DNA of 64,000 nucleotides, taken from contig CP030887.1 in NCBI GenBank assembly GCA_006969905.1, positions 3,026,730-3,090,729 on the forward strand, in the 5' to 3' direction. The notes under the pieces were generated by a model that did no database searches, had not been told where the DNA came from, and saw only the letters and a list, made by a program, of their open reading frames with translations. Shown in pieces: positions 1 through 64,000 of this stretch. Positions within the stretch are counted from its first letter, which is position 1, and each line of letters begins with the position of its first letter. The position numbers were made by a program, and so were the translations under genes. Source of the DNA: Balneolaceae bacterium. Lineage in GTDB: Bacteria; Bacteroidota; Rhodothermia; Balneolales; Balneolaceae.

Positions 1-501
1 AAATATGACAAAGCAAATTTTGGAGATTCTCCAACGGCTATTCAAATCTGGAATAGTTCTGCAATGGTATTTAAGACATTTATAGTCAATCACCCATTAG
101 ATCAGGAAAAGCATCTTGTTCATGCCACCTTGGAAGGCCCAGAAGGTGCCGTTTATTACCGTGGTGAAGCACAGCTAAAAAATGGTAAATGTACCGTAAC
201 TCTTCCCGATTACTTTGAGGCTTTTACCAGGAAAGAACAGCGAACCATAATTCTCACAAATATCGATGGCTTTGACAGGATTGCGGTTAAAAGTATTGAT
301 GGTGAAAAGATCAAAAATGGAACATTTGTTGTCATTTCTGAGAATCCTGATTCCACGCAGAAATTTGACTGGGAAGTAAAAGCGGTAAGATCTGATGGCC
401 CAGCATTAGAAGCTGAACCAGATAAAAAAGACCATTTGGTAGGTGGCTTTGGACCATACACATTTGAGATAGCAAAGCGAAAGCATGAAGAAAGAAATTA
501 A
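1..501 (+). CDS. C-terminal part of a tail-fibre-like / surface protein (5' partial)
   Basis: The reading frame is open from base 1, so the gene begins upstream of the window; the ATG at 64 is probably internal. The 166 visible residues contain a C-terminal module with the pattern KTFIVNHPLDQEKHLVHA, then LEGPEGAVYYRG, an ELPDYF-like segment (TLPDYFEAFTRKE), and a closing FDWEVKAVRSD. From memory, this pattern occurs at the C-terminus of tail-fibre-like and other trimeric stalk proteins, often just before an S74-type chaperone domain; no S74 domain follows here. The stop lies 20 nt before the first giant gene, so it is likely the promoter-proximal part of the same transcription unit. What the rest of the protein is cannot be seen. 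The module match is recollection, not a search. Confidence 0.7.
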   Translation, partial: KYDKANFGDSPTAIQIWNSSAMVFKTFIVNHPLDQEKHLVHATLEGPEGAVYYRGEAQLKNGKCTVTLPDYFEAFTRKEQRTIILTNIDGFDRIAVKSIDGEKIKNGTFVVISENPDSTQKFDWEVKAVRSDGPALEAEPDKKDHLVGGFGPYTFEIAKRKHEERN

Positions 502-521
502 GAACCATTTATAAGGCTATT

Positions 522-3500
522 ATGTCAACCAATATCTTATTAGTACCAATACAACTGGACGCGTTCTATGCAGATGGAACTACTGAGCTGGCAGCGCCTT
601 TGGCTGATTTTACCAAGTTGCCTTATTATTCTTACGATCCACCTTCAGGTTTAGCTACTCAACCTAAAGCCGGTATGCTTACCAGGCTCAAGCGTATGGT
701 TGGTATGGCAGTACCGCCGCCTCCGCCGCCACCTCCCCCAAAAGGAGGTGGAGTTAATGGCGATCATACTTTTTTGAGTGATACAGTTTTTAGGTCTCCC
801 AATCCTTCCTTTAAAGGTTCGGATGATACTTGGACTCCTCAAAAAGGCTTACACTTGCATTGGGCACTGCCCGATGCACTCACAGCGAGCAGAAAAGATC
901 CAAAAAGTGATGGGAAGTCACGCTTTCCACAAGTTCCAAATCGTTGGATGGTGGTTCTGTCAACAAAAAGTGGCGCTACCTGGACAGAGCAAAATGCCTG
1001 GGTAGTAGAAAGTGATTACCTATATCCCGATCCTAAAACCAACCCAAAATCTTGTGGAATAAATGCTATCTCGTTTCCAATTGCTCCACCAGAGGTATTT
1101 CAGCAACTGTTGGATACCCCCGTTCCCCCACCAGAGCATAATCCAAGTACACAAGATGTAACCAACTATCCTTTTTATTACCAGGCTCCGTTTCGCTGCA
1201 TGGGAAGAAATGAACCACTTAAAACCTGGCAGGGTGATACTAACCAAAATGAATATTTACCTCAATACAACCCAGCGGGCTTAACTGCTGTTGGTTATGG
1301 ACACCCTTTATTTGCCGCTATTTACTCTAACTGTTTTAGCGTATTTGGATTTCACGATGACCTAAGTTCCGGGTCTTACCCACGCAGATATGATCTTATT
1401 GGTTGGTATGATGATGAGGATACAGACTGCTTAACACTTTTTCAAAATCTTGCGCCGGGAACTTCTGCCTGGGATGCCCTTAAAGCAGAATATAACTGGT
1501 CCAGTACTGATGAAAGCGGAAACCTTCCCGCTCAAAGTGTGTACTACTCCAGGTTGGAGATGAATGCGCCGCTGACTGGTAGCATGCCTTCGGGTACATC
1601 AACTTTGACTGTGGGTAATACTGCTACAGAAGCGTTATCGGCTTACCTTTCGCAAACCTTACAAAGCGACCCGGCTGATCAGTTAATTGTGGAAGAACAA
1701 TTAGAAGCTATGGGACTTCACCCTAAGCTTGGAGTCGAAGATGTTGACCTTGGTGCTAAATTCAGAGAAGCCCGACATGATAAGGGATTCAAAAAAGTTA
1801 ATGGAGGTAGCTTGTGGTCAGTACGGGCAAAAAGCACTACTACTTCGGCATCAACCCCTACTCAGGATCAAAACTCGGAGGTTACTCTACCTGATGGATT
1901 AGCACACTTACTTAATAAGGTAAATATACTACAAGCTGGATATGACGCTTCCTGGGATAATATTAATTCGTTGAGACGTCGTGCTTTTGCCGACTGGTAC
2001 CGTTTAGAATATCAGCGGGTTACCGAGCATACAACCGGACCCCAATTACCCTCCATCAATGACATCCTGGCCTACTCGCAGGATAGTGTATTAAAGCCTA
2101 TGCAGGAGTTAGCAGCTGCTACAGGTCAAATTAACTACAGTACTGATAACACAGGAAAAGCAACAATTACAGTTGAAGACACGGGTCGGCAGTATGACCT
2201 TACTGTTCAATTCAGTATTGCACAGCAATTATTGCAGGCTATAAATAATCTAAGCCAGCAACTTGGGTTTTATAATGCTGGAAAAGCTGCCCAAGCTGCA
2301 AAACTTGAATACTACCTGATTCGTAAAGGAGCCCCTCGTTTTTATGCCCCTACCGACCCTGCGGTATTACTGGATGGTGATGCATTGGTAATGAGCAATA
2401 GATATGGGAATAGCGAAACACTGGAATGTGGATTATGTGCTGTTACAGAAATAAAAAACTCGTTAACCGATACTCTACGCAGTAATGGATTATCATCCGG
2501 TGGTGCTTTCAGCACCATATTGGACGCAATTGATAAGCAGATTCAAGGTAATGGATTAGGTTTCAAAAGCCAGTCTTCACAACCCTGGCATCCGGTTTCT
2601 CTGGAATGGTCGAGCCAGGTTTGGCCGGAAAAAAGAAATACAAGCGTTGGGTTAGCAGGTGAAGGAATTCAGTACGGGGTAGACTTTGTGAGCGGAACTT
2701 ACGAAGTGGATGTGGACGCCACTGATTTAAAGATCAAAGAAAAGCCTTATGGGCTAGCAAACCCTGAGACTCCGTATGATTACACGGGCAGGGTTGTGTT
2801 AGTATCTCATGCTCCTGATAATATGCAGAACTCTATCAAAGGCTATCTGATGCCTTTAACGTTACAAAATCTGAAAACCGGTGGCATCAGAAGTCAGGTA
2901 ATTGATGATGAAACAGATTATCAATACGACCTTCAATTATTCACATGGGCTAATACAATATTTGGCATTGCAAAACCTCCTTTTTTGGGAAACCTGAAAG
3001 ATCCCTCAACTCTTACGCCATCTGAAATAACACAGCAGAAAAACGAAATTGCTACATGGATGGGAATGCAATATCCGTTTGTAGAAGAAGTAAATAATAA
3101 GAAACAGCTAATTGATCTTGGTACTCTTGTGTCAAACCACTCTGATTGGAGCAGTATCAGACCCGTGATATTAGACGGAGCCAAGTTAGGTCTGTTTAGT
3201 TCCCTCTCTACAGCTGAACAAGCAAAAGATCCTCTAGTAACTGCAGTAAATGCCTACAATACATTAACCGGTAAATCTTTGCTATCCCAGGCATTAAGTG
3301 GCTTTAATGATGCATTGCTAACCCAGGAGCGTGAGTTTCAGCTCCCTGTTTGGGATTGGCGGGTTATTAATATTGAAGAACAGAAATCCTACACACGGGA
3401 TTTAGCCAGGAACTTGGATGGTATTCACACAGCACCCGTGTTTGATGGTGCCTTCCTTCCAATCAGATCGGGAGTTATGCAAGTTTCGGGGTTAACAGTA

Positions 3501-4757
3501 GTGGATTCATTCGGACAGTACTTACCTCTTAATTATGGAGGGCCAGCTGCTACAAAAAAATCAGAGCGAATGACCATACTTAGTAATGTAGCAGCTTCAG
3601 TAAGTACACCTTCAAATATAGCAACAACTGCTGAAAACCAGAATTACCTGTATTTACCGCCCAGAGTTACCCAGGAAACAAGGCTTAATTTCCGGTGGCT
3701 GGCAGCTGATATGGGAAATGCCTCTGGTATTGGAGATGAGCCGGAAATGAATGACCACCCGGCAACTACCCCTGTATGTGGCTGGGTTTTACCTAATAAC
3801 TTAGATGGCAGTCTCGCGATTTATTCTGCTGATGGTTCTGCACTTGGTTCGTTAGTTCAAAGTGATGTTGGTGGTACATTTTCGGTTGTTTGGGAATCAG
3901 CTCCGGGTACTAATAATTATACTCCTGTATCAAAACTGCCAAACCCACATTTATACGATTTTGTATCGAATATCATTGCATGGGGATCAGGAAGTAAGAG
4001 TACCTGGCAGGACTTTCTATCCAGCATTAATACTGCACTCCAAAACATCGATCCGAAAAGTTTTGCCCAGCACCCCGCTTTATCGTTGCTTATGGGAAGA
4101 CCCATAGCATTAGTACGTACAAGCCTTCAAATTCAAACAAAAGGCTACCCTGATATTGATCAAACTGTTGAGGCATTTAACTATGATCAAAAGAATAACT
4201 TATTCACTCGCCTTACAAATGGGTTTGATAAAGTAACTATTCCAATACGACTTGGCGAAGCCAAACAGCTTAATGATGGTTTGGTTGCCTATTTTGTAGA
4301 AGACGGACAGGGAGGTTTTACGCCCGGACCTAACAGCTTGGCTCATTTCCCTGAACTGGAGCAAATCGGTGCTGTTGCTGATACGTTAAGCCTTACATTA
4401 TCGGACGATCCTATGAAGCTGACCATGCTGGTTGACCCTCGTGGTTCCGTGCACGCAACCTGTGGGTTCCTACCCACAAAACAAATCAGTATTCCACCTG
4501 ATCAGTTTGCAAAGGTTCTGAGTACCATGTCGGTCACCTTCCTTACTTCTCCGGTCATTACAACGAAGCAAAGTGTAAAATATCCGCTTCCGGCTGAAGC
4601 AGGTTATGGCTGGTCCTGGTTAGACCGGCCTACCGGTTTTACCTGGAATCGTGTAGCAGATATTCAAAATACCTCACGGGAAGCTATCTACGAACAGCAA
4701 CGAATCCTGGAAGGCTGGTTGAAACTAAGCCCCCAAACTGAGAAAGAGATAAACTAA
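522..4757 (+). CDS. Giant cytosolic-type protein with HWALPDALT motif (1411 aa), unknown function
   Basis: First of five closely packed large genes. There is no signal peptide or membrane segment. The N-terminus (about residues 1-64) leads into an uninterrupted run of nine prolines (residues 65-73) and a KGGG linker. The conserved-looking core follows: LHLHWALPDALT near residues 110-121, a PNRWMVVL segment about 20 residues later, YGHPLFAAIYSNCFSVFGFHDD, and a YDLIGWYDDE segment. I recall these signatures from large uncharacterised proteins of actinobacteria, myxobacteria and other bacteria, but know no assigned function. The protein looks mixed alpha/beta, rich in Ser, Thr, Asn and Tyr, with no recognisable catalytic motif. 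ATG at 522 is the first start after the preceding stop. An intact frame of this length argues that the gene is maintained. Role is unknown; a structural or scaffold component is only a guess. Confidence 0.85.
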   Translation: MSTNILLVPIQLDAFYADGTTELAAPLADFTKLPYYSYDPPSGLATQPKAGMLTRLKRMVGMAVPPPPPPPPPKGGGVNGDHTFLSDTVFRSPNPSFKGSDDTWTPQKGLHLHWALPDALTASRKDPKSDGKSRFPQVPNRWMVVLSTKSGATWTEQNAWVVESDYLYPDPKTNPKSCGINAISFPIAPPEVFQQLLDTPVPPPEHNPSTQDVTNYPFYYQAPFRCMGRNEPLKTWQGDTNQNEYLPQYNPAGLTAVGYGHPLFAAIYSNCFSVFGFHDDLSSGSYPRRYDLIGWYDDEDTDCLTLFQNLAPGTSAWDALKAEYNWSSTDESGNLPAQSVYYSRLEMNAPLTGSMPSGTSTLTVGNTATEALSAYLSQTLQSDPADQLIVEEQLEAMGLHPKLGVEDVDLGAKFREARHDKGFKKVNGGSLWSVRAKSTTTSASTPTQDQNSEVTLPDGLAHLLNKVNILQAGYDASWDNINSLRRRAFADWYRLEYQRVTEHTTGPQLPSINDILAYSQDSVLKPMQELAAATGQINYSTDNTGKATITVEDTGRQYDLTVQFSIAQQLLQAINNLSQQLGFYNAGKAAQAAKLEYYLIRKGAPRFYAPTDPAVLLDGDALVMSNRYGNSETLECGLCAVTEIKNSLTDTLRSNGLSSGGAFSTILDAIDKQIQGNGLGFKSQSSQPWHPVSLEWSSQVWPEKRNTSVGLAGEGIQYGVDFVSGTYEVDVDATDLKIKEKPYGLANPETPYDYTGRVVLVSHAPDNMQNSIKGYLMPLTLQNLKTGGIRSQVIDDETDYQYDLQLFTWANTIFGIAKPPFLGNLKDPSTLTPSEITQQKNEIATWMGMQYPFVEEVNNKKQLIDLGTLVSNHSDWSSIRPVILDGAKLGLFSSLSTAEQAKDPLVTAVNAYNTLTGKSLLSQALSGFNDALLTQEREFQLPVWDWRVINIEEQKSYTRDLARNLDGIHTAPVFDGAFLPIRSGVMQVSGLTVVDSFGQYLPLNYGGPAATKKSERMTILSNVAASVSTPSNIATTAENQNYLYLPPRVTQETRLNFRWLAADMGNASGIGDEPEMNDHPATTPVCGWVLPNNLDGSLAIYSADGSALGSLVQSDVGGTFSVVWESAPGTNNYTPVSKLPNPHLYDFVSNIIAWGSGSKSTWQDFLSSINTALQNIDPKSFAQHPALSLLMGRPIALVRTSLQIQTKGYPDIDQTVEAFNYDQKNNLFTRLTNGFDKVTIPIRLGEAKQLNDGLVAYFVEDGQGGFTPGPNSLAHFPELEQIGAVADTLSLTLSDDPMKLTMLVDPRGSVHATCGFLPTKQISIPPDQFAKVLSTMSVTFLTSPVITTKQSVKYPLPAEAGYGWSWLDRPTGFTWNRVADIQNTSREAIYEQQRILEGWLKLSPQTEKEIN

Positions 4758-4769
4758 AAACCGTCAGCC

Positions 4770-7700
4770 ATGCCCAGCAATTTTGGAACTTTATTTACCT
4801 ACTCCGGCCCCGCTGGACAAGATGGGTTTTATAAAATTCTTGCCCCCTGTGAAAATTCGATGAATTGTCATCAGGCAATGCTTGAACTGTTTATGAATGC
4901 TCTTAAGTTGTCAAGTATTCGCTACCGGACAGGTTCATTTCCAAGCCCTTCTCCAATCCCTTCTATAGATTCAGAAGCCAAACTGAATGATTTACTTCAG
5001 ATTATTCCTGAAGATCTACAGGATCCTTTGTCCCAGGTTATGTATGAACAATATGAAGTGGACAGCGACACGGGCACTATTGGCAACAATGCCTGGTACA
5101 TAAAAACTTATGCTGACGCTGCAACGAAAGCCACTTTGCAGACTTCCGTTGACCAAGTCCGTTCCTATAATTATGCTTTATTTTATAATGAGTTGTTAGG
5201 TGAATACGGTACTAAAGGATGGGCTGGCATACCAGCAGCTATCCCGCTAACCACCCCTCAAAGCCCCCCAGGCAAAGCTGCTGTATTAGCAGCAATTGCC
5301 ACTCTGGCTACCTGGATACGTGCAAGCGACCCAAAACTTGTTGCACTAACTATTCTACGAGCAAAAACAGCTGTCCAGATTCTCAACGACCTTTATGGAG
5401 CTGTTCCATTGGCTGATGTCTCAACCATTTTATTTACTCGTGCATTGGTTAAGCAAATCCAAAGTAGCGGAGGTACTCAGGTAACAGCAACCCGCAAACA
5501 TGCTAAAACTGTTTTTTTTGAAGAAGTACAGGCAGCTTTAGGCAATGCTGCCTCTATATGGCAAACAACAGCAAGCTTAAAAAAACTGGCTGATCAGATT
5601 CGGGCAAATCCCCCAAGTGAAATTAACAAAACCCCTTCTGAAGTACTTATCACCTTCAGCCAGGTCATAGAAGTATTCGACATGGCCTTGTCTGATGCCA
5701 CCACTACAGCTCATGCTAAAACAGATATCCTGAATATACTAACCTCCATTAACGGTAAAACAACCAGTACTCCGGATTATTTGTTAACACAACTTCAAAA
5801 TACCTGTGACATCCTGAAGGTAGCACTCAACCCAGACCCTTTAACGCTGGATGCATGGGTTGTAGAAATAAATGAAGAAATACCTACAACTGTTCATTAT
5901 TCTGATATTGACGGATTGATGGAGCTCGTCCTGGATCAAATTACGCAAATACCCTTAACCTATAGTGGTGCTGCCGTTAGTTTTTATGGATTCAGTAACT
6001 ATGATGATATAAAGTTCAAAGATCGCATTGTCAACATTCCTGGCGGTAACCCAGCTACTACAGACACAATAACAGTAAGCGCAGACGCTGCAGAGAATGG
6101 AACAGCATATAGCAGACCTATATTTGGTGTGTTTACAAAAGGCGCTCAAAATGAAACTTATTTGAAGTTCTTCAATATATCGCCCATCCCAAATGGCACA
6201 TTTTACTTTACGGATCCAAAGAATCCACAGCAGGTAAATCAAAACTTTTTCCCTACTGCTGATCCAGCAACTACATTGACGTTCAACTTTAGTTTAGTCA
6301 CTATAAATGGTTTGAAAAAGGTACCCGCCGGTGGAATTGGACCATATCCTGAAGGCCGGTCGTACAAAAAAGTAACCGCAAGTGGTAGTACCAGTAAGCA
6401 AGTCTTTTTTGACTGTATTAGAACACTTTCGAAATGGAAGAGTTTAGAAGGAAAGCTTAAATATGATGTACTCTATCAAACTTCCGTAAGTCCGTCTGAT
6501 GCTGTCAGTATCACTACTCATTTGATTTGGTACATTAGTTCAGGAGACCTTACCAGAACTGACAATGTGGACGACAGCCTGTGCTTTTGGGCATGGCTGG
6601 CACCTACTGAAATCAAAGCAGCATATCCTCAAATTCCATCACTAATAGGGCTTCCTCCGGAGAGGAATTTGGATCGTTGTAGCAGCGTAGCGTTTATTCA
6701 GGCAAACCTTAACGAAAACCCTGCAGACGCCTCGCCGCCTGTTCAGCTTTTTGTAAACCGGGATCCAGGACCTTCAAGCGGTATCTATGTCCTTACCAAT
6801 TCACCTAGCTCAAGGTTACCTGCTGATATTGATAAGGTGTTGGATCGAGATTCTTCAAGTGCAGGTGCATCTGCTCCGTTAGCTGAGCAAGCAAGGAAAA
6901 TGTCATATTTTTTCAATTTCAGGTATTATCGAAAAATTGACCTGGAAGCAGGAAAGGTAATAAAATGGCTACCTGCTTCGAATAAGCCTAATACACTCGC
7001 TGATGGTATTGACCTAACAGCAAAATACAGACGTGACCTACCTGAAGGTTATGATCAGGTCATCGGCATTGAAACACCCATTTCATTTAACCTGCTGAGC
7101 AACATAGCATTCTTTAAAAGTTACACTGCACCCAATGCCACAGCAGGAATTTCCCTTAAGAACAAAGGTAATGACTTATTTCGTGCAAGAGGAAAAAGGC
7201 TGGCCGCCGGAAGTGTAATGGCAAAACTTAGAAATTATATTAATGTTACTCCTAAACCAGGATCCAATACCTCTCTTTCTGCTTCGCAAATGAGCAATTG
7301 GGAAATAGCCGAATCTAACAAGGCCCGGGAAGCCTGGCAAGGGTTAAAAAAAACAAGGAGAGACCGATTACCAACCGATCAGGAATGGTGCCATTTATTA
7401 GGCCATGGCGATGGTGGAGATGAACGTTTTGGCAACTTTGTAAGCGGTAGCTTTCACTGTAACACTGAACAACTCGCCATGGAGTCAAAAGGGAGAAGAC
7501 AAGTAACACAAAGCGAACCGAAAGGCACTTATACATTGAGAAGTACGGCTTATTTATTCAATGATGGCGAAAATTTACTATCCAGCAATTACCTGAATAA
7601 TGATCGTGCTTATGCCCAAATGAAAAAAGTTTATGCTGCATTAAGCAAACCTAAGGCCGGCCCCACCCTTCCTGATAAATCCGGTACCGTACTGCCCTTC

Positions 7701-7946
7701 GCGGCTTTTCTGAGGTATAAAATGTATGTCAACCCCTCAATAGGTGATGCAGCAGGTGCGCCAACAAGAGCTTCTTTTCAGAAACTGTTCGATTACATTT
7801 TTGAAGGGCAAAGTGAATTTATTGATCAGCATCAGTTTGCCATCATTAAATACGCAAGCTGGTTTTGTTTAGCCGGAGAGGACGCTTTTAAAGCATGGTA
7901 TGTAGAACAAACCGCAACAGCTGTAGCAGGAGATGCCGCGGAATAA
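4770..7946 (+). CDS. Large protein with C-terminal WCHLLGHGD/CNTEQ motif, copy 1 (1058 aa)
   Basis: Paralogue of the next gene; the two align end to end by eye. Shared features are an N-terminal CENSMxCHxxxLELFM segment (Cys27, Cys33, His34), a GNNAWYxxTYA segment near residue 105, a middle region ending in THLIWY and DDSLCFWAWLAP, and a C-terminal third with RARGKRLxAGSVMAKL. The most striking part is residues 872-905: WCHLLGHGD with His875 and His879, then GNFVSGSFHCNTEQLA with His896, Cys897 and Asn898. The spaced His/Asn/Cys pattern is reminiscent of beta-beta-alpha-metal (HNH-like) nucleases, but I cannot prove the fold. The final 60 residues (FEGQSEFIDQHQF, ASWFCLAGEDAF) are also conserved between the copies. 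No signal peptide. Starts 12 nt after the upstream stop, so probably co-transcribed. Confidence 0.85.
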   Translation: MPSNFGTLFTYSGPAGQDGFYKILAPCENSMNCHQAMLELFMNALKLSSIRYRTGSFPSPSPIPSIDSEAKLNDLLQIIPEDLQDPLSQVMYEQYEVDSDTGTIGNNAWYIKTYADAATKATLQTSVDQVRSYNYALFYNELLGEYGTKGWAGIPAAIPLTTPQSPPGKAAVLAAIATLATWIRASDPKLVALTILRAKTAVQILNDLYGAVPLADVSTILFTRALVKQIQSSGGTQVTATRKHAKTVFFEEVQAALGNAASIWQTTASLKKLADQIRANPPSEINKTPSEVLITFSQVIEVFDMALSDATTTAHAKTDILNILTSINGKTTSTPDYLLTQLQNTCDILKVALNPDPLTLDAWVVEINEEIPTTVHYSDIDGLMELVLDQITQIPLTYSGAAVSFYGFSNYDDIKFKDRIVNIPGGNPATTDTITVSADAAENGTAYSRPIFGVFTKGAQNETYLKFFNISPIPNGTFYFTDPKNPQQVNQNFFPTADPATTLTFNFSLVTINGLKKVPAGGIGPYPEGRSYKKVTASGSTSKQVFFDCIRTLSKWKSLEGKLKYDVLYQTSVSPSDAVSITTHLIWYISSGDLTRTDNVDDSLCFWAWLAPTEIKAAYPQIPSLIGLPPERNLDRCSSVAFIQANLNENPADASPPVQLFVNRDPGPSSGIYVLTNSPSSRLPADIDKVLDRDSSSAGASAPLAEQARKMSYFFNFRYYRKIDLEAGKVIKWLPASNKPNTLADGIDLTAKYRRDLPEGYDQVIGIETPISFNLLSNIAFFKSYTAPNATAGISLKNKGNDLFRARGKRLAAGSVMAKLRNYINVTPKPGSNTSLSASQMSNWEIAESNKAREAWQGLKKTRRDRLPTDQEWCHLLGHGDGGDERFGNFVSGSFHCNTEQLAMESKGRRQVTQSEPKGTYTLRSTAYLFNDGENLLSSNYLNNDRAYAQMKKVYAALSKPKAGPTLPDKSGTVLPFAAFLRYKMYVNPSIGDAAGAPTRASFQKLFDYIFEGQSEFIDQHQFAIIKYASWFCLAGEDAFKAWYVEQTATAVAGDAAE

Positions 7947-7956
7947 TTGATAACCT

Positions 7957-10900
7957 ATGCCTACAAATTTAGAAAGCTTTTTTACTTATAACGGAAAACC
8001 AGAAGAAGATGGTTTTTACAACCTTATTAAGGGTTGTGAAAACTCCATGTTGTGTCATAAGGTTATTCTTGAGCTCTTTATGGATGTTCTGAAAACCAAT
8101 AGTACTCTAAAACGCACAGGAACCTTTACACCAATACCTAACAAAATCCCAAATCAAAAAGATCTCGATGCTCTATTGGATTATCTACCCGAAGAGGTAA
8201 AAGACCCTATGGTGCAGGTTTTCTTCGAAGAATGGAACAATAGTCCGGATAGTGATGAGATAGGAAACAATGCCTGGTATGTGGAAACTTATGCCGGATC
8301 AATTGATGGCACTGGTGACTCTTCTTCTTTACAAGTAGCTGTAGATTTTGTTCGTGCTGCATACTATACCGAGGAATACAATAACCTACAGAAAATATAT
8401 AATGAGAAGGGATGGACTGTAACAGATATCCCGAATCCTTTACCCAATTCCGATATGCAGACCCCCCCTACTAAAACCAATGTCATTACTTTTTGCGGTG
8501 AATTGAGTGATTGGATTAAAGTGAATGATCCCGAAGTAATAGCACTAACCAATTTGCAAGATGCCACTACCTATGGAGATGCAGATGCCATCCTCACAGC
8601 AATTCTTGGAGCCTCTCCTATCGCTAATGTGGATACTACAGACTTTTGTACAGCTCTTCTAAATGAAATTGAAGCTACTAATAAGTCGGGTTTGCCTTCG
8701 TCTATTGGTGCAAGAAGACAACTTATAAGATCTTCACTAGCGGAAATAAATAAAGGCGGTTCCATCTGGAAAACCAGTGAATCTTTAAAAGCGCTTGCAA
8801 ATCAATATACTGGTAAAGATGAAGAATATTGGAGGACTAAAGTACCAAAAGCCTTTGACTTAATTAATCAACTGTTTTACCAAGGTTTAACTTTAGCCGA
8901 TCAAACCAATGTAGCAGCAGTAAGAGCATCTATTCTGGATATATTCAAAGATTTTCAGTCCTCATTCTCGGTAACTACCTATCTCTTTCAGGAGCTAAAT
9001 AATACTTGTTCAGAGCAAATCAAGGTTGTGAATCCTGACCTTGCAATGCTGGATGCGTGGATTGATGAAATTAATGAACCAATCCCTGACGCGATTCATT
9101 ATTCTAACATAGAATTATTAATGAAGTCCGTCTGTGATATTCTCGAAAGTATTCCACTAATATATAAAGGAAGCAATGCTAATCTCTTTTCATTTACCGA
9201 CTATGACAATATAAATGCCAAAGCGAATGCCTGTAGCTTTCCAGATGGTGAAAACTCATTAACCTCTGATGAATTAAATATTTTTCCTGATGCTGTTGAG
9301 TACGAAAACAACCCTCCAAGCCAAATAAAGAAACAGTTCCGCCCGGTTTATGGTATTTTTACTAAAGGAGAGGATTCCTATTTTAAGTTTTTTAATGTTG
9401 GATCGGTCATTACCGATGGTAGCTTTTATTTTGAAGATTCTTCAAACCCTACTTTAATAGAAACCAAGTATTACCAGAGTTCATCTGCTTCTGGCCCACT
9501 AAACATAGACCTGAGTGCATGCACTATAAATGGCAATAAAGCTACTCCTTTTGGAGGTGTCTCAGGTCTTACAAAAGAAGGTGTCCAAAATACGATACCC
9601 GGTGTTAAGGATTATAAAGAGCAAAAAGGAAAAAGTATTTCCAAACAAAATTTCTTTGCTGCAATCAGGCTCTTAACCAAATGGAAGGATTTAAAAGGCC
9701 AGCTTAGTTATGAAGTTCTCTACTCAACCATACCTGGTGAAGATAACTATGATACTCACCTTATCTGGTATGTTGCTTCTGGAAATTTAGATAGAACAGA
9801 TAAAGTTGATGATAGTTTGTTTGTTTGGGAATGGTTAGCTCCTGGTTCAGTAAAAGACAAATATCCAAATCTTTGGAAGTTTTTAGAACTTCCTGAAAGT
9901 CGCCAGTTGGTTCGTTCGAGCCCTTACGCTGATACCGCTAGTCTTGGAGGCACGACTGTCCGCATAACAGATTTATTCTCACTTGATCTCGCCGTATTTG
10001 GTTATCCCCTTGTATATATCAATGACGAACTATTCGTCCCTACCAATACGCCCAATACAAATTTACCGTATGCAATAGATCAAGTACTCGAACGGGCCGC
10101 AGGAACTTCTACTTCTCTTGATGATCTATCAGTCGACTTACTACAAATATTTAACTTTGCTTATTATAGAAAAGCAACAATGACTGGTAGTCGATTAAAA
10201 GTTATAAAATGGATACCAGCAAACCACCGGCCAAATAATTTAGATGATGGAATTGATCTGGGAGATGTTGGACAACCTCAAAATCTATCTGCCATTGGAA
10301 TAAGTCCGTCAATATCTTTTAGGAATAATAATAATGTAGAGTATTTTAAAAAATATACCGGATCTGATGGCCCTGCTCACACCTCCTTGAAAAATAAAGG
10401 GAATCCATTATATCGGGCCAGAGGGAAACGATTACCAGCAGGTTCTGTCATGGCAAAACTAAATGCTAGCAGAGCAACAGGCACTAGCGCTTTACCTATC
10501 AAAAGTTCTTCTCTATCTGCATCTGATTTTGGAGATTGGGTACTTTCGAATTCAGAGGATTATGTATTGCCTGAATGGAAAAAATTGAAAATGAATAACA
10601 GAAGCGATTTGCCCACTAATCAGGAATGGTGCCATTTACTTGGGCATGGTGATAGCGGTGACGAACGACTGGGTAATTTTGTGAGCGGCAGTTTTCATTG
10701 CAATACCGAGCAGTTAGCTATGGAATCAAAAGAACGGAGAAGTATCACACAACAAGCTCCTAAAGGTAAATATCACCTTCGTTCAACGGCCTATCTCTTT
10801 AACGATGATCATAAACTGCTTAAAGATGATTATTTAACCAATGATGCGGCCTACCAGAAAATGGTAAAAGTGTATAGTGCGCTACAGGTCAAAAAAGGAA

Positions 10901-11187
10901 AAACTATGAAGCTTACCGGGGCCGGCACTGTTATGCCGTTTGCTGCATTATTTAGATACAAAATCTATGGCAATTTTGACTCTGATGGGGATGATGCTGC
11001 AGCAGGCAGCCAGGTTGAGCTAAAACTCTTTGATCACATTTTCGAAGGCCAAAGCGAATTCATTGATCAACATCAATTCAATATCCTGAAGCACGCTGCC
11101 TGGTTCTGTGTTGCGGGGATGGATGCTTTTGACAAATGGTATAAAGAACGAGTAGTTGCGTTAAATGCAAAAATGGAAACTGAGTAA
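7957..11187 (+). CDS. Large protein with C-terminal WCHLLGHGD/CNTEQ motif, copy 2 (1076 aa)
   Basis: Second copy of the preceding family, 10 nt downstream of it. It keeps the N-terminal CENSMLCH segment at the same positions (Cys27, Cys33, His34), GNNAWYVETYA, THLIWY, DDSLFVWEWLAP, RARGKRLPAGSVMAKL and the C-terminal motif WCHLLGHGD (His893, His897) followed by GNFVSGSFHCNTEQLA (His914, Cys915, Asn916). The two copies are clearly diverged over most of their length and differ by small insertions, so this is an old duplication rather than a recent repeat. Retention of the same polar residues in both copies suggests a working metal or catalytic site in each. Two subunits of one complex, or two effectors with different targets, are both possible. 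No signal peptide, no membrane segment. Confidence 0.85.
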   Translation: MPTNLESFFTYNGKPEEDGFYNLIKGCENSMLCHKVILELFMDVLKTNSTLKRTGTFTPIPNKIPNQKDLDALLDYLPEEVKDPMVQVFFEEWNNSPDSDEIGNNAWYVETYAGSIDGTGDSSSLQVAVDFVRAAYYTEEYNNLQKIYNEKGWTVTDIPNPLPNSDMQTPPTKTNVITFCGELSDWIKVNDPEVIALTNLQDATTYGDADAILTAILGASPIANVDTTDFCTALLNEIEATNKSGLPSSIGARRQLIRSSLAEINKGGSIWKTSESLKALANQYTGKDEEYWRTKVPKAFDLINQLFYQGLTLADQTNVAAVRASILDIFKDFQSSFSVTTYLFQELNNTCSEQIKVVNPDLAMLDAWIDEINEPIPDAIHYSNIELLMKSVCDILESIPLIYKGSNANLFSFTDYDNINAKANACSFPDGENSLTSDELNIFPDAVEYENNPPSQIKKQFRPVYGIFTKGEDSYFKFFNVGSVITDGSFYFEDSSNPTLIETKYYQSSSASGPLNIDLSACTINGNKATPFGGVSGLTKEGVQNTIPGVKDYKEQKGKSISKQNFFAAIRLLTKWKDLKGQLSYEVLYSTIPGEDNYDTHLIWYVASGNLDRTDKVDDSLFVWEWLAPGSVKDKYPNLWKFLELPESRQLVRSSPYADTASLGGTTVRITDLFSLDLAVFGYPLVYINDELFVPTNTPNTNLPYAIDQVLERAAGTSTSLDDLSVDLLQIFNFAYYRKATMTGSRLKVIKWIPANHRPNNLDDGIDLGDVGQPQNLSAIGISPSISFRNNNNVEYFKKYTGSDGPAHTSLKNKGNPLYRARGKRLPAGSVMAKLNASRATGTSALPIKSSSLSASDFGDWVLSNSEDYVLPEWKKLKMNNRSDLPTNQEWCHLLGHGDSGDERLGNFVSGSFHCNTEQLAMESKERRSITQQAPKGKYHLRSTAYLFNDDHKLLKDDYLTNDAAYQKMVKVYSALQVKKGKTMKLTGAGTVMPFAALFRYKIYGNFDSDGDDAAAGSQVELKLFDHIFEGQSEFIDQHQFNILKHAAWFCVAGMDAFDKWYKERVVALNAKMETE

Positions 11188-11195
11188 ATAAAATT

Positions 11196-14100
11196 ATGAA
11201 TACTCCACTACAACAAATCACTCCGGTTGGAGGAACATTAACACTTACTGCTGATGACCTTGGTAACTACGCTTACTCCGGCATAAGAAATGCGTTAAAG
11301 CTTACAAGTGATTTAAGCATTACAAATTGTACCATTCCTATTCCCGCTACTGCAAACCTTCTAATAGCTGAAGGGAATATTGCATCATTCTTAGGACAGG
11401 GACAGGCAACTATCAGGCTCTATTTGTTTGAGGTGGCTACTCTTCTGGATACCACTGAAAGACATGCAGTATTACTTTTCACCTCTTTACCAGCCGGACT
11501 GGATGTATCAAAATTTTTGAGCCCTTTCTGCAAAAATGCCAGTGGCACCTCTCTGCCTGCTGAGGTCACTGCATTGCAAACTCTTTCGTTCGATACCAGT
11601 GCCCCATACTTATTGTACTCAACCCTAGCTTATGATAATTCCTCGTATGTAAACCCGGTTTTTCCCCCTGAAAATGATACCACCTTATCAGCCCCAATTA
11701 AGAGCTTTATCCAAACTGTAAAAGCCGAACTCGCCCAAGGCTATTTATTTGAAGCTACGGCTCAATTGCAATCAACTATCACTATCCCACCTCCTTCCGG
11801 ATCGCCTGCTGGTACTCCTTCAACAACCATTGATTTATCAACCGTTTTAAAAGTTTTGGGACTGGATGCATTAGTAACCGCTAGTTTTAGCATTACGGGT
11901 CAACTTGAGTTTGAAAGAGCTTCGAGCACCTTAAATCTATTTCATCAAATTAATGCTTCGGCTACACCTGTTCCTTTAGATCCAACTATTAAAGCAGCGG
12001 GCATTGGTATCAATTTGGGATCAGGGGTTATTCAAATACCCACATTTATTCTTCAGGGCCAGCTAACGTTGGGAAGTACCCCATCTGATGTGGAAATGAT
12101 TTTTAGCCCGTATTTAGAACAGTTACAAGTTAAGTTTTCTCATTTACCTGATTTCGCTGATCTGGCGACCCATTTCACTGGAACATCACTAAACGATATT
12201 TTAGGTGGCTCACTTCCCGAAAATGCAATCTCCGATCTGGGTGCATTAGAAATCCTCTCGCTGGATCTGACCATTGCTCTGGATGCATTAAGTGTAACCG
12301 CTCTATCATTCAGTATTTCAACCGAGCATCCTTTGGCTCTTTTTGACGGAATTACGCTGCAACCTGCCCTTATTGTTTCCTTTACTGATCCATTCGCTTC
12401 CTACTATTCTGTAAATATTGACGTAGTTGGAAAATGGTTCTTCAAAAGTAATTCCCTTGATACCATACTTATGGTGCAACGTGGTCCAGTTGCTGCTCAG
12501 GACAGTACCACATTTATTGCCCGTATGGGTTTAGGTGCGGGTATCGATCTTATTGAGGTTGCAGCCTCCCTCTTTCATAAGCAGATATCGGGATTGCCTA
12601 CACTTACATTATCTGACGTTGAAGTAATTGCTCAAAAAACAGGAAGTGGAAATTCTGTAAAGGAATCCGTCAACCTATCTCTTGATGTGTCTTCAGGTTG
12701 GAATCTGGATGGTGTTGATATCGAAATCGAAGACTTAAACTTATCAGTAGGTTTTGAAAAAGAAAGCCCTAATTCTAACTGGCAGGCAAGTGATGTATCA
12801 GCACAGGGTACCCTGGAAATCGGGTCTCTCTTCTTTAACCTGGATGCTGAATACGATGCTTCTGAAAAATCATGGACGTTTAATGGCGGTACGCTTCCAG
12901 GAGAGAAAATTAATCTTGGGGATTTATTAGCAGATATTACCCAGGCTTTAAAATTAGATCCACCGGCAGATTTCCTTGATCCCTTCAAAACGGTAGAGAT
13001 AACAGGTTGCTTCATTGAATACCAAACCAGCAGTACAAGTTCTTCAAGTTGGAAAATCACCGTTTCAACAGATTTTGTGTCGGGTTCCGCATTCAACGGT
13101 ATTGGGTTAGATGAAATAGTAATCAGTTTTGCCAGAAATGGAACAGGCACTTCATTTTCTTTTGATGCCACTGCCCCAGCAACTCAGGGCGCTGATGATT
13201 TAACTACTTATTTGAAAAGTTCTTTAGGAGTTGATGTTGATTTACCAACAGCGCTTACAGGTACTGATATAAAGCTAAAAGGGCTGAGTGCTTCTTATGA
13301 TTCAGCAACTAAAAACTACAGCTTTATGGCCTACCTCAACTTTGGCAGCAATGCCCTTGTTCAGCTAAGTATTGATATTACCACTCAAACGCTTAATGGC
13401 ACAAGTACAAAAGACTATTACCTGGGAGGCTTTTTGATTTTCAACCCGGGTGATCCTGATCAATTTGAGTTTACTCTGGATTTGGTCAAATCAGGAACTG
13501 CGAGCAACCTCGTTGCTTCCTTTCAGTCCAGCACAACCAGCAAAGGTATTACCCTCAATAAGCTGGTTCAGGCAATTGATCCTACAGCTCCCGGCCTGGA
13601 TGCTTACGAAATTGAAATTAAAGATGCTCTTTTTGCGCATAGTGGTGCAAGTGGTGTTAATCCTGCCAAGTCTTTATTTGCTGTAGATATGGGTGCGCAG
13701 GTAAACCTCTCTAAATTAGGAGATTTACCTTTGATCGGGCATGAATTGGAAACCGCAAGTAGTTTAGACCTTGCGTTTCAGGTAAGTTATGCCACAGGTG
13801 ATTATTCCGTAGCAGAAATTCAGGCTATCAATAAACTTATTGGTGATCCAAGTTTCAGGTTCCCTGAAACAGTCATTGTAAAAGGTACTCCGTCCATTTC
13901 CACATCCATGCGTGTCGGCAACGACCAGCTAATTGATATGACCGTGCCTGTTACTGCCAATAATGACGGAAGTCTGTCTCCTTCAGGTGGAACCAACATC
14001 CCCTCTTCAGATCCAAATACCTCTTCAACCGGAGGAAGTGATGGAATTACCTGGTTCCCATTAAATAAGGCTTTTGGTCCTATGAGAATAAATCGTGTTG

Positions 14101-16211
14101 GACTTGCCTTCGATAAAGCAAGTACAAGTATTGTAGGTTATCTGGATGGAGCCGTAACTATTGGCCCACTTACCTTTGATTTGTTAGGATTAGATGTAGG
14201 TGTACCACTTACTGGAACCGATAAATTCCATCCTACCTTTGGAATACAGGGCTTAGGACTTGAGTATCAAAATGGGCCACTAAATATTGGAGGAGCCCTA
14301 TTTAAAGGAATAAATAATGGATTAACTGAATTCGATGGTTTTGTTACCGTTAGTACCGAATCTCTTGAAATAGGAGCTGTTGGTTCTTTTGCACAAATGA
14401 ATGATGGCCATGACTCTTTATTTGTGTATGCGGTACTTGGAGAACCTCTTGGTGGCCCTGCATTTTTCTTTGTCACTGGTTTAGCAGGAGGGTTCGGTTA
14501 CAACCGGAAACTACTGCCCCCTCCTATTTCTGAAGTTCAGAATTTTCCATTGATAGCAGAAGCTATGGCTCCATCTCCTCAACCTCAGGCGGGTGATTTA
14601 AGTGGTGTAAAAGATTATGTTGCGAAACAGCTACAATTAATGCAAAAAGATATTGTACCATCTTCTGGTGAATACTTTTTAACTGCTGGAATAAAGTTTA
14701 CTTCATTCGAGCTGATAAATGGATTTCTATTAGCTGTAGTACAGTTTGGTAATGAGTTTAGGATTGACATTTTAGGTCTGGCTAATGCCGTTCTACCGCC
14801 TGATGACAATAGTGACCCAATTGCTGAAGCACAATTAGCCATTCTTGCGCATTATGTACCTTCAGAAGGATCCATATGGGTTCAGGGACAGTTAACACCT
14901 AATTCATTTATCCTATCCAGAAACTGCCATTTAACAGGTGGCTTTGCATTAGCAGCCTGGGATGGCGGCCCACATGAGGGAACATTTGTTGTGAGCATAG
15001 GTGGCTATGCAAAAAATTTCCAGGTTCCAGATTATTACCCACAACCTCCCCGGGTTGGATTTAACTGGCAGGTAAGTTCACACCTCAATGTTAAAGGTGG
15101 TGGATACTTTGCCCTTTTACCTCATGCCTTGATGGCTGGAGGAAGCCTGGATGCCGTATGGCAAAGTGGCGATGTAAAAGCCTGGTTTTTGATGGGAGCA
15201 GATTTTCTGATAGAATGGAAACCCCTTCACTATGAAGCCGATATCTATGTTGATCTGGGGGCTGAATTAATCATTCATTTTTTTGGCACACATCACGTAT
15301 CTATCGATGCCAGCGCAGACCTTGAAGTTTGGGGACCCGAATTTGGAGGCCACGCCAGGATTACTGTGCACGTTATCGGAATCCATTTCCACTTCAGTAT
15401 AGATTTTGGCGCGTCTTCATCAAAAAAACCAAATTTGAAATGGTCTGAATTTCAGAGCTCTTTCTTGCCTTCAGATAATAAGCAGTGGTTAGGTGTTAAT
15501 ATTCAGGATGGTTTATTGCGAACAGTAAAAGGAAAGTTACCTGACAATTCTGAAGTAGATGTTTGGATAGTTAAAAGGGATAAATTAAACCTGAGTACCT
15601 CAGCAGCGTTGCCTGTGAAGTCTGCGGAGTTTAAGCTAGATGGAACTGCAGCTACTGCACCATCAATTACTCCTACAACCCCCGGAATTGCGCCTATGGA
15701 TGTTGGCACTATCGATACCTCAAAACATACTATATCTATTACGAAGGTTGTAGCCGGTACCGCTTCACAAACTGTGGCTGGCATTACAGTTCCAAGCGAG
15801 CAATTAAAGCTGGTACCTACTGCCAAAAAAATACCCAGTGCGATGTGGGGGCATACTCGCAGTCAACCTCTTAACCCTACTCCCGGAACTGATGTATTAG
15901 ACTCTGTATCTGGTTTTTCTATAGTACCAACACAGGAAGCTTATGACGATCCGGATGCAATAACTGTTGACAGGTCTTCATTAGCTTATGAGACAGAACA
16001 GCTAAATGGGTTTGAATGGGTTTCCAGTACTGGTTCATTCCAGTCTGTGACTTCTTCGTGGACAGCCATCGAAGCTTCAATTCAAAGTACAAACTCAATT
16101 CGGACTACGGCCTTAGAAAAAATGGGCTTTACCGATTTTAAAGAGAATTTTAATCAGCCATTAGAACTGGATAACCCTGAGTTACCAGAACTAGGTACGC
16201 TCATTAATTAA
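11196..16211 (+). CDS. DUF6603-type giant beta-rich protein (1671 aa)
   Basis: Starts 8 nt after the upstream stop. Roughly residues 200-950 look like repeated beta-rich modules, each with a short leucine-rich amphipathic segment (LNDILGGSLPE, LGDLLADITQALKL, LTTYLKSSLGVDV, LNKLVQAIDPTAP) followed by strands of the form 'xIxGxxLSYD'. After a low-complexity Ser/Thr/Gly/Asn linker (about 935-955) comes a conserved C-terminal region: GPMRINRVGLAFD (near 958), FGIQGLGLEYQNGPL, GGFGYNRKLLPPP (near 1100), YFALLPHALMAGGSLDAV (near 1303), FLIEWKPLHYEA and LEVWGPEFGGHARI (near 1375). I recognise this as the DUF6603 pattern, from memory. Function is unknown. The tandem beta modules suggest a long fibre or wall-like structure. 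No signal peptide or C-terminal sorting signal is visible, so a route out of the cell, if any, is not evident. Confidence 0.85.
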   Translation: MNTPLQQITPVGGTLTLTADDLGNYAYSGIRNALKLTSDLSITNCTIPIPATANLLIAEGNIASFLGQGQATIRLYLFEVATLLDTTERHAVLLFTSLPAGLDVSKFLSPFCKNASGTSLPAEVTALQTLSFDTSAPYLLYSTLAYDNSSYVNPVFPPENDTTLSAPIKSFIQTVKAELAQGYLFEATAQLQSTITIPPPSGSPAGTPSTTIDLSTVLKVLGLDALVTASFSITGQLEFERASSTLNLFHQINASATPVPLDPTIKAAGIGINLGSGVIQIPTFILQGQLTLGSTPSDVEMIFSPYLEQLQVKFSHLPDFADLATHFTGTSLNDILGGSLPENAISDLGALEILSLDLTIALDALSVTALSFSISTEHPLALFDGITLQPALIVSFTDPFASYYSVNIDVVGKWFFKSNSLDTILMVQRGPVAAQDSTTFIARMGLGAGIDLIEVAASLFHKQISGLPTLTLSDVEVIAQKTGSGNSVKESVNLSLDVSSGWNLDGVDIEIEDLNLSVGFEKESPNSNWQASDVSAQGTLEIGSLFFNLDAEYDASEKSWTFNGGTLPGEKINLGDLLADITQALKLDPPADFLDPFKTVEITGCFIEYQTSSTSSSSWKITVSTDFVSGSAFNGIGLDEIVISFARNGTGTSFSFDATAPATQGADDLTTYLKSSLGVDVDLPTALTGTDIKLKGLSASYDSATKNYSFMAYLNFGSNALVQLSIDITTQTLNGTSTKDYYLGGFLIFNPGDPDQFEFTLDLVKSGTASNLVASFQSSTTSKGITLNKLVQAIDPTAPGLDAYEIEIKDALFAHSGASGVNPAKSLFAVDMGAQVNLSKLGDLPLIGHELETASSLDLAFQVSYATGDYSVAEIQAINKLIGDPSFRFPETVIVKGTPSISTSMRVGNDQLIDMTVPVTANNDGSLSPSGGTNIPSSDPNTSSTGGSDGITWFPLNKAFGPMRINRVGLAFDKASTSIVGYLDGAVTIGPLTFDLLGLDVGVPLTGTDKFHPTFGIQGLGLEYQNGPLNIGGALFKGINNGLTEFDGFVTVSTESLEIGAVGSFAQMNDGHDSLFVYAVLGEPLGGPAFFFVTGLAGGFGYNRKLLPPPISEVQNFPLIAEAMAPSPQPQAGDLSGVKDYVAKQLQLMQKDIVPSSGEYFLTAGIKFTSFELINGFLLAVVQFGNEFRIDILGLANAVLPPDDNSDPIAEAQLAILAHYVPSEGSIWVQGQLTPNSFILSRNCHLTGGFALAAWDGGPHEGTFVVSIGGYAKNFQVPDYYPQPPRVGFNWQVSSHLNVKGGGYFALLPHALMAGGSLDAVWQSGDVKAWFLMGADFLIEWKPLHYEADIYVDLGAELIIHFFGTHHVSIDASADLEVWGPEFGGHARITVHVIGIHFHFSIDFGASSSKKPNLKWSEFQSSFLPSDNKQWLGVNIQDGLLRTVKGKLPDNSEVDVWIVKRDKLNLSTSAALPVKSAEFKLDGTAATAPSITPTTPGIAPMDVGTIDTSKHTISITKVVAGTASQTVAGITVPSEQLKLVPTAKKIPSAMWGHTRSQPLNPTPGTDVLDSVSGFSIVPTQEAYDDPDAITVDRSSLAYETEQLNGFEWVSSTGSFQSVTSSWTAIEASIQSTNSIRTTALEKMGFTDFKENFNQPLELDNPELPELGTLIN

Positions 16212-16230
16212 ACATAAAGGCACTTAACCA

Positions 16231-18291
16231 ATGAGTACAATTAAGCTCGCAACCCCTGCAAAACCACAAGGTAAAATTACTTTTTCTTCTTTCAATTTAC
16301 CTGCGCTTGATGACGGATTATATAAAATAGAGGTCGATCATGATTTTCAAGCTGAGGCCGGGAGTACAAAACCAACGATTCCTACTCAAACTAGATATTT
16401 TGCAGCGATTGGCCCCAGGTATTCACTTGATCCCAAAGAAATATCTACCCAGTTTCCTCCTCCAAAAACCAGTGGTAATTATTACAACGTTTTGCCTCAC
16501 ATCATGTTTAATAGAGCAATTTTACCCTGGGAGCGTAAACTTGACCCTTCCAAACCTAATACACCATGGCTAACTCTGATCTCGTGCACTAATGATGAAA
16601 TGATAGGGTGGCAAAAATCTACTGCTAATAAAAAACTATTAACTGTTTGTACCAATACGCTTACAGAGGTGTGCCAGGATGCTCAAACCAACAAAATTGT
16701 ATTCCCGAAATTGTCTGACATCACTCTTTTACCCGGAGAATCTTCATCAGAGCCTGTAAACTATATTGACATTCCTGAACCATTGCTACAACTGGTTTTG
16801 CCTACTGAAGATGAATTACCGACACTGGCTAATGTAAGGCAATCAGCAGATCCAGCCCCTTCTGGAAGTGAAAACCCTAAATATCCGGTACTTATTTGCA
16901 ATCGGCTTCCTCAGCCAGGTCAGGAAAACACCGTATTTTTGATTTCTTTGGAAAATCGAATGGATGTTTATACGCAATTAGCGTCAGCAACACCTTTAGC
17001 AGGCGTTCCCAGCCCATCATCTAATCCTAAAATTTACCGTTTTGCTGTATTAAACAATTGGCGTTTTGCCTCAGTAACTCCCAATTTATCGTTTGAGGAA
17101 TTACTTCTTGACGCTAATAAGTTTAAAAGTACCACTACAGGTTCGTTCCGCCTTCCTAGTATAGGAGATGTAAATGCCGACTCATTTCTGGAGAAGGGAT
17201 ATGTACCCCTTGAGCACCAAACCAGACAAGGGAATAACATGGTAAGTTGGTATCGTGGTCCTTTTTTACCCGGTGTGGCGCCTGTACCAACCAACCCTCC
17301 GGCACCTTCTTCTATTACTTCTCCTGATAGCCTGGTACGCGTTTATTCTGAAATTGGAATGTTTGATGTAACCTATGCCAGTGCCTGGAATATCGGGCGA
17401 AGCTTGATACTCGAAAATAAAAGAGTTTCTCAAGCATTATTTGAGTGGAAAAGAGCCTGTGTTCAGGCAGAAAAAGCATCCCTGCCTTCCCATCTTCCTT
17501 TTAATAAAGCAATTGCTCCACCTTTGCCTGACTTGGTAAAAAACTGGTTTATAAATCTTGGACGCCTTGAACAAATACCTTTTAATTATCTTGTAGCAGA
17601 CCAAAAATTATTACCTCAGGAATCTATACAGTTCTTTTCGGTAGATGCCCAATGGGTTCAATTATTACTACGTGGAGCATTTTCGATTGGAGACATTGCT
17701 TCCAGTGATGAAGCGATAGAAGATGAATTGTTCAAAAAAATCCCAATCCCCACCGGATTGAGTGGTTTTTTATTACGGTCCAAAGTCGTAAGCGGATGGC
17801 CTCATTTATTAGTAAATGGCTTTGATACTGAACCACCAGTTGGAACTAATTTACCTTTCGAAAGCGGGGCTACTCCTCTAACCCAGTACCGCTATACGCT
17901 TGGAAAAGATACACTGCTCTGTTTATTTGAAGGCTCAATAAAAAGTGTAGAAGTTTACTTACATCCTGAAACCATCCATTTTGGTATCGACTACTACCCT
18001 GAAGACGCTGCACATGGGATTCCCTCTCCATGCTATTTGAAACTTTTACGCGATGCCTCAGGGAACCCAATTCAACCTACCACATTGCCTTGTGGAACTG
18101 ACAGATCAAAAGAGTTTGATGTTAATAATTGGGTAAGAATACCTTTTCGTTTTGACAACTGTGGGGTTATAGACTCCTCAACTTTGGTAAAGAGGTTAAC
18201 CAGCGCCATTCCAGGTACAACTATTACTCCTGCTGAGTTTGCCTATCAAATGGTGGAAGGAGTTCCAAAAGTTCGATTTACTGCCGGGTGA
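16231..18291 (+). CDS. Uncharacterised 686-aa protein with LPWER / LPQESIQFF motifs
   Basis: Last gene of the cassette, 19 nt after the DUF6603 gene. Conserved-looking blocks in order: RYFAAIGPRYSLD, FPPPKTSGNYYNVLPHI with NRAILPWER (about residues 80-103), PWLTLISC, NRLPQPGQENTVFLISLE (near 230), SWYRGPFLPG (near 343), FDVTYASAWNIGR (near 380), and LLPQESIQFFSVDAQW with GAFSIGD (about 467-490). I recall the same set of blocks in uncharacterised bacterial proteins of several phyla, often near the HWALPDALT family; that co-occurrence is memory and needs a search. No transmembrane segment, signal peptide or enzyme motif. Its C-terminal half (TQYRYTLGKDTLLCLFEG to VRFTAG) resembles a beta-rich domain. 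Transcription probably ends in the 104-nt gap before the convergent dfrA. Confidence 0.85.
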   Translation: MSTIKLATPAKPQGKITFSSFNLPALDDGLYKIEVDHDFQAEAGSTKPTIPTQTRYFAAIGPRYSLDPKEISTQFPPPKTSGNYYNVLPHIMFNRAILPWERKLDPSKPNTPWLTLISCTNDEMIGWQKSTANKKLLTVCTNTLTEVCQDAQTNKIVFPKLSDITLLPGESSSEPVNYIDIPEPLLQLVLPTEDELPTLANVRQSADPAPSGSENPKYPVLICNRLPQPGQENTVFLISLENRMDVYTQLASATPLAGVPSPSSNPKIYRFAVLNNWRFASVTPNLSFEELLLDANKFKSTTTGSFRLPSIGDVNADSFLEKGYVPLEHQTRQGNNMVSWYRGPFLPGVAPVPTNPPAPSSITSPDSLVRVYSEIGMFDVTYASAWNIGRSLILENKRVSQALFEWKRACVQAEKASLPSHLPFNKAIAPPLPDLVKNWFINLGRLEQIPFNYLVADQKLLPQESIQFFSVDAQWVQLLLRGAFSIGDIASSDEAIEDELFKKIPIPTGLSGFLLRSKVVSGWPHLLVNGFDTEPPVGTNLPFESGATPLTQYRYTLGKDTLLCLFEGSIKSVEVYLHPETIHFGIDYYPEDAAHGIPSPCYLKLLRDASGNPIQPTTLPCGTDRSKEFDVNNWVRIPFRFDNCGVIDSSTLVKRLTSAIPGTTITPAEFAYQMVEGVPKVRFTAG

Positions 18292-18328
18292 ACTTATTTG
18301 ATAGTATGGCTTTGGCTCCTAGATGAAA

Positions 18329-18351
18329 CAGTTTTGTTTTGTTTTGTTTCT
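18329..18351. repeat. Short tandem GTTTT tract in the convergent gap
   Basis: About four direct copies of a GTTTT unit lie between the end of the giant cassette and the end of dfrA. It is low-complexity and the only notable element in the first half of the gap. It may contribute T-rich sequence to plus-strand termination, but there is no strong GC stem in front of it. Confidence 0.5.
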
Positions 18352-18382
18352 ATTCAGATTGGCTGGCTTGTAGTTTTATAAA

Positions 18383-18410
18383 TATGAAAGAGTTATTAAG
18401 CTCTTTCATA
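18383..18410 (-). terminator. Hairpin overlapping the dfrA stop, possible weak terminator
   Basis: A perfect 10-bp inverted repeat (TATGAAAGAG / CTCTTTCATA, loop of 8) includes the last codons and two consecutive TAA stops of dfrA. It is AT-rich and has no clean T run on the minus strand, so termination is plausible but not certain. It could also slow exonucleases at the 3' end of the dfrA transcript. Confidence 0.4.
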
Positions 18411-18863
18411 GGTAATAAAATCCAGCTCTTCAGTCTCTCTTCTATCTGTCTCTACCCAGCTTTTTCCAATTTGATCACGGTATTCCGGGAAAAAAGTATC
18501 TCCTTCATATTCTTTTTTGACCAGTGTAACAATCATGGTATCTGCTTCCTCAATGGCCTGCCTGTAAAGTACACCTCCACCTATTATAAATACCTTTTTG
18601 TCATCCACTGCATCCAATGCTTCCTCTATAGATGTATAGGTATCTACATTTGAATAAGTCTTTGAACGGGAAAGTACAATATTCTTCCTCCCGGGCAATG
18701 GCATTTCATTGAGCTCTTCGAATACCCCCCGGCCCATAATCATGGTTCCACCCATCGTAGTATTTTTGAAATGCTGCAGATCTTCTTTATACCTCCACGG
18801 AAGCCCTCCATCTTTTCCAATCACGAGATTCGGATCATGGGCAACAACAATCACCATTTCCAT
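18396..18863 (-). CDS. folA: Dihydrofolate reductase
   Basis: Reduces dihydrofolate to tetrahydrofolate with NADPH, restoring the cofactor used up by thymidylate synthase encoded just upstream. The 155-residue length is typical. Visible family motifs: VIGKDGGLPW (residues 14-23), the acidic substrate-binding position in the following YKEDLQHF (Glu27/Asp28), MGRGVFEEL near 43, GRKNIVLSR, and the NADPH-binding FIIGGG near 94. It starts 3 nt after thyA stops, so the two are translationally close and almost surely co-transcribed. It is the last gene of the minus-strand run, and two TAA codons in tandem close the frame. Confidence 0.97.
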   Translation of the reverse strand: MEMVIVVAHDPNLVIGKDGGLPWRYKEDLQHFKNTTMGGTMIMGRGVFEELNEMPLPGRKNIVLSRSKTYSNVDTYTSIEEALDAVDDKKVFIIGGGVLYRQAIEEADTMIVTLVKKEYEGDTFFPEYRDQIGKSWVETDRRETEELDFITYERA

Positions 18864-18866
18864 GAA

Positions 18867-19715
18867 TTAAACAGCTACCTCAAAGCGGATCAAAGGATCG
18901 GGATTGTAGTTGTGAAGCTTAAAATCTTCAAAAGTAAGTTCATCTACAGGTTTATTGGCAATCTCTAGTGTGGGTAACTCCCTGGGAGTTCGAGTAAGCT
19001 GCTCTTTTAACCCGTCTACATGGTTTACATAGATGTGAGCATCTACAATGGTATGAGCAAAAGTGCCTGGCTCTAAGCCAACTTCCTGTGCAATTGCCAT
19101 AGTTAATGCAGAATAACATGCGAGGTTAAAAGGAATTCCCAGTGCTATATCCCCGGATCGCTGCGTAAGGTGGCAGTTTAGTTTACCGTTCGCCACATTA
19201 AAAATGTACATAATATGACAGGGTGGTAAAGCCATCTCAGGTAGTAAACCAGGGTGCCATGTGCTTACTACTATTCTCCTGCTGTTTGGATTGGTTTTTA
19301 ACATTTCAATAGCACGTTGAACCTGATCAAATTCTTTGCGAACCCAGGTTTCGTGTTCAAATGCACTCCCGTTACCTTCAAGTAAAACGGTTTCTTTTTC
19401 CAGATAGGGAAATTTCCTCCACAAAACGGGATAAATAGGTCCCACATGCCCATCTTCATCAGCCCAGGCATCCCAGATATGGCAATCATTTTCATCACGC
19501 AGCCACCGGATGTGATCTTCTCCTCTCAAATACCACAAAAGCTCCAAAACCACCGACCGGAAAAAAACTTTTTTTGTTGTTAAAAGCGGAAAACCTTCGG
19601 ATAAATCCACTTTATAAAACTCTGCGAAATTAGAGATAGTGTCGGTACCGGTTCGGTTCTCTTTCCGAACACCATTTTCTAATACATTTCTAACCAGGTC
19701 GTGATATTGCTTCAT
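18867..19715 (-). CDS. thyA: Thymidylate synthase
   Basis: Converts dUMP to dTMP using methylene-tetrahydrofolate. Key residues are present: catalytic Cys166 in LPPCH, the phosphate-binding Arg pair 146-147 (SRRIVV), QRSGD (185-189) and Asn197 in PFN. At 282 residues it is slightly longer than E. coli ThyA, with a small insertion around 103-122. One departure stands out: the usual GPVYGKQWR loop reads GPIYPVLWR (92-100), replacing the Gly-Lys-Gln. The Asn of the usual SAWN motif is His here (STWHP). Because the catalytic set is intact I expect a working enzyme of a divergent ThyA subgroup. Followed at 3 nt by folA and preceded at 15 nt by mgtE. Confidence 0.96.
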   Translation of the reverse strand: MKQYHDLVRNVLENGVRKENRTGTDTISNFAEFYKVDLSEGFPLLTTKKVFFRSVVLELLWYLRGEDHIRWLRDENDCHIWDAWADEDGHVGPIYPVLWRKFPYLEKETVLLEGNGSAFEHETWVRKEFDQVQRAIEMLKTNPNSRRIVVSTWHPGLLPEMALPPCHIMYIFNVANGKLNCHLTQRSGDIALGIPFNLACYSALTMAIAQEVGLEPGTFAHTIVDAHIYVNHVDGLKEQLTRTPRELPTLEIANKPVDELTFEDFKLHNYNPDPLIRFEVAV

Positions 19716-19730
19716 AGATTGCTAAAGGTT

Positions 19731-21113
19731 TTACAATAAAATTCCACTCAATAAAAATACTGCTATACTAAAATAAATAATGATTCCGCCTACATCCACA
19801 ACAGTTGCAACAAAAGGTGCCGAAGTTACAGCCGGGTCGAGCCCGATTTTGGATAATATAAAAGGCAGCATAGCCCCAATGATATTCCCAAATACTACAA
19901 TGAGTAAAAGACTAAGCCCTACAACCACTGCTTTCATGACTAATACAATATCCATCGGGTCACCTTCAATGATTCCCCACGAAATGAGTGTCGCAAAACC
20001 CATAACACCTAAAAGAGTTCCCAATAAAAGACCAGAACCCATTTCCCGGACAAAAATACTCTTCCAGCTGTCCGATTTAATATCATCTGTAGCCAATGCA
20101 CGGATAATAAGAGTTGCCGCCTGAGAACCCGAATTTCCCCCGCTTGAGATTAAAAGAGGCACAAAGTATGATAGCAGTACAATCTCTTTTAATACATACT
20201 CATAACCACTCATAGTTAGTGCGGTAATAATCTGACCAACAAAAAGAACTATCAACCATCCTAGTCGCTTTTTTACCATTTCGAAGACAGGAGTTTGGGA
20301 ATAATATTTATCTAAAGCATCCATACCCGCCATCTTTTGCATATCCTCAGTGATCTCTTCTTCAGCTACGTCGATCACATCATCAACGGTAACAATACCC
20401 ACCAATATTCCATCCGAATCAACAACGGGTAATGCAACACGGTCATACTTGGCAAACATCTTTACTGCCTCTTCCTGGTCATCATGTGCCATAAGTGTTT
20501 CGAAAGAGCGATCCATCAGGGATTCAATCGTCTCATCAGGATCAGCTAAAATCAATTCGGTAAGCCTGAGGTCATCAATCAGATATTCTTTGTCATCAAC
20601 AACATAAATACGGTTTAAAGTCTCTGCTACTTCCGCATATTTGCGAATGTGACGCATACTTCGTTCAATAGTCCAATCAGTTTTTACACGAACGTAACGA
20701 GGGGTCATTAAACGACCAATACTCTCCTCCGGATAGCCCAACAGCTTTCTGATCTGCTTTTTATCCTCATCCGTCATAGAATTAACAACCCGTTGGGTAA
20801 GATGGCCCGGCAGCTCTTCCATGAGTGCTACTTGCTCATCAGGCTCCAGGTTATCCATTACATCTGAGAGCTGTTGTTTACTAAAAAGCTCGAGGAGTTC
20901 TACTCCTTTGTTGGTTGGCAGATAGGCAAAAACATCAGCAGCTATGTCTTTTTTTAGTAACCGAAAAACGACAACCGCAATTTTCCCATCTAATTCAAGC
21001 AACATTTCGGCAATGTCAGCCGGTGGCACATCGGTCAAAACCTGCTTCAAACCTACCCAGTCCTTTGATTGGATAAGCTCTTCAAATTCCGGTTTTATGA
21101 GTTGTGCCAACAT
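19731..21113 (-). CDS. mgtE: Magnesium transporter MgtE
   Basis: Inner-membrane Mg2+ channel of the MgtE family, 460 residues, full length. The order is standard: an N-terminal helical domain (about 1-130, with repeated LLELxxPDEQ-like helices and GYPEESIGRLMTPRYV), two CBS domains (about 135-255, with VALPVVDSDGILVGIVTVDDVIDVAEEE split over two turns), a plug helix, and five membrane segments from about 280 to the end including the pore-lining SSGGNSGSQAATLI. The cytosolic part normally senses Mg2+ and closes the pore. The 79 nt before its ATG contain a strong imperfect hairpin ending 7 nt from the start codon, listed separately. Downstream, thyA follows after 15 nt; no functional link to folate genes is obvious. 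Confidence 0.96.
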   Translation of the reverse strand: MLAQLIKPEFEELIQSKDWVGLKQVLTDVPPADIAEMLLELDGKIAVVVFRLLKKDIAADVFAYLPTNKGVELLELFSKQQLSDVMDNLEPDEQVALMEELPGHLTQRVVNSMTDEDKKQIRKLLGYPEESIGRLMTPRYVRVKTDWTIERSMRHIRKYAEVAETLNRIYVVDDKEYLIDDLRLTELILADPDETIESLMDRSFETLMAHDDQEEAVKMFAKYDRVALPVVDSDGILVGIVTVDDVIDVAEEEITEDMQKMAGMDALDKYYSQTPVFEMVKKRLGWLIVLFVGQIITALTMSGYEYVLKEIVLLSYFVPLLISSGGNSGSQAATLIIRALATDDIKSDSWKSIFVREMGSGLLLGTLLGVMGFATLISWGIIEGDPMDIVLVMKAVVVGLSLLLIVVFGNIIGAMLPFILSKIGLDPAVTSAPFVATVVDVGGIIIYFSIAVFLLSGILL

Positions 21114-21120
21114 GAGAAAA

Positions 21121-21174
21121 TGACTGATGGGATTAGACCTTGAGGACGGGCTAAGAATCGGGGTAAATCAGTCA
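21121..21174 (-). promoter_or_regulatory. Leader hairpin before mgtE
   Basis: Between rnc and mgtE, TGACTGAT (21121-21128) and ATCAGTCA (21167-21174) form a perfect 8-bp outer stem. Inside, ATTAGxCC can pair with GGxCTAA plus a small bulge, leaving an 8-nt loop. Read on the minus strand the structure ends 7 nt before the mgtE ATG and is followed by a TTTT. It may be an attenuator, a translation-masking stem, or a terminator that weakens read-through from the fab-rnc genes. It is too short for a known M-box Mg2+ riboswitch. Confidence 0.5.
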
Positions 21175-21192
21175 AAAAACAAGTGCAATAGC

Positions 21193-21933
21193 TCAGTTTT
21201 GAAGAGTTTTCAGTGCCATTTCGGCTGCCTTTTGTTCTGCACTTTTTTTATTCTTGCCATTACCAAAACCAAGTTCTACGCCATCAACCATTACTTTGAT
21301 CTCAAATATCTTATCATGTCCTGGGCCCATTTCATTAATCAGTTCATACCTGGGTAACGACATTTTTCTAGCCTGAGTTAATTCTAAAAGCGCACTCTTG
21401 TGATTATCTACTGTATGGACTAACTCTTCGAAATCTACATGTTTGCTGATTACCTTGTCCACAAAACGATAGGCATCTGCATAACCTTGTGTTATATAAA
21501 TGGCTGCAATTATGGATTCAAATACATCCGCCAGGATACTTTTTGAAAGCGGGGGCTTATTTCTTCCTTCCGCCAGCTCCAATAAGTCATCAATTCCCAG
21601 TTTGGTTGTAAAGTCTGATAAGGTTTCCCCCCTAACCAATTTTGCACGAATTTTTGTGAGGAAGCCTTCATCTTTTTTAGGATATTTTTTGAATAAGATT
21701 TCTGCAGCAATCAGGTCAAGAACAGCATCTCCTAAAAATTCCAATCGCTCATAAGAATCGAAAGACTCATATTTATCATCTGAAAGTGTAGAACGATGGC
21801 GTAATGCCCTTAAAAATAAAGAAGGATCATTGATACGAACATCAATGATCCTTTCCAGTTTCTTTATTCGTTCATGGACAGAAGGGTCAGCTAAGCTGTT
21901 TCCCTTAAATAAAGTCCTGAACCAAGATATCAT
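21193..21933 (-). CDS. rnc: Ribonuclease III
   Basis: Double-strand-specific endoribonuclease used in rRNA processing and in turnover of structured mRNAs. The RNase III signature YERLEFLGDAVLDL is at residues 61-74, with the second acidic cluster in DVFESIIAAIYI near 149. A double-stranded-RNA-binding domain follows (about 178-245, ending KKSAEQKAAEMALKTL). The 246-residue length is normal, with a roughly 20-residue N-terminal extension. It starts 3 nt after fabF stops. The acpP-fabF-rnc order is widely conserved in bacteria. Confidence 0.97.
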   Translation of the reverse strand: MISWFRTLFKGNSLADPSVHERIKKLERIIDVRINDPSLFLRALRHRSTLSDDKYESFDSYERLEFLGDAVLDLIAAEILFKKYPKKDEGFLTKIRAKLVRGETLSDFTTKLGIDDLLELAEGRNKPPLSKSILADVFESIIAAIYITQGYADAYRFVDKVISKHVDFEELVHTVDNHKSALLELTQARKMSLPRYELINEMGPGHDKIFEIKVMVDGVELGFGNGKNKKSAEQKAAEMALKTLQN

Positions 21934-21936
21934 CTT

Positions 21937-23181
21937 CTAGTCTTGATACTTCTTAAATACCAGTGTTGTGTTATGGCCGCCAAAACCAAAAGCATTATTA
22001 AGTGCATAAGTGATATCCCTGGCTTCAGCCTCGTTGGCAGTGTAGTTAAGATCACACTCCGGATCCTGGTTGAAAATATTAATCGTTGGGGGTATTAATC
22101 CATGATAAATGGCTAATAATGAAGCAACTGATTCAATAGCACCAGCAGCACCTAAGGTATGCCCGGTCATTGACTTAGTTGAGTTCAGATTAATTTTCTT
22201 GGCGTGATCTCCAAATACTTTTTTTATCGAGTTAGTCTCGGCAACATCTCCTAGTGGTGTTGAAGTACCATGCATATTAATGTGATCCACATCCTCAGGC
22301 GTAATACCTGCAGATTGTAGCGCACTGTTCATAGCAAGCATTACCCCACCGCCTTCAGGATCTGGTGCTGTTATATGGTATGCATCGGAAGAAAATCCAT
22401 AACCAACAATTTCCCCATAAATGCGGGCTCCACGTTTTTGTGCCGCCTCAAGTTCTTCCAGGAAGAAAATACCTGAGCCTTCACCCAGCACAAATCCATC
22501 ACGGTCTTTATCGAATGGACGAGAGGCTGTCTCGGGATCATCATTACGAGTACTCATTGCTTTTAAGGCGTTAAATCCGGTGATTCCTACCCGAGTAACC
22601 GGTGCTTCTGAACCACCTGTAATGGCCATATCTGTTTGACCATAGCGGATGGCATCATAAGCTGCACCAATGTTATTTGAACCTGTAGCACAAGCAGATA
22701 CTACACAATAATTAGGCCCGCGGAATCCATACTTAATGGAAATATGACCCGGAACCAAATCCGGTATCAACATAGGAATAAAAAATGGAGAAACGCCACG
22801 AGGTCCTTTTTCATGGAATGAAACGGATTGCTCATAGAATGTTCTCATACCACCAATACCGCTTCCTACAATTACTGCTACACGATCTTTATTGATCGCA
22901 TCAAGATCAATTTTGCTATCCAGAATAGCTTCTTCAGCTGCAATAAGAGCATATTGCTGAACATCGTCCAACCGACGCCCTTCTCTGCGGTCAAAGTATT
23001 TAGATTGATCGTAATCGTTAATATAAGCAGCAAAAGTGGTGGCAAAACCAGTGGTATCAAAACGTTCTATTGTTTTGGCCCCGCTTTTTCCTGAAATAAG
23101 ACTGTTCCAGAAATCGGGTGCGCTTTTACCTATTGGGGTAAAAGCGCCGATTCCTGTTATAACAACTCTTCGTGGTGTCAT
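21937..23181 (-). CDS. fabF: 3-oxoacyl-[ACP] synthase II
   Basis: Condensing enzyme of type II fatty-acid synthesis; elongates acyl-ACP with malonyl-ACP. The Cys-His-His triad is visible: Cys164 in VSACATGSNN, His304 in NMHGTSTPLGD and His341 in KSMTGHTLGAAG. The 414-residue length matches the family. It lies 15 nt downstream of acpP, its carrier protein, and 3 nt upstream of rnc. Nothing unusual is seen. Confidence 0.98.
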   Translation of the reverse strand: MTPRRVVITGIGAFTPIGKSAPDFWNSLISGKSGAKTIERFDTTGFATTFAAYINDYDQSKYFDRREGRRLDDVQQYALIAAEEAILDSKIDLDAINKDRVAVIVGSGIGGMRTFYEQSVSFHEKGPRGVSPFFIPMLIPDLVPGHISIKYGFRGPNYCVVSACATGSNNIGAAYDAIRYGQTDMAITGGSEAPVTRVGITGFNALKAMSTRNDDPETASRPFDKDRDGFVLGEGSGIFFLEELEAAQKRGARIYGEIVGYGFSSDAYHITAPDPEGGGVMLAMNSALQSAGITPEDVDHINMHGTSTPLGDVAETNSIKKVFGDHAKKINLNSTKSMTGHTLGAAGAIESVASLLAIYHGLIPPTINIFNQDPECDLNYTANEAEARDITYALNNAFGFGGHNTTLVFKKYQD

Positions 23182-23196
23182 AAATTGATTAAAAAA

Positions 23197-23436
23197 TTAG
23201 GATAGTTTCCCTGCAAGATAGCTTACCGCATCTCCTACTGTGGCAATATTCTCAGCATCTTCATCAGGTATGCTAAGATCGAATTCTTTTTCGAATTCCA
23301 TGATTAACTCAACAGTATCCAAAGAGTCTGCACCCAAATCGTTAGTAAAATTAGCGTCCGCAGTTACTTCAGATTCATCTACACCGAGTTTATCGATGAT
23401 GATATCTTTTACTTTAGCTTCTACATCTTGTGACAT
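23197..23436 (-). CDS. acpP: Acyl carrier protein
   Basis: Small acidic carrier (79 aa) that holds growing acyl chains on a phosphopantetheine arm. The attachment serine is Ser38 in [12 protein letters not shown]. It sits between fabG and fabF as in most bacteria. The 81-nt gap to fabG is much longer than the other spacings in this cluster and carries a good Shine-Dalgarno (AAGGA, 6 nt before the ATG) and a weak promoter-like pair on the minus strand (TTG, 20 nt, TATGTTCT). Extra transcription from there would suit the high demand for ACP, but it is inference. Confidence 0.98.
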
Positions 23437-23517
23437 ATCGTTTCCTTAAGGTTATTTGATAGTTAGATTAATGTACATTGAAAGAACATAAAAATTCATT
23501 TGAGCATCTGCAACAAG

Positions 23518-24267
23518 CTACATAGCCATGCCGCCATCTACCCGTATAGTCTCACCGGTTATATAGCTACTCATATCAGAGGCTAAAAAAGCTACTGCAT
23601 CAGCCACTTCATGTGCTTCTCCTGCCCTGCCAAGTGGAGTTTCTGCCTTAATACCTTCCAGTACTTTTTCACCCAATTGATCGGTCATATCGGTAATAAT
23701 ATATCCCGGGGCAATAACATTCGCACGGATATTCCGGGATGCAAGTTCCTTGGCATAAGACTTCGTAAAACCAATTATACCTGCTTTTGATGCTGAATAA
23801 TTGCTCTGGCCTGCATTCCCGGAAATTCCCACTACCGAGCTGATGTTAATGATAGAACCTCCACGGTTTTTCATCATAGGCTTTGCAGCTGCTTTTGAAT
23901 AATTGAATATACTTTTAAGATTAGTGGTAATTACATCATCCCACTGTTCTTCACTCATTCTCAGGATTAAATTGTCTTTGGTGATGCCAGCATTGTTAAC
24001 AAGCACATCCAGCTTTCCCCAATCTTCGAGAATAGAGCTAATTACTTCCTCCGCCTGGCTAAAATCAACTGCATCTGCCTGGAAAGCTTTGGCCTTACGC
24101 CCCATTTTCTCAATTTCAGAAACTACTTTATTTGCTGCATCGGCTGAGCGGGCATACGTAATAGCAACATCTGCTCCTAATTCAGCGAGCTTTAACGCAA
24201 TTGAGCGACCAATTCCCCGGCTTCCCCCGGTTACTAATGTAGTTTTTCCTTCAAGTGATAATGACAT
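23518..24267 (-). CDS. fabG: 3-oxoacyl-[ACP] reductase
   Basis: NADPH-dependent short-chain dehydrogenase that reduces 3-oxoacyl-ACP in each round of fatty-acid elongation. Cofactor motif TGGSRGIG is at 13-20, NNAG at 91-94, and the catalytic set is Ser144, Tyr157 and Lys161 (NISSVVG ... NYSASKAG). The C-terminus GETIRVDGGMAM is typical. It starts 6 nt after fabD stops. 249 residues is the standard length. Confidence 0.98.
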   Translation of the reverse strand: MSLSLEGKTTLVTGGSRGIGRSIALKLAELGADVAITYARSADAANKVVSEIEKMGRKAKAFQADAVDFSQAEEVISSILEDWGKLDVLVNNAGITKDNLILRMSEEQWDDVITTNLKSIFNYSKAAAKPMMKNRGGSIINISSVVGISGNAGQSNYSASKAGIIGFTKSYAKELASRNIRANVIAPGYIITDMTDQLGEKVLEGIKAETPLGRAGEAHEVADAVAFLASDMSSYITGETIRVDGGMAM

Positions 24268-24273
24268 AATTAC

Positions 24274-25161
24274 TTATTGATGACCTGAAATTTCTGCTTT
24301 TCGGTGTGTCCTTTTCACCAACCCCTGGAGAACTTTACCCGGGCCTACTTCAACAAAAGAATCAACCCCATTATCAACCATATTAAGAATGGTTTGAGTC
24401 CATCGAACAGGATTCATTAATTGATTGAGTAAGTTTGATCGTATTTCTTCAGGATTTGTGGTAGGTTTAGCTGTATAATTACTGTAAATGGGACAACCTG
24501 GTGTTTTAATCTCTAAGTTTTCCAGAGACTCTTTTAACCCGTCAAAAGCCGGCTGCATTAAGGAAGAATGAAATGCACCTGAAACGGGCAATAGCATTGC
24601 CATTCGGGCGCCTGACTCTTTAGCAATTTCCACTGCTTTTTCCACTGCTTCAATATAGCCTGAGATAACAAGTTGCCCCGGACAATTATAATTTGCCGCG
24701 ATTACTTCCTTTCCTGTTTCCCCGGATGCTTTTGAACAAAGTTCTTCTACAGCTTCATCATTCATCCCAATAATTGCTGCCATAGTACCGGGGTTTGAGG
24801 CACCTGCTTGTTGCATAAGCTGGCCTCTTTTTCTTACAATTTTAAGAGCATCCCCAAAAGTTAAAGCACCGCCTGCAACCAATGCAGTGAATTCTCCAAG
24901 GCTATGGCCTGCAACGGCATTTGGGTTTGCATCAAGTGTGTTGAATAAAGCTATTGAATGAAGGAATATTGCGGGCTGGGTAAACTCCGTTTGCTTGAGT
25001 TTTTCCTCAGGCCCCTGAAACATGATACTTTTGAGATCAATCCCAAGTACATCATTTGCCTGGTCAACTAACGCTGAAACAGAGCTATTAGATTCGTAAT
25101 GATCTTTAGCCATTCCCACAAATTGAGAACCCTGCCCGGGGAAAAGATACGCCGTGCTCAT
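24274..25161 (-). CDS. fabD: Malonyl-CoA:ACP transacylase
   Basis: Loads malonyl groups from CoA onto ACP. The N-terminal FPGQGSQ is at 7-13, the nucleophile Ser87 is in GHSLGEF, and the catalytic His198 is in VSGAFHSSLM. The late QL/NPVRW and VEVGPGKVLQGL blocks are also normal. Length 295 is typical of the family. Its ATG overlaps the fabH stop by one base (TAATG), a sign of translational coupling. Confidence 0.98.
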   Translation of the reverse strand: MSTAYLFPGQGSQFVGMAKDHYESNSSVSALVDQANDVLGIDLKSIMFQGPEEKLKQTEFTQPAIFLHSIALFNTLDANPNAVAGHSLGEFTALVAGGALTFGDALKIVRKRGQLMQQAGASNPGTMAAIIGMNDEAVEELCSKASGETGKEVIAANYNCPGQLVISGYIEAVEKAVEIAKESGARMAMLLPVSGAFHSSLMQPAFDGLKESLENLEIKTPGCPIYSNYTAKPTTNPEEIRSNLLNQLMNPVRWTQTILNMVDNGVDSFVEVGPGKVLQGLVKRTHRKAEISGHQ

Positions 25162-26153
25162 TATTTAATTCCCCATTTCAGATAAATAGCTCCCCAGGTA
25201 AAACCTCCACCAAATGCTGCAAGAATCAGGTTATCACCAAAATTCAATTTGTCTTGCCAGTCATATAAACAAAGAGGAATGGTACCTGCCGTTGTATTTC
25301 CATATTTATTGATGTTTATCATCACTTTTTCGGAAGAAAGCCCCATTCTGTTAGCCGTAGCATCTATAATGCGTAAGTTTGCCTGATGTGGAACCAACCA
25401 TGCTACATCTTCCGGAGCAAGGTTATTTTTCTCCATTATCTCAAGAGATACATCAGCCATACCCATTGTAGCCTTTTTGAAAACAGTCCTGCCATCCTGA
25501 GAAATATAATGCTGCTTGTTTTCAACGGTTTCTTTTGTGGATGGGTTACGGCTTCCTCCCGCATGTTGGTACAAACTGCATTGAACATCGCCTTCCGTAT
25601 AATGAATCTGATCAATTACCCCTGTTCCGTCAGTAGATTCTTCCAGTAAAACAGCCCCTGCACCGTCTCCGAATAAAATGCTTGTCGTACGATCTTCATA
25701 GTCTAAGATAGAGCTCATTTTATCAGATCCAATCACTAGTACTTTTTTGGCTCTTCCTGCCTCTATGTACATAGCACCTGTACTTAAAGCATAAAGGAAA
25801 CCGGAGCATGCAGCCGAAAGGTCAAATGCGAATGCTTTCTCTGCGCCTATCATCTTCTGGACCAAGCAAGCAGATGCAGGAAACATGTAATCAGGAGTTA
25901 CAGTTGCCAAAATTATCAAATCAACATCTTTTGCATCTACACCCGCTTTACTTAATGCTTCTTTTGAAGCCTCTGCACCCATAAAAGCTGTAGCTTTTTC
26001 CGGGTCTTTAAGTATTCTTCTTTCTTCTATTCCGGTCCGGGTTCTGATCCATTCATCACTGGTATCCATAATCTTTTCCAGCTCAAAATTAGTCATCCTG
26101 AACTCGGGTAAATAATGCCCAACCGCTGTAATTTTAGCGCGTTTTACTTCCAT
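25161..26153 (-). CDS. fabH: 3-oxoacyl-[ACP] synthase III
   Basis: Starts fatty-acid synthesis by condensing an acyl-CoA with malonyl-ACP. The Cys-His-Asn triad is Cys116 (DLSAACSGFL), His256 (VPHQANLRI) and Asn286 (NKYGNTTAGTIP). The substrate-entry segment TSDEWIRTRTGIEERR is near 31-46. At 330 residues it is a typical FabH. It follows plsX by 12 nt and overlaps fabD by one base. Confidence 0.98.
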   Translation of the reverse strand: MEVKRAKITAVGHYLPEFRMTNFELEKIMDTSDEWIRTRTGIEERRILKDPEKATAFMGAEASKEALSKAGVDAKDVDLIILATVTPDYMFPASACLVQKMIGAEKAFAFDLSAACSGFLYALSTGAMYIEAGRAKKVLVIGSDKMSSILDYEDRTTSILFGDGAGAVLLEESTDGTGVIDQIHYTEGDVQCSLYQHAGGSRNPSTKETVENKQHYISQDGRTVFKKATMGMADVSLEIMEKNNLAPEDVAWLVPHQANLRIIDATANRMGLSSEKVMININKYGNTTAGTIPLCLYDWQDKLNFGDNLILAAFGGGFTWGAIYLKWGIK

Positions 26154-26165
26154 AAGAATGGTCTA

Positions 26166-27149
26166 TCAATTTAGAGATGCGACAATTTTGCCATTTACAT
26201 CGTTTTCGATGCATTTAACGGCACTTTTAATCATATTTTTTATTGCTAGAGGTGTACTGCCCCCGTGGCCAACTATACTTACTCCATTTACACCCAAAAA
26301 GGGTATCCCCCCTACCAGTTCGTAATTAAAGGGAGCCAGTGCTTTATGTAATATTTTTTGTGTGGCTACTATTTCTTCCGGCTTAACCTCTATTTCTGAA
26401 ATGGCTTTTTTAACCAAAGTTGTAAGAGTTTCAGGAATAGATTCACCAAACTTTAAAAGGATATTGCCAACCAAACCGTCAGTCAAGTATACATCTGCTT
26501 TTCCGGAAAGAACATCTCTTCCCTCTACATTACCAATGAAACCCGGTAATTCTTTAATGTGTTTATGAATGGCTTTTAATTCTTCAGTACCCTTCTCGTC
26601 TTCCTCGCCTACATTTAGTAAACCTACCTGGGGATTTTCAATACCCATAATATGCTGGCAAAATACTTGCCCCATTATGGCAAATTGACGCGCTAACTCA
26701 GGTTTGATTTCTAAATTAGCCCCGGCATCAACAAGAATTCTGAACCCCTTAATAGTTGGATAATAGGATGCAATTGTTGGCCTTGAAACACCTTCCAGGC
26801 GACCCAGGATAAAAGCCGATGCCGCAAGTAGTGCACCCGTATTCCCTGCGCTTACAAATGCCTGGCATTTGCCGGCCTTATGCAGCCCCATGCCAACAAC
26901 TATAGAAGATTGCTGCTTATTTTTTATTGCCGCTGATGGAGATTCCTCCATGCCAATAACTTGTGGAGCATCCTGTATATGCAACCGGCTGGGGTCATAC
27001 TCTTTTCCCTGCAATTCATTTTCAATGGAAGCCTTTGGGCCTACCAGAAGAACTTGTAAGGAAGAATCGTCCTGAAGAGCTGAAATAGCCCCTTCAACAG
27101 GGTTTTTAGGAAAATGATCGCCACCGGCAGCGTCAACTGCAACAATCAT
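26166..27149 (-). CDS. plsX: Phosphate acyltransferase PlsX
   Basis: Makes acyl-phosphate from acyl-ACP, the first step of the PlsX/PlsY route into phospholipids. Recognisable by IVAVDAAGGDHFPKNPVEGA at the N-terminus, SAGNTGALLAAS near 101, DAGANLEIKPE, LLNVGEEDEKGTE and GFIGNVEGRDVLSGKAD. The GGIPFLGVNGVSIVGHG segment near the end is also diagnostic. 327 residues, complete. It lies 11 nt after rpmF and 12 nt before fabH, the textbook order. Confidence 0.97.
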   Translation of the reverse strand: MIVAVDAAGGDHFPKNPVEGAISALQDDSSLQVLLVGPKASIENELQGKEYDPSRLHIQDAPQVIGMEESPSAAIKNKQQSSIVVGMGLHKAGKCQAFVSAGNTGALLAASAFILGRLEGVSRPTIASYYPTIKGFRILVDAGANLEIKPELARQFAIMGQVFCQHIMGIENPQVGLLNVGEEDEKGTEELKAIHKHIKELPGFIGNVEGRDVLSGKADVYLTDGLVGNILLKFGESIPETLTTLVKKAISEIEVKPEEIVATQKILHKALAPFNYELVGGIPFLGVNGVSIVGHGGSTPLAIKNMIKSAVKCIENDVNGKIVASLN

Positions 27150-27160
27150 GGTTTTAACTT

Positions 27161-27340
27161 TTAGTTAGCCGCTTTCATTACCTGCCGGCCACGATAGTGC
27201 CCGCACTCGCCACAAGCATGGTGATATCGGTGTAAAGCCCCGCAATTTGAACATTTAGCTAATGTTACATCAGAAATGGCGTGATGTGAACGGCGCTGGT
27301 CTCTACGAGCTTTGGATGTTTTTCGCTTTGGATGTGCCAT
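27161..27340 (-). CDS. rpmF: 50S ribosomal protein L32
   Basis: A 59-residue basic protein found by reading the gap between yceD and plsX. It starts [19 protein letters not shown], the universal L32 opening, and carries a zinc-ribbon CSNC (30-33) and CGEC (43-46). Both Cys pairs are intact, so this is the zinc-binding form. Spacing is 13 nt from yceD and 11 nt to plsX. The yceD-rpmF-plsX-fab arrangement links ribosome and membrane synthesis in many bacteria. Confidence 0.97.
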
Positions 27341-27353
27341 TTTTACCTTTCAG

Positions 27354-27857
27354 TTATTTCTTTAATTCTTTTAATGCTTCCCATCTTGGATCAATATAAT
27401 CTTCACCTTCCTCCGGAGTATCACCAAATTGCTGGTTCAAAAACTCTTTCGGTTTGCCATCCTGATCCAAAAACCGGGGATGTAATTTCTTTACCGGAAG
27501 TACAAGCAAAATTGTATCTCGTACATCTTGCTCTAAATCTATTTGCTGATATTTAGTATCAAAATTCCTGATTGCACCGTATTCATCTGCCGATTCATCT
27601 ACTTTTTCTGTTTTGAATAATACCTCGTAGTCTTTTTCTACAGGATATTCAAATATATCGAGTGAACGGTCACAGATAAGTTCAACTCTTGCTGAAATAC
27701 TGAAATTGGCTCTTATAAACTCTATGGTTCGGTAAAACTCAATTTCAATACTGCCCCCTTTAAAAGGTATATTACCTAAATCGAGGTCTTCAGGTTGTAA
27801 TTGAACTGCTCGTTGGCTTGGTCCTTCAGGAATTTCAAAGATCTTAAACTTCAACAT
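27354..27857 (-). CDS. YceD/DUF177 family protein
   Basis: 167-residue acidic protein directly upstream of rpmF, the position held by YceD (DUF177) in most bacteria. Features supporting the family are the FxxGxIEIEFYRT-like strand, a single CDRSLDIFEYPVEKDYEVLF segment (the usual C-R/S-L-D motif), the acidic 'YxIDLxxxVRDxILLxLP' helix (QQIDLEQDVRDTILLVLP), and a C-terminus of the form DPRWEALKELKK. YceD homologues are tied to 23S rRNA accumulation in plants and bacteria; the molecular role is not settled. The 53-nt gap to the upstream kinase gene could hold a promoter, but none is clear. Confidence 0.88.
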   Translation of the reverse strand: MLKFKIFEIPEGPSQRAVQLQPEDLDLGNIPFKGGSIEIEFYRTIEFIRANFSISARVELICDRSLDIFEYPVEKDYEVLFKTEKVDESADEYGAIRNFDTKYQQIDLEQDVRDTILLVLPVKKLHPRFLDQDGKPKEFLNQQFGDTPEEGEDYIDPRWEALKELKK

Positions 27858-27910
27858 ATAGGGTCTCCGTTACAGCTTGCAAATATAAGGATAATACCTA
27901 TGGAGTACAA

Positions 27911-28552
27911 TCAATTAAACAATCCAAAAAGACGGGTCTCTACCTGCTCTATAACCTTACCCATATCTTCTTTTTCGTTTACAAAATCCAGATCATCTGT
28001 TTCTATAATCAGCTTGTCGTAAGAATATTTATTAATCCAGTCTTCATACAGCCTGTTCAGGCGCTCCAGGTAGTCAATCCTGATCGTATTCTCGTAATCC
28101 CTGCCCCTTTGTTGTATTTGCTTCACTAGGGTAGGTACCTGTGCGCGAAGATATATCAGTAAATCAGGCGGGCGTAAATAATGACTCATTTCGTGGAAAA
28201 GAGCTTCGTAGTTATTGAAATCACGATCACTCATTAGGCTCATTTCATGAAGATTCTTGGCAAATATCTCAACATCTTCATAAATAGTACGATCCTGAAT
28301 TAGGCTTACATTATTTTCCAACATTTCTTTTTGATGCCTGAACCGGCTGGATAAAAAATAGATCTGGAGATTAAAACTCCAGCGTCTCATGTCTTCATAA
28401 AAGTCAGCTAAATAGGGATTATCATCTACCGACTCGTAAAAGGCTTCCCAACCAAAGTGCTTGGAAAGTAAACCAGTAAGGGAAGATTTACCTGCACCGA
28501 TATTTCCGGCTACGGCTATATATTTTGATTTTGGCTTTTCTGGTTCAGACAT
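27911..28552 (-). CDS. Deoxynucleoside kinase
   Basis: Phosphorylates deoxynucleosides in the salvage pathway (deoxyadenosine/deoxyguanosine kinase type). The P-loop GNIGAGKSS is at 17-25, preceded by KYIAVA; the substrate-side ExxxDNPYL (YESVDDNPYLADFY) follows, then the QDRTIYED motif near 86 and an RGRDYE lid-type arginine segment. 213 residues is normal for the family. It sits 8 nt after pgi. Exact substrate preference cannot be read from the sequence. Confidence 0.93.
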   Translation of the reverse strand: MSEPEKPKSKYIAVAGNIGAGKSSLTGLLSKHFGWEAFYESVDDNPYLADFYEDMRRWSFNLQIYFLSSRFRHQKEMLENNVSLIQDRTIYEDVEIFAKNLHEMSLMSDRDFNNYEALFHEMSHYLRPPDLLIYLRAQVPTLVKQIQQRGRDYENTIRIDYLERLNRLYEDWINKYSYDKLIIETDDLDFVNEKEDMGKVIEQVETRLFGLFN

Positions 28553-28560
28553 AAACAGAT

Positions 28561-29850
28561 TTATGATTCTTTTCCTAAAAGACGGTACATCGCTTTTTTG
28601 TAATCTTCAACACCTGGTTGATTAAAAGGGTTTACTCCAAGGCTATATACAAAAACGCCCGTCATAAGCTCAAAAAAGTAAATAAGCTCACCAATATTTT
28701 GCTCATTCAAAGCTTGCAATGTGATATTCACAATCGGAACTCCTCCTTCCCCGTGCGCTTCAGTAGTGCCAATTCTTGCCTTGGTGTTTATTTCATGGAA
28801 TGGTTTGCCTGACAAATAATTCAATCCGTCTTCATTTCCTTCCGCATGGTTCACCTTTATATGGGAAAACGCATCTTCAATTATTATGAACGTTTCCATT
28901 ATAGAGCGCGTACCCTGTTGAATAAACTGCCCCAAACTATGCAAGTCGGTCGAAAAGGAAGCCACAGATGGAAAAATACCTTTTCCTTCTTTTCCTTCAC
29001 TTTCACCTAATAGCTGTTGTATCCAGCCTCCCAAAGAGGCCAGTTCAGGTTCAAAGCATGAAAATATATCTATTGTGATACCTTTTTCATGGAGAGCATT
29101 TCTTAATGCAGCGTATTCTAAAACCTGTTCACAATCTTCTTCAAAATAATTATATGCCGAAACAGCTCCGTAAAAAAGTGTTTTAATGTCAATACCTGCC
29201 ACTGCGATAGGTAAAAGCCCGACAGGTGTTAATACCGAGAAGCGTCCACCAACATCATCAGGTATCACAAACTTTTGGTATCCGTTTCTTTCGATCAGAC
29301 CATTTAATACACCACCTGACTTACTTGTTGTACAAATAATTCTTTTGGAAGCATCCTCATACATTTCTTCCAATAAATCGCGAATTAACCGAAAAGATAG
29401 AGCTGTTTCGAGCGTGGTACCAGACTTGGAAATTACATTTAAGTAAACACTCTTTTGGGTACCATCTGCCTTAGGAGCTTTTAAATAATCCAAAAGTTGT
29501 TCCAGGTATTTACCACCCATGTGGTGGCCTGCATAAACAATTTCAACCCCTTTGTTCCCAAAATGTGGACTTAGCGCATCAATAACAGCTTTTGCTCCCA
29601 AATAAGAACCACCAATCCCGCAGACCACAAATACATCTGCATCTTTACGTACTGCACGGGCCAAACTGTCTATTTGATCCAATTCTGCATCGTTAGGATT
29701 TGCAAGAATATCCCGCCATCCCAACCACTCCGATCCCGGACCTGATTTAGTTTTTAGCTGTTCTAACGCTGAGTCAACCTTCTTCCGGGCTTTTATATAC
29801 TCTTCTTCTGAAATGAAAGAACGAGCGTAACCAATATCTGATTTTATCAT
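28561..29850 (-). CDS. pgi: Glucose-6-phosphate isomerase
   Basis: Interconverts glucose-6-phosphate and fructose-6-phosphate, the step before the upstream pfkA. It is the short (about 430-residue) Firmicutes/Thermotoga-like form. Motifs: CGIGGSYLGAKAVIDAL near 76, ISKSGTTLETALSFRLI, GGRFSVLTPVGLLPIA, the catalytic Glu region LLGESEGKEGKGIFP, a His-containing stretch near 'KVNHAEGN', and C-terminal GVEDYKKAMYRLLGK with the base lysine. It begins 2 nt after the pfkA stop, so the two glycolytic genes form a unit. Confidence 0.96.
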   Translation of the reverse strand: MIKSDIGYARSFISEEEYIKARKKVDSALEQLKTKSGPGSEWLGWRDILANPNDAELDQIDSLARAVRKDADVFVVCGIGGSYLGAKAVIDALSPHFGNKGVEIVYAGHHMGGKYLEQLLDYLKAPKADGTQKSVYLNVISKSGTTLETALSFRLIRDLLEEMYEDASKRIICTTSKSGGVLNGLIERNGYQKFVIPDDVGGRFSVLTPVGLLPIAVAGIDIKTLFYGAVSAYNYFEEDCEQVLEYAALRNALHEKGITIDIFSCFEPELASLGGWIQQLLGESEGKEGKGIFPSVASFSTDLHSLGQFIQQGTRSIMETFIIIEDAFSHIKVNHAEGNEDGLNYLSGKPFHEINTKARIGTTEAHGEGGVPIVNITLQALNEQNIGELIYFFELMTGVFVYSLGVNPFNQPGVEDYKKAMYRLLGKES

Positions 29851-29852
29851 AA

Positions 29853-30841
29853 CTATCTTAGGGCTTTTGCAAGTTCTACCAGAGAATAATCCAGATCCTT
29901 CTTCTTAGAAACGGCTACACGTAAAGGCGTAATCTTAAGAATATTATTTACTACTCCAACCATTATGCCTGAGTGTCCCTCATTCAATACCTTAACTGCC
30001 GCTGCACCGAGCCTGCTTGCAAGTACCCGGTCGTGAGCTGAAGGTGCCCCCCCCTTTGTATATGGCCAAGAATACATACACGCATATCATATTGCTGGAA
30101 ATCAGGCCGTATCTTGTCGGCTAATTTTATAGCCCCTCCGGTTTCATCTCCTTCAGCAACAATTACAAGGCTACTCCTAACCTGCTCTTTAAGCATATTC
30201 TTAAGTTGAGACTTTACTTCCTCTACATTGGTCAATTCTTCAGGAAGTAAAACCAGTTCAGCACCTGCTGCAATACTTGTTTCCAAGGCTATAAAGCCAG
30301 CATCTCTTCCCATTACTTCCACCAGGAACATACGTTCATGGGCATCTGCCGTGTCGCGAATCTTATCTATTGCCTCTAATGCAGTATTTAGTGCTGTATC
30401 ATATCCGATGGTTTCATCGGTTCCCACAATATCGTTATCAATAGTAGCAGGTATTCCTACTACATTAACTCCATGTTCTTTGCTGAGAATATTGGCTCCT
30501 GTAAACGTACCGTCTCCACCAATTACAACAAGAGCTTCAATACCATATTTTTTTAAATTTTTGGCTGCCTTTTTTCTTCCTTCTTCCGTTCTGAATTCCT
30601 GGGACCTCGCAGATTTAAGAATGGTCCCTCCTCGCTGTATAATGTTGGAAACAGAACTGCTGTCCATTTCCTCAATTTCATCTTCTATAAGACCCTGGTA
30701 TCCGCGCCATATACCGAAAACCTTTATGTTAAATTGGGTACTCATTCTGACTACAGCCCGTACTGCTGCGTTCATACCCGGGGAATCGCCACCGCTGGTT
30801 AGCACCCCGATGGTTTTAATCTCTATCAAATCAGTTGACAT
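29853..30841 (-). pseudogene. pfkA: ATP-dependent 6-phosphofructokinase, interrupted by a -1 frameshift in a C8 run
   Basis: Phosphorylates fructose-6-phosphate. The first frame from ATG at 30841 has GVLTSGGDSPGMNAA (13-26), IGGDGTFTG, the catalytic PATIDNDIVGTDETIG (Asp135) and EVMGRDAGF, then at CILGHIQRGG it leaves the family sequence and ends near 29984. The missing C-terminus (APSAHDRVLASRLGAAAV ... SLVELAKALR) continues in another frame to 29853. The break falls exactly in a run of eight C at 30047-30054 (G8 on the coding strand). Adding one G restores QRGGAPSAHDR and gives 330 codons, a normal PfkA. A sequencing or assembly error is the likeliest reason; a real mutation or slippage site is the alternative. 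The feature is typed pseudogene only because the frame is broken as given. Confidence 0.9.
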
Positions 30842-30952
30842 AATTTTAACTATCTGTAAATGTGAGTAAGTGAGTGATTGGCATTAAATATTTGTCCTTT
30901 ATATTAACTAAATTTAAAGCCGCCCAAGGATAAGAAAATTTCAACACATTTG

Positions 30953-31972
30953 ATGGCTGATAGCGCAACGCTTCCAATAATTAATAAAGACACGGTTACC
31001 CGCAAGACGCTTAAGGAGATAACAGCTCCTGTTGCCGAAAATTTACGCGAATTCCGTTCTTTTTTTAAAGATACTATCCGCTCCGATGTGTTTTTATTGG
31101 ATCAGATCATTAACTATCTACTCAAGCAAAAGGGAAAAGAGTTGCGCCCTACCCTTGTATTTATGACGGCTAATCTTTTTGGAAAAGTTAACCGTCGCAG
31201 TCATATCGCAGCAACGATGATCGAACTACTTCATACAGCTACTCTTATTCATGATGATGTAGTGGATGAAGCAGATACAAGAAGAGGGTTTGTAAGCATT
31301 AATAAGATTTGGAAAAATAAAGCAGGTGTTTTACTTGGAGATTACCTGCTTTCAAAAGGCCTGCTGATATCATTAGAGAATAAGGAATACCAGCTCCTTG
31401 AGGTCCAGTCCAGAGCTGTACAAAAAATGAGTGAAGGAGAACTTCGTCAGTTTAAAACAGCAGGATTATTTAACATGACGGAAGATCGTTACTTCCAGAT
31501 TATATCTGAAAAAACGGCGAGCCTTATTTCTACCTGTTGCGAGTGCGGTGCTGTTTCTTCTACTGATGATGCTGATATGCATAAGCTAATGGCCAAGATT
31601 GGAATGTGCATTGGTATTGCTTTTCAAATCAGAGACGACCTTTTCGATTATGGGGTTTATGATATAGGCAAACCTACTCGAAATGATATTCAGGAACGTA
31701 AGGTTACACTTCCACTCATCAAGGCATTTGAGCATGGCTCAAAAAAAGAGTCTGCCAGGATAAGGGCCCTTATGAAAAAACGAAAAAAGACGAACAAAGA
31801 TGTGGAGCGTATAGTATCTTTTGTTCATGAAAATGGAGGAATGGACTATGCCAAACAGTCTATGTACGATTATGCAAATGAAGCGATTGAAGGATTAGGT
31901 AAAATACCGGATTCATCTGCAAAAAATGATTTCGCAGACCTCATCCACTTTGTTATTACCCGCAAAAAATAG
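30953..31972 (+). CDS. ispB: Polyprenyl diphosphate synthase
   Basis: Trans-prenyltransferase that builds a long isoprenoid chain (usually the side chain of menaquinone or ubiquinone) from IPP. Both aspartate-rich motifs are present: DDVVDEADTRRG at 101-112 and IRDDLFDYG with Asp228/Asp229; GKELRPTLV lies at 61-69. 339 residues. I place the start at ATG 30953; a TTG three bases earlier is in frame. Chain length cannot be decided from sequence, so the symbol is a family label. It is divergent from pfkA across 111 nt and stops one base before the next gene. Confidence 0.92.
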   Translation: MADSATLPIINKDTVTRKTLKEITAPVAENLREFRSFFKDTIRSDVFLLDQIINYLLKQKGKELRPTLVFMTANLFGKVNRRSHIAATMIELLHTATLIHDDVVDEADTRRGFVSINKIWKNKAGVLLGDYLLSKGLLISLENKEYQLLEVQSRAVQKMSEGELRQFKTAGLFNMTEDRYFQIISEKTASLISTCCECGAVSSTDDADMHKLMAKIGMCIGIAFQIRDDLFDYGVYDIGKPTRNDIQERKVTLPLIKAFEHGSKKESARIRALMKKRKKTNKDVERIVSFVHENGGMDYAKQSMYDYANEAIEGLGKIPDSSAKNDFADLIHFVITRKK

Positions 31973-31973
31973 G

Positions 31974-32753
31974 ATGGCCAAACCTACTCACGTTTTCTTA
32001 TCTGATGTTCATCTTGGGGCATTTTCTTCTGATATAGAAAAAAGTAATGAGAAAGACTTAATTGCCCTTATTGAGTATTGTATTACAAACAAAGCCGGTA
32101 TTTATGTGCTCGGTGATCTTTTTGATTACTGGATGGAGTTCCCCAAAAAAGAGTTTGTTCCGGATTTGTCGGCAAGTGTTTTAGATGCATTCAGGAAATA
32201 CAACCAATCCGTTCGTAAAGCTCTTTATATAACCGGAAACCACGATAACTGGACTTTTGGTTATTTTGATTCTTTAGGATTTGACGTAGAACAGGATTAC
32301 CGGGTTGTTGAAATTGGTACTAACAAAATACTATTGATGCATGGCGATGGAACCTTTGGCAAAAGGGATGATTTCATAAGGCCTTTTTTTCATTCATTGC
32401 TCAGGAACTCCTTATTCATTAAAGTATTTCAAGCAGTACTACCTCCAAAGTCCGGACTTTCAGTAATGAAATGGTTTTCCGATATCACGCGGAACAGGAA
32501 TCATAAAAACCCGGCACCTCTGAACAATCATGCACGCCACATCCTTGAGTCTACTGATATAAACTGGGTAATTATGGGGCACGATCATTTACCAAGGCTG
32601 GAAACTTTTGAACAAGGATCGTATATAAATCTTGGAACTTTTTTTACAGACCGTACGGTAGCCATATATAACAATAATGAACTTAAACTCGTTAAATGGA
32701 TGGCTTCATCGAAAGAATTTGTACCTTTCAAAGAATCAAAACTTAAAGAATGA
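31974..32753 (+). CDS. lpxH: LpxH-like UDP-2,3-diacylglucosamine diphosphatase
   Basis: Calcineurin-like metallophosphoesterase expected to cleave UDP-2,3-diacylglucosamine in lipid A synthesis. The metal-site motifs occur in order: FLSDVHLG (Asp11, His13), VLGDLFDYW, TGNHDNW, LLMHGD and MGHDHLP. About 259 residues from ATG 31974; a longer frame opens at 31926 but would overlap ispB, and the MAKPTHVFLSDVH start fits the family. The DYW after the second Asp is typical of LpxH/LpxH2-like enzymes. Related phosphoesterases with other substrates remain possible. Its stop overlaps the start of the penicillin-binding protein gene (ATGA). Confidence 0.85.
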   Translation: MAKPTHVFLSDVHLGAFSSDIEKSNEKDLIALIEYCITNKAGIYVLGDLFDYWMEFPKKEFVPDLSASVLDAFRKYNQSVRKALYITGNHDNWTFGYFDSLGFDVEQDYRVVEIGTNKILLMHGDGTFGKRDDFIRPFFHSLLRNSLFIKVFQAVLPPKSGLSVMKWFSDITRNRNHKNPAPLNNHARHILESTDINWVIMGHDHLPRLETFEQGSYINLGTFFTDRTVAIYNNNELKLVKWMASSKEFVPFKESKLKE

Positions 32754-35092
32754 GTGACGACCACACACCTATTGATCATCAGCGATATTTTAATGACCCC
32801 GAATATCGTAAACAGGTTTTAGCTGAAAAGAAGGCAAAAAAGAATGTATCCCCGCCTCCTGCTAAGCAACCTTCTCCTTCTTCACTCAAGAAAAAAGTAC
32901 TTATCTGGACAGGCAGCGCTGCTGCAATAATCCTTCTAGGTATAACAGGTTATATATTTTATTTAGTACAAGGCTTGCCCTCTATTGCAGAACTTGAGAA
33001 TCCCGAGACCTATATTGCTTCCGAGGTGCGAAGCAGGGATGGTGTTGTACTTGACAAGTACTTTACTGAAAACAGGACATGGGTTCCCTATTCAGAAATC
33101 TCCACTCATGTTATTGATGCATTGGTAGCCACAGAAGATCACCGTTTTTATACACACTGGGGTATGGATATGATTCGTACCCTAGCTATCCCGTATCACA
33201 TTCTATTGGGAGATCCTCAGGGTGGGTCAACCATAAGCCAGCAGCTTGCCCGGAACCTCTACAAAAAAATTGGCCAGAAATTCTCTGTTACGCGAAAGTT
33301 TCGGGAGATGATAACCGCCGTTCAGATCGAAAAGAACTATACAAAGCGCGAAATTATTGAAATGTACCTGAATACGGTTGAGTATAGTAACAGCGCTTTT
33401 GGGATTGAGGCAGCAGCCCAAACACATTATGGTAAATCAGCTAAAGAACTTACCGTTACCGAAGCAGCTGTTTTAGTTGGCTCGGTAAACGCTGTGTACG
33501 CTTATAACCCACGCCTTTTCCCGGAACGCTCTCAAAGACGAAGAGATATTGTACTATTGCTAATGAACCGCCAGGGGTTTATTGATGATCAAACCACTGT
33601 TCAATTACGCTCAGAACCTATTCAGCTGGATTATCATCCGCCATCAAAAACCGGGCGAGTAAGCAGGTATTTTGGTGAATATGTACGGCAGGAAGTATCC
33701 GGTTGGGCAGAAGAGAACGGATATGATATTTACGAAGATGGATTGGTTATTTACACTACTATTGATTCGAAGCTGCAAAAACATGCCGAAAGAGCGTTAC
33801 GTACCAAACTAGATTCTCTACAGAAAATCTTCGAGTCTGAATGGACCACTCCCGGCAGCGGAGTTTATATGGATAAACTTTGGGAAACTTATCCCCTGTT
33901 TAAAGACAGTTTCCTTGAAGATACCGACGAATACAAAAACGGTTATTCAAATTTCAATACTAACATCCGTAAAGTAGTACTTGACAGCCTAAAAGCTGAT
34001 TCTATGTTTGTAGATTCAGTAATGAAATCACGTACCCGCCTAGAAGCCGGTTTCGTGGCGGTTGATCCTACAAACGGAAACGTTCTGGCCTGGGTTGGAG
34101 GATCAAATTACGGGAATGTTCAATTTGATCATGTTTACCAATCTAAGCGTCAGGCTGGCTCCACTTTTAAACCCTTTGTGTATTCGGTAGCCATCGACAA
34201 CGGATACAAACCTTATCACAAGTTTTCTAAGTTCCCCACCACCTTTAGGGACAGGAATGGAAATGTCTGGAATCCTAAAGATGCAACCGTTGCCTCCGGG
34301 GCTGAAATGGTTCCACTTAGGGAAGCACTAGCCCGAAGTATGAATAATGTAACTGTACGTTTGCTCCCTGAAATAGCAGGGTTTCCGGGTACAAACAAAT
34401 TGTGGGAACTGGATCCCGCAGCCCGGAAAATAAAACAAATGGCTTCTAACCTGGGAATTGATATGAGCGGTACCCCTGCCTATCCTTCTATCGCATTAGG
34501 AACCGCTGAGGTAAGCCTTCTTGAAATCACTTCTGCCTATACTACTTTTGCCAACAATGGGGTACATATTGACCCGATTGCCATTACACGTATCGAAGAT
34601 AAAGAAGGAAATATTTTGGTTGAGTACTATCCTGAGTATCGCCAGGAAGTAATTAGCCCGGAAACCGCTTATATCATGGTTGATATGATGAGAGGCGTTA
34701 TAAGGGGCGGAGAGGGTTACCACGGAACGGGAGTCCGGTTGAGAAACGTGTATGGTGTCCGCCAGGATATTGCCGGGAAAACCGGAACTACGAACAACAG
34801 TGCCGATAACTGGTTTATCGGGATGACACCACATATTGTGATGGGTGCCTGGGTCGGTGGTGAGGATCGTAGAATCCGCTTCCCTAAAGATGACCCTAAC
34901 TCAATTGGACAGGGTGCACGAACGGCTCTTCCTATTGTCGGGGAGTTCATCAATTATGTTACAGCCGACAAAGATGCTTACTGGGGTTATGATGCTTTCG
35001 AACCTCCTCCCGGTTTCGTAATGCCGGAAGATCCCAATGTGGTGAATAATGAACTGGTAAAAGACAAAAATAAAGGCAGGATTGGTTGGTAG
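32750..35092 (+). CDS. mrcA: Class A penicillin-binding protein (PBP1A type)
   Basis: Bifunctional peptidoglycan synthase anchored in the inner membrane. A charged, proline-rich cytosolic tail (1-48) precedes one membrane helix (about 50-73). The glycosyltransferase domain shows ATEDHRFYTHWGMD near 125 and GGSTISQQLARNLY. The transpeptidase domain has the nucleophile Ser471 in AGSTFKPF, the SMN motif at 530-532 and KTGTT at 677-681. An insertion of about 60 acidic residues (roughly 355-420) lies between the two domains. 780 residues, complete. Overlaps the lpxH stop by 4 bases, so envelope lipid and wall genes are coupled here. Confidence 0.95.
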   Translation: MSDDHTPIDHQRYFNDPEYRKQVLAEKKAKKNVSPPPAKQPSPSSLKKKVLIWTGSAAAIILLGITGYIFYLVQGLPSIAELENPETYIASEVRSRDGVVLDKYFTENRTWVPYSEISTHVIDALVATEDHRFYTHWGMDMIRTLAIPYHILLGDPQGGSTISQQLARNLYKKIGQKFSVTRKFREMITAVQIEKNYTKREIIEMYLNTVEYSNSAFGIEAAAQTHYGKSAKELTVTEAAVLVGSVNAVYAYNPRLFPERSQRRRDIVLLLMNRQGFIDDQTTVQLRSEPIQLDYHPPSKTGRVSRYFGEYVRQEVSGWAEENGYDIYEDGLVIYTTIDSKLQKHAERALRTKLDSLQKIFESEWTTPGSGVYMDKLWETYPLFKDSFLEDTDEYKNGYSNFNTNIRKVVLDSLKADSMFVDSVMKSRTRLEAGFVAVDPTNGNVLAWVGGSNYGNVQFDHVYQSKRQAGSTFKPFVYSVAIDNGYKPYHKFSKFPTTFRDRNGNVWNPKDATVASGAEMVPLREALARSMNNVTVRLLPEIAGFPGTNKLWELDPAARKIKQMASNLGIDMSGTPAYPSIALGTAEVSLLEITSAYTTFANNGVHIDPIAITRIEDKEGNILVEYYPEYRQEVISPETAYIMVDMMRGVIRGGEGYHGTGVRLRNVYGVRQDIAGKTGTTNNSADNWFIGMTPHIVMGAWVGGEDRRIRFPKDDPNSIGQGARTALPIVGEFINYVTADKDAYWGYDAFEPPPGFVMPEDPNVVNNELVKDKNKGRIGW

Positions 35093-35137
35093 TTCCTGAA
35101 TCTATAAGTACCAATCAATAATAATCGGGGTACAACT

Positions 35138-35728
35138 GTGACATTTATAAAAAACCTCTTCAAGGTTTTATTTGAGAAAATACGGGGATCAAATCACGAT
35201 TTCTTTCTTTCGCACAAATACGATTTTATAAAGTCTTACTACGGAAATACCTGCCTTGATATAGGTGCGGGTACCGGTCGTTTCAGTCAGTTCCTTGCAG
35301 ACCAGGGCCATAAAGTTACACTTGTAGATGTAGTAGATAAAAGAAAGGTTGATCTCGACCTTATACATTTTAATGGAAAACACTTACCTGTTGATGATAA
35401 TAGCTTTGACACCTCTCTTTTCATGTTTGTACTTCACCATACGAATACACAAATAGAGTTGCTTAAGGAAGCCAAAAGGGTAACCAAACAATATATTATC
35501 GTAGGAGAAGACATCGTTGAATCAAGATTTGATAAAGCACTTGGCAATATTCATCTGAATACTTCTCCCTGGGCCAGAGGCAATGATTCATTTAAAAATG
35601 AAGAACAATGGGAAAAAGTATTTGATGACTTGGAGCTTACTATTATTGAGAGGATCCGAATCCCCAGGAATGTATACCCGATTTATCCTGTGAACCGGGT
35701 TATCTTTGTTCTTAAGAAGGATTCATAA
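35138..35728 (+). CDS. Class I SAM-dependent methyltransferase
   Basis: 196-residue protein with a Rossmann methyltransferase core: CLDIGAGTGRFSQFLADQG (motif I, near 34-52), VTLVDVVDKR (motif II) and SFDTSLFMFVLHHT (motif IV/post). It belongs to the Methyltransf_11/UbiE-like group; the substrate is unknown. The start is GTG at 35138, the only reasonable start before motif I given the MTFIKNLFK beginning. It follows the PBP gene by 45 nt and is closed by a good terminator. Position near ispB would suit quinone methylation, but that is a guess. Confidence 0.85.
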   Translation: MTFIKNLFKVLFEKIRGSNHDFFLSHKYDFIKSYYGNTCLDIGAGTGRFSQFLADQGHKVTLVDVVDKRKVDLDLIHFNGKHLPVDDNSFDTSLFMFVLHHTNTQIELLKEAKRVTKQYIIVGEDIVESRFDKALGNIHLNTSPWARGNDSFKNEEQWEKVFDDLELTIIERIRIPRNVYPIYPVNRVIFVLKKDS

Positions 35729-35744
35729 AGATATATCAAAACAA

Positions 35745-35775
35745 AAAAGCCGATGCATTGAATACATCGGCTTTT
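35745..35775. terminator. Bidirectional terminator between methyltransferase and atpC
   Basis: AAAAGCCGATG (35745-35755) and CATCGGCTTTT (35765-35775) form a perfect 11-bp stem with a 9-nt loop. A run of A on the left and T on the right let it work for both converging transcripts. Confidence 0.92.
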
Positions 35776-35807
35776 CCTTTATGTAGAACAGGATAAAACC
35801 AAAACCT

Positions 35808-36071
35808 TCAGGCTTCTACAATTGATTCAGCTATTAAGGTAAGTGTGTTGTTATTTACTTCTACAAACCCACCGGAGATCTTATAATTCACATCTTCGCC
35901 GTTCTTCCGAACAAGCACTGTGCCTTCATCCAGAGTAGAAACTATAGCTGCGTGATTTGCTTTCACTTCAAAGCTACCCTGAGAGCCCGGCATTTGAACA
36001 CCGGTTACACTCCCTTCAAATAAGGTGCCTTCAGGAGTTAGTATTTGCGCATGAAATGTACTCATTGCCAA
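35808..36071 (-). CDS. atpC: ATP synthase F1 subunit epsilon
   Basis: 87-residue epsilon subunit reduced to its N-terminal beta-sandwich (FHAQILTPEGTLFEGSVTGVQMPGSQGSFEVKANHA split by strands). It lacks the C-terminal helical hairpin found in E. coli epsilon (about 130-140 aa), the part that inhibits ATP hydrolysis. Such short epsilon subunits are common in Bacteroidota-type bacteria. It starts 6 nt after atpD and connects the catalytic head to the rotor stalk. It ends against the shared terminator with the methyltransferase gene. Confidence 0.95.
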   Translation of the reverse strand: MAMSTFHAQILTPEGTLFEGSVTGVQMPGSQGSFEVKANHAAIVSTLDEGTVLVRKNGEDVNYKISGGFVEVNNNTLTLIAESIVEA

Positions 36072-36077
36072 ACTTCC

Positions 36078-37697
<1,620 letters not shown>

Positions 37698-37769
37698 TCA
37701 AAAGGAGAATATCACATCAATATGTAATTCAATTAAAGAAAAAGCCTAGGTATGATTCAATAAAAAGTC

Positions 37770-38495
37770 ATGACTCGTATTCCTACCCCCCTTATCCTAT
37801 TACTTGCTTCTTCCTTTTTATGGTCGTGTGCAACCCCGGCCCCTATTTCAAAACTTGATGCTACAGATGACAATTCATTCTTTTGGCAGAATGGCCGTCA
37901 AATACTAGTACAAAATAAAGATAGTGTCTTTGTAGAACTTGCCTATCAACAAAGGGCTGGTGAACTTTTTGTTTTCGATATTACTATTGCCAATGAATCT
38001 TCCGAAGAAATATTAATAGACCCTTCTCGATTTATATATGTACCTATTACAAAAGCTGGGGACTCATTAGAAACGGTAAGTGCCGAAAATCCAGAAGAAA
38101 GAATTCTTGAACAGGATATACAGGTATCAAAGTTAACAGCACAAAGAACAAATGAACTTATGAGTGCTGCTTTTTGGGCTACACTGGAAGTCTCTACAGG
38201 AATAGCAGCGGCTATAGAGGGTGAGCCTATTTATGATGAGCACGATGATGACTACATTTATTATCATCGTTCAAATATGGCCGAAATAGAATTTGAAAAG
38301 TGGGACGCAACGGAACAAAAAGACTATTGGGAAAATCAGGCGATTAGAAAAACCACTTTGTTTCCTGGCCATTTTATTACCGGACAAATACTGATGAAAA
38401 GAGAAAAAAACTCTGATTTGATCTGGGTTTTGATTCCTGTTGAAAATCATACTTTTGATTTTTTCTACAATCATCAACTTATAGATGCCCGATAA
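37770..38495 (+). CDS. Secreted lipoprotein, unknown function
   Basis: 241 residues with a lipoprotein signal: MTRIPTPLILLLASSFLWSC, where Cys20 would carry the lipid. The mature part has alternating strands (FVELAYQQRAGELFVFDITIAN, then SRFIYVPIT), an acidic/tyrosine patch YDEHDDDYIYYH, and a C-terminal strand-rich segment LIWVLIPVENHTFDFFYN. I do not recognise the family; the overall plan resembles small envelope lipoproteins with one immunoglobulin-like fold. It is divergent from atpD and stands alone, followed by a 122-nt gap. Confidence 0.8.
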   Translation: MTRIPTPLILLLASSFLWSCATPAPISKLDATDDNSFFWQNGRQILVQNKDSVFVELAYQQRAGELFVFDITIANESSEEILIDPSRFIYVPITKAGDSLETVSAENPEERILEQDIQVSKLTAQRTNELMSAAFWATLEVSTGIAAAIEGEPIYDEHDDDYIYYHRSNMAEIEFEKWDATEQKDYWENQAIRKTTLFPGHFITGQILMKREKNSDLIWVLIPVENHTFDFFYNHQLIDAR

Positions 38496-38565
38496 CCATA
38501 CTTCACTTGAAGATTTACACTAACCAAAAAAGGCAAAGCTTCTTCATGTAATCTTCACATTAGAA

Positions 38566-38610
38566 ATAGATTTTCATCCCCTTTTAACTAAGGCCTTTAA
38601 GAAAATCTAT
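38566..38610 (+). promoter_or_regulatory. Inverted repeat in the leader of the 7-TM gene
   Basis: ATAGATTTTC (38566-38575) and GAAAATCTAT (38601-38610) are perfect 10-bp complements with a 25-nt loop that itself holds the palindrome AAGGCCTT. The right arm ends 7 nt before the ATG at 38618, so the structure could mask the start region or be an operator. Confidence 0.4.
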
Positions 38611-38617
38611 CTTAAGT

Positions 38618-39325
38618 ATGAACTTCATCGCATATATCCCAATTGCCACAACGGTTTTTTGCATCTACTTCTTTGTAATTATTTATAAACATTGGCGGCA
38701 AAAACCGGATGCTTTATATTTATTGTGGTGGACACTCGGGGTTGTCTTTTATGGAATCGGAACTTTGGTTGAAAGCCTTCACACTCTTTACGGCTGGAGC
38801 CCCCTTCTATTTAAAGCATGGTATATAGCAGGGGCTTTTTTAGGAGGAGTACCACTTGCACAGGGTACGATATATCTCTTAATGAAAAGAAAGACTGCAA
38901 ACATTCTTACGGTTATCCTGGTTATTGTGCTGGTTATTTCCGGTGTTCTTGTAATCCTCTCTCCTCTAGATACTTCAAAAGTTACGCATTTGCTTAGTGG
39001 TGATGTACTCGAATGGACATTTATTCGTGCAATTACTCCATTCATAAATATCTATGCTGTCATCTTCCTGGTGGGTGGAGCTTTCTATTCAGCATTCAAA
39101 TATTTTGGTAATACGGAATTTAAAGGACGGTTCTGGGGCAATGTTCTAATTGCAATTGGAGGAATTCTTCCGGGAATTGGTGGTACTGCCACCAAATTTG
39201 GACACACTTATGTACTTTACGTTACTGAATTGCTAGGTATTCTTTTGATTTTTGCCGGTTACCAGGTGATCAGAAATGACCGTTCGCTTTCTGTGCATAA
39301 AAATCAGGTATCAGCAACAACTTAA
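38618..39325 (+). CDS. Seven-transmembrane protein, unknown function
   Basis: 235 residues with about seven hydrophobic helices (near 4-24, 31-53, 65-87, 92-113, 129-152, 160-182 and 188-211) and short polar loops. The N-terminus is expected outside. Aromatic and Gly-rich helices (LWWTLGVVFYGIGTLVESL, GGILPGIGGTATKFG) recall the 7-TM sensor modules fused to signalling domains in other bacteria, but here the protein ends in a short cytosolic tail with no output domain. No conserved lysine in the last helix suggests it is not a retinal protein. I do not recognise a named family. ATG at 38618 lies just after an inverted repeat. Confidence 0.8.
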   Translation: MNFIAYIPIATTVFCIYFFVIIYKHWRQKPDALYLLWWTLGVVFYGIGTLVESLHTLYGWSPLLFKAWYIAGAFLGGVPLAQGTIYLLMKRKTANILTVILVIVLVISGVLVILSPLDTSKVTHLLSGDVLEWTFIRAITPFINIYAVIFLVGGAFYSAFKYFGNTEFKGRFWGNVLIAIGGILPGIGGTATKFGHTYVLYVTELLGILLIFAGYQVIRNDRSLSVHKNQVSATT

Positions 39326-39526
39326 GAAATCCTTCTGAGGTTATTGCGGAAACTCTGTATCAGCTTGATTTCTTGAATGAGTAGGTTGCCAGTTACCTCG
39401 GTATGAATGATGATTTTGTTTATTAAATCCGGGTGGTTGTAAACTGAAAAGTATATTATTTATCAGACATTTTAGGATTATAGTACTAGCAACTCCCCTC
39501 TTAAAATTTTATCTTTAAAGATTCGC
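39326..39526. other. Gap with no gene seen
   Basis: Between the 7-TM gene and the tandem hairpins I see no open frame of useful length, no tRNA and no repeat. It is AT-rich. It could be a long 3' untranslated region, the body of a small RNA ending at the first hairpin, or a leader of rsmB. No promoter box stands out. Confidence 0.5.
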
Positions 39527-39555
39527 CGAGCCAGCAAAAACTGGCTCGTTTTTTT
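39527..39555 (+). terminator. Strong intrinsic terminator upstream of rsmB (first of two)
   Basis: CGAGCCAG (39527-39534) pairs with CTGGCTCG (39541-39548), loop of six, followed by seven T. This is a textbook rho-independent terminator for plus-strand transcription arriving from the 7-TM gene or from a leader RNA. Confidence 0.9.
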
Positions 39556-39568
39556 GAAGCAGACTATA

Positions 39569-39600
39569 ACAATAAGGTGGCTCGTTCACCTTTTTTGTTA
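39569..39600 (+). terminator. Second hairpin with T run upstream of rsmB
   Basis: AAGGTG (39574-39579) pairs with CACCTT (39587-39592), with flanking AACAA/TTGTT extending the stem, and a run of six T. Its loop repeats TGGCTCG from the first hairpin (39578-39584), so the 5' arm of the first hairpin could pair here instead. It ends about 35 nt before the rsmB start. Confidence 0.7.
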
Positions 39601-39632
39601 GCATTAAACCAGAACTTATAAACCTGATTGCC

Positions 39633-40955
39633 TTGGAACCTGAATTATCAGAACGATCGGTAAGCGTTGAGATCCTGCTGGGATTTGACAGAGAGCACAT
39701 TTTAGACTATTCCCTTTCTAATGAATTAGAACCCAGAGAGCGGGCTCAGGTAAGAGAGTACGTACAAAACATACTTCGAAGAAGAAGTTACCTGGATTTT
39801 TTAATTGATCATTTTTCATCAGTTGGCATTGATGAAATGAAACCCGAGTTGAAGAATATACTTCGCCTGGCTATTTATGATATGCTTTTCATGGATAGTA
39901 CGCCTGACTATGCCGCCATCAATGAAGCGGTTGAAATAGCAAAATATATGCTGGGTTCAAAAACCGGAGACCTGGTAAATGCTATCCTTAGAAACCTGCA
40001 ACGTGAGATCGAGAACCTGCCAAAACCTGCTTTTGAAGATCGAACCAAGCTGGTAGCCACTACCTTTTCTCATCCGGAATGGTTAGTTGCCCGCTGGCGT
40101 AAGCGTTTTGGAGAGCGTGAAGCTTTTCAGCTCATGCAAGCTAACAATAGCCGCCCTACTTATTATATCAGGGTAAATACGCTGCGCACCAAGGTTGAGA
40201 ATTTTGAAATGCGTATGGATAAAATGGGAGTAGACTTTAAGGCAAGCGACTGGCTTCCCAATTTCTACAAGGTGGATTCAGTACAGCCTTTCATCGAAAA
40301 AGGATTGCTGGCTAAGGGCTTGTGCAACGTACAGGATGTTGCAGCAGGTTTTGCACCTTTTATACTAGATCCCCAGCCGGGAGAAAAAATCTACGACCTT
40401 TGTGCAGCACCGGGCACAAAATCCATTATGATTGCAGACTTAACCCAGGGAGAAAGCGATATCCTTGCAGTTGATATTTCCGCTGAACGCTTAGAAAAGC
40501 TGGCAGAAAGTGCGTTAAGCCATGGTGCCGAAAACATTAAAATACGCCGTGGAGATGTGCTGGAGCTTTCACTTCCCTTAGCAGATGCTGTACTACTTGA
40601 TGCCCCTTGTACAGGAACCGGAGTGCTGAGCAAGCGTGCTGATTTACGTTGGAGAAGAGACGAAGAAGGCCTCAAGAACGCGGTTGACCTCCAGGAGCAG
40701 TTACTGGAAGAAGCAGCCAATATGGTAAAACTTGGTGGAAGGCTTGTTTACAGCACCTGCTCAATTGAACCGGAAGAAAACTGGGAACAGGTTCAAAAAC
40801 TCATCGAAAAGATGGACGACAATTTTGAGCTTGAACCTTTGGAAGATTTTGTACCCGAAGAAATTTTAATTGAAAACGGTAAAGCCTACCAGACACTTCC
40901 TCACAAACATGGTTGCGATGGACATTTTGGGGTGCTATTTAAACGAGTTAAGTAA
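39633..40955 (+). CDS. rsmB: 16S rRNA (cytosine-967-C5)-methyltransferase
   Basis: Methylates C967 of 16S rRNA (Sun/Fmu family). An N-terminal NusB-like RNA-binding domain (about 1-140) precedes a Rossmann methyltransferase domain with LCAAPGTKSIMIADL (near 256), the DAPCTGTG motif IV (near 324) and YSTCSIEPEEN motif VI (near 373); both catalytic cysteines are present. 440 residues. The likely start is TTG at 39633 since no ATG lies near the NusB domain start. The two tandem hairpins just upstream suggest that entry of transcription into this gene is controlled. Confidence 0.93.
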   Translation: MEPELSERSVSVEILLGFDREHILDYSLSNELEPRERAQVREYVQNILRRRSYLDFLIDHFSSVGIDEMKPELKNILRLAIYDMLFMDSTPDYAAINEAVEIAKYMLGSKTGDLVNAILRNLQREIENLPKPAFEDRTKLVATTFSHPEWLVARWRKRFGEREAFQLMQANNSRPTYYIRVNTLRTKVENFEMRMDKMGVDFKASDWLPNFYKVDSVQPFIEKGLLAKGLCNVQDVAAGFAPFILDPQPGEKIYDLCAAPGTKSIMIADLTQGESDILAVDISAERLEKLAESALSHGAENIKIRRGDVLELSLPLADAVLLDAPCTGTGVLSKRADLRWRRDEEGLKNAVDLQEQLLEEAANMVKLGGRLVYSTCSIEPEENWEQVQKLIEKMDDNFELEPLEDFVPEEILIENGKAYQTLPHKHGCDGHFGVLFKRVK

Positions 40956-41022
40956 TTAATCACTGTTTAGCATTTGATCTGGACTTAATGATCAAATGTT
41001 ATACGGCTAGTTTTTTTGAGAT

Positions 41023-43686
41023 TTGAATAAAGAAATTCCTGCTCAATACAATCCTTCAACAGTAGAAGACAAGTGGTACAGCTATTGGTTAGAGCATAAG
41101 CATTTCCATTCTACACCGGATGATCGTGAACCATTTACCATAGTTATTCCCCCTCCTAACGTTACCGGGGTTTTGCATATGGGGCATGTACTTAACAATA
41201 CTATCCAGGATGTGTTGATCAGAAAAGCCCGAATGAGTGGTTTTAATGCCTGTTGGGTACCCGGCACAGATCATGCTTCTATTGCCACCGAAGCTAAGGT
41301 TGTACGTAAGCTTCGTGAGGAAGGGATAAAGAAACGAGATCTCACCCGTAATGAATTTATGGAGCATGCCTGGGAATGGACCCATAAGCATGGCGGTATC
41401 ATTCTGAAACAGCTTAAAAAGCTCGGGGCAAGCTGTGACTGGGAGCGTACCACTTTCACCATGGATGATAAGTACTCCGAAAGTGTAATTGATACATTTA
41501 TTGACCTATTCAATAAAGGGAAAATCTACAGGGGTGCCCGGATGATCAACTGGGATCCGGCCGCACTTACCGCGTTAAGTGATGAAGAAGTAATTTATAA
41601 AGAAGTAGATTCCAAGCTTTATTATGTGCGTTACCAGATTTCAGGAACTGAAGACGAATACCTGACTATCGCAACAACACGCCCGGAAACCATACTGGGA
41701 GATACGGCAATCTGTATCAACCCAAATGATACCCGTTATACTCATTTACATGGAAAGAAAGCCGTTGTACCGCTCATAGAAAGGGAAATCCCCATCATTT
41801 TAGATGATTATGTGGATATGGAGTTCGGTACAGGTTGTTTGAAAGTAACTCCTGCTCATGATGAGAATGATAATATACTAGGTGAAAAACATGGCCTCGA
41901 AACCATCGACATAATGAATCCCGATGGTACGATCAGTGAGGCGGGCCAGCGTTATATCGGCCAGGATCGTTTTGATGCCCGTAAGGATATCATCTCTGAT
42001 TTAGAAGAATCCGGTAACTTGGTAAAGATTGAGGATTACAAAAACAAAGTAGGCTATTCTGAACGCACTGATGTGGCGATAGAACCCCGTCTTTCCCTCC
42101 AATGGTGGGTTTCTATGAAGGAGTTGAGTGAACCGGCTCTTGAAAATGTAATGAACGATACCATTCGTTTTCATCCTCCAAAGTTTAAAAATACCTACCG
42201 CCACTGGATGGAAAATGTGAGGGATTGGTGTATAAGCCGACAGCTTTGGTGGGGACACAGAATACCAGCCTACTATTACGGCGAAGGTGAACATGATTTT
42301 GTAGTAGCTAAATCTTTAGAAGAAGCACTTGAACTGGCTCGCAAAAAAACAGGTAATGCTGATCTTTCAGCCGATGATCTGAAACAGGATGAAGATGTGT
42401 TGGATACCTGGTTTTCATCCTGGTTATGGCCGATTTCAGTATTCGACGGATTCTATATCAAAGAAGAAGTTGATTACTACTACCCTACCAATGACCTGGT
42501 AACTGCGCCTGAAATTATGTTTTTCTGGGTCGCCCGGATGATTATTGCAGGTTATGAATACCGGGATGAGTTCCCCTTCCGGAATGTATATTATACCGGG
42601 ATTGTCCGTGACAAATTAGGGCGAAAAATGAGCAAGAGCCTTGGCAACTCTCCTGATCCTCTTGACCTGATTGAGCAATACGGAGCGGATGGTGTACGAA
42701 TGGGTATGTTATTTGCGACTCCGGCAGGTAACGACCTCCCCTTTGATGTGAAACTATGCGAACAAGGAAGTAAGTTTTCCAATAAGATATGGAACGCTTT
42801 TCGGTTCCTTAGCATGAACATGATTGATGGCGAAACCTATACTCCATCAACAGAAATTGATGAAAACAACCTGGTGGATCGCTGGATGATGGCCAGGATC
42901 CATCAAACCATTAAGGGTGTTGAAGAAGATTTTAAGGGTTATCGCCTGAATGATGCCCTTAAAAAAGTGTATTCACTGATTTGGGATGACTTCTGCGACT
43001 GGTATATCGAATTAGCAAAACCGGATAATTATAGCGATCCATTTGATAAGCAAAAAATGAATGTAGCACTGGGGATGTTTGAGCAGCTAATGAAACTCTT
43101 GCATCCTTTTATGCCATTCATCAGTGAAGAGATTTGGCAATACATCAATGATCGTAAACCCGAAGAAGCACTTTGCGTGTCTGACTGGCCTGTTTATGAT
43201 GCTAAATATGACAACCAGGAAGATGTAGACCTGTTCGTTGAAATTCAGGGCATTGTGTCTTCACTTAGAAATATCCGGGCAGAAATGGGTGTTTCGCCTA
43301 AAGAAGAACTTGAAGTACTGATGAAGTCTGATCGGGCAGATTCACTGAATGCCAATAGCTGGATACTTACCAAACTTCAATCTATACGTTCTCTCACCAT
43401 CGGCTCGGATGTTCAAAAACCCAAAGCCTCCTCTTCTGCACTAATTGGAAAAGATGAGTTGTACGTACCTCTTGAGGGGCTTATTGATGTGGAAAAAGAA
43501 ATTGAACGCATTAATAAGGAGATCAATCGCATCGAAGGTTTTCTGAAAGGTGTAAACGGTAAGCTTGCAAACGCAAGTTTTGTTCAAAATGCACCGGATG
43601 CCGTTGTTGAGAACGAAAGAAATAAAAAGCGAGACGGTGAAGCCAAACTGGAAAAACTACGCGAACAGCTCAAAGACTTTAAATAA
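41023..43686 (+). CDS. valS: Valine--tRNA ligase
   Basis: Charges tRNA-Val. Class I signature HMGH (near 52-55, in PNVTGVLHMGHVLNN) and KMSKS (535-539) are intact; the CP1 editing domain is present (TTRPETILGDTAICI, about 220-235) and the AHDENDN patch follows. The anticodon-binding domain runs from about 625. A C-terminal coiled coil (about 825-887, KEIERINKEINRIEGFL) clamps the tRNA. 887 residues is full length. The start is TTG at 41023. A weak hairpin (CATTTGATC/GATCAAATG, 40970-40999) lies in the 67-nt gap after rsmB. Confidence 0.97.
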   Translation: MNKEIPAQYNPSTVEDKWYSYWLEHKHFHSTPDDREPFTIVIPPPNVTGVLHMGHVLNNTIQDVLIRKARMSGFNACWVPGTDHASIATEAKVVRKLREEGIKKRDLTRNEFMEHAWEWTHKHGGIILKQLKKLGASCDWERTTFTMDDKYSESVIDTFIDLFNKGKIYRGARMINWDPAALTALSDEEVIYKEVDSKLYYVRYQISGTEDEYLTIATTRPETILGDTAICINPNDTRYTHLHGKKAVVPLIEREIPIILDDYVDMEFGTGCLKVTPAHDENDNILGEKHGLETIDIMNPDGTISEAGQRYIGQDRFDARKDIISDLEESGNLVKIEDYKNKVGYSERTDVAIEPRLSLQWWVSMKELSEPALENVMNDTIRFHPPKFKNTYRHWMENVRDWCISRQLWWGHRIPAYYYGEGEHDFVVAKSLEEALELARKKTGNADLSADDLKQDEDVLDTWFSSWLWPISVFDGFYIKEEVDYYYPTNDLVTAPEIMFFWVARMIIAGYEYRDEFPFRNVYYTGIVRDKLGRKMSKSLGNSPDPLDLIEQYGADGVRMGMLFATPAGNDLPFDVKLCEQGSKFSNKIWNAFRFLSMNMIDGETYTPSTEIDENNLVDRWMMARIHQTIKGVEEDFKGYRLNDALKKVYSLIWDDFCDWYIELAKPDNYSDPFDKQKMNVALGMFEQLMKLLHPFMPFISEEIWQYINDRKPEEALCVSDWPVYDAKYDNQEDVDLFVEIQGIVSSLRNIRAEMGVSPKEELEVLMKSDRADSLNANSWILTKLQSIRSLTIGSDVQKPKASSSALIGKDELYVPLEGLIDVEKEIERINKEINRIEGFLKGVNGKLANASFVQNAPDAVVENERNKKRDGEAKLEKLREQLKDFK

Positions 43687-43744
43687 ACTTGGCGTTACCC
43701 AGCGTTCTCTGCGGTTTTAAACCGCCAAGTACGCAGAGGGTCGC
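43687..43744. repeat. Palindromic dispersed-type repeat with interleaved arms
   Basis: The gap between valS and the helicase gene holds ACTTGGCG (43687-43694) / CGCCAAGT (43723-43730) and AGCG..CTCTGCG (43701-43713) / CGCAGAG..CGCT (43732-43744). The arms alternate A-B-A'-B', so the two stems are mutually exclusive or form a pseudoknot; a central GCGGTTT/AAACCGC hairpin is a third option. The 'CGCCAAG ... CGCAGAG' wording matches, from memory, a repeat found in many environmental bacterial genomes. Confidence 0.6.
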
Positions 43745-43756
43745 TAAGTTCTTTAT

Positions 43757-46060
43757 ATGAAAACATTTTCCTTACAACCTGAAGAACCTCAAGGTCGCCC
43801 AGACTTTCTAAAAGGTCTTAACGAGCAACAGAAAAAAGCCGTTACTCACACCAATGGCCCCTTGCTTATTGTAGCAGGTGCAGGTTCGGGAAAAACCCGT
43901 GTTCTCACCTATCGCATTGCATACTTACTGCAGCAGTTTAAAGCAGCCCCAAACGAGATTCTGGCGCTTACTTTTACCAACAAGGCCGCCAGAGAAATGA
44001 AAGAGCGGATTGGTAACCTTATTGGTGATAAAGCACAAAAACTCTGGATGGGGACTTTTCACTCCATATTTTCAAAAATACTCCGCTTTGAAGCAGACAA
44101 AATCGGGTACGGAAGAGATTTCACTATTTATGATACCAGCGATTCTGAGACTGTAATAAAACAAATTCTCCAGGAATTGAATTTTGATCCTAAAGAGATC
44201 AAGCCCCGTACTATTCGCAATAAAATAAGCGATGCCAAAAACCAGCTTATAAACCCTGATCAATTCCAGCAACGCTTTGTAAGCAGCACCCTGGATGATA
44301 TAACGGCCCGTGTTTATGCCTTGTACATCAAAAGGCTTAAACAAAGCAACGCCATGGATTTTGATGACCTCCTCATCAAACCCATTGAATTGTTTGAAGA
44401 ACATCCGGATGTATTAGCCACTTACCAGGATAGGTTCAAGTACATCTTAATTGATGAGTACCAGGATACCAATCATGCACAATACAAAGCCACAAAAATG
44501 CTTGCCGACAAATACAGGAATATTTGTGTGGTAGGCGATGATGCCCAAAGTATTTACTCTTTCCGGGGAGCTGATATTTCCAACATCCTGAACTTTAAGG
44601 AAGATTATGAAAATGCTACACAGGTACCCCTAGAGCAAAATTACAGGTCTACAAAGTCTATTCTTCAGTGTGCAGATTCTATCATTAAAAAAAATACCAA
44701 ACAGCTTGAAAAAACTCTTTGGACGGAGAAAGAACATGGCGAACCCATTACCATGCTCGATAATCATGACGAACGCGATGAAGCTAATCGGGTAGCAAGT
44801 TACATCAATGAATTGAAGCTGAGGGTTGGCTACAAGAACAATGACTTTGCCATCCTGTACCGCACAAATTACCAGTCCAGGGTTTTTGAAGAAGCGTTGA
44901 GAAGAAAAGACCTCGCCTATCAATTGGTTGGGGGGCTTTCCTTCTATCAACGCAAAGAAATAAAAGATGTGTTAGCCTATCTCACTTTGTTGGTTAATCC
45001 TCATGATGAAACCAATCTCCTTCGAATTATTAATGAACCTTCGAGGGGTATAGGAAACAAATCTATCCAGGATTTATTAGTACAGGCCCGGGGTGAAAGC
45101 CGATCGGTTTGGTCCATACTGGAACATGTAGAAAGTACAGATGTATATAAGCCTGCTAAAGTTCGAATCCGCGAGTTTGTGAATATGATAAATACGTTAC
45201 GGAGTGAATTAGAGCATGGTAAAGGTTTAACAGAAACTACCCGCTCTGTACTTGAGCAATCAGGATATATGAAGGCTTTGGTTGAAGAAAATTCACAGGA
45301 ATCGATGATGAGGCGGGATAATATCCTCGAATTCCAAAATGCGATTGCCTATTACGAAAAAGGTACTTCAAAGCCATCACTCAGCGCATTCTTGCAGGAA
45401 ATAAGCCTGATTACCGATTCTGATAAATTTGATGAAAATAAACCTGCCATCACTTTAATGACCGTTCATGCCTCCAAAGGACTTGAGTTTCCGGTAGTGT
45501 TTGTTGTAGGCCTGGAGGAAAACCTTTTCCCGGTTAGCGGAAGAGATGGATTTGATGCAGATATTGAAGAGGAACGCAGGCTATTTTATGTAGCCATAAC
45601 ACGTGCCCAGGAGCGGCTTTATTTTAGCTTCTGCCGAAGCAGGTATAAATTTGGTGAAGAGCAACGCCAGTTACGCTCTCGTTTTCTCGATGAAGTTGAC
45701 CCGGGAGTTGTTCGTACAGAGACAGGGGTTACAATTACCCAAAAAACAGATCGCTACCATCTTGATACCTCTTCTTCAAAATTATTTTCTGATACTTCTA
45801 CTACCATAGAATATGACTGGGAGACACCCGTTAGCAGGAAGTCATACAAGGAGACAACCGGAACAACCATTCATTATGATTACGATGATCAAAACGATCC
45901 TTTCCAGGTTGGGGCAAGAGTCATTCATGCTAAGTTTGGCCCCGGAAAAATCATTAGTCGTACAGGATTAGGAATGGATGCCAAAGTTGTCGTATTTTTC
46001 AAAGAACGAGGACAAAAAAAGCTGATGTTAAAAGCAGCACCCCTACAGGTAATAGATTAG
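43757..46060 (+). CDS. pcrA: UvrD/PcrA-type DNA helicase
   Basis: Superfamily 1 3'-5' helicase for repair and for clearing stalled forks. Motifs in order: LNEQQKKAVTH (Q motif), VAGAGSGKTRVL (Walker A, near 40-51), LTFTNKAAREMKER, LIDEYQDTN (Walker B), VVGDDAQSIYSFRGAD, EQNYRST, LMTVHASKGLEFPVVFV, and AITRAQERLY. The C-terminus has an SH3/Tudor-like segment (VGARVIHAKFGPGKI) as in PcrA, which contacts RNA polymerase. 767 residues, complete. It is 16 nt before the following secreted-protein gene. Confidence 0.95.
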   Translation: MKTFSLQPEEPQGRPDFLKGLNEQQKKAVTHTNGPLLIVAGAGSGKTRVLTYRIAYLLQQFKAAPNEILALTFTNKAAREMKERIGNLIGDKAQKLWMGTFHSIFSKILRFEADKIGYGRDFTIYDTSDSETVIKQILQELNFDPKEIKPRTIRNKISDAKNQLINPDQFQQRFVSSTLDDITARVYALYIKRLKQSNAMDFDDLLIKPIELFEEHPDVLATYQDRFKYILIDEYQDTNHAQYKATKMLADKYRNICVVGDDAQSIYSFRGADISNILNFKEDYENATQVPLEQNYRSTKSILQCADSIIKKNTKQLEKTLWTEKEHGEPITMLDNHDERDEANRVASYINELKLRVGYKNNDFAILYRTNYQSRVFEEALRRKDLAYQLVGGLSFYQRKEIKDVLAYLTLLVNPHDETNLLRIINEPSRGIGNKSIQDLLVQARGESRSVWSILEHVESTDVYKPAKVRIREFVNMINTLRSELEHGKGLTETTRSVLEQSGYMKALVEENSQESMMRRDNILEFQNAIAYYEKGTSKPSLSAFLQEISLITDSDKFDENKPAITLMTVHASKGLEFPVVFVVGLEENLFPVSGRDGFDADIEEERRLFYVAITRAQERLYFSFCRSRYKFGEEQRQLRSRFLDEVDPGVVRTETGVTITQKTDRYHLDTSSSKLFSDTSTTIEYDWETPVSRKSYKETTGTTIHYDYDDQNDPFQVGARVIHAKFGPGKIISRTGLGMDAKVVVFFKERGQKKLMLKAAPLQVID

Positions 46061-46076
46061 ACAGACGGCAACAGAC

Positions 46077-47588
46077 ATGAGGGTTAGCACATTAATCTTA
46101 TTAATGGCTCTGGTTTTTTCTATATCAGGCCTGGCACAGCCTGTGCTCACACCCAGAAATATTGCTTTGGGCGGTGGAGGAAGCACGTATATCACAGACT
46201 ATAACGCTAACTTTTACAACCCGGCTAATCTATTAATTCGTGACAGAAACAGCTCTTTTGATATTGGTTTGCTCATTACCGGAACGTATTACAATGGGGT
46301 ATTAAACTCTACAAACCTTGAGACACAAACCCAAAATTTTGAGAAAAATTTAAGGCAATATAATGCAGGGAGTTATGCCATTAATCCGGATCAAAGATCT
46401 CAAATTCTGGAAGATCACTTTAAGAGAGACCGGCTTACCTCTATTCATCAATCGCGGTTAGAATCTACCTTATTGGGAATGCGCTGGAGAAAAAACAACA
46501 GGGCATTTTCTTTTGCAGTAAGAACCAGAACTGCATCTTCCTTTGAAATTGGCAGAGGTTGGTATTCCAACGAACCCGTAGAAACTGAAACAGGTGATGT
46601 ATTAAGCCAGACGTTAAAACATCGATACCTCACACTTAACGAAATATCTTTTGGCTATGCCGAATCAGTAAAACACCTAAACGGAATGAGCTCCCGGCTT
46701 GATAATTTCATAGTAGGAATTGCTCCTAAACTTGTTTTAGGAGGCCCTTATCAAAATGCAAGTTGGGTAAACAATTACACTTCCTCCTCAGGCTCTATTC
46801 AACAAAGCGAACGTTTTGAATTTAGCTCTACCGGTGGCTTTAGTGATGCAACTTCAGCATACCTGAATGGTACACCGGTTCAAGAAGCTATTGCAAATAA
46901 TATCCAACCTCTTGAAGAAGAGATATTCAATGTAAAAGGTATAGGTGCAGGGCTTGACTTAGGATTTACCTATCTAATTACTTTAGGGAGTGACCTTTCT
47001 ACTTTGAATGTAGATGAGCAGGAAACGCAAAAATCACTCAGGCTTTCTTTTTCTATCACAGATATTGGTTTTGTATCCTATAATGAAGGAGGGCTGGTTT
47101 ATAACACCCAAACTGATACAAATACAGTGGCAACCTTTCCTGGACAATTGGATAATGCTTTTGTAGGAGCTCCCGGTCAGTTTCTTAGTTTTGCAGATCA
47201 AACAGATTATACTAACCCACTTACTAAGTTTACATCTTCGCCAGAGCCTTTTACTATGCTATTACCAACAGCAATACATGGAGGTATTCTATTTGAGCTG
47301 AACCGGTTAAAACTTATGGGAGACATAAGCATTGGCTTAGCTAATACTGCTTTCACAACTACAAAACTGACTACATCGCTGGGCATCGAAATAAGGCCAC
47401 TGAAGTTCCTTCCGCTTAGAGCGGGAACTCAACTTGCGCCACAGCTTCCCGGTTTCCTAAGCCTGGGTACTGCTTTTGAAACCAGGTATTGGGATTTATC
47501 AATAGCCACACAGCTTTCCACCCGTTCTATAACTACCAACACCGCATTAACAGGAATTACTGTTGCGGCTTTGCAGTTTCATCTATAA
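46077..47588 (+). CDS. Outer-membrane beta-barrel-like protein (DUF5723/TraF-like)
   Basis: 503 residues with a signal peptide (MRVSTLILLMALVFSISGLAQ, cleavage near 21). The mature start (PRNIALGGGGSTYITDYNANFYNPANLL) has the 'ALGGA ... NPAN' motif typical of FadL/PorV-like and DUF5723 outer-membrane barrels. The rest alternates aromatic strands and polar turns and closes with a strand ending in LQFHL, fitting an outer-membrane C-terminal strand. Likely located in the outer membrane; ligand unknown. Family label is from memory. It lies between helicase and lon, with no obvious functional tie. Confidence 0.82.
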   Translation: MRVSTLILLMALVFSISGLAQPVLTPRNIALGGGGSTYITDYNANFYNPANLLIRDRNSSFDIGLLITGTYYNGVLNSTNLETQTQNFEKNLRQYNAGSYAINPDQRSQILEDHFKRDRLTSIHQSRLESTLLGMRWRKNNRAFSFAVRTRTASSFEIGRGWYSNEPVETETGDVLSQTLKHRYLTLNEISFGYAESVKHLNGMSSRLDNFIVGIAPKLVLGGPYQNASWVNNYTSSSGSIQQSERFEFSSTGGFSDATSAYLNGTPVQEAIANNIQPLEEEIFNVKGIGAGLDLGFTYLITLGSDLSTLNVDEQETQKSLRLSFSITDIGFVSYNEGGLVYNTQTDTNTVATFPGQLDNAFVGAPGQFLSFADQTDYTNPLTKFTSSPEPFTMLLPTAIHGGILFELNRLKLMGDISIGLANTAFTTTKLTTSLGIEIRPLKFLPLRAGTQLAPQLPGFLSLGTAFETRYWDLSIATQLSTRSITTNTALTGITVAALQFHL

Positions 47589-47717
47589 CTGACACTTTGC
47601 CTCATCACCCTGTCATTCAAAGCAAAAGTATGACGCTTTGTGTTTTGTTTTACTTTGGCTTTGTATTTGCCTTAATGTGTTTAATATTTAGACAAAAGAT
47701 TTTTTAAAAAGATATTT

Positions 47718-50246
47718 ATGAAGAACAGTTTTAGCATTTTTGATGAGATCGGAGATTCAGATGAAGGTTTTGATGACTTTGAACAAGCCATCCCGTTGAT
47801 GTCTGAGGAGGAAGAGCAGGAACTGAATGCAACAACTGTTCCTGAGTCACTTCCTATACTCCCTCTAAAGAACACGGTTCTTTTTCCCGGAGTAGTAGTT
47901 CCCATTACCGTTGGCCGGGATCGCTCATTAGCCCTTGTAAAAGAAGCTTATGCAGGCGACAAAATCATTGGTGTGGTTACACAGAAAGATGAAATGGTTG
48001 AAGAACCCGATTTTGAGGATCTGCATACTATCGGAACAATGGCCAAAATCATTAAACTCATCAAAATGCCGGACGGTAGCAAAAGTATAGTTATCCAGGG
48101 GAAAACCTCTTTTGAGGTTGATGAGTTTACTCAAAGTGAGCCTTACTTCAAGGCAAATATTAAGCACTATCCTAAAAAAATGGATATCCAGGGGGTTGAA
48201 CTGGATGCTTCCGTCAGGAATATAAAAGAGACAGCAACACGTATTATTAACATGTCGCCGAATATCCCCAGTGAGGCAAGCATTGCTATCGAAAACATAA
48301 ACAGCCCTACATTTTTACTCAATTTCATTTCATCGAACCTGAATGTTTCTGTGGCGGAAAAACAGGGTTTGCTGGAGATCCAGAAATTTTCAGAGAACCT
48401 GAAGAAGGCAATGGGATTCCTTGAAAAAGAAGTCCAGGTACTCGATATGAGCGAAAAAATTCGCACAAAGGTAAAATCTGATATTGATGATCAGCAAAGA
48501 GAATTCTACCTGCGCCAACAGATGAAGGCTATTCAGGAGGAGTTGGGAGAAGATGCTGAACAGCAGGAAATTGACAAACTCAGGGAAAAACTGGCTAAGA
48601 AGTCATTACCTGAGCATGCAAAAAAGGAAGCGGAAAAAGAGCTGAAAAGACTTGAAATGACTCCCAATGCATCACCAAACTATGGTATCATCCATAGCTA
48701 TGTGGAGTGGATTCTTGATTTACCCTGGGAGGAATATTCTGAAGACAAGCTCGATCTTAAATATGCTAAAGAAGTATTGGAAGAAGATCATTATGGTTTA
48801 GAAAAGGTCAAAAAGAGAATCATTGAGTATTTGGCTGTTCTAAAGCTAAAAGAGGATATGAAAGCCCCCATCCTTTGTTTTTACGGTCCTCCGGGAGTTG
48901 GAAAAACTTCATTGGGTAAATCTATAGCCCGTGCTTTAAACAGGGAATTTGAGCGCTTTAGTTTAGGGGGAATCCGTGATGAAGCTGAAATACGCGGGCA
49001 CAGAAGAACTTATATCGGGGCACTTCCCGGCAGAATTATCCGTGCTATGAAGAAGGCCGGAAAAGGAAATCCTGTTATTATGCTGGATGAGATTGATAAA
49101 GTAGGTGCCGACTACCGTGGAGATCCAACCTCTGCCCTGCTCGAAGTTCTTGATCCCGAGCAGAACGATACGTTTAGTGACAACTACCTGGAACTTGAAT
49201 ATGATCTTTCCAAGGTACTCTTCATTGCTACAGCAAATTCTCTGGAAACTATACCTGCCCCTCTCAGGGACCGGATGGAGATCATAAACATCAGTGGTTA
49301 TACACTGGAAGAAAAAACACAAATCGCTAAAAAGTACCTGATCCCAAAACAGGTAAAAGAAAATGGCCTTAAAACAGACCAGATAACCATTGATGATGAC
49401 GCTATTGAACGTATCATTGATGAATACACACGCGAATCAGGAGTCAGGGGCCTTGAAAGACAGATTGCAGGAGTTTGCCGGGGAGTGGCTGCCAAAGTAG
49501 CTGCCGGTGAACTGGAAAGTTTTGAGGTTAAAACTGACGATGTGGAAGAATTCCTGGGCAAACAAAAATATTTCAGCGATGTAGCAGAACGTACTACCGT
49601 TCCCGGTGTGGCTACAGGTTTGGCATGGACTCCTTTTGGCGGAGATATCCTTTTCATCGAAGCAAGTGTCTCTAAAGGTTCTGGCAAACTAAACATTACC
49701 GGGCAGCTTGGAGATGTAATGAAAGAATCTGCTATGCTGGCTATCTCTTACTTAAAAGCACATGCTGAAAAGTTTGGGATACCTGAAGAGGCATTCAAAT
49801 ACTGGGACTTACACATTCATGTGCCTGCGGGTGCTGTTCCTAAAGACGGACCCTCGGCAGGGGTTTCCCTGATGACAGCCATAGCTTCTATATTTACCCA
49901 GAGAAAGGTAAAAGGTACTTTTGCGCTTACCGGAGAAATAACGTTGCGGGGACTAGTACTACCGGTTGGTGGCATTAAAGAAAAGGTTTTGGCCGCAAAA
50001 CGCGCCGGGATAAAGCAGGTTCTGCTACCAAAAAAGAATGAGAAAGATGTTGATGAAATAGAAAAGGAAGTAATCGGCGATCTCAAAATTGATTACCTGG
50101 AGCGGATGGAAACACTTCTGGATATTATCCTCGAAAAAGATTCAGTCAACGATCCAAACGCTTATTTTGCTGTGAGCGATGCTCATAAATCGGCTGTGGC
50201 AGATAAGAATGGTACTTCAAAAGAAATAAAGAATGTTGTGAGCTAG
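47718..50246 (+). CDS. lon: ATP-dependent protease Lon
   Basis: Cytosolic AAA+ protease for misfolded and regulatory proteins. The N-terminal substrate domain begins with [23 protein letters not shown] (about 44 on). The Walker [14 protein letters not shown] is near 390, Walker [10 protein letters not shown] near 455. The protease domain has the Ser-Lys pair Ser713 ([10 protein letters not shown]) and Lys756 (GGIKEK). 842 residues; an acidic N-terminal extension of about 40 residues precedes the core, and a 40-residue tail follows it. A 129-nt upstream gap should hold its promoter, but I cannot pick one with confidence. Confidence 0.97.
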
Positions 50247-50353
50247 CCTTTCGATTATTGCTATGCATTTGAAAACAAGCTTTTGAACAGAGGCGAAAGC
50301 ATAAAGTTTTCGGATGTATCCAGCATAACTGGACAATTAAAGTTGTTAGCAAA

Positions 50354-50476
50354 ATGTCAAAGACAAATAAAGGGAACAAGAAAGTTCATGTTCCCGCTCA
50401 CACTAAAAAGGTTGGCAGAAAAACTGTCAGGGTACCAGAACATTACCGTTCAACTCCTGATAAGAAGAAGTGCTGA
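50354..50476 (+). CDS. Small basic protein (40 aa) with a VxVPxH repeat
   Basis: A short frame in the gap after lon encodes 40 residues starting MSKTNKGNKK and ending STPDKKKC. It contains two similar units, VHVPAHTKK and VRVPEHYRS, joined by VGRKT. Ten Lys, three Arg and three His make it strongly basic. The VxVxxHxRxxxGKxVxVxxHxR pattern recalls small uncharacterised proteins I have seen in other genomes, so I prefer this frame to the longer overlapping one (50283-50495), which has no such pattern. A terminator lies about 50 nt downstream. Function unknown; nucleic-acid or ribosome binding is a guess from charge. Confidence 0.6.
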   Translation: MSKTNKGNKKVHVPAHTKKVGRKTVRVPEHYRSTPDKKKC

Positions 50477-50506
50477 CCTCTTGGCTATATATTAGCTAAG
50501 TTATTA

Positions 50507-50553
50507 GGTATCATTTAAATGATACCGGGGAGTCCTAAGTGGCTCCCTTTTTT
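50507..50553 (+). terminator. Palindrome and terminator after the 40-aa gene
   Basis: A perfect 20-nt palindrome (GGTATCATTT/AAATGATACC, 50507-50526) is followed at once by a hairpin GGGAGTC (50528-50534) / GGCTCCC (50541-50547), loop of six, and six T. The second hairpin is a standard terminator. The palindrome may strengthen it or be a protein-binding site. Confidence 0.8.
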
Positions 50554-50615
50554 ATTTTAAACTAGCTCTTATGCTCTGCATTGGAGCTTTTCTTTATTAA
50601 AAATATTCCAAATCA

Positions 50616-50700
50616 GTCATCCCTGCGAAGGCAGGGATCTTAATAGCTTTATACCTTCAGGCTTTTTTAAAATCCGGATTCCCGCCTTCGCGGGAATGAC
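50616..50700. repeat. REP/MITE-like inverted repeat
   Basis: A left arm (50616-50640, GTCATCCCTGCGAAGGCAGG...) and a right arm (50676-50700, ...CCCGCCTTCGCGGGAATGAC) are near-perfect inverted copies of 25 nt around a 35-nt centre. Each arm is itself a small hairpin. This form ('GTCATTCCCGCGAAGGCGGGAATC') is a common dispersed repeat in bacteria, so further copies are expected elsewhere in the genome. It sits in a non-coding gap and carries no gene. Confidence 0.75.
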
Positions 50701-50742
50701 TAAATGTTTTGTTGCATACGGCGGTTCTACAGAATTAGAAAA

Positions 50743-51216
50743 TTATTCCAAATTCTCCCATTCCTCTTTGGTAGCCTCCGAAACCTGGTACTCCATCATC
50801 AGTTTCCATTCACCACTTACTTTGGTTAACAATCCTTGAAAGTGTATAAGTACATTTTGCCTCTCCTCTCCTTCATTTTGCCAGGAATAGTTGAAAATAC
50901 CCGTTTCATGAGCTGTGGTTTCACTATGTAGTCGTTCTGAAAATCGAAATTCAACGCTTGCGGTCATTTTCCCGGCTTTGGTATCATCAAAACCTTGCTT
51001 CCATCCTGCCAATGCCTGTGATATTGGGTAACTGGATTCTGACATTCCATTAACAAGAATCGCATCCGGATGAAAAGTATTGGCATAGCCTTCGTAGTCT
51101 CCTTCTTCAACCGTTCTGGAAGCTTCCGCCCAAAAAGCATCTATTTCTTCTTTTGGATTTGAATCGGAAACCATAAAAGAAAACGAAAGCAAAGAAATCA
51201 GAATGATCTTTATCAT
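50743..51216 (-). CDS. Secreted SnoaL/DUF4440-like protein
   Basis: I start at ATG 51216, which gives a signal peptide (MIKIILISLLSFSFMVSDS) and a mature protein of about 140 residues; a longer frame to 51351 adds residues that would overlap rsgA. The mature part begins NPKEEIDAFWAEASRTVEEGDYEGYANTFHPDAILV-type (split here), the helix-plus-'D-A-x-x-V' start of the NTF2-like/SnoaL fold, and ends FQGLLTKVSGEWKLMMEYQ, the usual closing strands. Such proteins bind small ligands or act as simple hydrolases/isomerases; no specific role can be given. Divergent from rsgA. Confidence 0.8.
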   Translation of the reverse strand: MIKIILISLLSFSFMVSDSNPKEEIDAFWAEASRTVEEGDYEGYANTFHPDAILVNGMSESSYPISQALAGWKQGFDDTKAGKMTASVEFRFSERLHSETTAHETGIFNYSWQNEGEERQNVLIHFQGLLTKVSGEWKLMMEYQVSEATKEEWENLE

Positions 51217-51327
51217 AAGATGAAACATTGAGGTTGAATGTTGTTGCCGCAAAATACTATTCCAACTCGTAAAAGAAAGTGCTGAATTAATTACTTGCCT
51301 ATACCCGGCTCTTCCGTATTTTTGGAT

Positions 51328-52239
51328 ATGAAAAAAGGTCGTGTAATACAATCAACGGGAAGCTGGTATAAGGTAGATATTGGTAATCATATCGTTGAAA
51401 GCCGCCTGCCCGGGCGTTTTCGTTTAGAAGAAAAGCAGGTTACTAACCCCTTGACAGTTGGGGATTGGGTAGATGTTCAAATCAATACCGATGGTTCCGG
51501 TTCAATTGAGCATATTTATGAACGTGAAAACTATATCACCCGCAAAGCTACCCACAGTAAAAAGGGAGAGCATATCCTCGTATCTAATTTAGATTTGGCT
51601 TTTGTAGTACAATCCATCCGAAAACCTAAAGTTAAGGAAGGATTTATTGATCGTTTTCTGGTAACCTGTGAAGCTTATGAAGTTAAACCAGCCATCATCA
51701 TCAATAAAATGGATTTGGCTACACAATCTGACCTTGAATACCTCGAGGAAATGAAGAATATTTATGAAGCACTTGATTACCCCTTCTTTACAACAAGTAT
51801 TGATGATCCCGGTTCCATCAAAAAGTTAAGTGCGGCAATTCTTGATAAAACAACTGCCTTTATAGGTCCGTCAGGAGTTGGGAAAACCAGCCTGTTAAAT
51901 ACAATTGATCCTGAGTATGATCTGAAAGTTGGTGAAATCTCTGACTTTTCCAATAAAGGAAAACACACTACTACGTTCGCACAACTTATCCCGCTAAGTC
52001 AATCCGGCTATATTGCTGATACACCTGGAATCAGGGAATTTGGCCTCGTGAATATAGAGCCCTGGGAACTTTCCCTGTACTTCCCTGAAATGCTTGAGCC
52101 TCGCCAGAGTTGTAAATTCAATACTTGTACACATGTACATGAGCCTGGTTGTGGTGTTGTTACCGCTTTCGAAGATGGTGAAATTGATGCCAACCGCTAT
52201 CATTCTTACCTGAATATGCTCGACTCTCTGGAAGATTAA
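51328..52239 (+). CDS. rsgA: Ribosome small-subunit-dependent GTPase A
   Basis: Circularly permuted GTPase that checks late 30S assembly. I start at ATG 51328 (MKKGRVIQSTGSWYKVDIG), giving 303 residues; a TTG at 51295 is in frame but adds unrelated sequence. An OB-fold comes first, then G4 NKMD, G1 GPSGVGKTSLLN, G3 DTPGIREF, and a zinc knuckle with CKFNTCTHVHEPGC. The order G4-G1-G3 is the hallmark of the family. Complete. Confidence 0.97.
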   Translation: MKKGRVIQSTGSWYKVDIGNHIVESRLPGRFRLEEKQVTNPLTVGDWVDVQINTDGSGSIEHIYERENYITRKATHSKKGEHILVSNLDLAFVVQSIRKPKVKEGFIDRFLVTCEAYEVKPAIIINKMDLATQSDLEYLEEMKNIYEALDYPFFTTSIDDPGSIKKLSAAILDKTTAFIGPSGVGKTSLLNTIDPEYDLKVGEISDFSNKGKHTTTFAQLIPLSQSGYIADTPGIREFGLVNIEPWELSLYFPEMLEPRQSCKFNTCTHVHEPGCGVVTAFEDGEIDANRYHSYLNMLDSLED

Positions 52240-52324
52240 GAAATTCAAATACCTTGTATTAGGTATTCAATGTCACCAAATAATTGCTGATATTTGTCCA
52301 TCATCTAAAAAACAGGAGATAAAT

Positions 52325-53425
52325 ATGTATAAAAAGTTTCGAACGGCAATCAAAGCAATGGTTGCACTTACCATCTTGGGATTTATAATCGCAACCCCTG
52401 CTAACGCCCAATTTGGAGATATAGGAGCATTCTTAAAAGCAGGTGCTGATGATGCAAGAATACTCACAAGAGAATATTTACGGCCTTACCCTACAGGATT
52501 TGGTACCGGGCTAAATGCCGGATTTACAGAAAGCGCTGCACCAAAAAAGAAATTGGGATTCAGTCTTCAAATACGTCCTTCTCTTGCTGTTGTACCAACA
52601 GGGTCTCAGTCATTTGATGTATCTAGCCTTGGTCTTTCAAAAATTGTTGTAGCTGCAGGAGAAAATCCTATCGCCCAAACAGTAGCTGGTAAAAGTGATA
52701 AAGGGCCATTACTCGAGATTTATCAGGACCCCAACAATGCAAACACAAAGGTTGGTGAATTTGAAATGCCTGGTGGTACAGGTTTTGCCTTTGTACCTGC
52801 CCCTATTGTACAGGCAAGTGTGGGACTAATTAAGAAAACAGATATTACTCTTCGTTATCTACCTGAAGTGGGTATAGGTGATTATGGCGATATTGGCATT
52901 ATTGGTGGAGCTATTAAACATGAACTTGGCCAATATATACCCGGTAGTAAACTTTTACCGGTTGATATATCTTTGATGGTTGGTTTCAACCAGATTAATG
53001 TTAATGCTAATCTGGATCTTCAGCCCGAAGGTACAAGAGACCCGAATGATCCTTCTTTAACGAGTAATCCGACTCCAAACTTTAACGAACAGCAAGCCAG
53101 TACAACCACAAACACATTTGTTGTGAATGCAATAGTAGGAAAAAGCCTCCCCTTTATTTCGGTATATGGGGGCTTGGGTTTTCAACAAGCTACTTTTGAA
53201 TTGAAAATGGAAGGTGATTACCCTGTGGATTCTTTCAATCCAATTACACCAACTGATGATTATGTAGTACTTACTGATCCTTTTTCTTTCGAAATCGACA
53301 GTGAAAGCAACATACATGCACTAGCAGGTTTCAGGGTTAAATTAGGAATCCTTGCCATTTATGCAGAAGCAACTGCTGCAAACTATTTTACCGCCAATGC
53401 GGGGGTTGGGATTTCTTTCAGATAG
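52325..53425 (+). CDS. Secreted DUF6588-like protein
   Basis: 366 residues with a signal peptide (to ATPANAQ, near 29). The mature start has ARILTREYLRPYPTGFGTGLNAGF, which I recall as the DUF6588 opening (a conserved 'YLxPFxxGFGxGLNxGW'). The remainder reads like an outer-membrane barrel: amphipathic strands, VSVYGGLGFQQATFELKM-type turns, and a final strand ending ITRAGVGISFR-like (ANAGVGISFR). Likely outer membrane; role unknown. It has a clear Shine-Dalgarno (AGGAG, 52314-52318, 6 nt from the ATG) and a shared terminator after it. Confidence 0.82.
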   Translation: MYKKFRTAIKAMVALTILGFIIATPANAQFGDIGAFLKAGADDARILTREYLRPYPTGFGTGLNAGFTESAAPKKKLGFSLQIRPSLAVVPTGSQSFDVSSLGLSKIVVAAGENPIAQTVAGKSDKGPLLEIYQDPNNANTKVGEFEMPGGTGFAFVPAPIVQASVGLIKKTDITLRYLPEVGIGDYGDIGIIGGAIKHELGQYIPGSKLLPVDISLMVGFNQINVNANLDLQPEGTRDPNDPSLTSNPTPNFNEQQASTTTNTFVVNAIVGKSLPFISVYGGLGFQQATFELKMEGDYPVDSFNPITPTDDYVVLTDPFSFEIDSESNIHALAGFRVKLGILAIYAEATAANYFTANAGVGISFR

Positions 53426-53446
53426 GATTAAGAAAAATATAAAACG

Positions 53447-53477
53447 AAAAAAGGCGCTCAATTGAGCGCCTTTTTTT
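53447..53477. terminator. Bidirectional terminator
   Basis: A perfect palindrome GGCGCTCAA/TTGAGCGCC (53453-53470) is flanked by A6 on the left and T7 on the right. It serves the secreted DUF6588-like gene and the convergent ABC ATPase gene. Confidence 0.95.
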
Positions 53478-54201
53478 ATACCGGTATTTCCTGGTCAGCC
53501 AATTTCGGATGTTCTACCTTTTCATCCGATTCAATTACACCATCTCTTAGCCTTACTATCCTCCGGGCATGTTCAGCTATATCATTTTCATGGGTTACCA
53601 GCATTATAGTATTTCCCTGGCGGTATAACTCTTCAAAAAGTAACATGATCTCATCACCTGTTTTAGAATCCAGGTTACCGGTAGGCTCATCCGCCAGTAG
53701 AATAGACGGATTATTTACCAGCGCTCTGGCAATTGCTACACGCTGGCGCTGCCCGCCCGAAAGTTCATTGGGTTTGTGATCTACCCTGTCTCCCAAACCT
53801 ACTTTGGTAAGTACTTCAATCGCTCTTTCTTTACGTTCAGCTGATTTTACGCCTGCATATATTAAAGGCAGCTCCACATTAGCAAGGCATGTGGTTCTGG
53901 GAAGCAGGTTAAATGTCTGGAATACAAAACCAATCTCCCTGTTTCTCACTTCGGCAAGCTCCGCATCATCCATTTCACTTACACGATTATTATTTAATAT
54001 ATATTCCCCAGATGTTGGGGTATCTAAACAACCGATCATATTCATTAATGTGGACTTACCGGAACCTGATGGCCCCATAATTGCCACATATTCATTTTCC
54101 AAGGCATTAAAAGTAACACCGTTCAATGCCCGTACTTCTGTTTCGCCCATCTGGTAAAAACGGGTTAAATCTGTGATTTCGATAACTGCTTTTTTTGACA
54201 T
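53476..54201 (-). CDS. ABC transporter ATPase (MacB/LolD type)
   Basis: 241-residue ATPase: Walker [10 protein letters not shown] (43-51), Q-loop, signature [15 protein letters not shown], Walker [13 protein letters not shown] and the switch His in [10 protein letters not shown]. The [11 protein letters not shown] and FNLLPRTT segments match the MacB/LolD/Sal-type mechanotransmission family. It belongs with the two MacB-type permeases upstream, the periplasmic adaptor 9 nt upstream, and TolC, forming a tripartite efflux or export pump that spans both membranes. Last gene of the locus. Confidence 0.95.
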
Positions 54202-54210
54202 ATGCCCTAT

Positions 54211-55608
54211 TTAGATTGATGCTATTTCTTCTTTACGCTCTTCAACCTTTACTTTATCCCCATCCGAAAGGTTCTTTGAAAGGGTACGATAGTTTCCAAT
54301 AACGATCATATCACCTGCTGTTACTCCCGAAAGAATCTGTACATGATTGTTATCGCTTATTCCAGTTTCCACTTCCTGCCGTACTGCAATACCATCTTTA
54401 ACTATAAATACGACTTTTCGGATATCTTCTTTTTTAACAACCAAGTCGTCATCCACTTCAGAATCGGGAGCGCTCGTACTTTCACTTTCAGAAGTGGAAT
54501 CGTCACCTTCAGGTTTGCTTTCCTTCTTGTTGTTTGCAAAATCCCGAACAGTAACTGCCTGAATAGGCACTGAAACAACATTAATTGCAGTCTCAGTTTC
54601 AATATCTACAGTAGCAGACATGCCGGGCTTAAAGTTGGGAACAAAATTCTCATCAGGATTCTCAGAAGTTTGATTTAATACCAACTCAGAACCTGCCAGT
54701 GAAAGGTTATGCGGGGTAACAATTCGAACTTTCACCTGGTAGTTGGTAACCTGCTCGTTGGTACCTGCACCTGTAACACGCGCTGAGTTTGCTATTTCGG
54801 TTACAATACCATTAAATCTCCTTTCAGGGTAAGCATCAACTTCAATACGGGCAGTATCAGCACTCATAATATTTACGATGTCGTTTTCATTTACTTCAAC
54901 CAATACTTCCATCCGGTCGAGCAAAGAAACACGCATCATTTCAGTTCCGGCCATTTGCGAGTTACCCAATACACGCTCGCCAAGTTCAACAGCCAATCCT
55001 GTCACAGTACCATCCTGTGGAGCCCTTATCACTGTTTGCTCAAGTTCCTCTTCTGCCTTACGAAGTTGAGCCTCAGCACTTTGTATCTGGTATTGTGCTG
55101 CCTTCAGGTTTGCTTTTTCTGCGTCATAGCTTGATTTGGTTTGTATAAAATCCAACTCAGAAATCACATTCTTTTCATACAATTCTTTATTCCTGAGATG
55201 GGCAGCTTCAGCCTGAATCAAGCTGGCTCTGGTTTGTTCAAGCCGGGCTTTCTGGGTTAGCAGAGACGCGTTTAACTGATCGATCTGCGCCTGATAAATA
55301 TCAGGCTTAATTCGAAGAAGCAGGTTCCCTTTCCTTACAAAATCGCCTTCCTTTACAGCTAGCTCTATAATCTCTCCGGATACATCAGGACGGATAATCA
55401 CTTCAACCTCTGGTTGTATTTTACCGGAAGCCGATACTATTTGAGTAATTGTTTTTAGCTTTGCCTCTGCGGTTTCTACAGGGGTTCCCTCACTTTCTCC
55501 CCCAATAACTCCTGCAGCTTTAAGCCCAAAACCTACTCCAAAAACAACTACTAAACCAATTACAAGGTATAGTATGGTTTTGCCGGATGATGATTTCTTT
55601 TTTGCCAT
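54211..55608 (-). CDS. Periplasmic adaptor (MacA/HlyD family)
   Basis: Membrane-fusion protein that joins an inner-membrane ABC transporter to TolC. One N-terminal membrane helix (about 11-35) is followed by a lipoyl half (VEVIIRPDVSGEIIELAVKEGDFVRKG), a coiled-coil hairpin (about 105-192), the second lipoyl half (TVIRAPQDGTVTGL), and beta-barrel and membrane-proximal domains. 465 residues. A Ser/Asp/Glu-rich low-complexity insertion (residues about 360-395, 54424-54531) interrupts the membrane-proximal domain, which is unusual. Follows TolC by 27 nt and precedes the ATPase by 9 nt. Confidence 0.94.
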   Translation of the reverse strand: MAKKKSSSGKTILYLVIGLVVVFGVGFGLKAAGVIGGESEGTPVETAEAKLKTITQIVSASGKIQPEVEVIIRPDVSGEIIELAVKEGDFVRKGNLLLRIKPDIYQAQIDQLNASLLTQKARLEQTRASLIQAEAAHLRNKELYEKNVISELDFIQTKSSYDAEKANLKAAQYQIQSAEAQLRKAEEELEQTVIRAPQDGTVTGLAVELGERVLGNSQMAGTEMMRVSLLDRMEVLVEVNENDIVNIMSADTARIEVDAYPERRFNGIVTEIANSARVTGAGTNEQVTNYQVKVRIVTPHNLSLAGSELVLNQTSENPDENFVPNFKPGMSATVDIETETAINVVSVPIQAVTVRDFANNKKESKPEGDDSTSESESTSAPDSEVDDDLVVKKEDIRKVVFIVKDGIAVRQEVETGISDNNHVQILSGVTAGDMIVIGNYRTLSKNLSDGDKVKVEERKEEIASI

Positions 55609-55635
55609 TTTCCCTTTCCCAAATTTTTAGTGTAG

Positions 55636-57057
55636 TTAAAATTCAATACTATTATCAGAAAGCTTCCCCAGATAAAAATCAAGTAATTTTTCTTGAAATA
55701 TTAAATTGTACAACGCTCTTGTTCTTGATGACTGAGCATTAAAAAATTGAGTTTGTGCCTGGCTCAACTCTATAAGTGTACTTGCTCCAACATTGTATCT
55801 TTCTTGTTGAGTTTCAAATGCTTTCTGTGAAGCAATCAACGATTTTTCAGCAGCTGTTAATTGTGCAGAAAAAGATGCATAATCATTTAATGCCTGAGTA
55901 ATCTCTTGAATCACTTGAAGCTTAGTATTTTCTAATCCTAACTCTGCATTCTTAAGATTTACTTTGGCAGATTCAATCTGAACCATTCTATTCCAATTAT
56001 TAAAAATTGGGAGACTTAAAGAAAGTCCAATAGATTTGTTTACCCGCTGATCAAAAAACTGATCTGAAAAGTTTACTTTTTCAAAGATAGGTTCATTTGT
56101 AATAGGATCTCTACCTGTAAGAATGGTGGCCTGATCACTATAGCTTGAGGACAATGATGCATTCCCAGTAAGTGTAGGAAGTAAATTTCCCTTTGCAATT
56201 TTAAGTTGATATTCTAAAGATTCGATATCAAATTCAGAGCTAAGTACATCTCCTCTATTCATCATCGCTTCTTCAACTAACCCTCTTACATTTTGAGCCA
56301 TTTTTGTAGAACTCTTTGCAGATTCAGGATCAAAATCCGGAACTACAAATTCATATTCTACCAAAGGATCTATTTGAAGTGTTCTTACAAGGATTAGTTT
56401 GTTAGATCGCAATTGGTTTTCTTGGCTTGTAACCGTAAACTCGTTATCAGCCACCTGTGCTTCTTGGTTGTATTGATCTACGGCAGGACGAGAGCCTACC
56501 TCTACCTGTGCTTTTGTTTGTTCCAGAAGCTTAAGAGAGGTTTCTAAATTGTCTTTCGCATCTTCTAATTGCTGTTTATTTAAAAGTACCGTTAAGTACC
56601 TGGTAGCAGTATTAAAAATTACATTCTCTTTAGCTCTTTTTAGAGTTTCTTCACTAGAAAGTTTAGAAGCTTTACTCGATCTTAAAGTTAGAATGTTGTT
56701 AAACCCGTTAAATATTGGAATTGAGGCATTTAGACCAGCACTACCACTCGTTGAAGTAAGATCAGTAAAAGAAAGAGTTTCCTGCACGAACTGCTGACCT
56801 GTTTGAGTAGAGTATCTAGCGCTGGAAGAAATACTAGGGAGGAAATCAGCCGTTTCGCTTGTTATTCTCATTTCAGCAAGATCTAAATTGTTCTCTGCTT
56901 GCTTTAATTGAAAATTATTTTCTAAAGCAATGTCGATAGCTTCCTGAAGCGTTATTTCCCTTACTTGTTGTGCATGTGTTAGCCCTGCTGTAAAAATGAG
57001 ACAGCATACCGTCAGTAGTAATGATTTATTCATGTGAGAGAATTCTGTTTTGTTCAT
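55636..57057 (-). CDS. TolC-family outer-membrane efflux protein
   Basis: Outer-membrane channel with the TolC fold: two repeated OEP modules rich in long helices (LQEAIDIALENNFQLKQAENNLDLAEMRI opens the first, in two parts) and shorter beta segments. The signal peptide is clear in the shorter form starting at 57033 (MNKSLLLTVCCLIFTAGLTHAQQ); I keep the longer start at 57057 but the shorter is at least as likely. 465-473 residues. The partner adaptor and ATPase follow. It stands 97 nt downstream of the small-protein trio, so it may have its own promoter. Confidence 0.94.
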   Translation of the reverse strand: MNKTEFSHMNKSLLLTVCCLIFTAGLTHAQQVREITLQEAIDIALENNFQLKQAENNLDLAEMRITSETADFLPSISSSARYSTQTGQQFVQETLSFTDLTSTSGSAGLNASIPIFNGFNNILTLRSSKASKLSSEETLKRAKENVIFNTATRYLTVLLNKQQLEDAKDNLETSLKLLEQTKAQVEVGSRPAVDQYNQEAQVADNEFTVTSQENQLRSNKLILVRTLQIDPLVEYEFVVPDFDPESAKSSTKMAQNVRGLVEEAMMNRGDVLSSEFDIESLEYQLKIAKGNLLPTLTGNASLSSSYSDQATILTGRDPITNEPIFEKVNFSDQFFDQRVNKSIGLSLSLPIFNNWNRMVQIESAKVNLKNAELGLENTKLQVIQEITQALNDYASFSAQLTAAEKSLIASQKAFETQQERYNVGASTLIELSQAQTQFFNAQSSRTRALYNLIFQEKLLDFYLGKLSDNSIEF

Positions 57058-57154
57058 GATTCGCTTGCACGCTCTTAGACGAATTAAGTTGCAAAAACTT
57101 TGTACTTAGCAAGAGTTTTTTATCAACTTTTATTATTAAGAAAAGACTCAATGG

Positions 57155-57502
57155 TTAATCAGAACTCTTCTTCTGTGTAATCTGATTATCAATAGCATCA
57201 AGAAATAAAGAAACAGCTCTTTTGGTTAAATGCTTTTTCAGTTCATAACCTAAAACTGAACTAAAGCTTGAGGATGACTTACTTCTCCTTCCTTTAGGTT
57301 TGCCAATCAAAAAACCTACTAACAAGGAAGCCCCAAGAATAGGAAGAGGATATTTCCGTATTATCGCTTTAGGATCAAGGCTTTCTACTACTCCCTCTTT
57401 TACATCATCAATTGATTTGTCAAGACCTTCCTGAATCCTGTTCAGTTCATTCTCAAGTTCTTGCTTTTTCTTTTCAATTTTTGTGAGTTTTGTAGTTGCC
57501 AT
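57155..57502 (-). CDS. Small membrane-associated protein, third gene of a YqjDEK-like trio
   Basis: 115 residues. A lysine-rich helical N-terminus (about 1-48, KIEKKKQELENELNRIQEGLD) likely forms a coiled coil; one hydrophobic stretch (about 50-68, PLPILGASLLVGFLIGK) follows; the tail is polar and basic. The 'YPLPILGASLLVGFLIGKP' wording parallels the glycine-zipper anchor of the first gene of the trio. In the E. coli yqjD-yqjE-yqjK operon the third gene is a small basic protein, and this holds the same place. Overlaps the preceding gene by one base. Confidence 0.75.
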   Translation of the reverse strand: MATTKLTKIEKKKQELENELNRIQEGLDKSIDDVKEGVVESLDPKAIIRKYPLPILGASLLVGFLIGKPKGRRSKSSSSFSSVLGYELKKHLTKRAVSLFLDAIDNQITQKKSSD

Positions 57503-57915
57503 TAGTTACCCACTTTATCTTGGTTATTTTCCTTTAGCATCTTGATGTCACTCTTTTCTTTGTTCTCATCTAACGCTTTTAATACATCATTCATGAACTG
57601 GTTTTGGATATTTCTTGCAATTCCTTTTGGCTTAGCAATAGTTAGTATAAGCCCTAAAATAAGTACAGGAGCTGATACAACGGCAAAGCCAAGGGCTGTA
57701 CTCCCAAAAAGCTCGCCTAAGTAAAAACCCAGTGCAAATAAACCAAGCAGCAATCCAATCCCAAGAATTGTAAAAGCTACCAACTGCTGGATGGTTTCAC
57801 CAATCCATAACGTAACGCGTTCGCTTACATTAAGTACCAGTAACTCAAATTTAGTTTCAAAGTAATCTTTGAGTTCGTTAGTGGTTTGCTTGATACGTTG
57901 GCTTAATTGATCCAT
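57502..57915 (-). CDS. Phage-holin superfamily III / YqjE-like membrane protein
   Basis: 137 residues with two close membrane helices (about 42-66 and 71-95) between an N-terminal amphipathic helix (LSQRIKQTTNELKDYFETKFEL, in parts) and a charged C-terminal tail. This is the YqjE/'Actinobacterial holin-X' type, found beside DUF883 proteins. Despite the name, it is not a lysis protein of a phage here: no phage genes are near. Overlaps both neighbours by one base, so the trio is translationally coupled. Confidence 0.82.
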   Translation of the reverse strand: MDQLSQRIKQTTNELKDYFETKFELLVLNVSERVTLWIGETIQQLVAFTILGIGLLLGLFALGFYLGELFGSTALGFAVVSAPVLILGLILTIAKPKGIARNIQNQFMNDVLKALDENKEKSDIKMLKENNQDKVGN

Positions 57916-58127
57916 CAGTCATCTGAGTTGAAAAGTTTGCCTATAAGAAAACCAATTGCAAGGCCTATAGCTATACTTTTGACAGGATGATTGCGAACGG
58001 TAGTTTCCGCCCTGTTTTTAAGTTCCTGCAATTTTTGCTGAAACTCTTCATCCTCGATTATTTCTTTGCCCTTCGCTAAAGCGAGATCAATCCGCTCGTT
58101 AAGATTTTGAATAATTTCTTCATTCAT
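57915..58127 (-). CDS. DUF883/YqjD/ElaB-like membrane-anchored protein
   Basis: 70 residues: a charged helix (1-47, ERIDLALAKGKEIIEDEE) and a C-terminal glycine-rich anchor (about 50-66, SIAIGLAIGFLIGKLF) followed by NSDD. E. coli YqjD/ElaB proteins of this plan bind ribosomes and tether them to the inner membrane in stationary phase; the same role is inferred here. A GAGGAG Shine-Dalgarno lies 9 nt before the ATG. It starts the trio, 68 nt after the permease gene. Confidence 0.8.
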   Translation of the reverse strand: MNEEIIQNLNERIDLALAKGKEIIEDEEFQQKLQELKNRAETTVRNHPVKSIAIGLAIGFLIGKLFNSDD

Positions 58128-58195
58128 GATTAATGCTCCTCATTTACTTAAGATAGTAAATTGAAATGGAAGCTTAAATCATTCCGGGGTAAATC

Positions 58196-59419
58196 TTATT
58201 CGTAACGTAAACTTTCTATCGGATCCAGTTTGGAAGCTTTAAAAGCGGGGTAAACACCGAAAAGCAAGCCAATAAATGTCATTCCGAAAAAACTACCAAA
58301 AACTGACCAAAGAGGAATTACTGCTTCCGTTTCAATCCAAACTGCTACCAGGTTACCAACACCTATCCCAAAAAGAAGTCCTATTATACCTCCAATCTGA
58401 CAAATAAAAATTGCTTCCATCAGGAATTGCCCCACTATGGCCTTACGTGTTGCTCCAACCGACTTTCGAACCCCGATCTCCCGGGTTCGTTCCGTCACAG
58501 AAACCAACATAATGTTCATTACGCCAATACCCGCGCCAAGCAGGGTAATAAAACCTATTGCAAAGCCTGCTATATAAAGTACCCCGGTAAAGGCATCAAA
58601 AGTTCCTGATAAGGAATCGTTAGTAAGAATTTCGAAATCATTTTCCTGGTTAGGAAGCACTCCTCTTATCACACGCATAATACCAGTTACTTCATCAATC
58701 GTCTCTTCCATCATTGCTATTTCAGGTGCTCTTAGCTGTATTCCAATCCCCCTATTTCCGCCATAATTATTGATCCCGGTTGTATAGGGGATCACTACTA
58801 TATTGTCGAAAGAATTGCCAAATATTTGTCCTTTCTTTTCTAACAACCCAATAACTGAATATGGCTTACCATCAATGCGAACCGTTTTGTTTAAGGGATA
58901 TTCGTTCTTGAATAGTTCTGTTTGAACATCTTTACCTAGTATTACTACCTGACGCTTGTACTGAACATCTTCTTCATTAAAATTTCGACCATCCTCTATT
59001 ACAAAAGCATTGTTCTCAAAAAACTCAGCGTTGCCCCCCCTCACCCTTACATTCGGATCCGTTTCCTCGTCTTTATAAACTACTTTTGTAAAACTGAAGG
59101 TGGTAATAGGATTCATTCCCTCTCCGATCCTCATCCGTTCATCCAATTCTTCCGCGTCATCAAATTTTATCCGTTTGCGGTTTCTTAAACTTGCATCTCG
59201 CGGCCCCATTTGTACAGCCGGATTTCGCTGAACGGTAATTACATCGCTTCCAAGAATACTCATAGTATTGGTAAAGAAATTATCCAGCACCGCTACTGCT
59301 GTAGTGGAAACGATAACTGAAAACACACCTATCACTAACGCTAAAAGGGTTAAAAAAGAACGAATTTTATTCGCCTTAAGAGAATCGGCAGCTTGCCTGA
59401 AAGTTTCCGTTATTTGCAT
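58196..59419 (-). CDS. MacB-like ABC permease, second copy
   Basis: 407 residues with the MacB/FtsX plan: an N-terminal membrane helix (KIRSFLTLLALVIGVFSVI, about 18-40), a large periplasmic MacB_PCD domain (about 45-270), and three C-terminal helices, with the coupling motif SVTERTREIGVRKSVGATRKAI. It ends SKLDPIESLRYE, the usual C-terminal signature. Its ATG overlaps the stop of the upstream paralogue by one base (TAATG), so two permeases are made from one message and could form a heterodimer. Confidence 0.94.
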   Translation of the reverse strand: MQITETFRQAADSLKANKIRSFLTLLALVIGVFSVIVSTTAVAVLDNFFTNTMSILGSDVITVQRNPAVQMGPRDASLRNRKRIKFDDAEELDERMRIGEGMNPITTFSFTKVVYKDEETDPNVRVRGGNAEFFENNAFVIEDGRNFNEEDVQYKRQVVILGKDVQTELFKNEYPLNKTVRIDGKPYSVIGLLEKKGQIFGNSFDNIVVIPYTTGINNYGGNRGIGIQLRAPEIAMMEETIDEVTGIMRVIRGVLPNQENDFEILTNDSLSGTFDAFTGVLYIAGFAIGFITLLGAGIGVMNIMLVSVTERTREIGVRKSVGATRKAIVGQFLMEAIFICQIGGIIGLLFGIGVGNLVAVWIETEAVIPLWSVFGSFFGMTFIGLLFGVYPAFKASKLDPIESLRYE

Positions 59420-60645
59420 TATTCAAACCTCAAAGATTCAATAGGATCAGATTTTGCAGCCCTGTAAGCAGGAATAAACCCAAAAAGTGCTCCTACAAAT
59501 GAACAAAGCAGAAAAGCGAACATGACTACACTCAAGTTCATTTTTGCCGTAAAAAATTGATCAATCATAACTGTTAATCCCCCTGCTAAGGCTATTCCAA
59601 CTAAGCCTCCTATCAAACATATCATAATTGCTTCTATCAAAAACTGGGTGAGTATCTCCCACGATTTTGCTCCCACCGCTTTTCGAATTCCTATCTCTTT
59701 AGTTCTTTCCCTTACAGAAACAAACATAATATTCATAATTCCTATTCCCCCGATAAGCAGTGATAAGCCTACTAATACAAAACCACCCAGGTATAATCCA
59801 TTTTTAAAAGCGGCTAATTGTTCTTCAAAAGCCTGGGGCTTATTAATGGCAAAATCGTTTTCTTCAGCAGCATCCAGTTGCCGAACCTGTCTCATCAACC
59901 CTTCTATTTCATACTCGCCGTCCAGGGCAGCGGCTTCTGAAGGGAACTTGACACCAATTTGTATACCCCACCTTAAGCCGTAAATCTGGCCATAAGATTT
60001 AATAGGAATAATTATTCTGTTATCTGCATCCCCCAATCCCAGAAAGCTTCCTTGTTTTTCCAAAACTCCGATTACTGTAAATTTTTGTCCTCCCAAACGA
60101 ACTTCTTTACCTAGCGGCTCTGTATTTTCAAATAATGCCTCCTGTAATGACTTACCTATAATAGCCACTTTTACCGCCGATCTCGCCTCCTGTTCCGTAA
60201 ACATTCTTCCACTTTCAATATTCAAACCTTGTATATCCAGGTAATTATAAGTGGCTCCATTGATGCCTACGTTATCTGCATTCTTATCTTTATAGCGAAC
60301 TGTAACATTTCTGTTTGCAGAAGCTGCCACTACAGAGGCTAACTTGCTTCTCTCATCTAAAAAGGAGACATAATCTATCTCCATTTCTTTCCGGTTGGCT
60401 ATCTCCCACCATTCTTTGCTATTATCATTCCACGGCCATTTTTCTACATAAATCACATTTTGCCCCAACATGGCCATACTATTCTCAAAACTCTCATCCA
60501 TACCTGTGGTTACAGAATCGACCACCGTAACCATTGTAATTCCAATGATAATACATAAAGCAGTAAGTATAGACCGGACTTTATTGATACGAAGGGCACG
60601 CATTGCAACCCGAAGTCCTTCAAAAAGGCTATTGATAAATCTCAT
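59419..60645 (-). CDS. MacB-like ABC permease, first copy
   Basis: 408 residues, same plan as the following gene: first helix KVRSILTALCIIIGITMVTVV (about 22-42), periplasmic domain, and three C-terminal helices with SVRERTKEIGIRKAVGAKSWEI and a C-terminal KSDPIESLRFE. Similar to the second copy but clearly diverged. It is the first gene of the efflux locus; 146 nt separate it from the divergent bshB1, with an inverted repeat (60672-60693) in between that could be an operator. Typical MacB has a fused ATPase; here the ATPase is separate (53476-54201). Confidence 0.94.
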   Translation of the reverse strand: MRFINSLFEGLRVAMRALRINKVRSILTALCIIIGITMVTVVDSVTTGMDESFENSMAMLGQNVIYVEKWPWNDNSKEWWEIANRKEMEIDYVSFLDERSKLASVVAASANRNVTVRYKDKNADNVGINGATYNYLDIQGLNIESGRMFTEQEARSAVKVAIIGKSLQEALFENTEPLGKEVRLGGQKFTVIGVLEKQGSFLGLGDADNRIIIPIKSYGQIYGLRWGIQIGVKFPSEAAALDGEYEIEGLMRQVRQLDAAEENDFAINKPQAFEEQLAAFKNGLYLGGFVLVGLSLLIGGIGIMNIMFVSVRERTKEIGIRKAVGAKSWEILTQFLIEAIMICLIGGLVGIALAGGLTVMIDQFFTAKMNLSVVMFAFLLCSFVGALFGFIPAYRAAKSDPIESLRFE

Positions 60646-60671
60646 AATTCGGAATTAATTCGAAATCGGCT

Positions 60672-60693
60672 ACGTAATTTAGCAGTATTACGT
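60672..60693. promoter_or_regulatory. Inverted repeat between efflux operon and bshB1
   Basis: ACGTAAT (60672-60678) and ATTACGT (60687-60693) are perfect 7-bp complements with 8 nt between them. The 22-nt spacing suits a dimeric repressor or activator. It sits 27 nt upstream of the permease ATG and about 100 nt upstream of bshB1, so it more likely controls the efflux operon. Confidence 0.4.
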
Positions 60694-60791
60694 TTCACTG
60701 TTTTTAAAAATAATCTAAACTATTTTCATTTGATTGATTCAACAATCGCATTCTAAAATCCCTATTATCCTGTAAAGTAAAAATACTATAG

Positions 60792-61535
60792 ATGAAAACA
60801 GATGTTTTGGTTTTTGCGGCGCACCCTGATGATGCTGAATTAAATATTGGCGGAACTATTGCATCCCTGGTCAAGCAGGGTAAAAAAGTCGGGATTGTTG
60901 ACCTTACCCAAGGAGAAATGGGAACGCGGGGAACCATTCAAACCAGGAAGAAAGAAGCTGAGTTGGCTTCAGGTATCCTCGGTATTAATTATCGTTCTAA
61001 CCTGTATTTGGGTGATTCTCTTCTTCACAATTCGAGAGAAAACCAATTAAAAGTCATTCGCGAAGTCCGTAAACTTACACCCTCTATTTGTATTACCGGA
61101 GCACCACACGACAGGCATCCCGATCACGGTAAAGCTACACAGTTGGTACTTGATTCTCTTTTTTACTCAGGCTTGGCAAAAATAGAAACCTCTGACGAGC
61201 ATGGGGCAATGCAACAAAGCTGGAGACCTTATCATATTTTACATTATATGCAGGATCAACCCTTCGATCCAGATTTTATAAATGATATCTCTTCTTTTTG
61301 GGAGATAAAAAAAGCAGCAATTGAAGCTTATAAAACTCAACTAAATGTAGCAGAGCCCGGGGAAGAAGCAGAAACCTATATTTCCACGCCCAGATTTTTT
61401 AAACAACTGGAAGCACGTGCCCGGTATTTCGGGCATTTAGGCGGATTTGAATTTGGTGAGCCTTTGAAATACTACAATGGCCCAATGGGAGTAAAAGATT
61501 TGGATTTTCTATTCAAAAATTCACCCATTAAATAA
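60792..61535 (+). CDS. bshB1: Bacillithiol biosynthesis deacetylase
   Basis: Zinc-dependent deacetylase (LmbE family) that removes acetyl from GlcNAc-malate in bacillithiol synthesis. Metal motifs: AHPDDAE (9-15) and HPDHG (near 112-116). TQGEMGTRGT and GAMQQSWRPYHILHYMQ fit the BshB1 subgroup rather than mycothiol MshB. 247 residues, complete. Bacillithiol is known in Bacillota, Deinococcus and Bacteroidota-type bacteria, so this supports the lineage guess. It overlaps the end of the convergent phosphatase gene by 8 nt. Confidence 0.93.
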   Translation: MKTDVLVFAAHPDDAELNIGGTIASLVKQGKKVGIVDLTQGEMGTRGTIQTRKKEAELASGILGINYRSNLYLGDSLLHNSRENQLKVIREVRKLTPSICITGAPHDRHPDHGKATQLVLDSLFYSGLAKIETSDEHGAMQQSWRPYHILHYMQDQPFDPDFINDISSFWEIKKAAIEAYKTQLNVAEPGEEAETYISTPRFFKQLEARARYFGHLGGFEFGEPLKYYNGPMGVKDLDFLFKNSPIK

Positions 61536-62337
61536 CCAAATCTTCTTCTTTAAAATGGAGCGCAACCTCATTTTTTAAAAAATCACATAGTGCTTCGTTC
61601 CCTGCAATAATACGCCTTCCAAATAGCCAGTTGTTCCCTCCTGCCCAATCATAAACCAAACCCCCGGCTTCTTTTACTATTAAGGAACCTGCTGCTACAT
61701 CCCAGGGACTTAGTCCATATTCATAAAAACCTTCGAACCTGCCGCACGCCACATTGCATAAGTCCCAAGCTGCCGAGCCTGGCCTGCGCACCCCATGTGT
61801 TTTATCCATCATTGCCTTGAACATACTCAGGTAATTATCAACCAGCTCTAAATCGGTATATGGAAACCCGGTTCCTATCAGTGATGATTTGGGTTCAGAA
61901 GTCTCCGAAATAAATATTCTTTCCCCATTCAGATACGCCCCTTCATTCACAACTGCATAAAACTCTTCGCTATTGGCAACCTCATATACCAATCCTACCT
62001 TGGGTTCTCCATCCTCCCAAAAAGCAATGGAAACGCAATACACCGGAAAACCATGCGCAAAGTTGGTGGTTCCGTCAATCGGGTCAATAATCCAAACTCT
62101 TCCTCTCGGAAGCGATGAGTAGTTCGATGATTCTTCCGCAAGTATGTGGTCATCAGAAAATTCGCCCCTGATGATCTCAAGTATCTTTTTCTCTGATGCT
62201 ATGTCTGCTTTTGTAACCAGATCGTTTTTGCCCTTTAGTTTAATTTCAAGTGCTTTTTTATTAGAAAAAGACCGGATTATCTCAGCAGCTTCCAAGGCTG
62301 CTTTTCTGGCGGCTTTAAGTTCTTCTGAATAGTTCAA
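61528..62337 (-). CDS. suhB: Inositol monophosphatase family protein (SuhB-like)
   Basis: Mg2+-dependent sugar or inositol phosphatase. Metal-site motifs: LAEESSNY near 72, WIIDPIDGTTNFAHG near 88-102, and GLSPWDVAAGSLIVKEAGG near 208-226. 269 residues is typical. The substrate could be inositol phosphate, a fructose bisphosphate, NADP or 3'-phosphoadenosine; the family does not decide. The symbol is a family label. Divergent from rpiB and convergent with bshB1. Confidence 0.9.
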   Translation of the reverse strand: MNYSEELKAARKAALEAAEIIRSFSNKKALEIKLKGKNDLVTKADIASEKKILEIIRGEFSDDHILAEESSNYSSLPRGRVWIIDPIDGTTNFAHGFPVYCVSIAFWEDGEPKVGLVYEVANSEEFYAVVNEGAYLNGERIFISETSEPKSSLIGTGFPYTDLELVDNYLSMFKAMMDKTHGVRRPGSAAWDLCNVACGRFEGFYEYGLSPWDVAAGSLIVKEAGGLVYDWAGGNNWLFGRRIIAGNEALCDFLKNEVALHFKEEDLVI

Positions 62338-62438
62338 AATAGATTTCTATTGCTGATTTGATTTAAAATTTCGTTGCTTTAATCTAAGCTAAAATTTAAA
62401 GATATTTGGAGCCAACCATTCATCCTAATACATATTAG

Positions 62439-62879
62439 ATGATCATTCCCATTGCTAGCGATCATGCAGGTTTTCCGGCTAAGGAAATTACGATCAAAAT
62501 TCTCGAAAAAATGGGGCATACTCCTGTTGATTTTGGTACCCATTCGGAAGATTCTGTAGACTATCCGGATTTTGCTGTTCAAGTAGCACGACGGGTAGAC
62601 AAAGGAGAGTACAGCCAGGGAATTATTCTTTGTGGAAGTGGCCAGGGTGTATGTATGACTGCCAACAAGTTCGATAAAGTGCGGGCTGCATTGGTTTATT
62701 CTGCTGATGTAGCGCAAATGACCCGCTTACATAATGATGCTAATATCATGTGCTTGCCGGGACGATCACTTGATGAAAAGGAAATTGAAGAAATTCTTCA
62801 GGAATGGTTTAAAACGGATTTTGAGGGCGGTCGCCATGAGCGCCGCATTAAGAAAATCGAATCTCTAACAAAAAAATAG
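62439..62879 (+). CDS. rpiB: Ribose-5-phosphate isomerase B
   Basis: Interconverts ribose-5-phosphate and ribulose-5-phosphate (pentose phosphate pathway). Motifs: [11 protein letters not shown] (6-16), [16 protein letters not shown], and the catalytic Cys65 in [22 protein letters not shown] follows near 101. 146 residues, full length. Only 8 nt separate it from glyA, so the two are likely co-transcribed. Confidence 0.96.
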
Positions 62880-62887
62880 TTTTGCTG

Positions 62888-64000
62888 ATGAAGCCCATCA
62901 AAAACCAGGATCCTCAAATTTTTGAACTGCTTGAAAAAGAAACCGATCGGCAGAATTATAATCTTGAATTAATAGCGTCAGAAAATTTTGCTTCACGGGC
63001 TATAATGGAAGCCCAGGGAAGTGTTTTAACTAATAAATATGCTGAAGGTTATCCCGGCAAGCGGTACTATGGCGGGTGTGAGTTTGCTGATGTTATTGAA
63101 GATATTGCCAGAGATCGTGCCAAGAAACTTTACAATGCAGATTGGGTAAATGTGCAACCCCATTCCGGTGCTTCTGCTAATGCAGCTGTTTACCTTGCTT
63201 TTATGAAACCAGGCGATACCCTTTTAGGTTTTGACCTTTCACATGGTGGACATTTAACACATGGCTCTCCGGTTAATTTTTCAGGTATCTATTTTAAGCC
63301 TGAGTTTTATGGTGTGGAAAAGGAAACCGGTCGCCTTGACATGGATAAGATCAGGGATAAGGCAAAAGCCGTAAATCCAAAAATGATCTCTATCGGGGCT
63401 TCAGCCTATTCACGCGATTATGACTATGAAACTTTCCGATCTATTGCTGATGAGGTAGGTGCTTTTTTATGGATGGATATGGCTCATACAGCCGGGCTGA
63501 TTGCGACAGGTAATCTTAAGAATCCCCTCCCTCATGCACATGTGGTAACTACTACTACGCATAAAACGTTGAGAGGCCCGCGAGGTGGCTTAATACTGAT
63601 TGGAAAAGACGGTGAAAACACAATGGGGAAAGTAGCTCCTAAATCCGGGCGGGTTAAAAACTGGAGTGAACTTTTGGATTCAGCTGTATTCCCCGGAACG
63701 CAAGGCGGGCCGTTAATGCACATTGTAGCTGCTAAAGCGGTAGCATTTGGTGAAGCTTTACAAGACGATTTTAAAACATACCAAACCCAGGTTCAAAAAA
63801 ATGCTAAAGCCCTTGCAGCAAAATTCATGGAACTTGGGTACAAGATAGTAAGTGACGGAACAGATAATCATCTGATACTCATCGATCTTCGGAACAAAGG
63901 ATTAAACGGTAAAATTGCTGAAGAAGCATTAGGAAAAGCTGCCATAACCGTGAACAAAAATATGGTTCCTTTTGATACAGAAAGTCCATTTGTTACTTCA
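62888..64000 (+). CDS. glyA: Serine hydroxymethyltransferase (3' partial)
   Basis: PLP enzyme that converts serine and tetrahydrofolate to glycine and methylene-tetrahydrofolate, supplying thymidylate synthase. The frame is open from ATG 62888 to the last base, giving 371 codons of the usual 415-430. Motifs: [17 protein letters not shown] near 21, [39 protein letters not shown], and the PLP lysine in [14 protein letters not shown]. The stop is outside the window. Starts 8 nt after rpiB. Confidence 0.96.

Follow-up and report, generated by a model that had tools for sequence, protein, structure and literature searches.

A conserved Cys-His...Asn...Cys-Asn motif in a gene pair upstream of DUF6603 as a candidate active site of the HNH/His-Me-finger type

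What is the role of a short His-, Cys- and Asn-rich motif that two large proteins encoded side by side have kept while the rest of their sequence diverged? The question is raised by two tandem genes, here named HCN1 and HCN2, in a 64,000-nucleotide stretch of a Balneolaceae genome (the window). The original prediction took the motif for a nuclease-like or metal site whose spacing recalls HNH enzymes, in which case the cassette would contain two effectors. Both genes precede a DUF6603 gene, and the position directly upstream of that gene is referred to below as the slot.

4770..7946, + strand: HCN1, 1058 aa, first slot gene; the candidate nuclease domain is its C-terminal ~260 aa
7158..7943, + strand: C-terminal domain of HCN1, the module common to homologues
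7383..7484, + strand: motif EWCHLLGHGDGGDERFGNFVSGSFHCNTEQLAME in HCN1, beginning at residue 872
Codon starts in HCN1, + strand: C874 7389, H875 7392, H879 7404, N889 7434, H896 7455, C897 7458, N898 7461, E905 7482
Full codons in HCN1, + strand: H875 7392-7394, N889 7434-7436, N898 7461-7463, E905 7482-7484
7957..11187, + strand: HCN2, 1076-aa paralogue of HCN1, second slot gene, with the DUF6603 gene directly downstream
10624..10725, + strand: motif in HCN2, beginning at residue 890, with H893 at 10633-10635

The residue numbers that the original prediction gave for HCN1 are correct, and its start coordinate for the motif lies one base out of frame. Its claim that the motif is nearly identical in two otherwise diverged proteins of ~1060 aa holds: HCN1 and HCN2 are 45% identical across 1034 aligned pairs in an alignment spanning their whole length (43% by BLASTP), whereas identity reaches 86% in residues 863-906, where the top-identity 44-residue windows of the pair fall. 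The same codon is used at 24 of the 57 identical residues of the segment 863-932, and third positions of four- and sixfold codons agree at 23% in this segment versus 31% gene-wide. Silent sites are thus randomised or saturated under a protein identity of 86%, which points to old and strong selection on the motif at the protein level. Gene conversion or recent duplication of HCN1 and HCN2 was considered and rejected on account of this saturation. No further HCN copy was found in the window genome.

Close peptide patterns, scanned against 84,980 species genomes, yielded three more members, found in bacterium Co_bin.359 (L001), in candidate division KSB1 (L002) and in a metagenome-assembled genome labelled Magnetospirillum (L003). 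The family is very rare; no members beyond these were detected in viral contigs, phages, plasmids or ~920 genomes (195 related to the window genome, 394 from its phylum, 82 from the phylum of L002 and 246 from that of L001). Across the five sequences, with identity down to ~30%, C874, H875, H879, N889, H896, C897, N898 and E905 do not vary, and the same holds for G883, E885, F890, G893, S894, T899, E900, Q901, L902 and A903 and, beyond the motif, Y928, R982, Y983, D1008, Q1014, E1016 and D1019. In BLASTP comparisons with HCN1, L002 is similar over the C-terminal ~385 residues, while L003, the most distant member, aligns in the motif region alone (58% over 62 residues), so that the motif emerges as the most stable part of the C-terminal module. 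The original prediction had singled out His875, His879, His896 and Asn898 and had named the alignment of distant homologues as the check on them; all four are retained in each of the five members, and none lacks a key residue.

We next asked how this pattern compares with known nucleases, for which reference members of PF13930, PF01223 and canonical HNH (PF01844) were fetched. A position-specific matrix was built from five non-redundant canonical HNH references only, all of one orthologous group. With this profile the motif site ranked first among 844-1037 positions in all five full-length members, in the same register, with z values of 4.3-5.3 relative to shuffled versions of the 40 residues of the site; none of 19 unrelated conserved blocks taken as decoys had one shared best position in even three of five sequences. 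The register had been seen in the data prior to formal testing. The HNH offsets H(0), GG(+7,+8), N(+14), C(+22) and N(+23) correspond without a gap to H875, G882-G883, N889, C897 and N898, and the H-N-[HN] residues are present at HNH spacing as H875, N889 and N898. With a background of 468,000 positions, this matrix gave 6-12 bits for PF13930 members and 0.5-8.8 bits for HCN members, with roughly a dozen unrelated positions at 4 bits or above. Scores equal to that of HCN1 or HCN2 arise by chance at roughly 1 per 30,000-40,000 positions, and significance therefore rests on the agreement among homologues, which are themselves not independent.

A similar picture was obtained with PF13930, whose profile placed the HCN site first in four of five members and third in P0004. 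PF13930 members align to the motif without a gap (e.g., ERGHLLGAQFGGEGSRRNIVPLFPQANDPGMKAYE vs EWCHLLGHGDGGDERFGNFVSGSFHCNTEQLAME), and their H-GG-N-N-E signature is in register in HCN, ungapped to L060, L059, L075 and L086. An initial PF13930 profile was non-discriminating (P0003 scored -7.3, shuffle maxima had a mean of -9.9 and sd of 3.6) and was replaced by one with softer pseudocounts together with the HNH profile. PF01223 (DRGH) was tried as a relative of the HCN domain and gave no convincing alignment. Profile-profile comparison by hhalign fell near the expected register at a non-significant probability (<=2.7%), and HNH against PF13930 fails likewise. The HCN proteins had no match in Pfam, NCBIfam, PADLOC or PDB sequence profiles and no meaningful match in PHROGs; PF01844 gave none at E up to 1 or 10, with HMMER filters discarding most weak matches, and no PF13930 score exceeded the Pfam cut-off. 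AlphaFold2 models of the C-terminal domain, run with the five-sequence alignment, had a mean pLDDT of 39.0 and 43.9 for runs of 279 and 198 residues, respectively, too low to be used, and resolved no more than approximate secondary structure.

The HNH signal is therefore what a distant His-Me-finger family would give, although moderate in strength. The HNH-type spacing put forward in the original prediction is supported by the first rank of the HNH profile in every member and by the invariance of the triad H875-N889-N898 among homologues. The assignment of residues has to be revised in detail: N889 had not been listed, and H879 and H896 are additional residues which, like E905, are family-specific relative to HNH. 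In HCN, the acidic, His or Asn metal ligand that precedes the catalytic His is absent, and C874 takes its place in five of five members. This replacement, shared by all members, could indicate that the nuclease-like domain is degenerate or inactive and binds nucleic acid but does not cleave it. Yet no member has lost the His or Asn at the catalytic positions, and purifying selection has preserved the motif better than any other part of the protein, which would be unexpected for a dead active site; we hold such inactivity to be highly improbable.

The genomic surroundings of the pair bear on its role as well. Besides HCN1 and HCN2, the operon comprises the following genes.

1..501, + strand: C-terminal part of a fibre-like protein of 669 aa that starts upstream of the window (L013 13222-15231)
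522..4757, + strand: A1411, 1411 aa, conserved core, without a family match
11196..16211, + strand: DUF6603 protein, 1671 aa, conserved core (PF20248, E=5.3e-137)
16231..18291, + strand: T686, 686 aa, conserved core, without a family match

The order is two fibre-like proteins, A1411, HCN1, HCN2, DUF6603 and T686. The first fibre-like protein carries a Peptidase_S74 chaperone domain, and the tip of the second, the 669-aa protein, matches phage families phrog_17490 and phrog_28536. The two fibre-like genes (L013 11020-13188 and 13222-15231) look mostly identical in their N-terminal halves and differ in their C-terminal tips, an S74 chaperone in one and a phrog_17490-like domain in the other; the 145-aa open reading frame at 64-501 is merely the end of the second gene. 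In L001 and L002, genes of the same kinds occur together with a single HCN gene in each. We found no PAAR, VgrG, sheath, baseplate, T6SS, contractile-injection or immunity gene in the operon and no small gene between its genes, and proteins P0001-P0006 had no PADLOC match.

DUF6603 loci were fetched from 11 other genomes and five plasmids. The slot gene immediately precedes DUF6603, shares its strand and lies within ~150 bases of it or overlaps it; L043, L047 and L048 had no clear slot gene and were left out of the count. Hydrolase-type domains, of six unrelated kinds in all, are encoded in ten of the 15 non-HCN slots (seven over the Pfam cut-off; the GIY-YIG, M23 and S. clavuligerus MBL matches below it), and five have no recognisable enzyme domain.

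MBL (metallo-beta-lactamase fold): the second operon of the window genome (L014), Embleya (L044), S. clavuligerus (L045)
Subtilase S8: L035, L037, L038
Peptidase M64: L040
M23-like: L041, below cut-off
PhoD-like: L042
GIY-YIG-like: L032, under the Pfam cut-off at E=0.001, showing GLYII...VVYAGK
DUF5636: L033
Unrecognised: L034, L036, L039, L046

The second DUF6603 operon of the window genome (L014, G000:C1:3214000-3233900) contains A1411-like, S74 fibre, DUF6603 and T686-like genes, and its slot is occupied by a 596-aa protein with a ComEC-like MBL domain (PF00753 E=3e-8; ComEC E=6e-17), which also matches PADLOC LmuA (E=1e-17) and Avs1a (E=8e-8). More generally, the MBL cargo of non-HCN DUF6603 cassettes matches the PADLOC models LmuA, Avs1a and RTasMBL. 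In L032, a 166-aa protein (8026-8526) with the GIY-YIG-like signature GLYIIQDSDGDVVYAGK is encoded directly 5' of DUF6603. Loci L034-L038 and L040-L042 make up a second group of DUF6603 operons, with a DUF6603 protein of ~1130-1210 aa, a different and marginally T686-like downstream partner, and a slot mostly occupied by peptidases (S8, M64, M23-like). In L048, a plasmid of Streptomyces sp. NBC_01276, genes for a CHAT-domain protein and CATRA lie a few kb upstream of a DUF6603-T686-like pair. A scan of viral contigs detected no DUF6603.

Enzymes of the S8, M23, M64 and PhoD types are often exported. A simple hydropathy scan revealed no obvious N-terminal signal peptide in slot or core proteins (L041 is truncated by the end of its contig, and for L045 and L046 the start is uncertain), so these proteins seem to be produced as components of the cytoplasm.

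The presence of known hydrolases in the slot elsewhere also backs the HNH-like reading. The same slots include peptidases and a PhoD-like phosphatase, and this raises the question whether the HCN domain could be some other metal-dependent hydrolase, e.g., a peptidase or phosphatase, with a merely convergent resemblance to HNH. The invariant H879 and H896 lie outside the HNH signature and no HMM places the domain in HNH, as such a reading would have it; against it stand the ungapped H-GG-N-CN spacing with its first rank in all five members, and Pfam found no peptidase or phosphatase in the domain. We regard this explanation as unlikely. The motif might otherwise be non-catalytic, serving as a structural zinc site or as a docking surface that fastens HCN to the DUF6603 complex. 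Cys and His can bind structural zinc, C874 stands in place of the usual HNH metal ligand, and the HCN proteins, whose genes neighbour DUF6603, carry the motif close to their C-terminus. However, the other slot proteins beside DUF6603 lack the motif, which is thus not a general docking signal, and a structural zinc site would account neither for the HNH spacing nor for the invariance of N889, N898 and E905. A purely structural or docking role seems quite improbable to us.

Taken together, we find it fairly probable that the motif is the active site of an unrecognised HNH/His-Me-finger (beta-beta-alpha-metal) nuclease domain and that the HCN pair is the cargo of the slot, likely a conflict effector. 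We read HCN as a putative new HNH/His-Me-finger branch in which Cys precedes the catalytic His. In His-Me-finger nucleases the sole invariant residue is the general-base His, and a single metal is bound by the last H of HNH together with an Asn, Asp, Glu or His just preceding the catalytic His (PMC10902643). By analogy with HNH enzymes, H875 would act as the general base and N889 as the loop-shaping HNH asparagine, while N898, perhaps with C874 or E905, may hold the single divalent metal. C874 would sit at the second metal-ligand position, where so unusual a residue might either prefer zinc or bind no metal at all.

The pair occupies the slot directly 5' of the DUF6603 gene, where related operons carry unrelated hydrolases, and is probably the exchangeable nuclease cargo of a system not described so far. 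Its likely role would be that of a nuclease effector in biological conflict, with DNA or RNA as target, acting either inside the cell in suicide or defence or following release of an assembled complex. The two effectors anticipated in the original prediction fit this picture, both as candidates.

A broader proposal, on which we are evenly divided, is that DUF6603 operons constitute an undescribed modular conflict/effector class with one exchangeable hydrolase slot, with the HCN pair as founders of a new His-Me-finger family. We propose DUF6603, T686 and A1411 as its constant core, often accompanied by phage-fibre-like S74 proteins, and Cys-His...Asn...Cys-Asn as the pattern of the family; both proposals derive from sequence comparison. 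One candidate reading is an intracellular defence or suicide system, in support of which the MBL cargo resembles interchanged effectors and the conflict genes CHAT and CATRA occur near the DUF6603 gene of L048. Another is a released particle or complex, for which the phage-fibre-like proteins with S74 chaperones and the M23 cargo resembling peptidoglycan peptidases speak. Under either candidate reading the HCN proteins would be enzymatic cargo. The literature that we searched contained no text mentioning DUF6603 or the letters of the motif; the HCN active site may be new within the known His-Me-finger superfamily, and the modular cassette is possibly a new system. If this is right, a conserved patch without a database match turns into a nuclease active site that can be tested at named residues, DUF6603 marks a modular system with a cargo that differs between genomes, and the gene upstream of DUF6603 offers a simple route to new effectors.

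Among known systems, HNH (PF01844) shares with HCN the H-GG-N-C-N spacing without a gap. HCN differs in having no HMM match, Cys instead of Asp or His preceding the catalytic His, no CxxC pair, and extra invariant residues (His at +4 and +21, Glu at +30), and its domain is embedded in proteins of ~1000 aa. With Endonuclea_NS_2 (PF13930), which includes DNA/RNA non-specific endonucleases and toxin tips, the ungapped register H-L-[LI]...GG.....N[LI]V......N......E is shared, but the His is preceded by Cys in HCN and by Gly in PF13930, and here too there is no HMM match. The T6SS DNase V2c has its catalytic H384 and its metal-binding H408 24 residues apart (PMC10902643), compared with a spacing of 23 residues in HCN. 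V2a (Tox-AHH) and V2c (Tox-SHH) of the same study share with the proposed HCN site a predicted two-residue X-H start and a metal-binding residue 23-24 positions later, and they are toxic cargo proteins, as HCN would be; in HCN, by contrast, the later residue is Asn, Cys precedes the His, and PAAR, VgrG and an immunity gene are missing. Finally, Lamassu, AVAST, Hachiman and DRT exchange effectors with one another (PMC12799240), and these systems combine a constant core with exchangeable effectors, as is proposed for the DUF6603 cassettes. Their core genes are absent here, where the core instead consists of DUF6603, T686 and A1411 with fibre-like proteins, and the cargo of a DUF6603 cassette is a separate gene located 5' of DUF6603.
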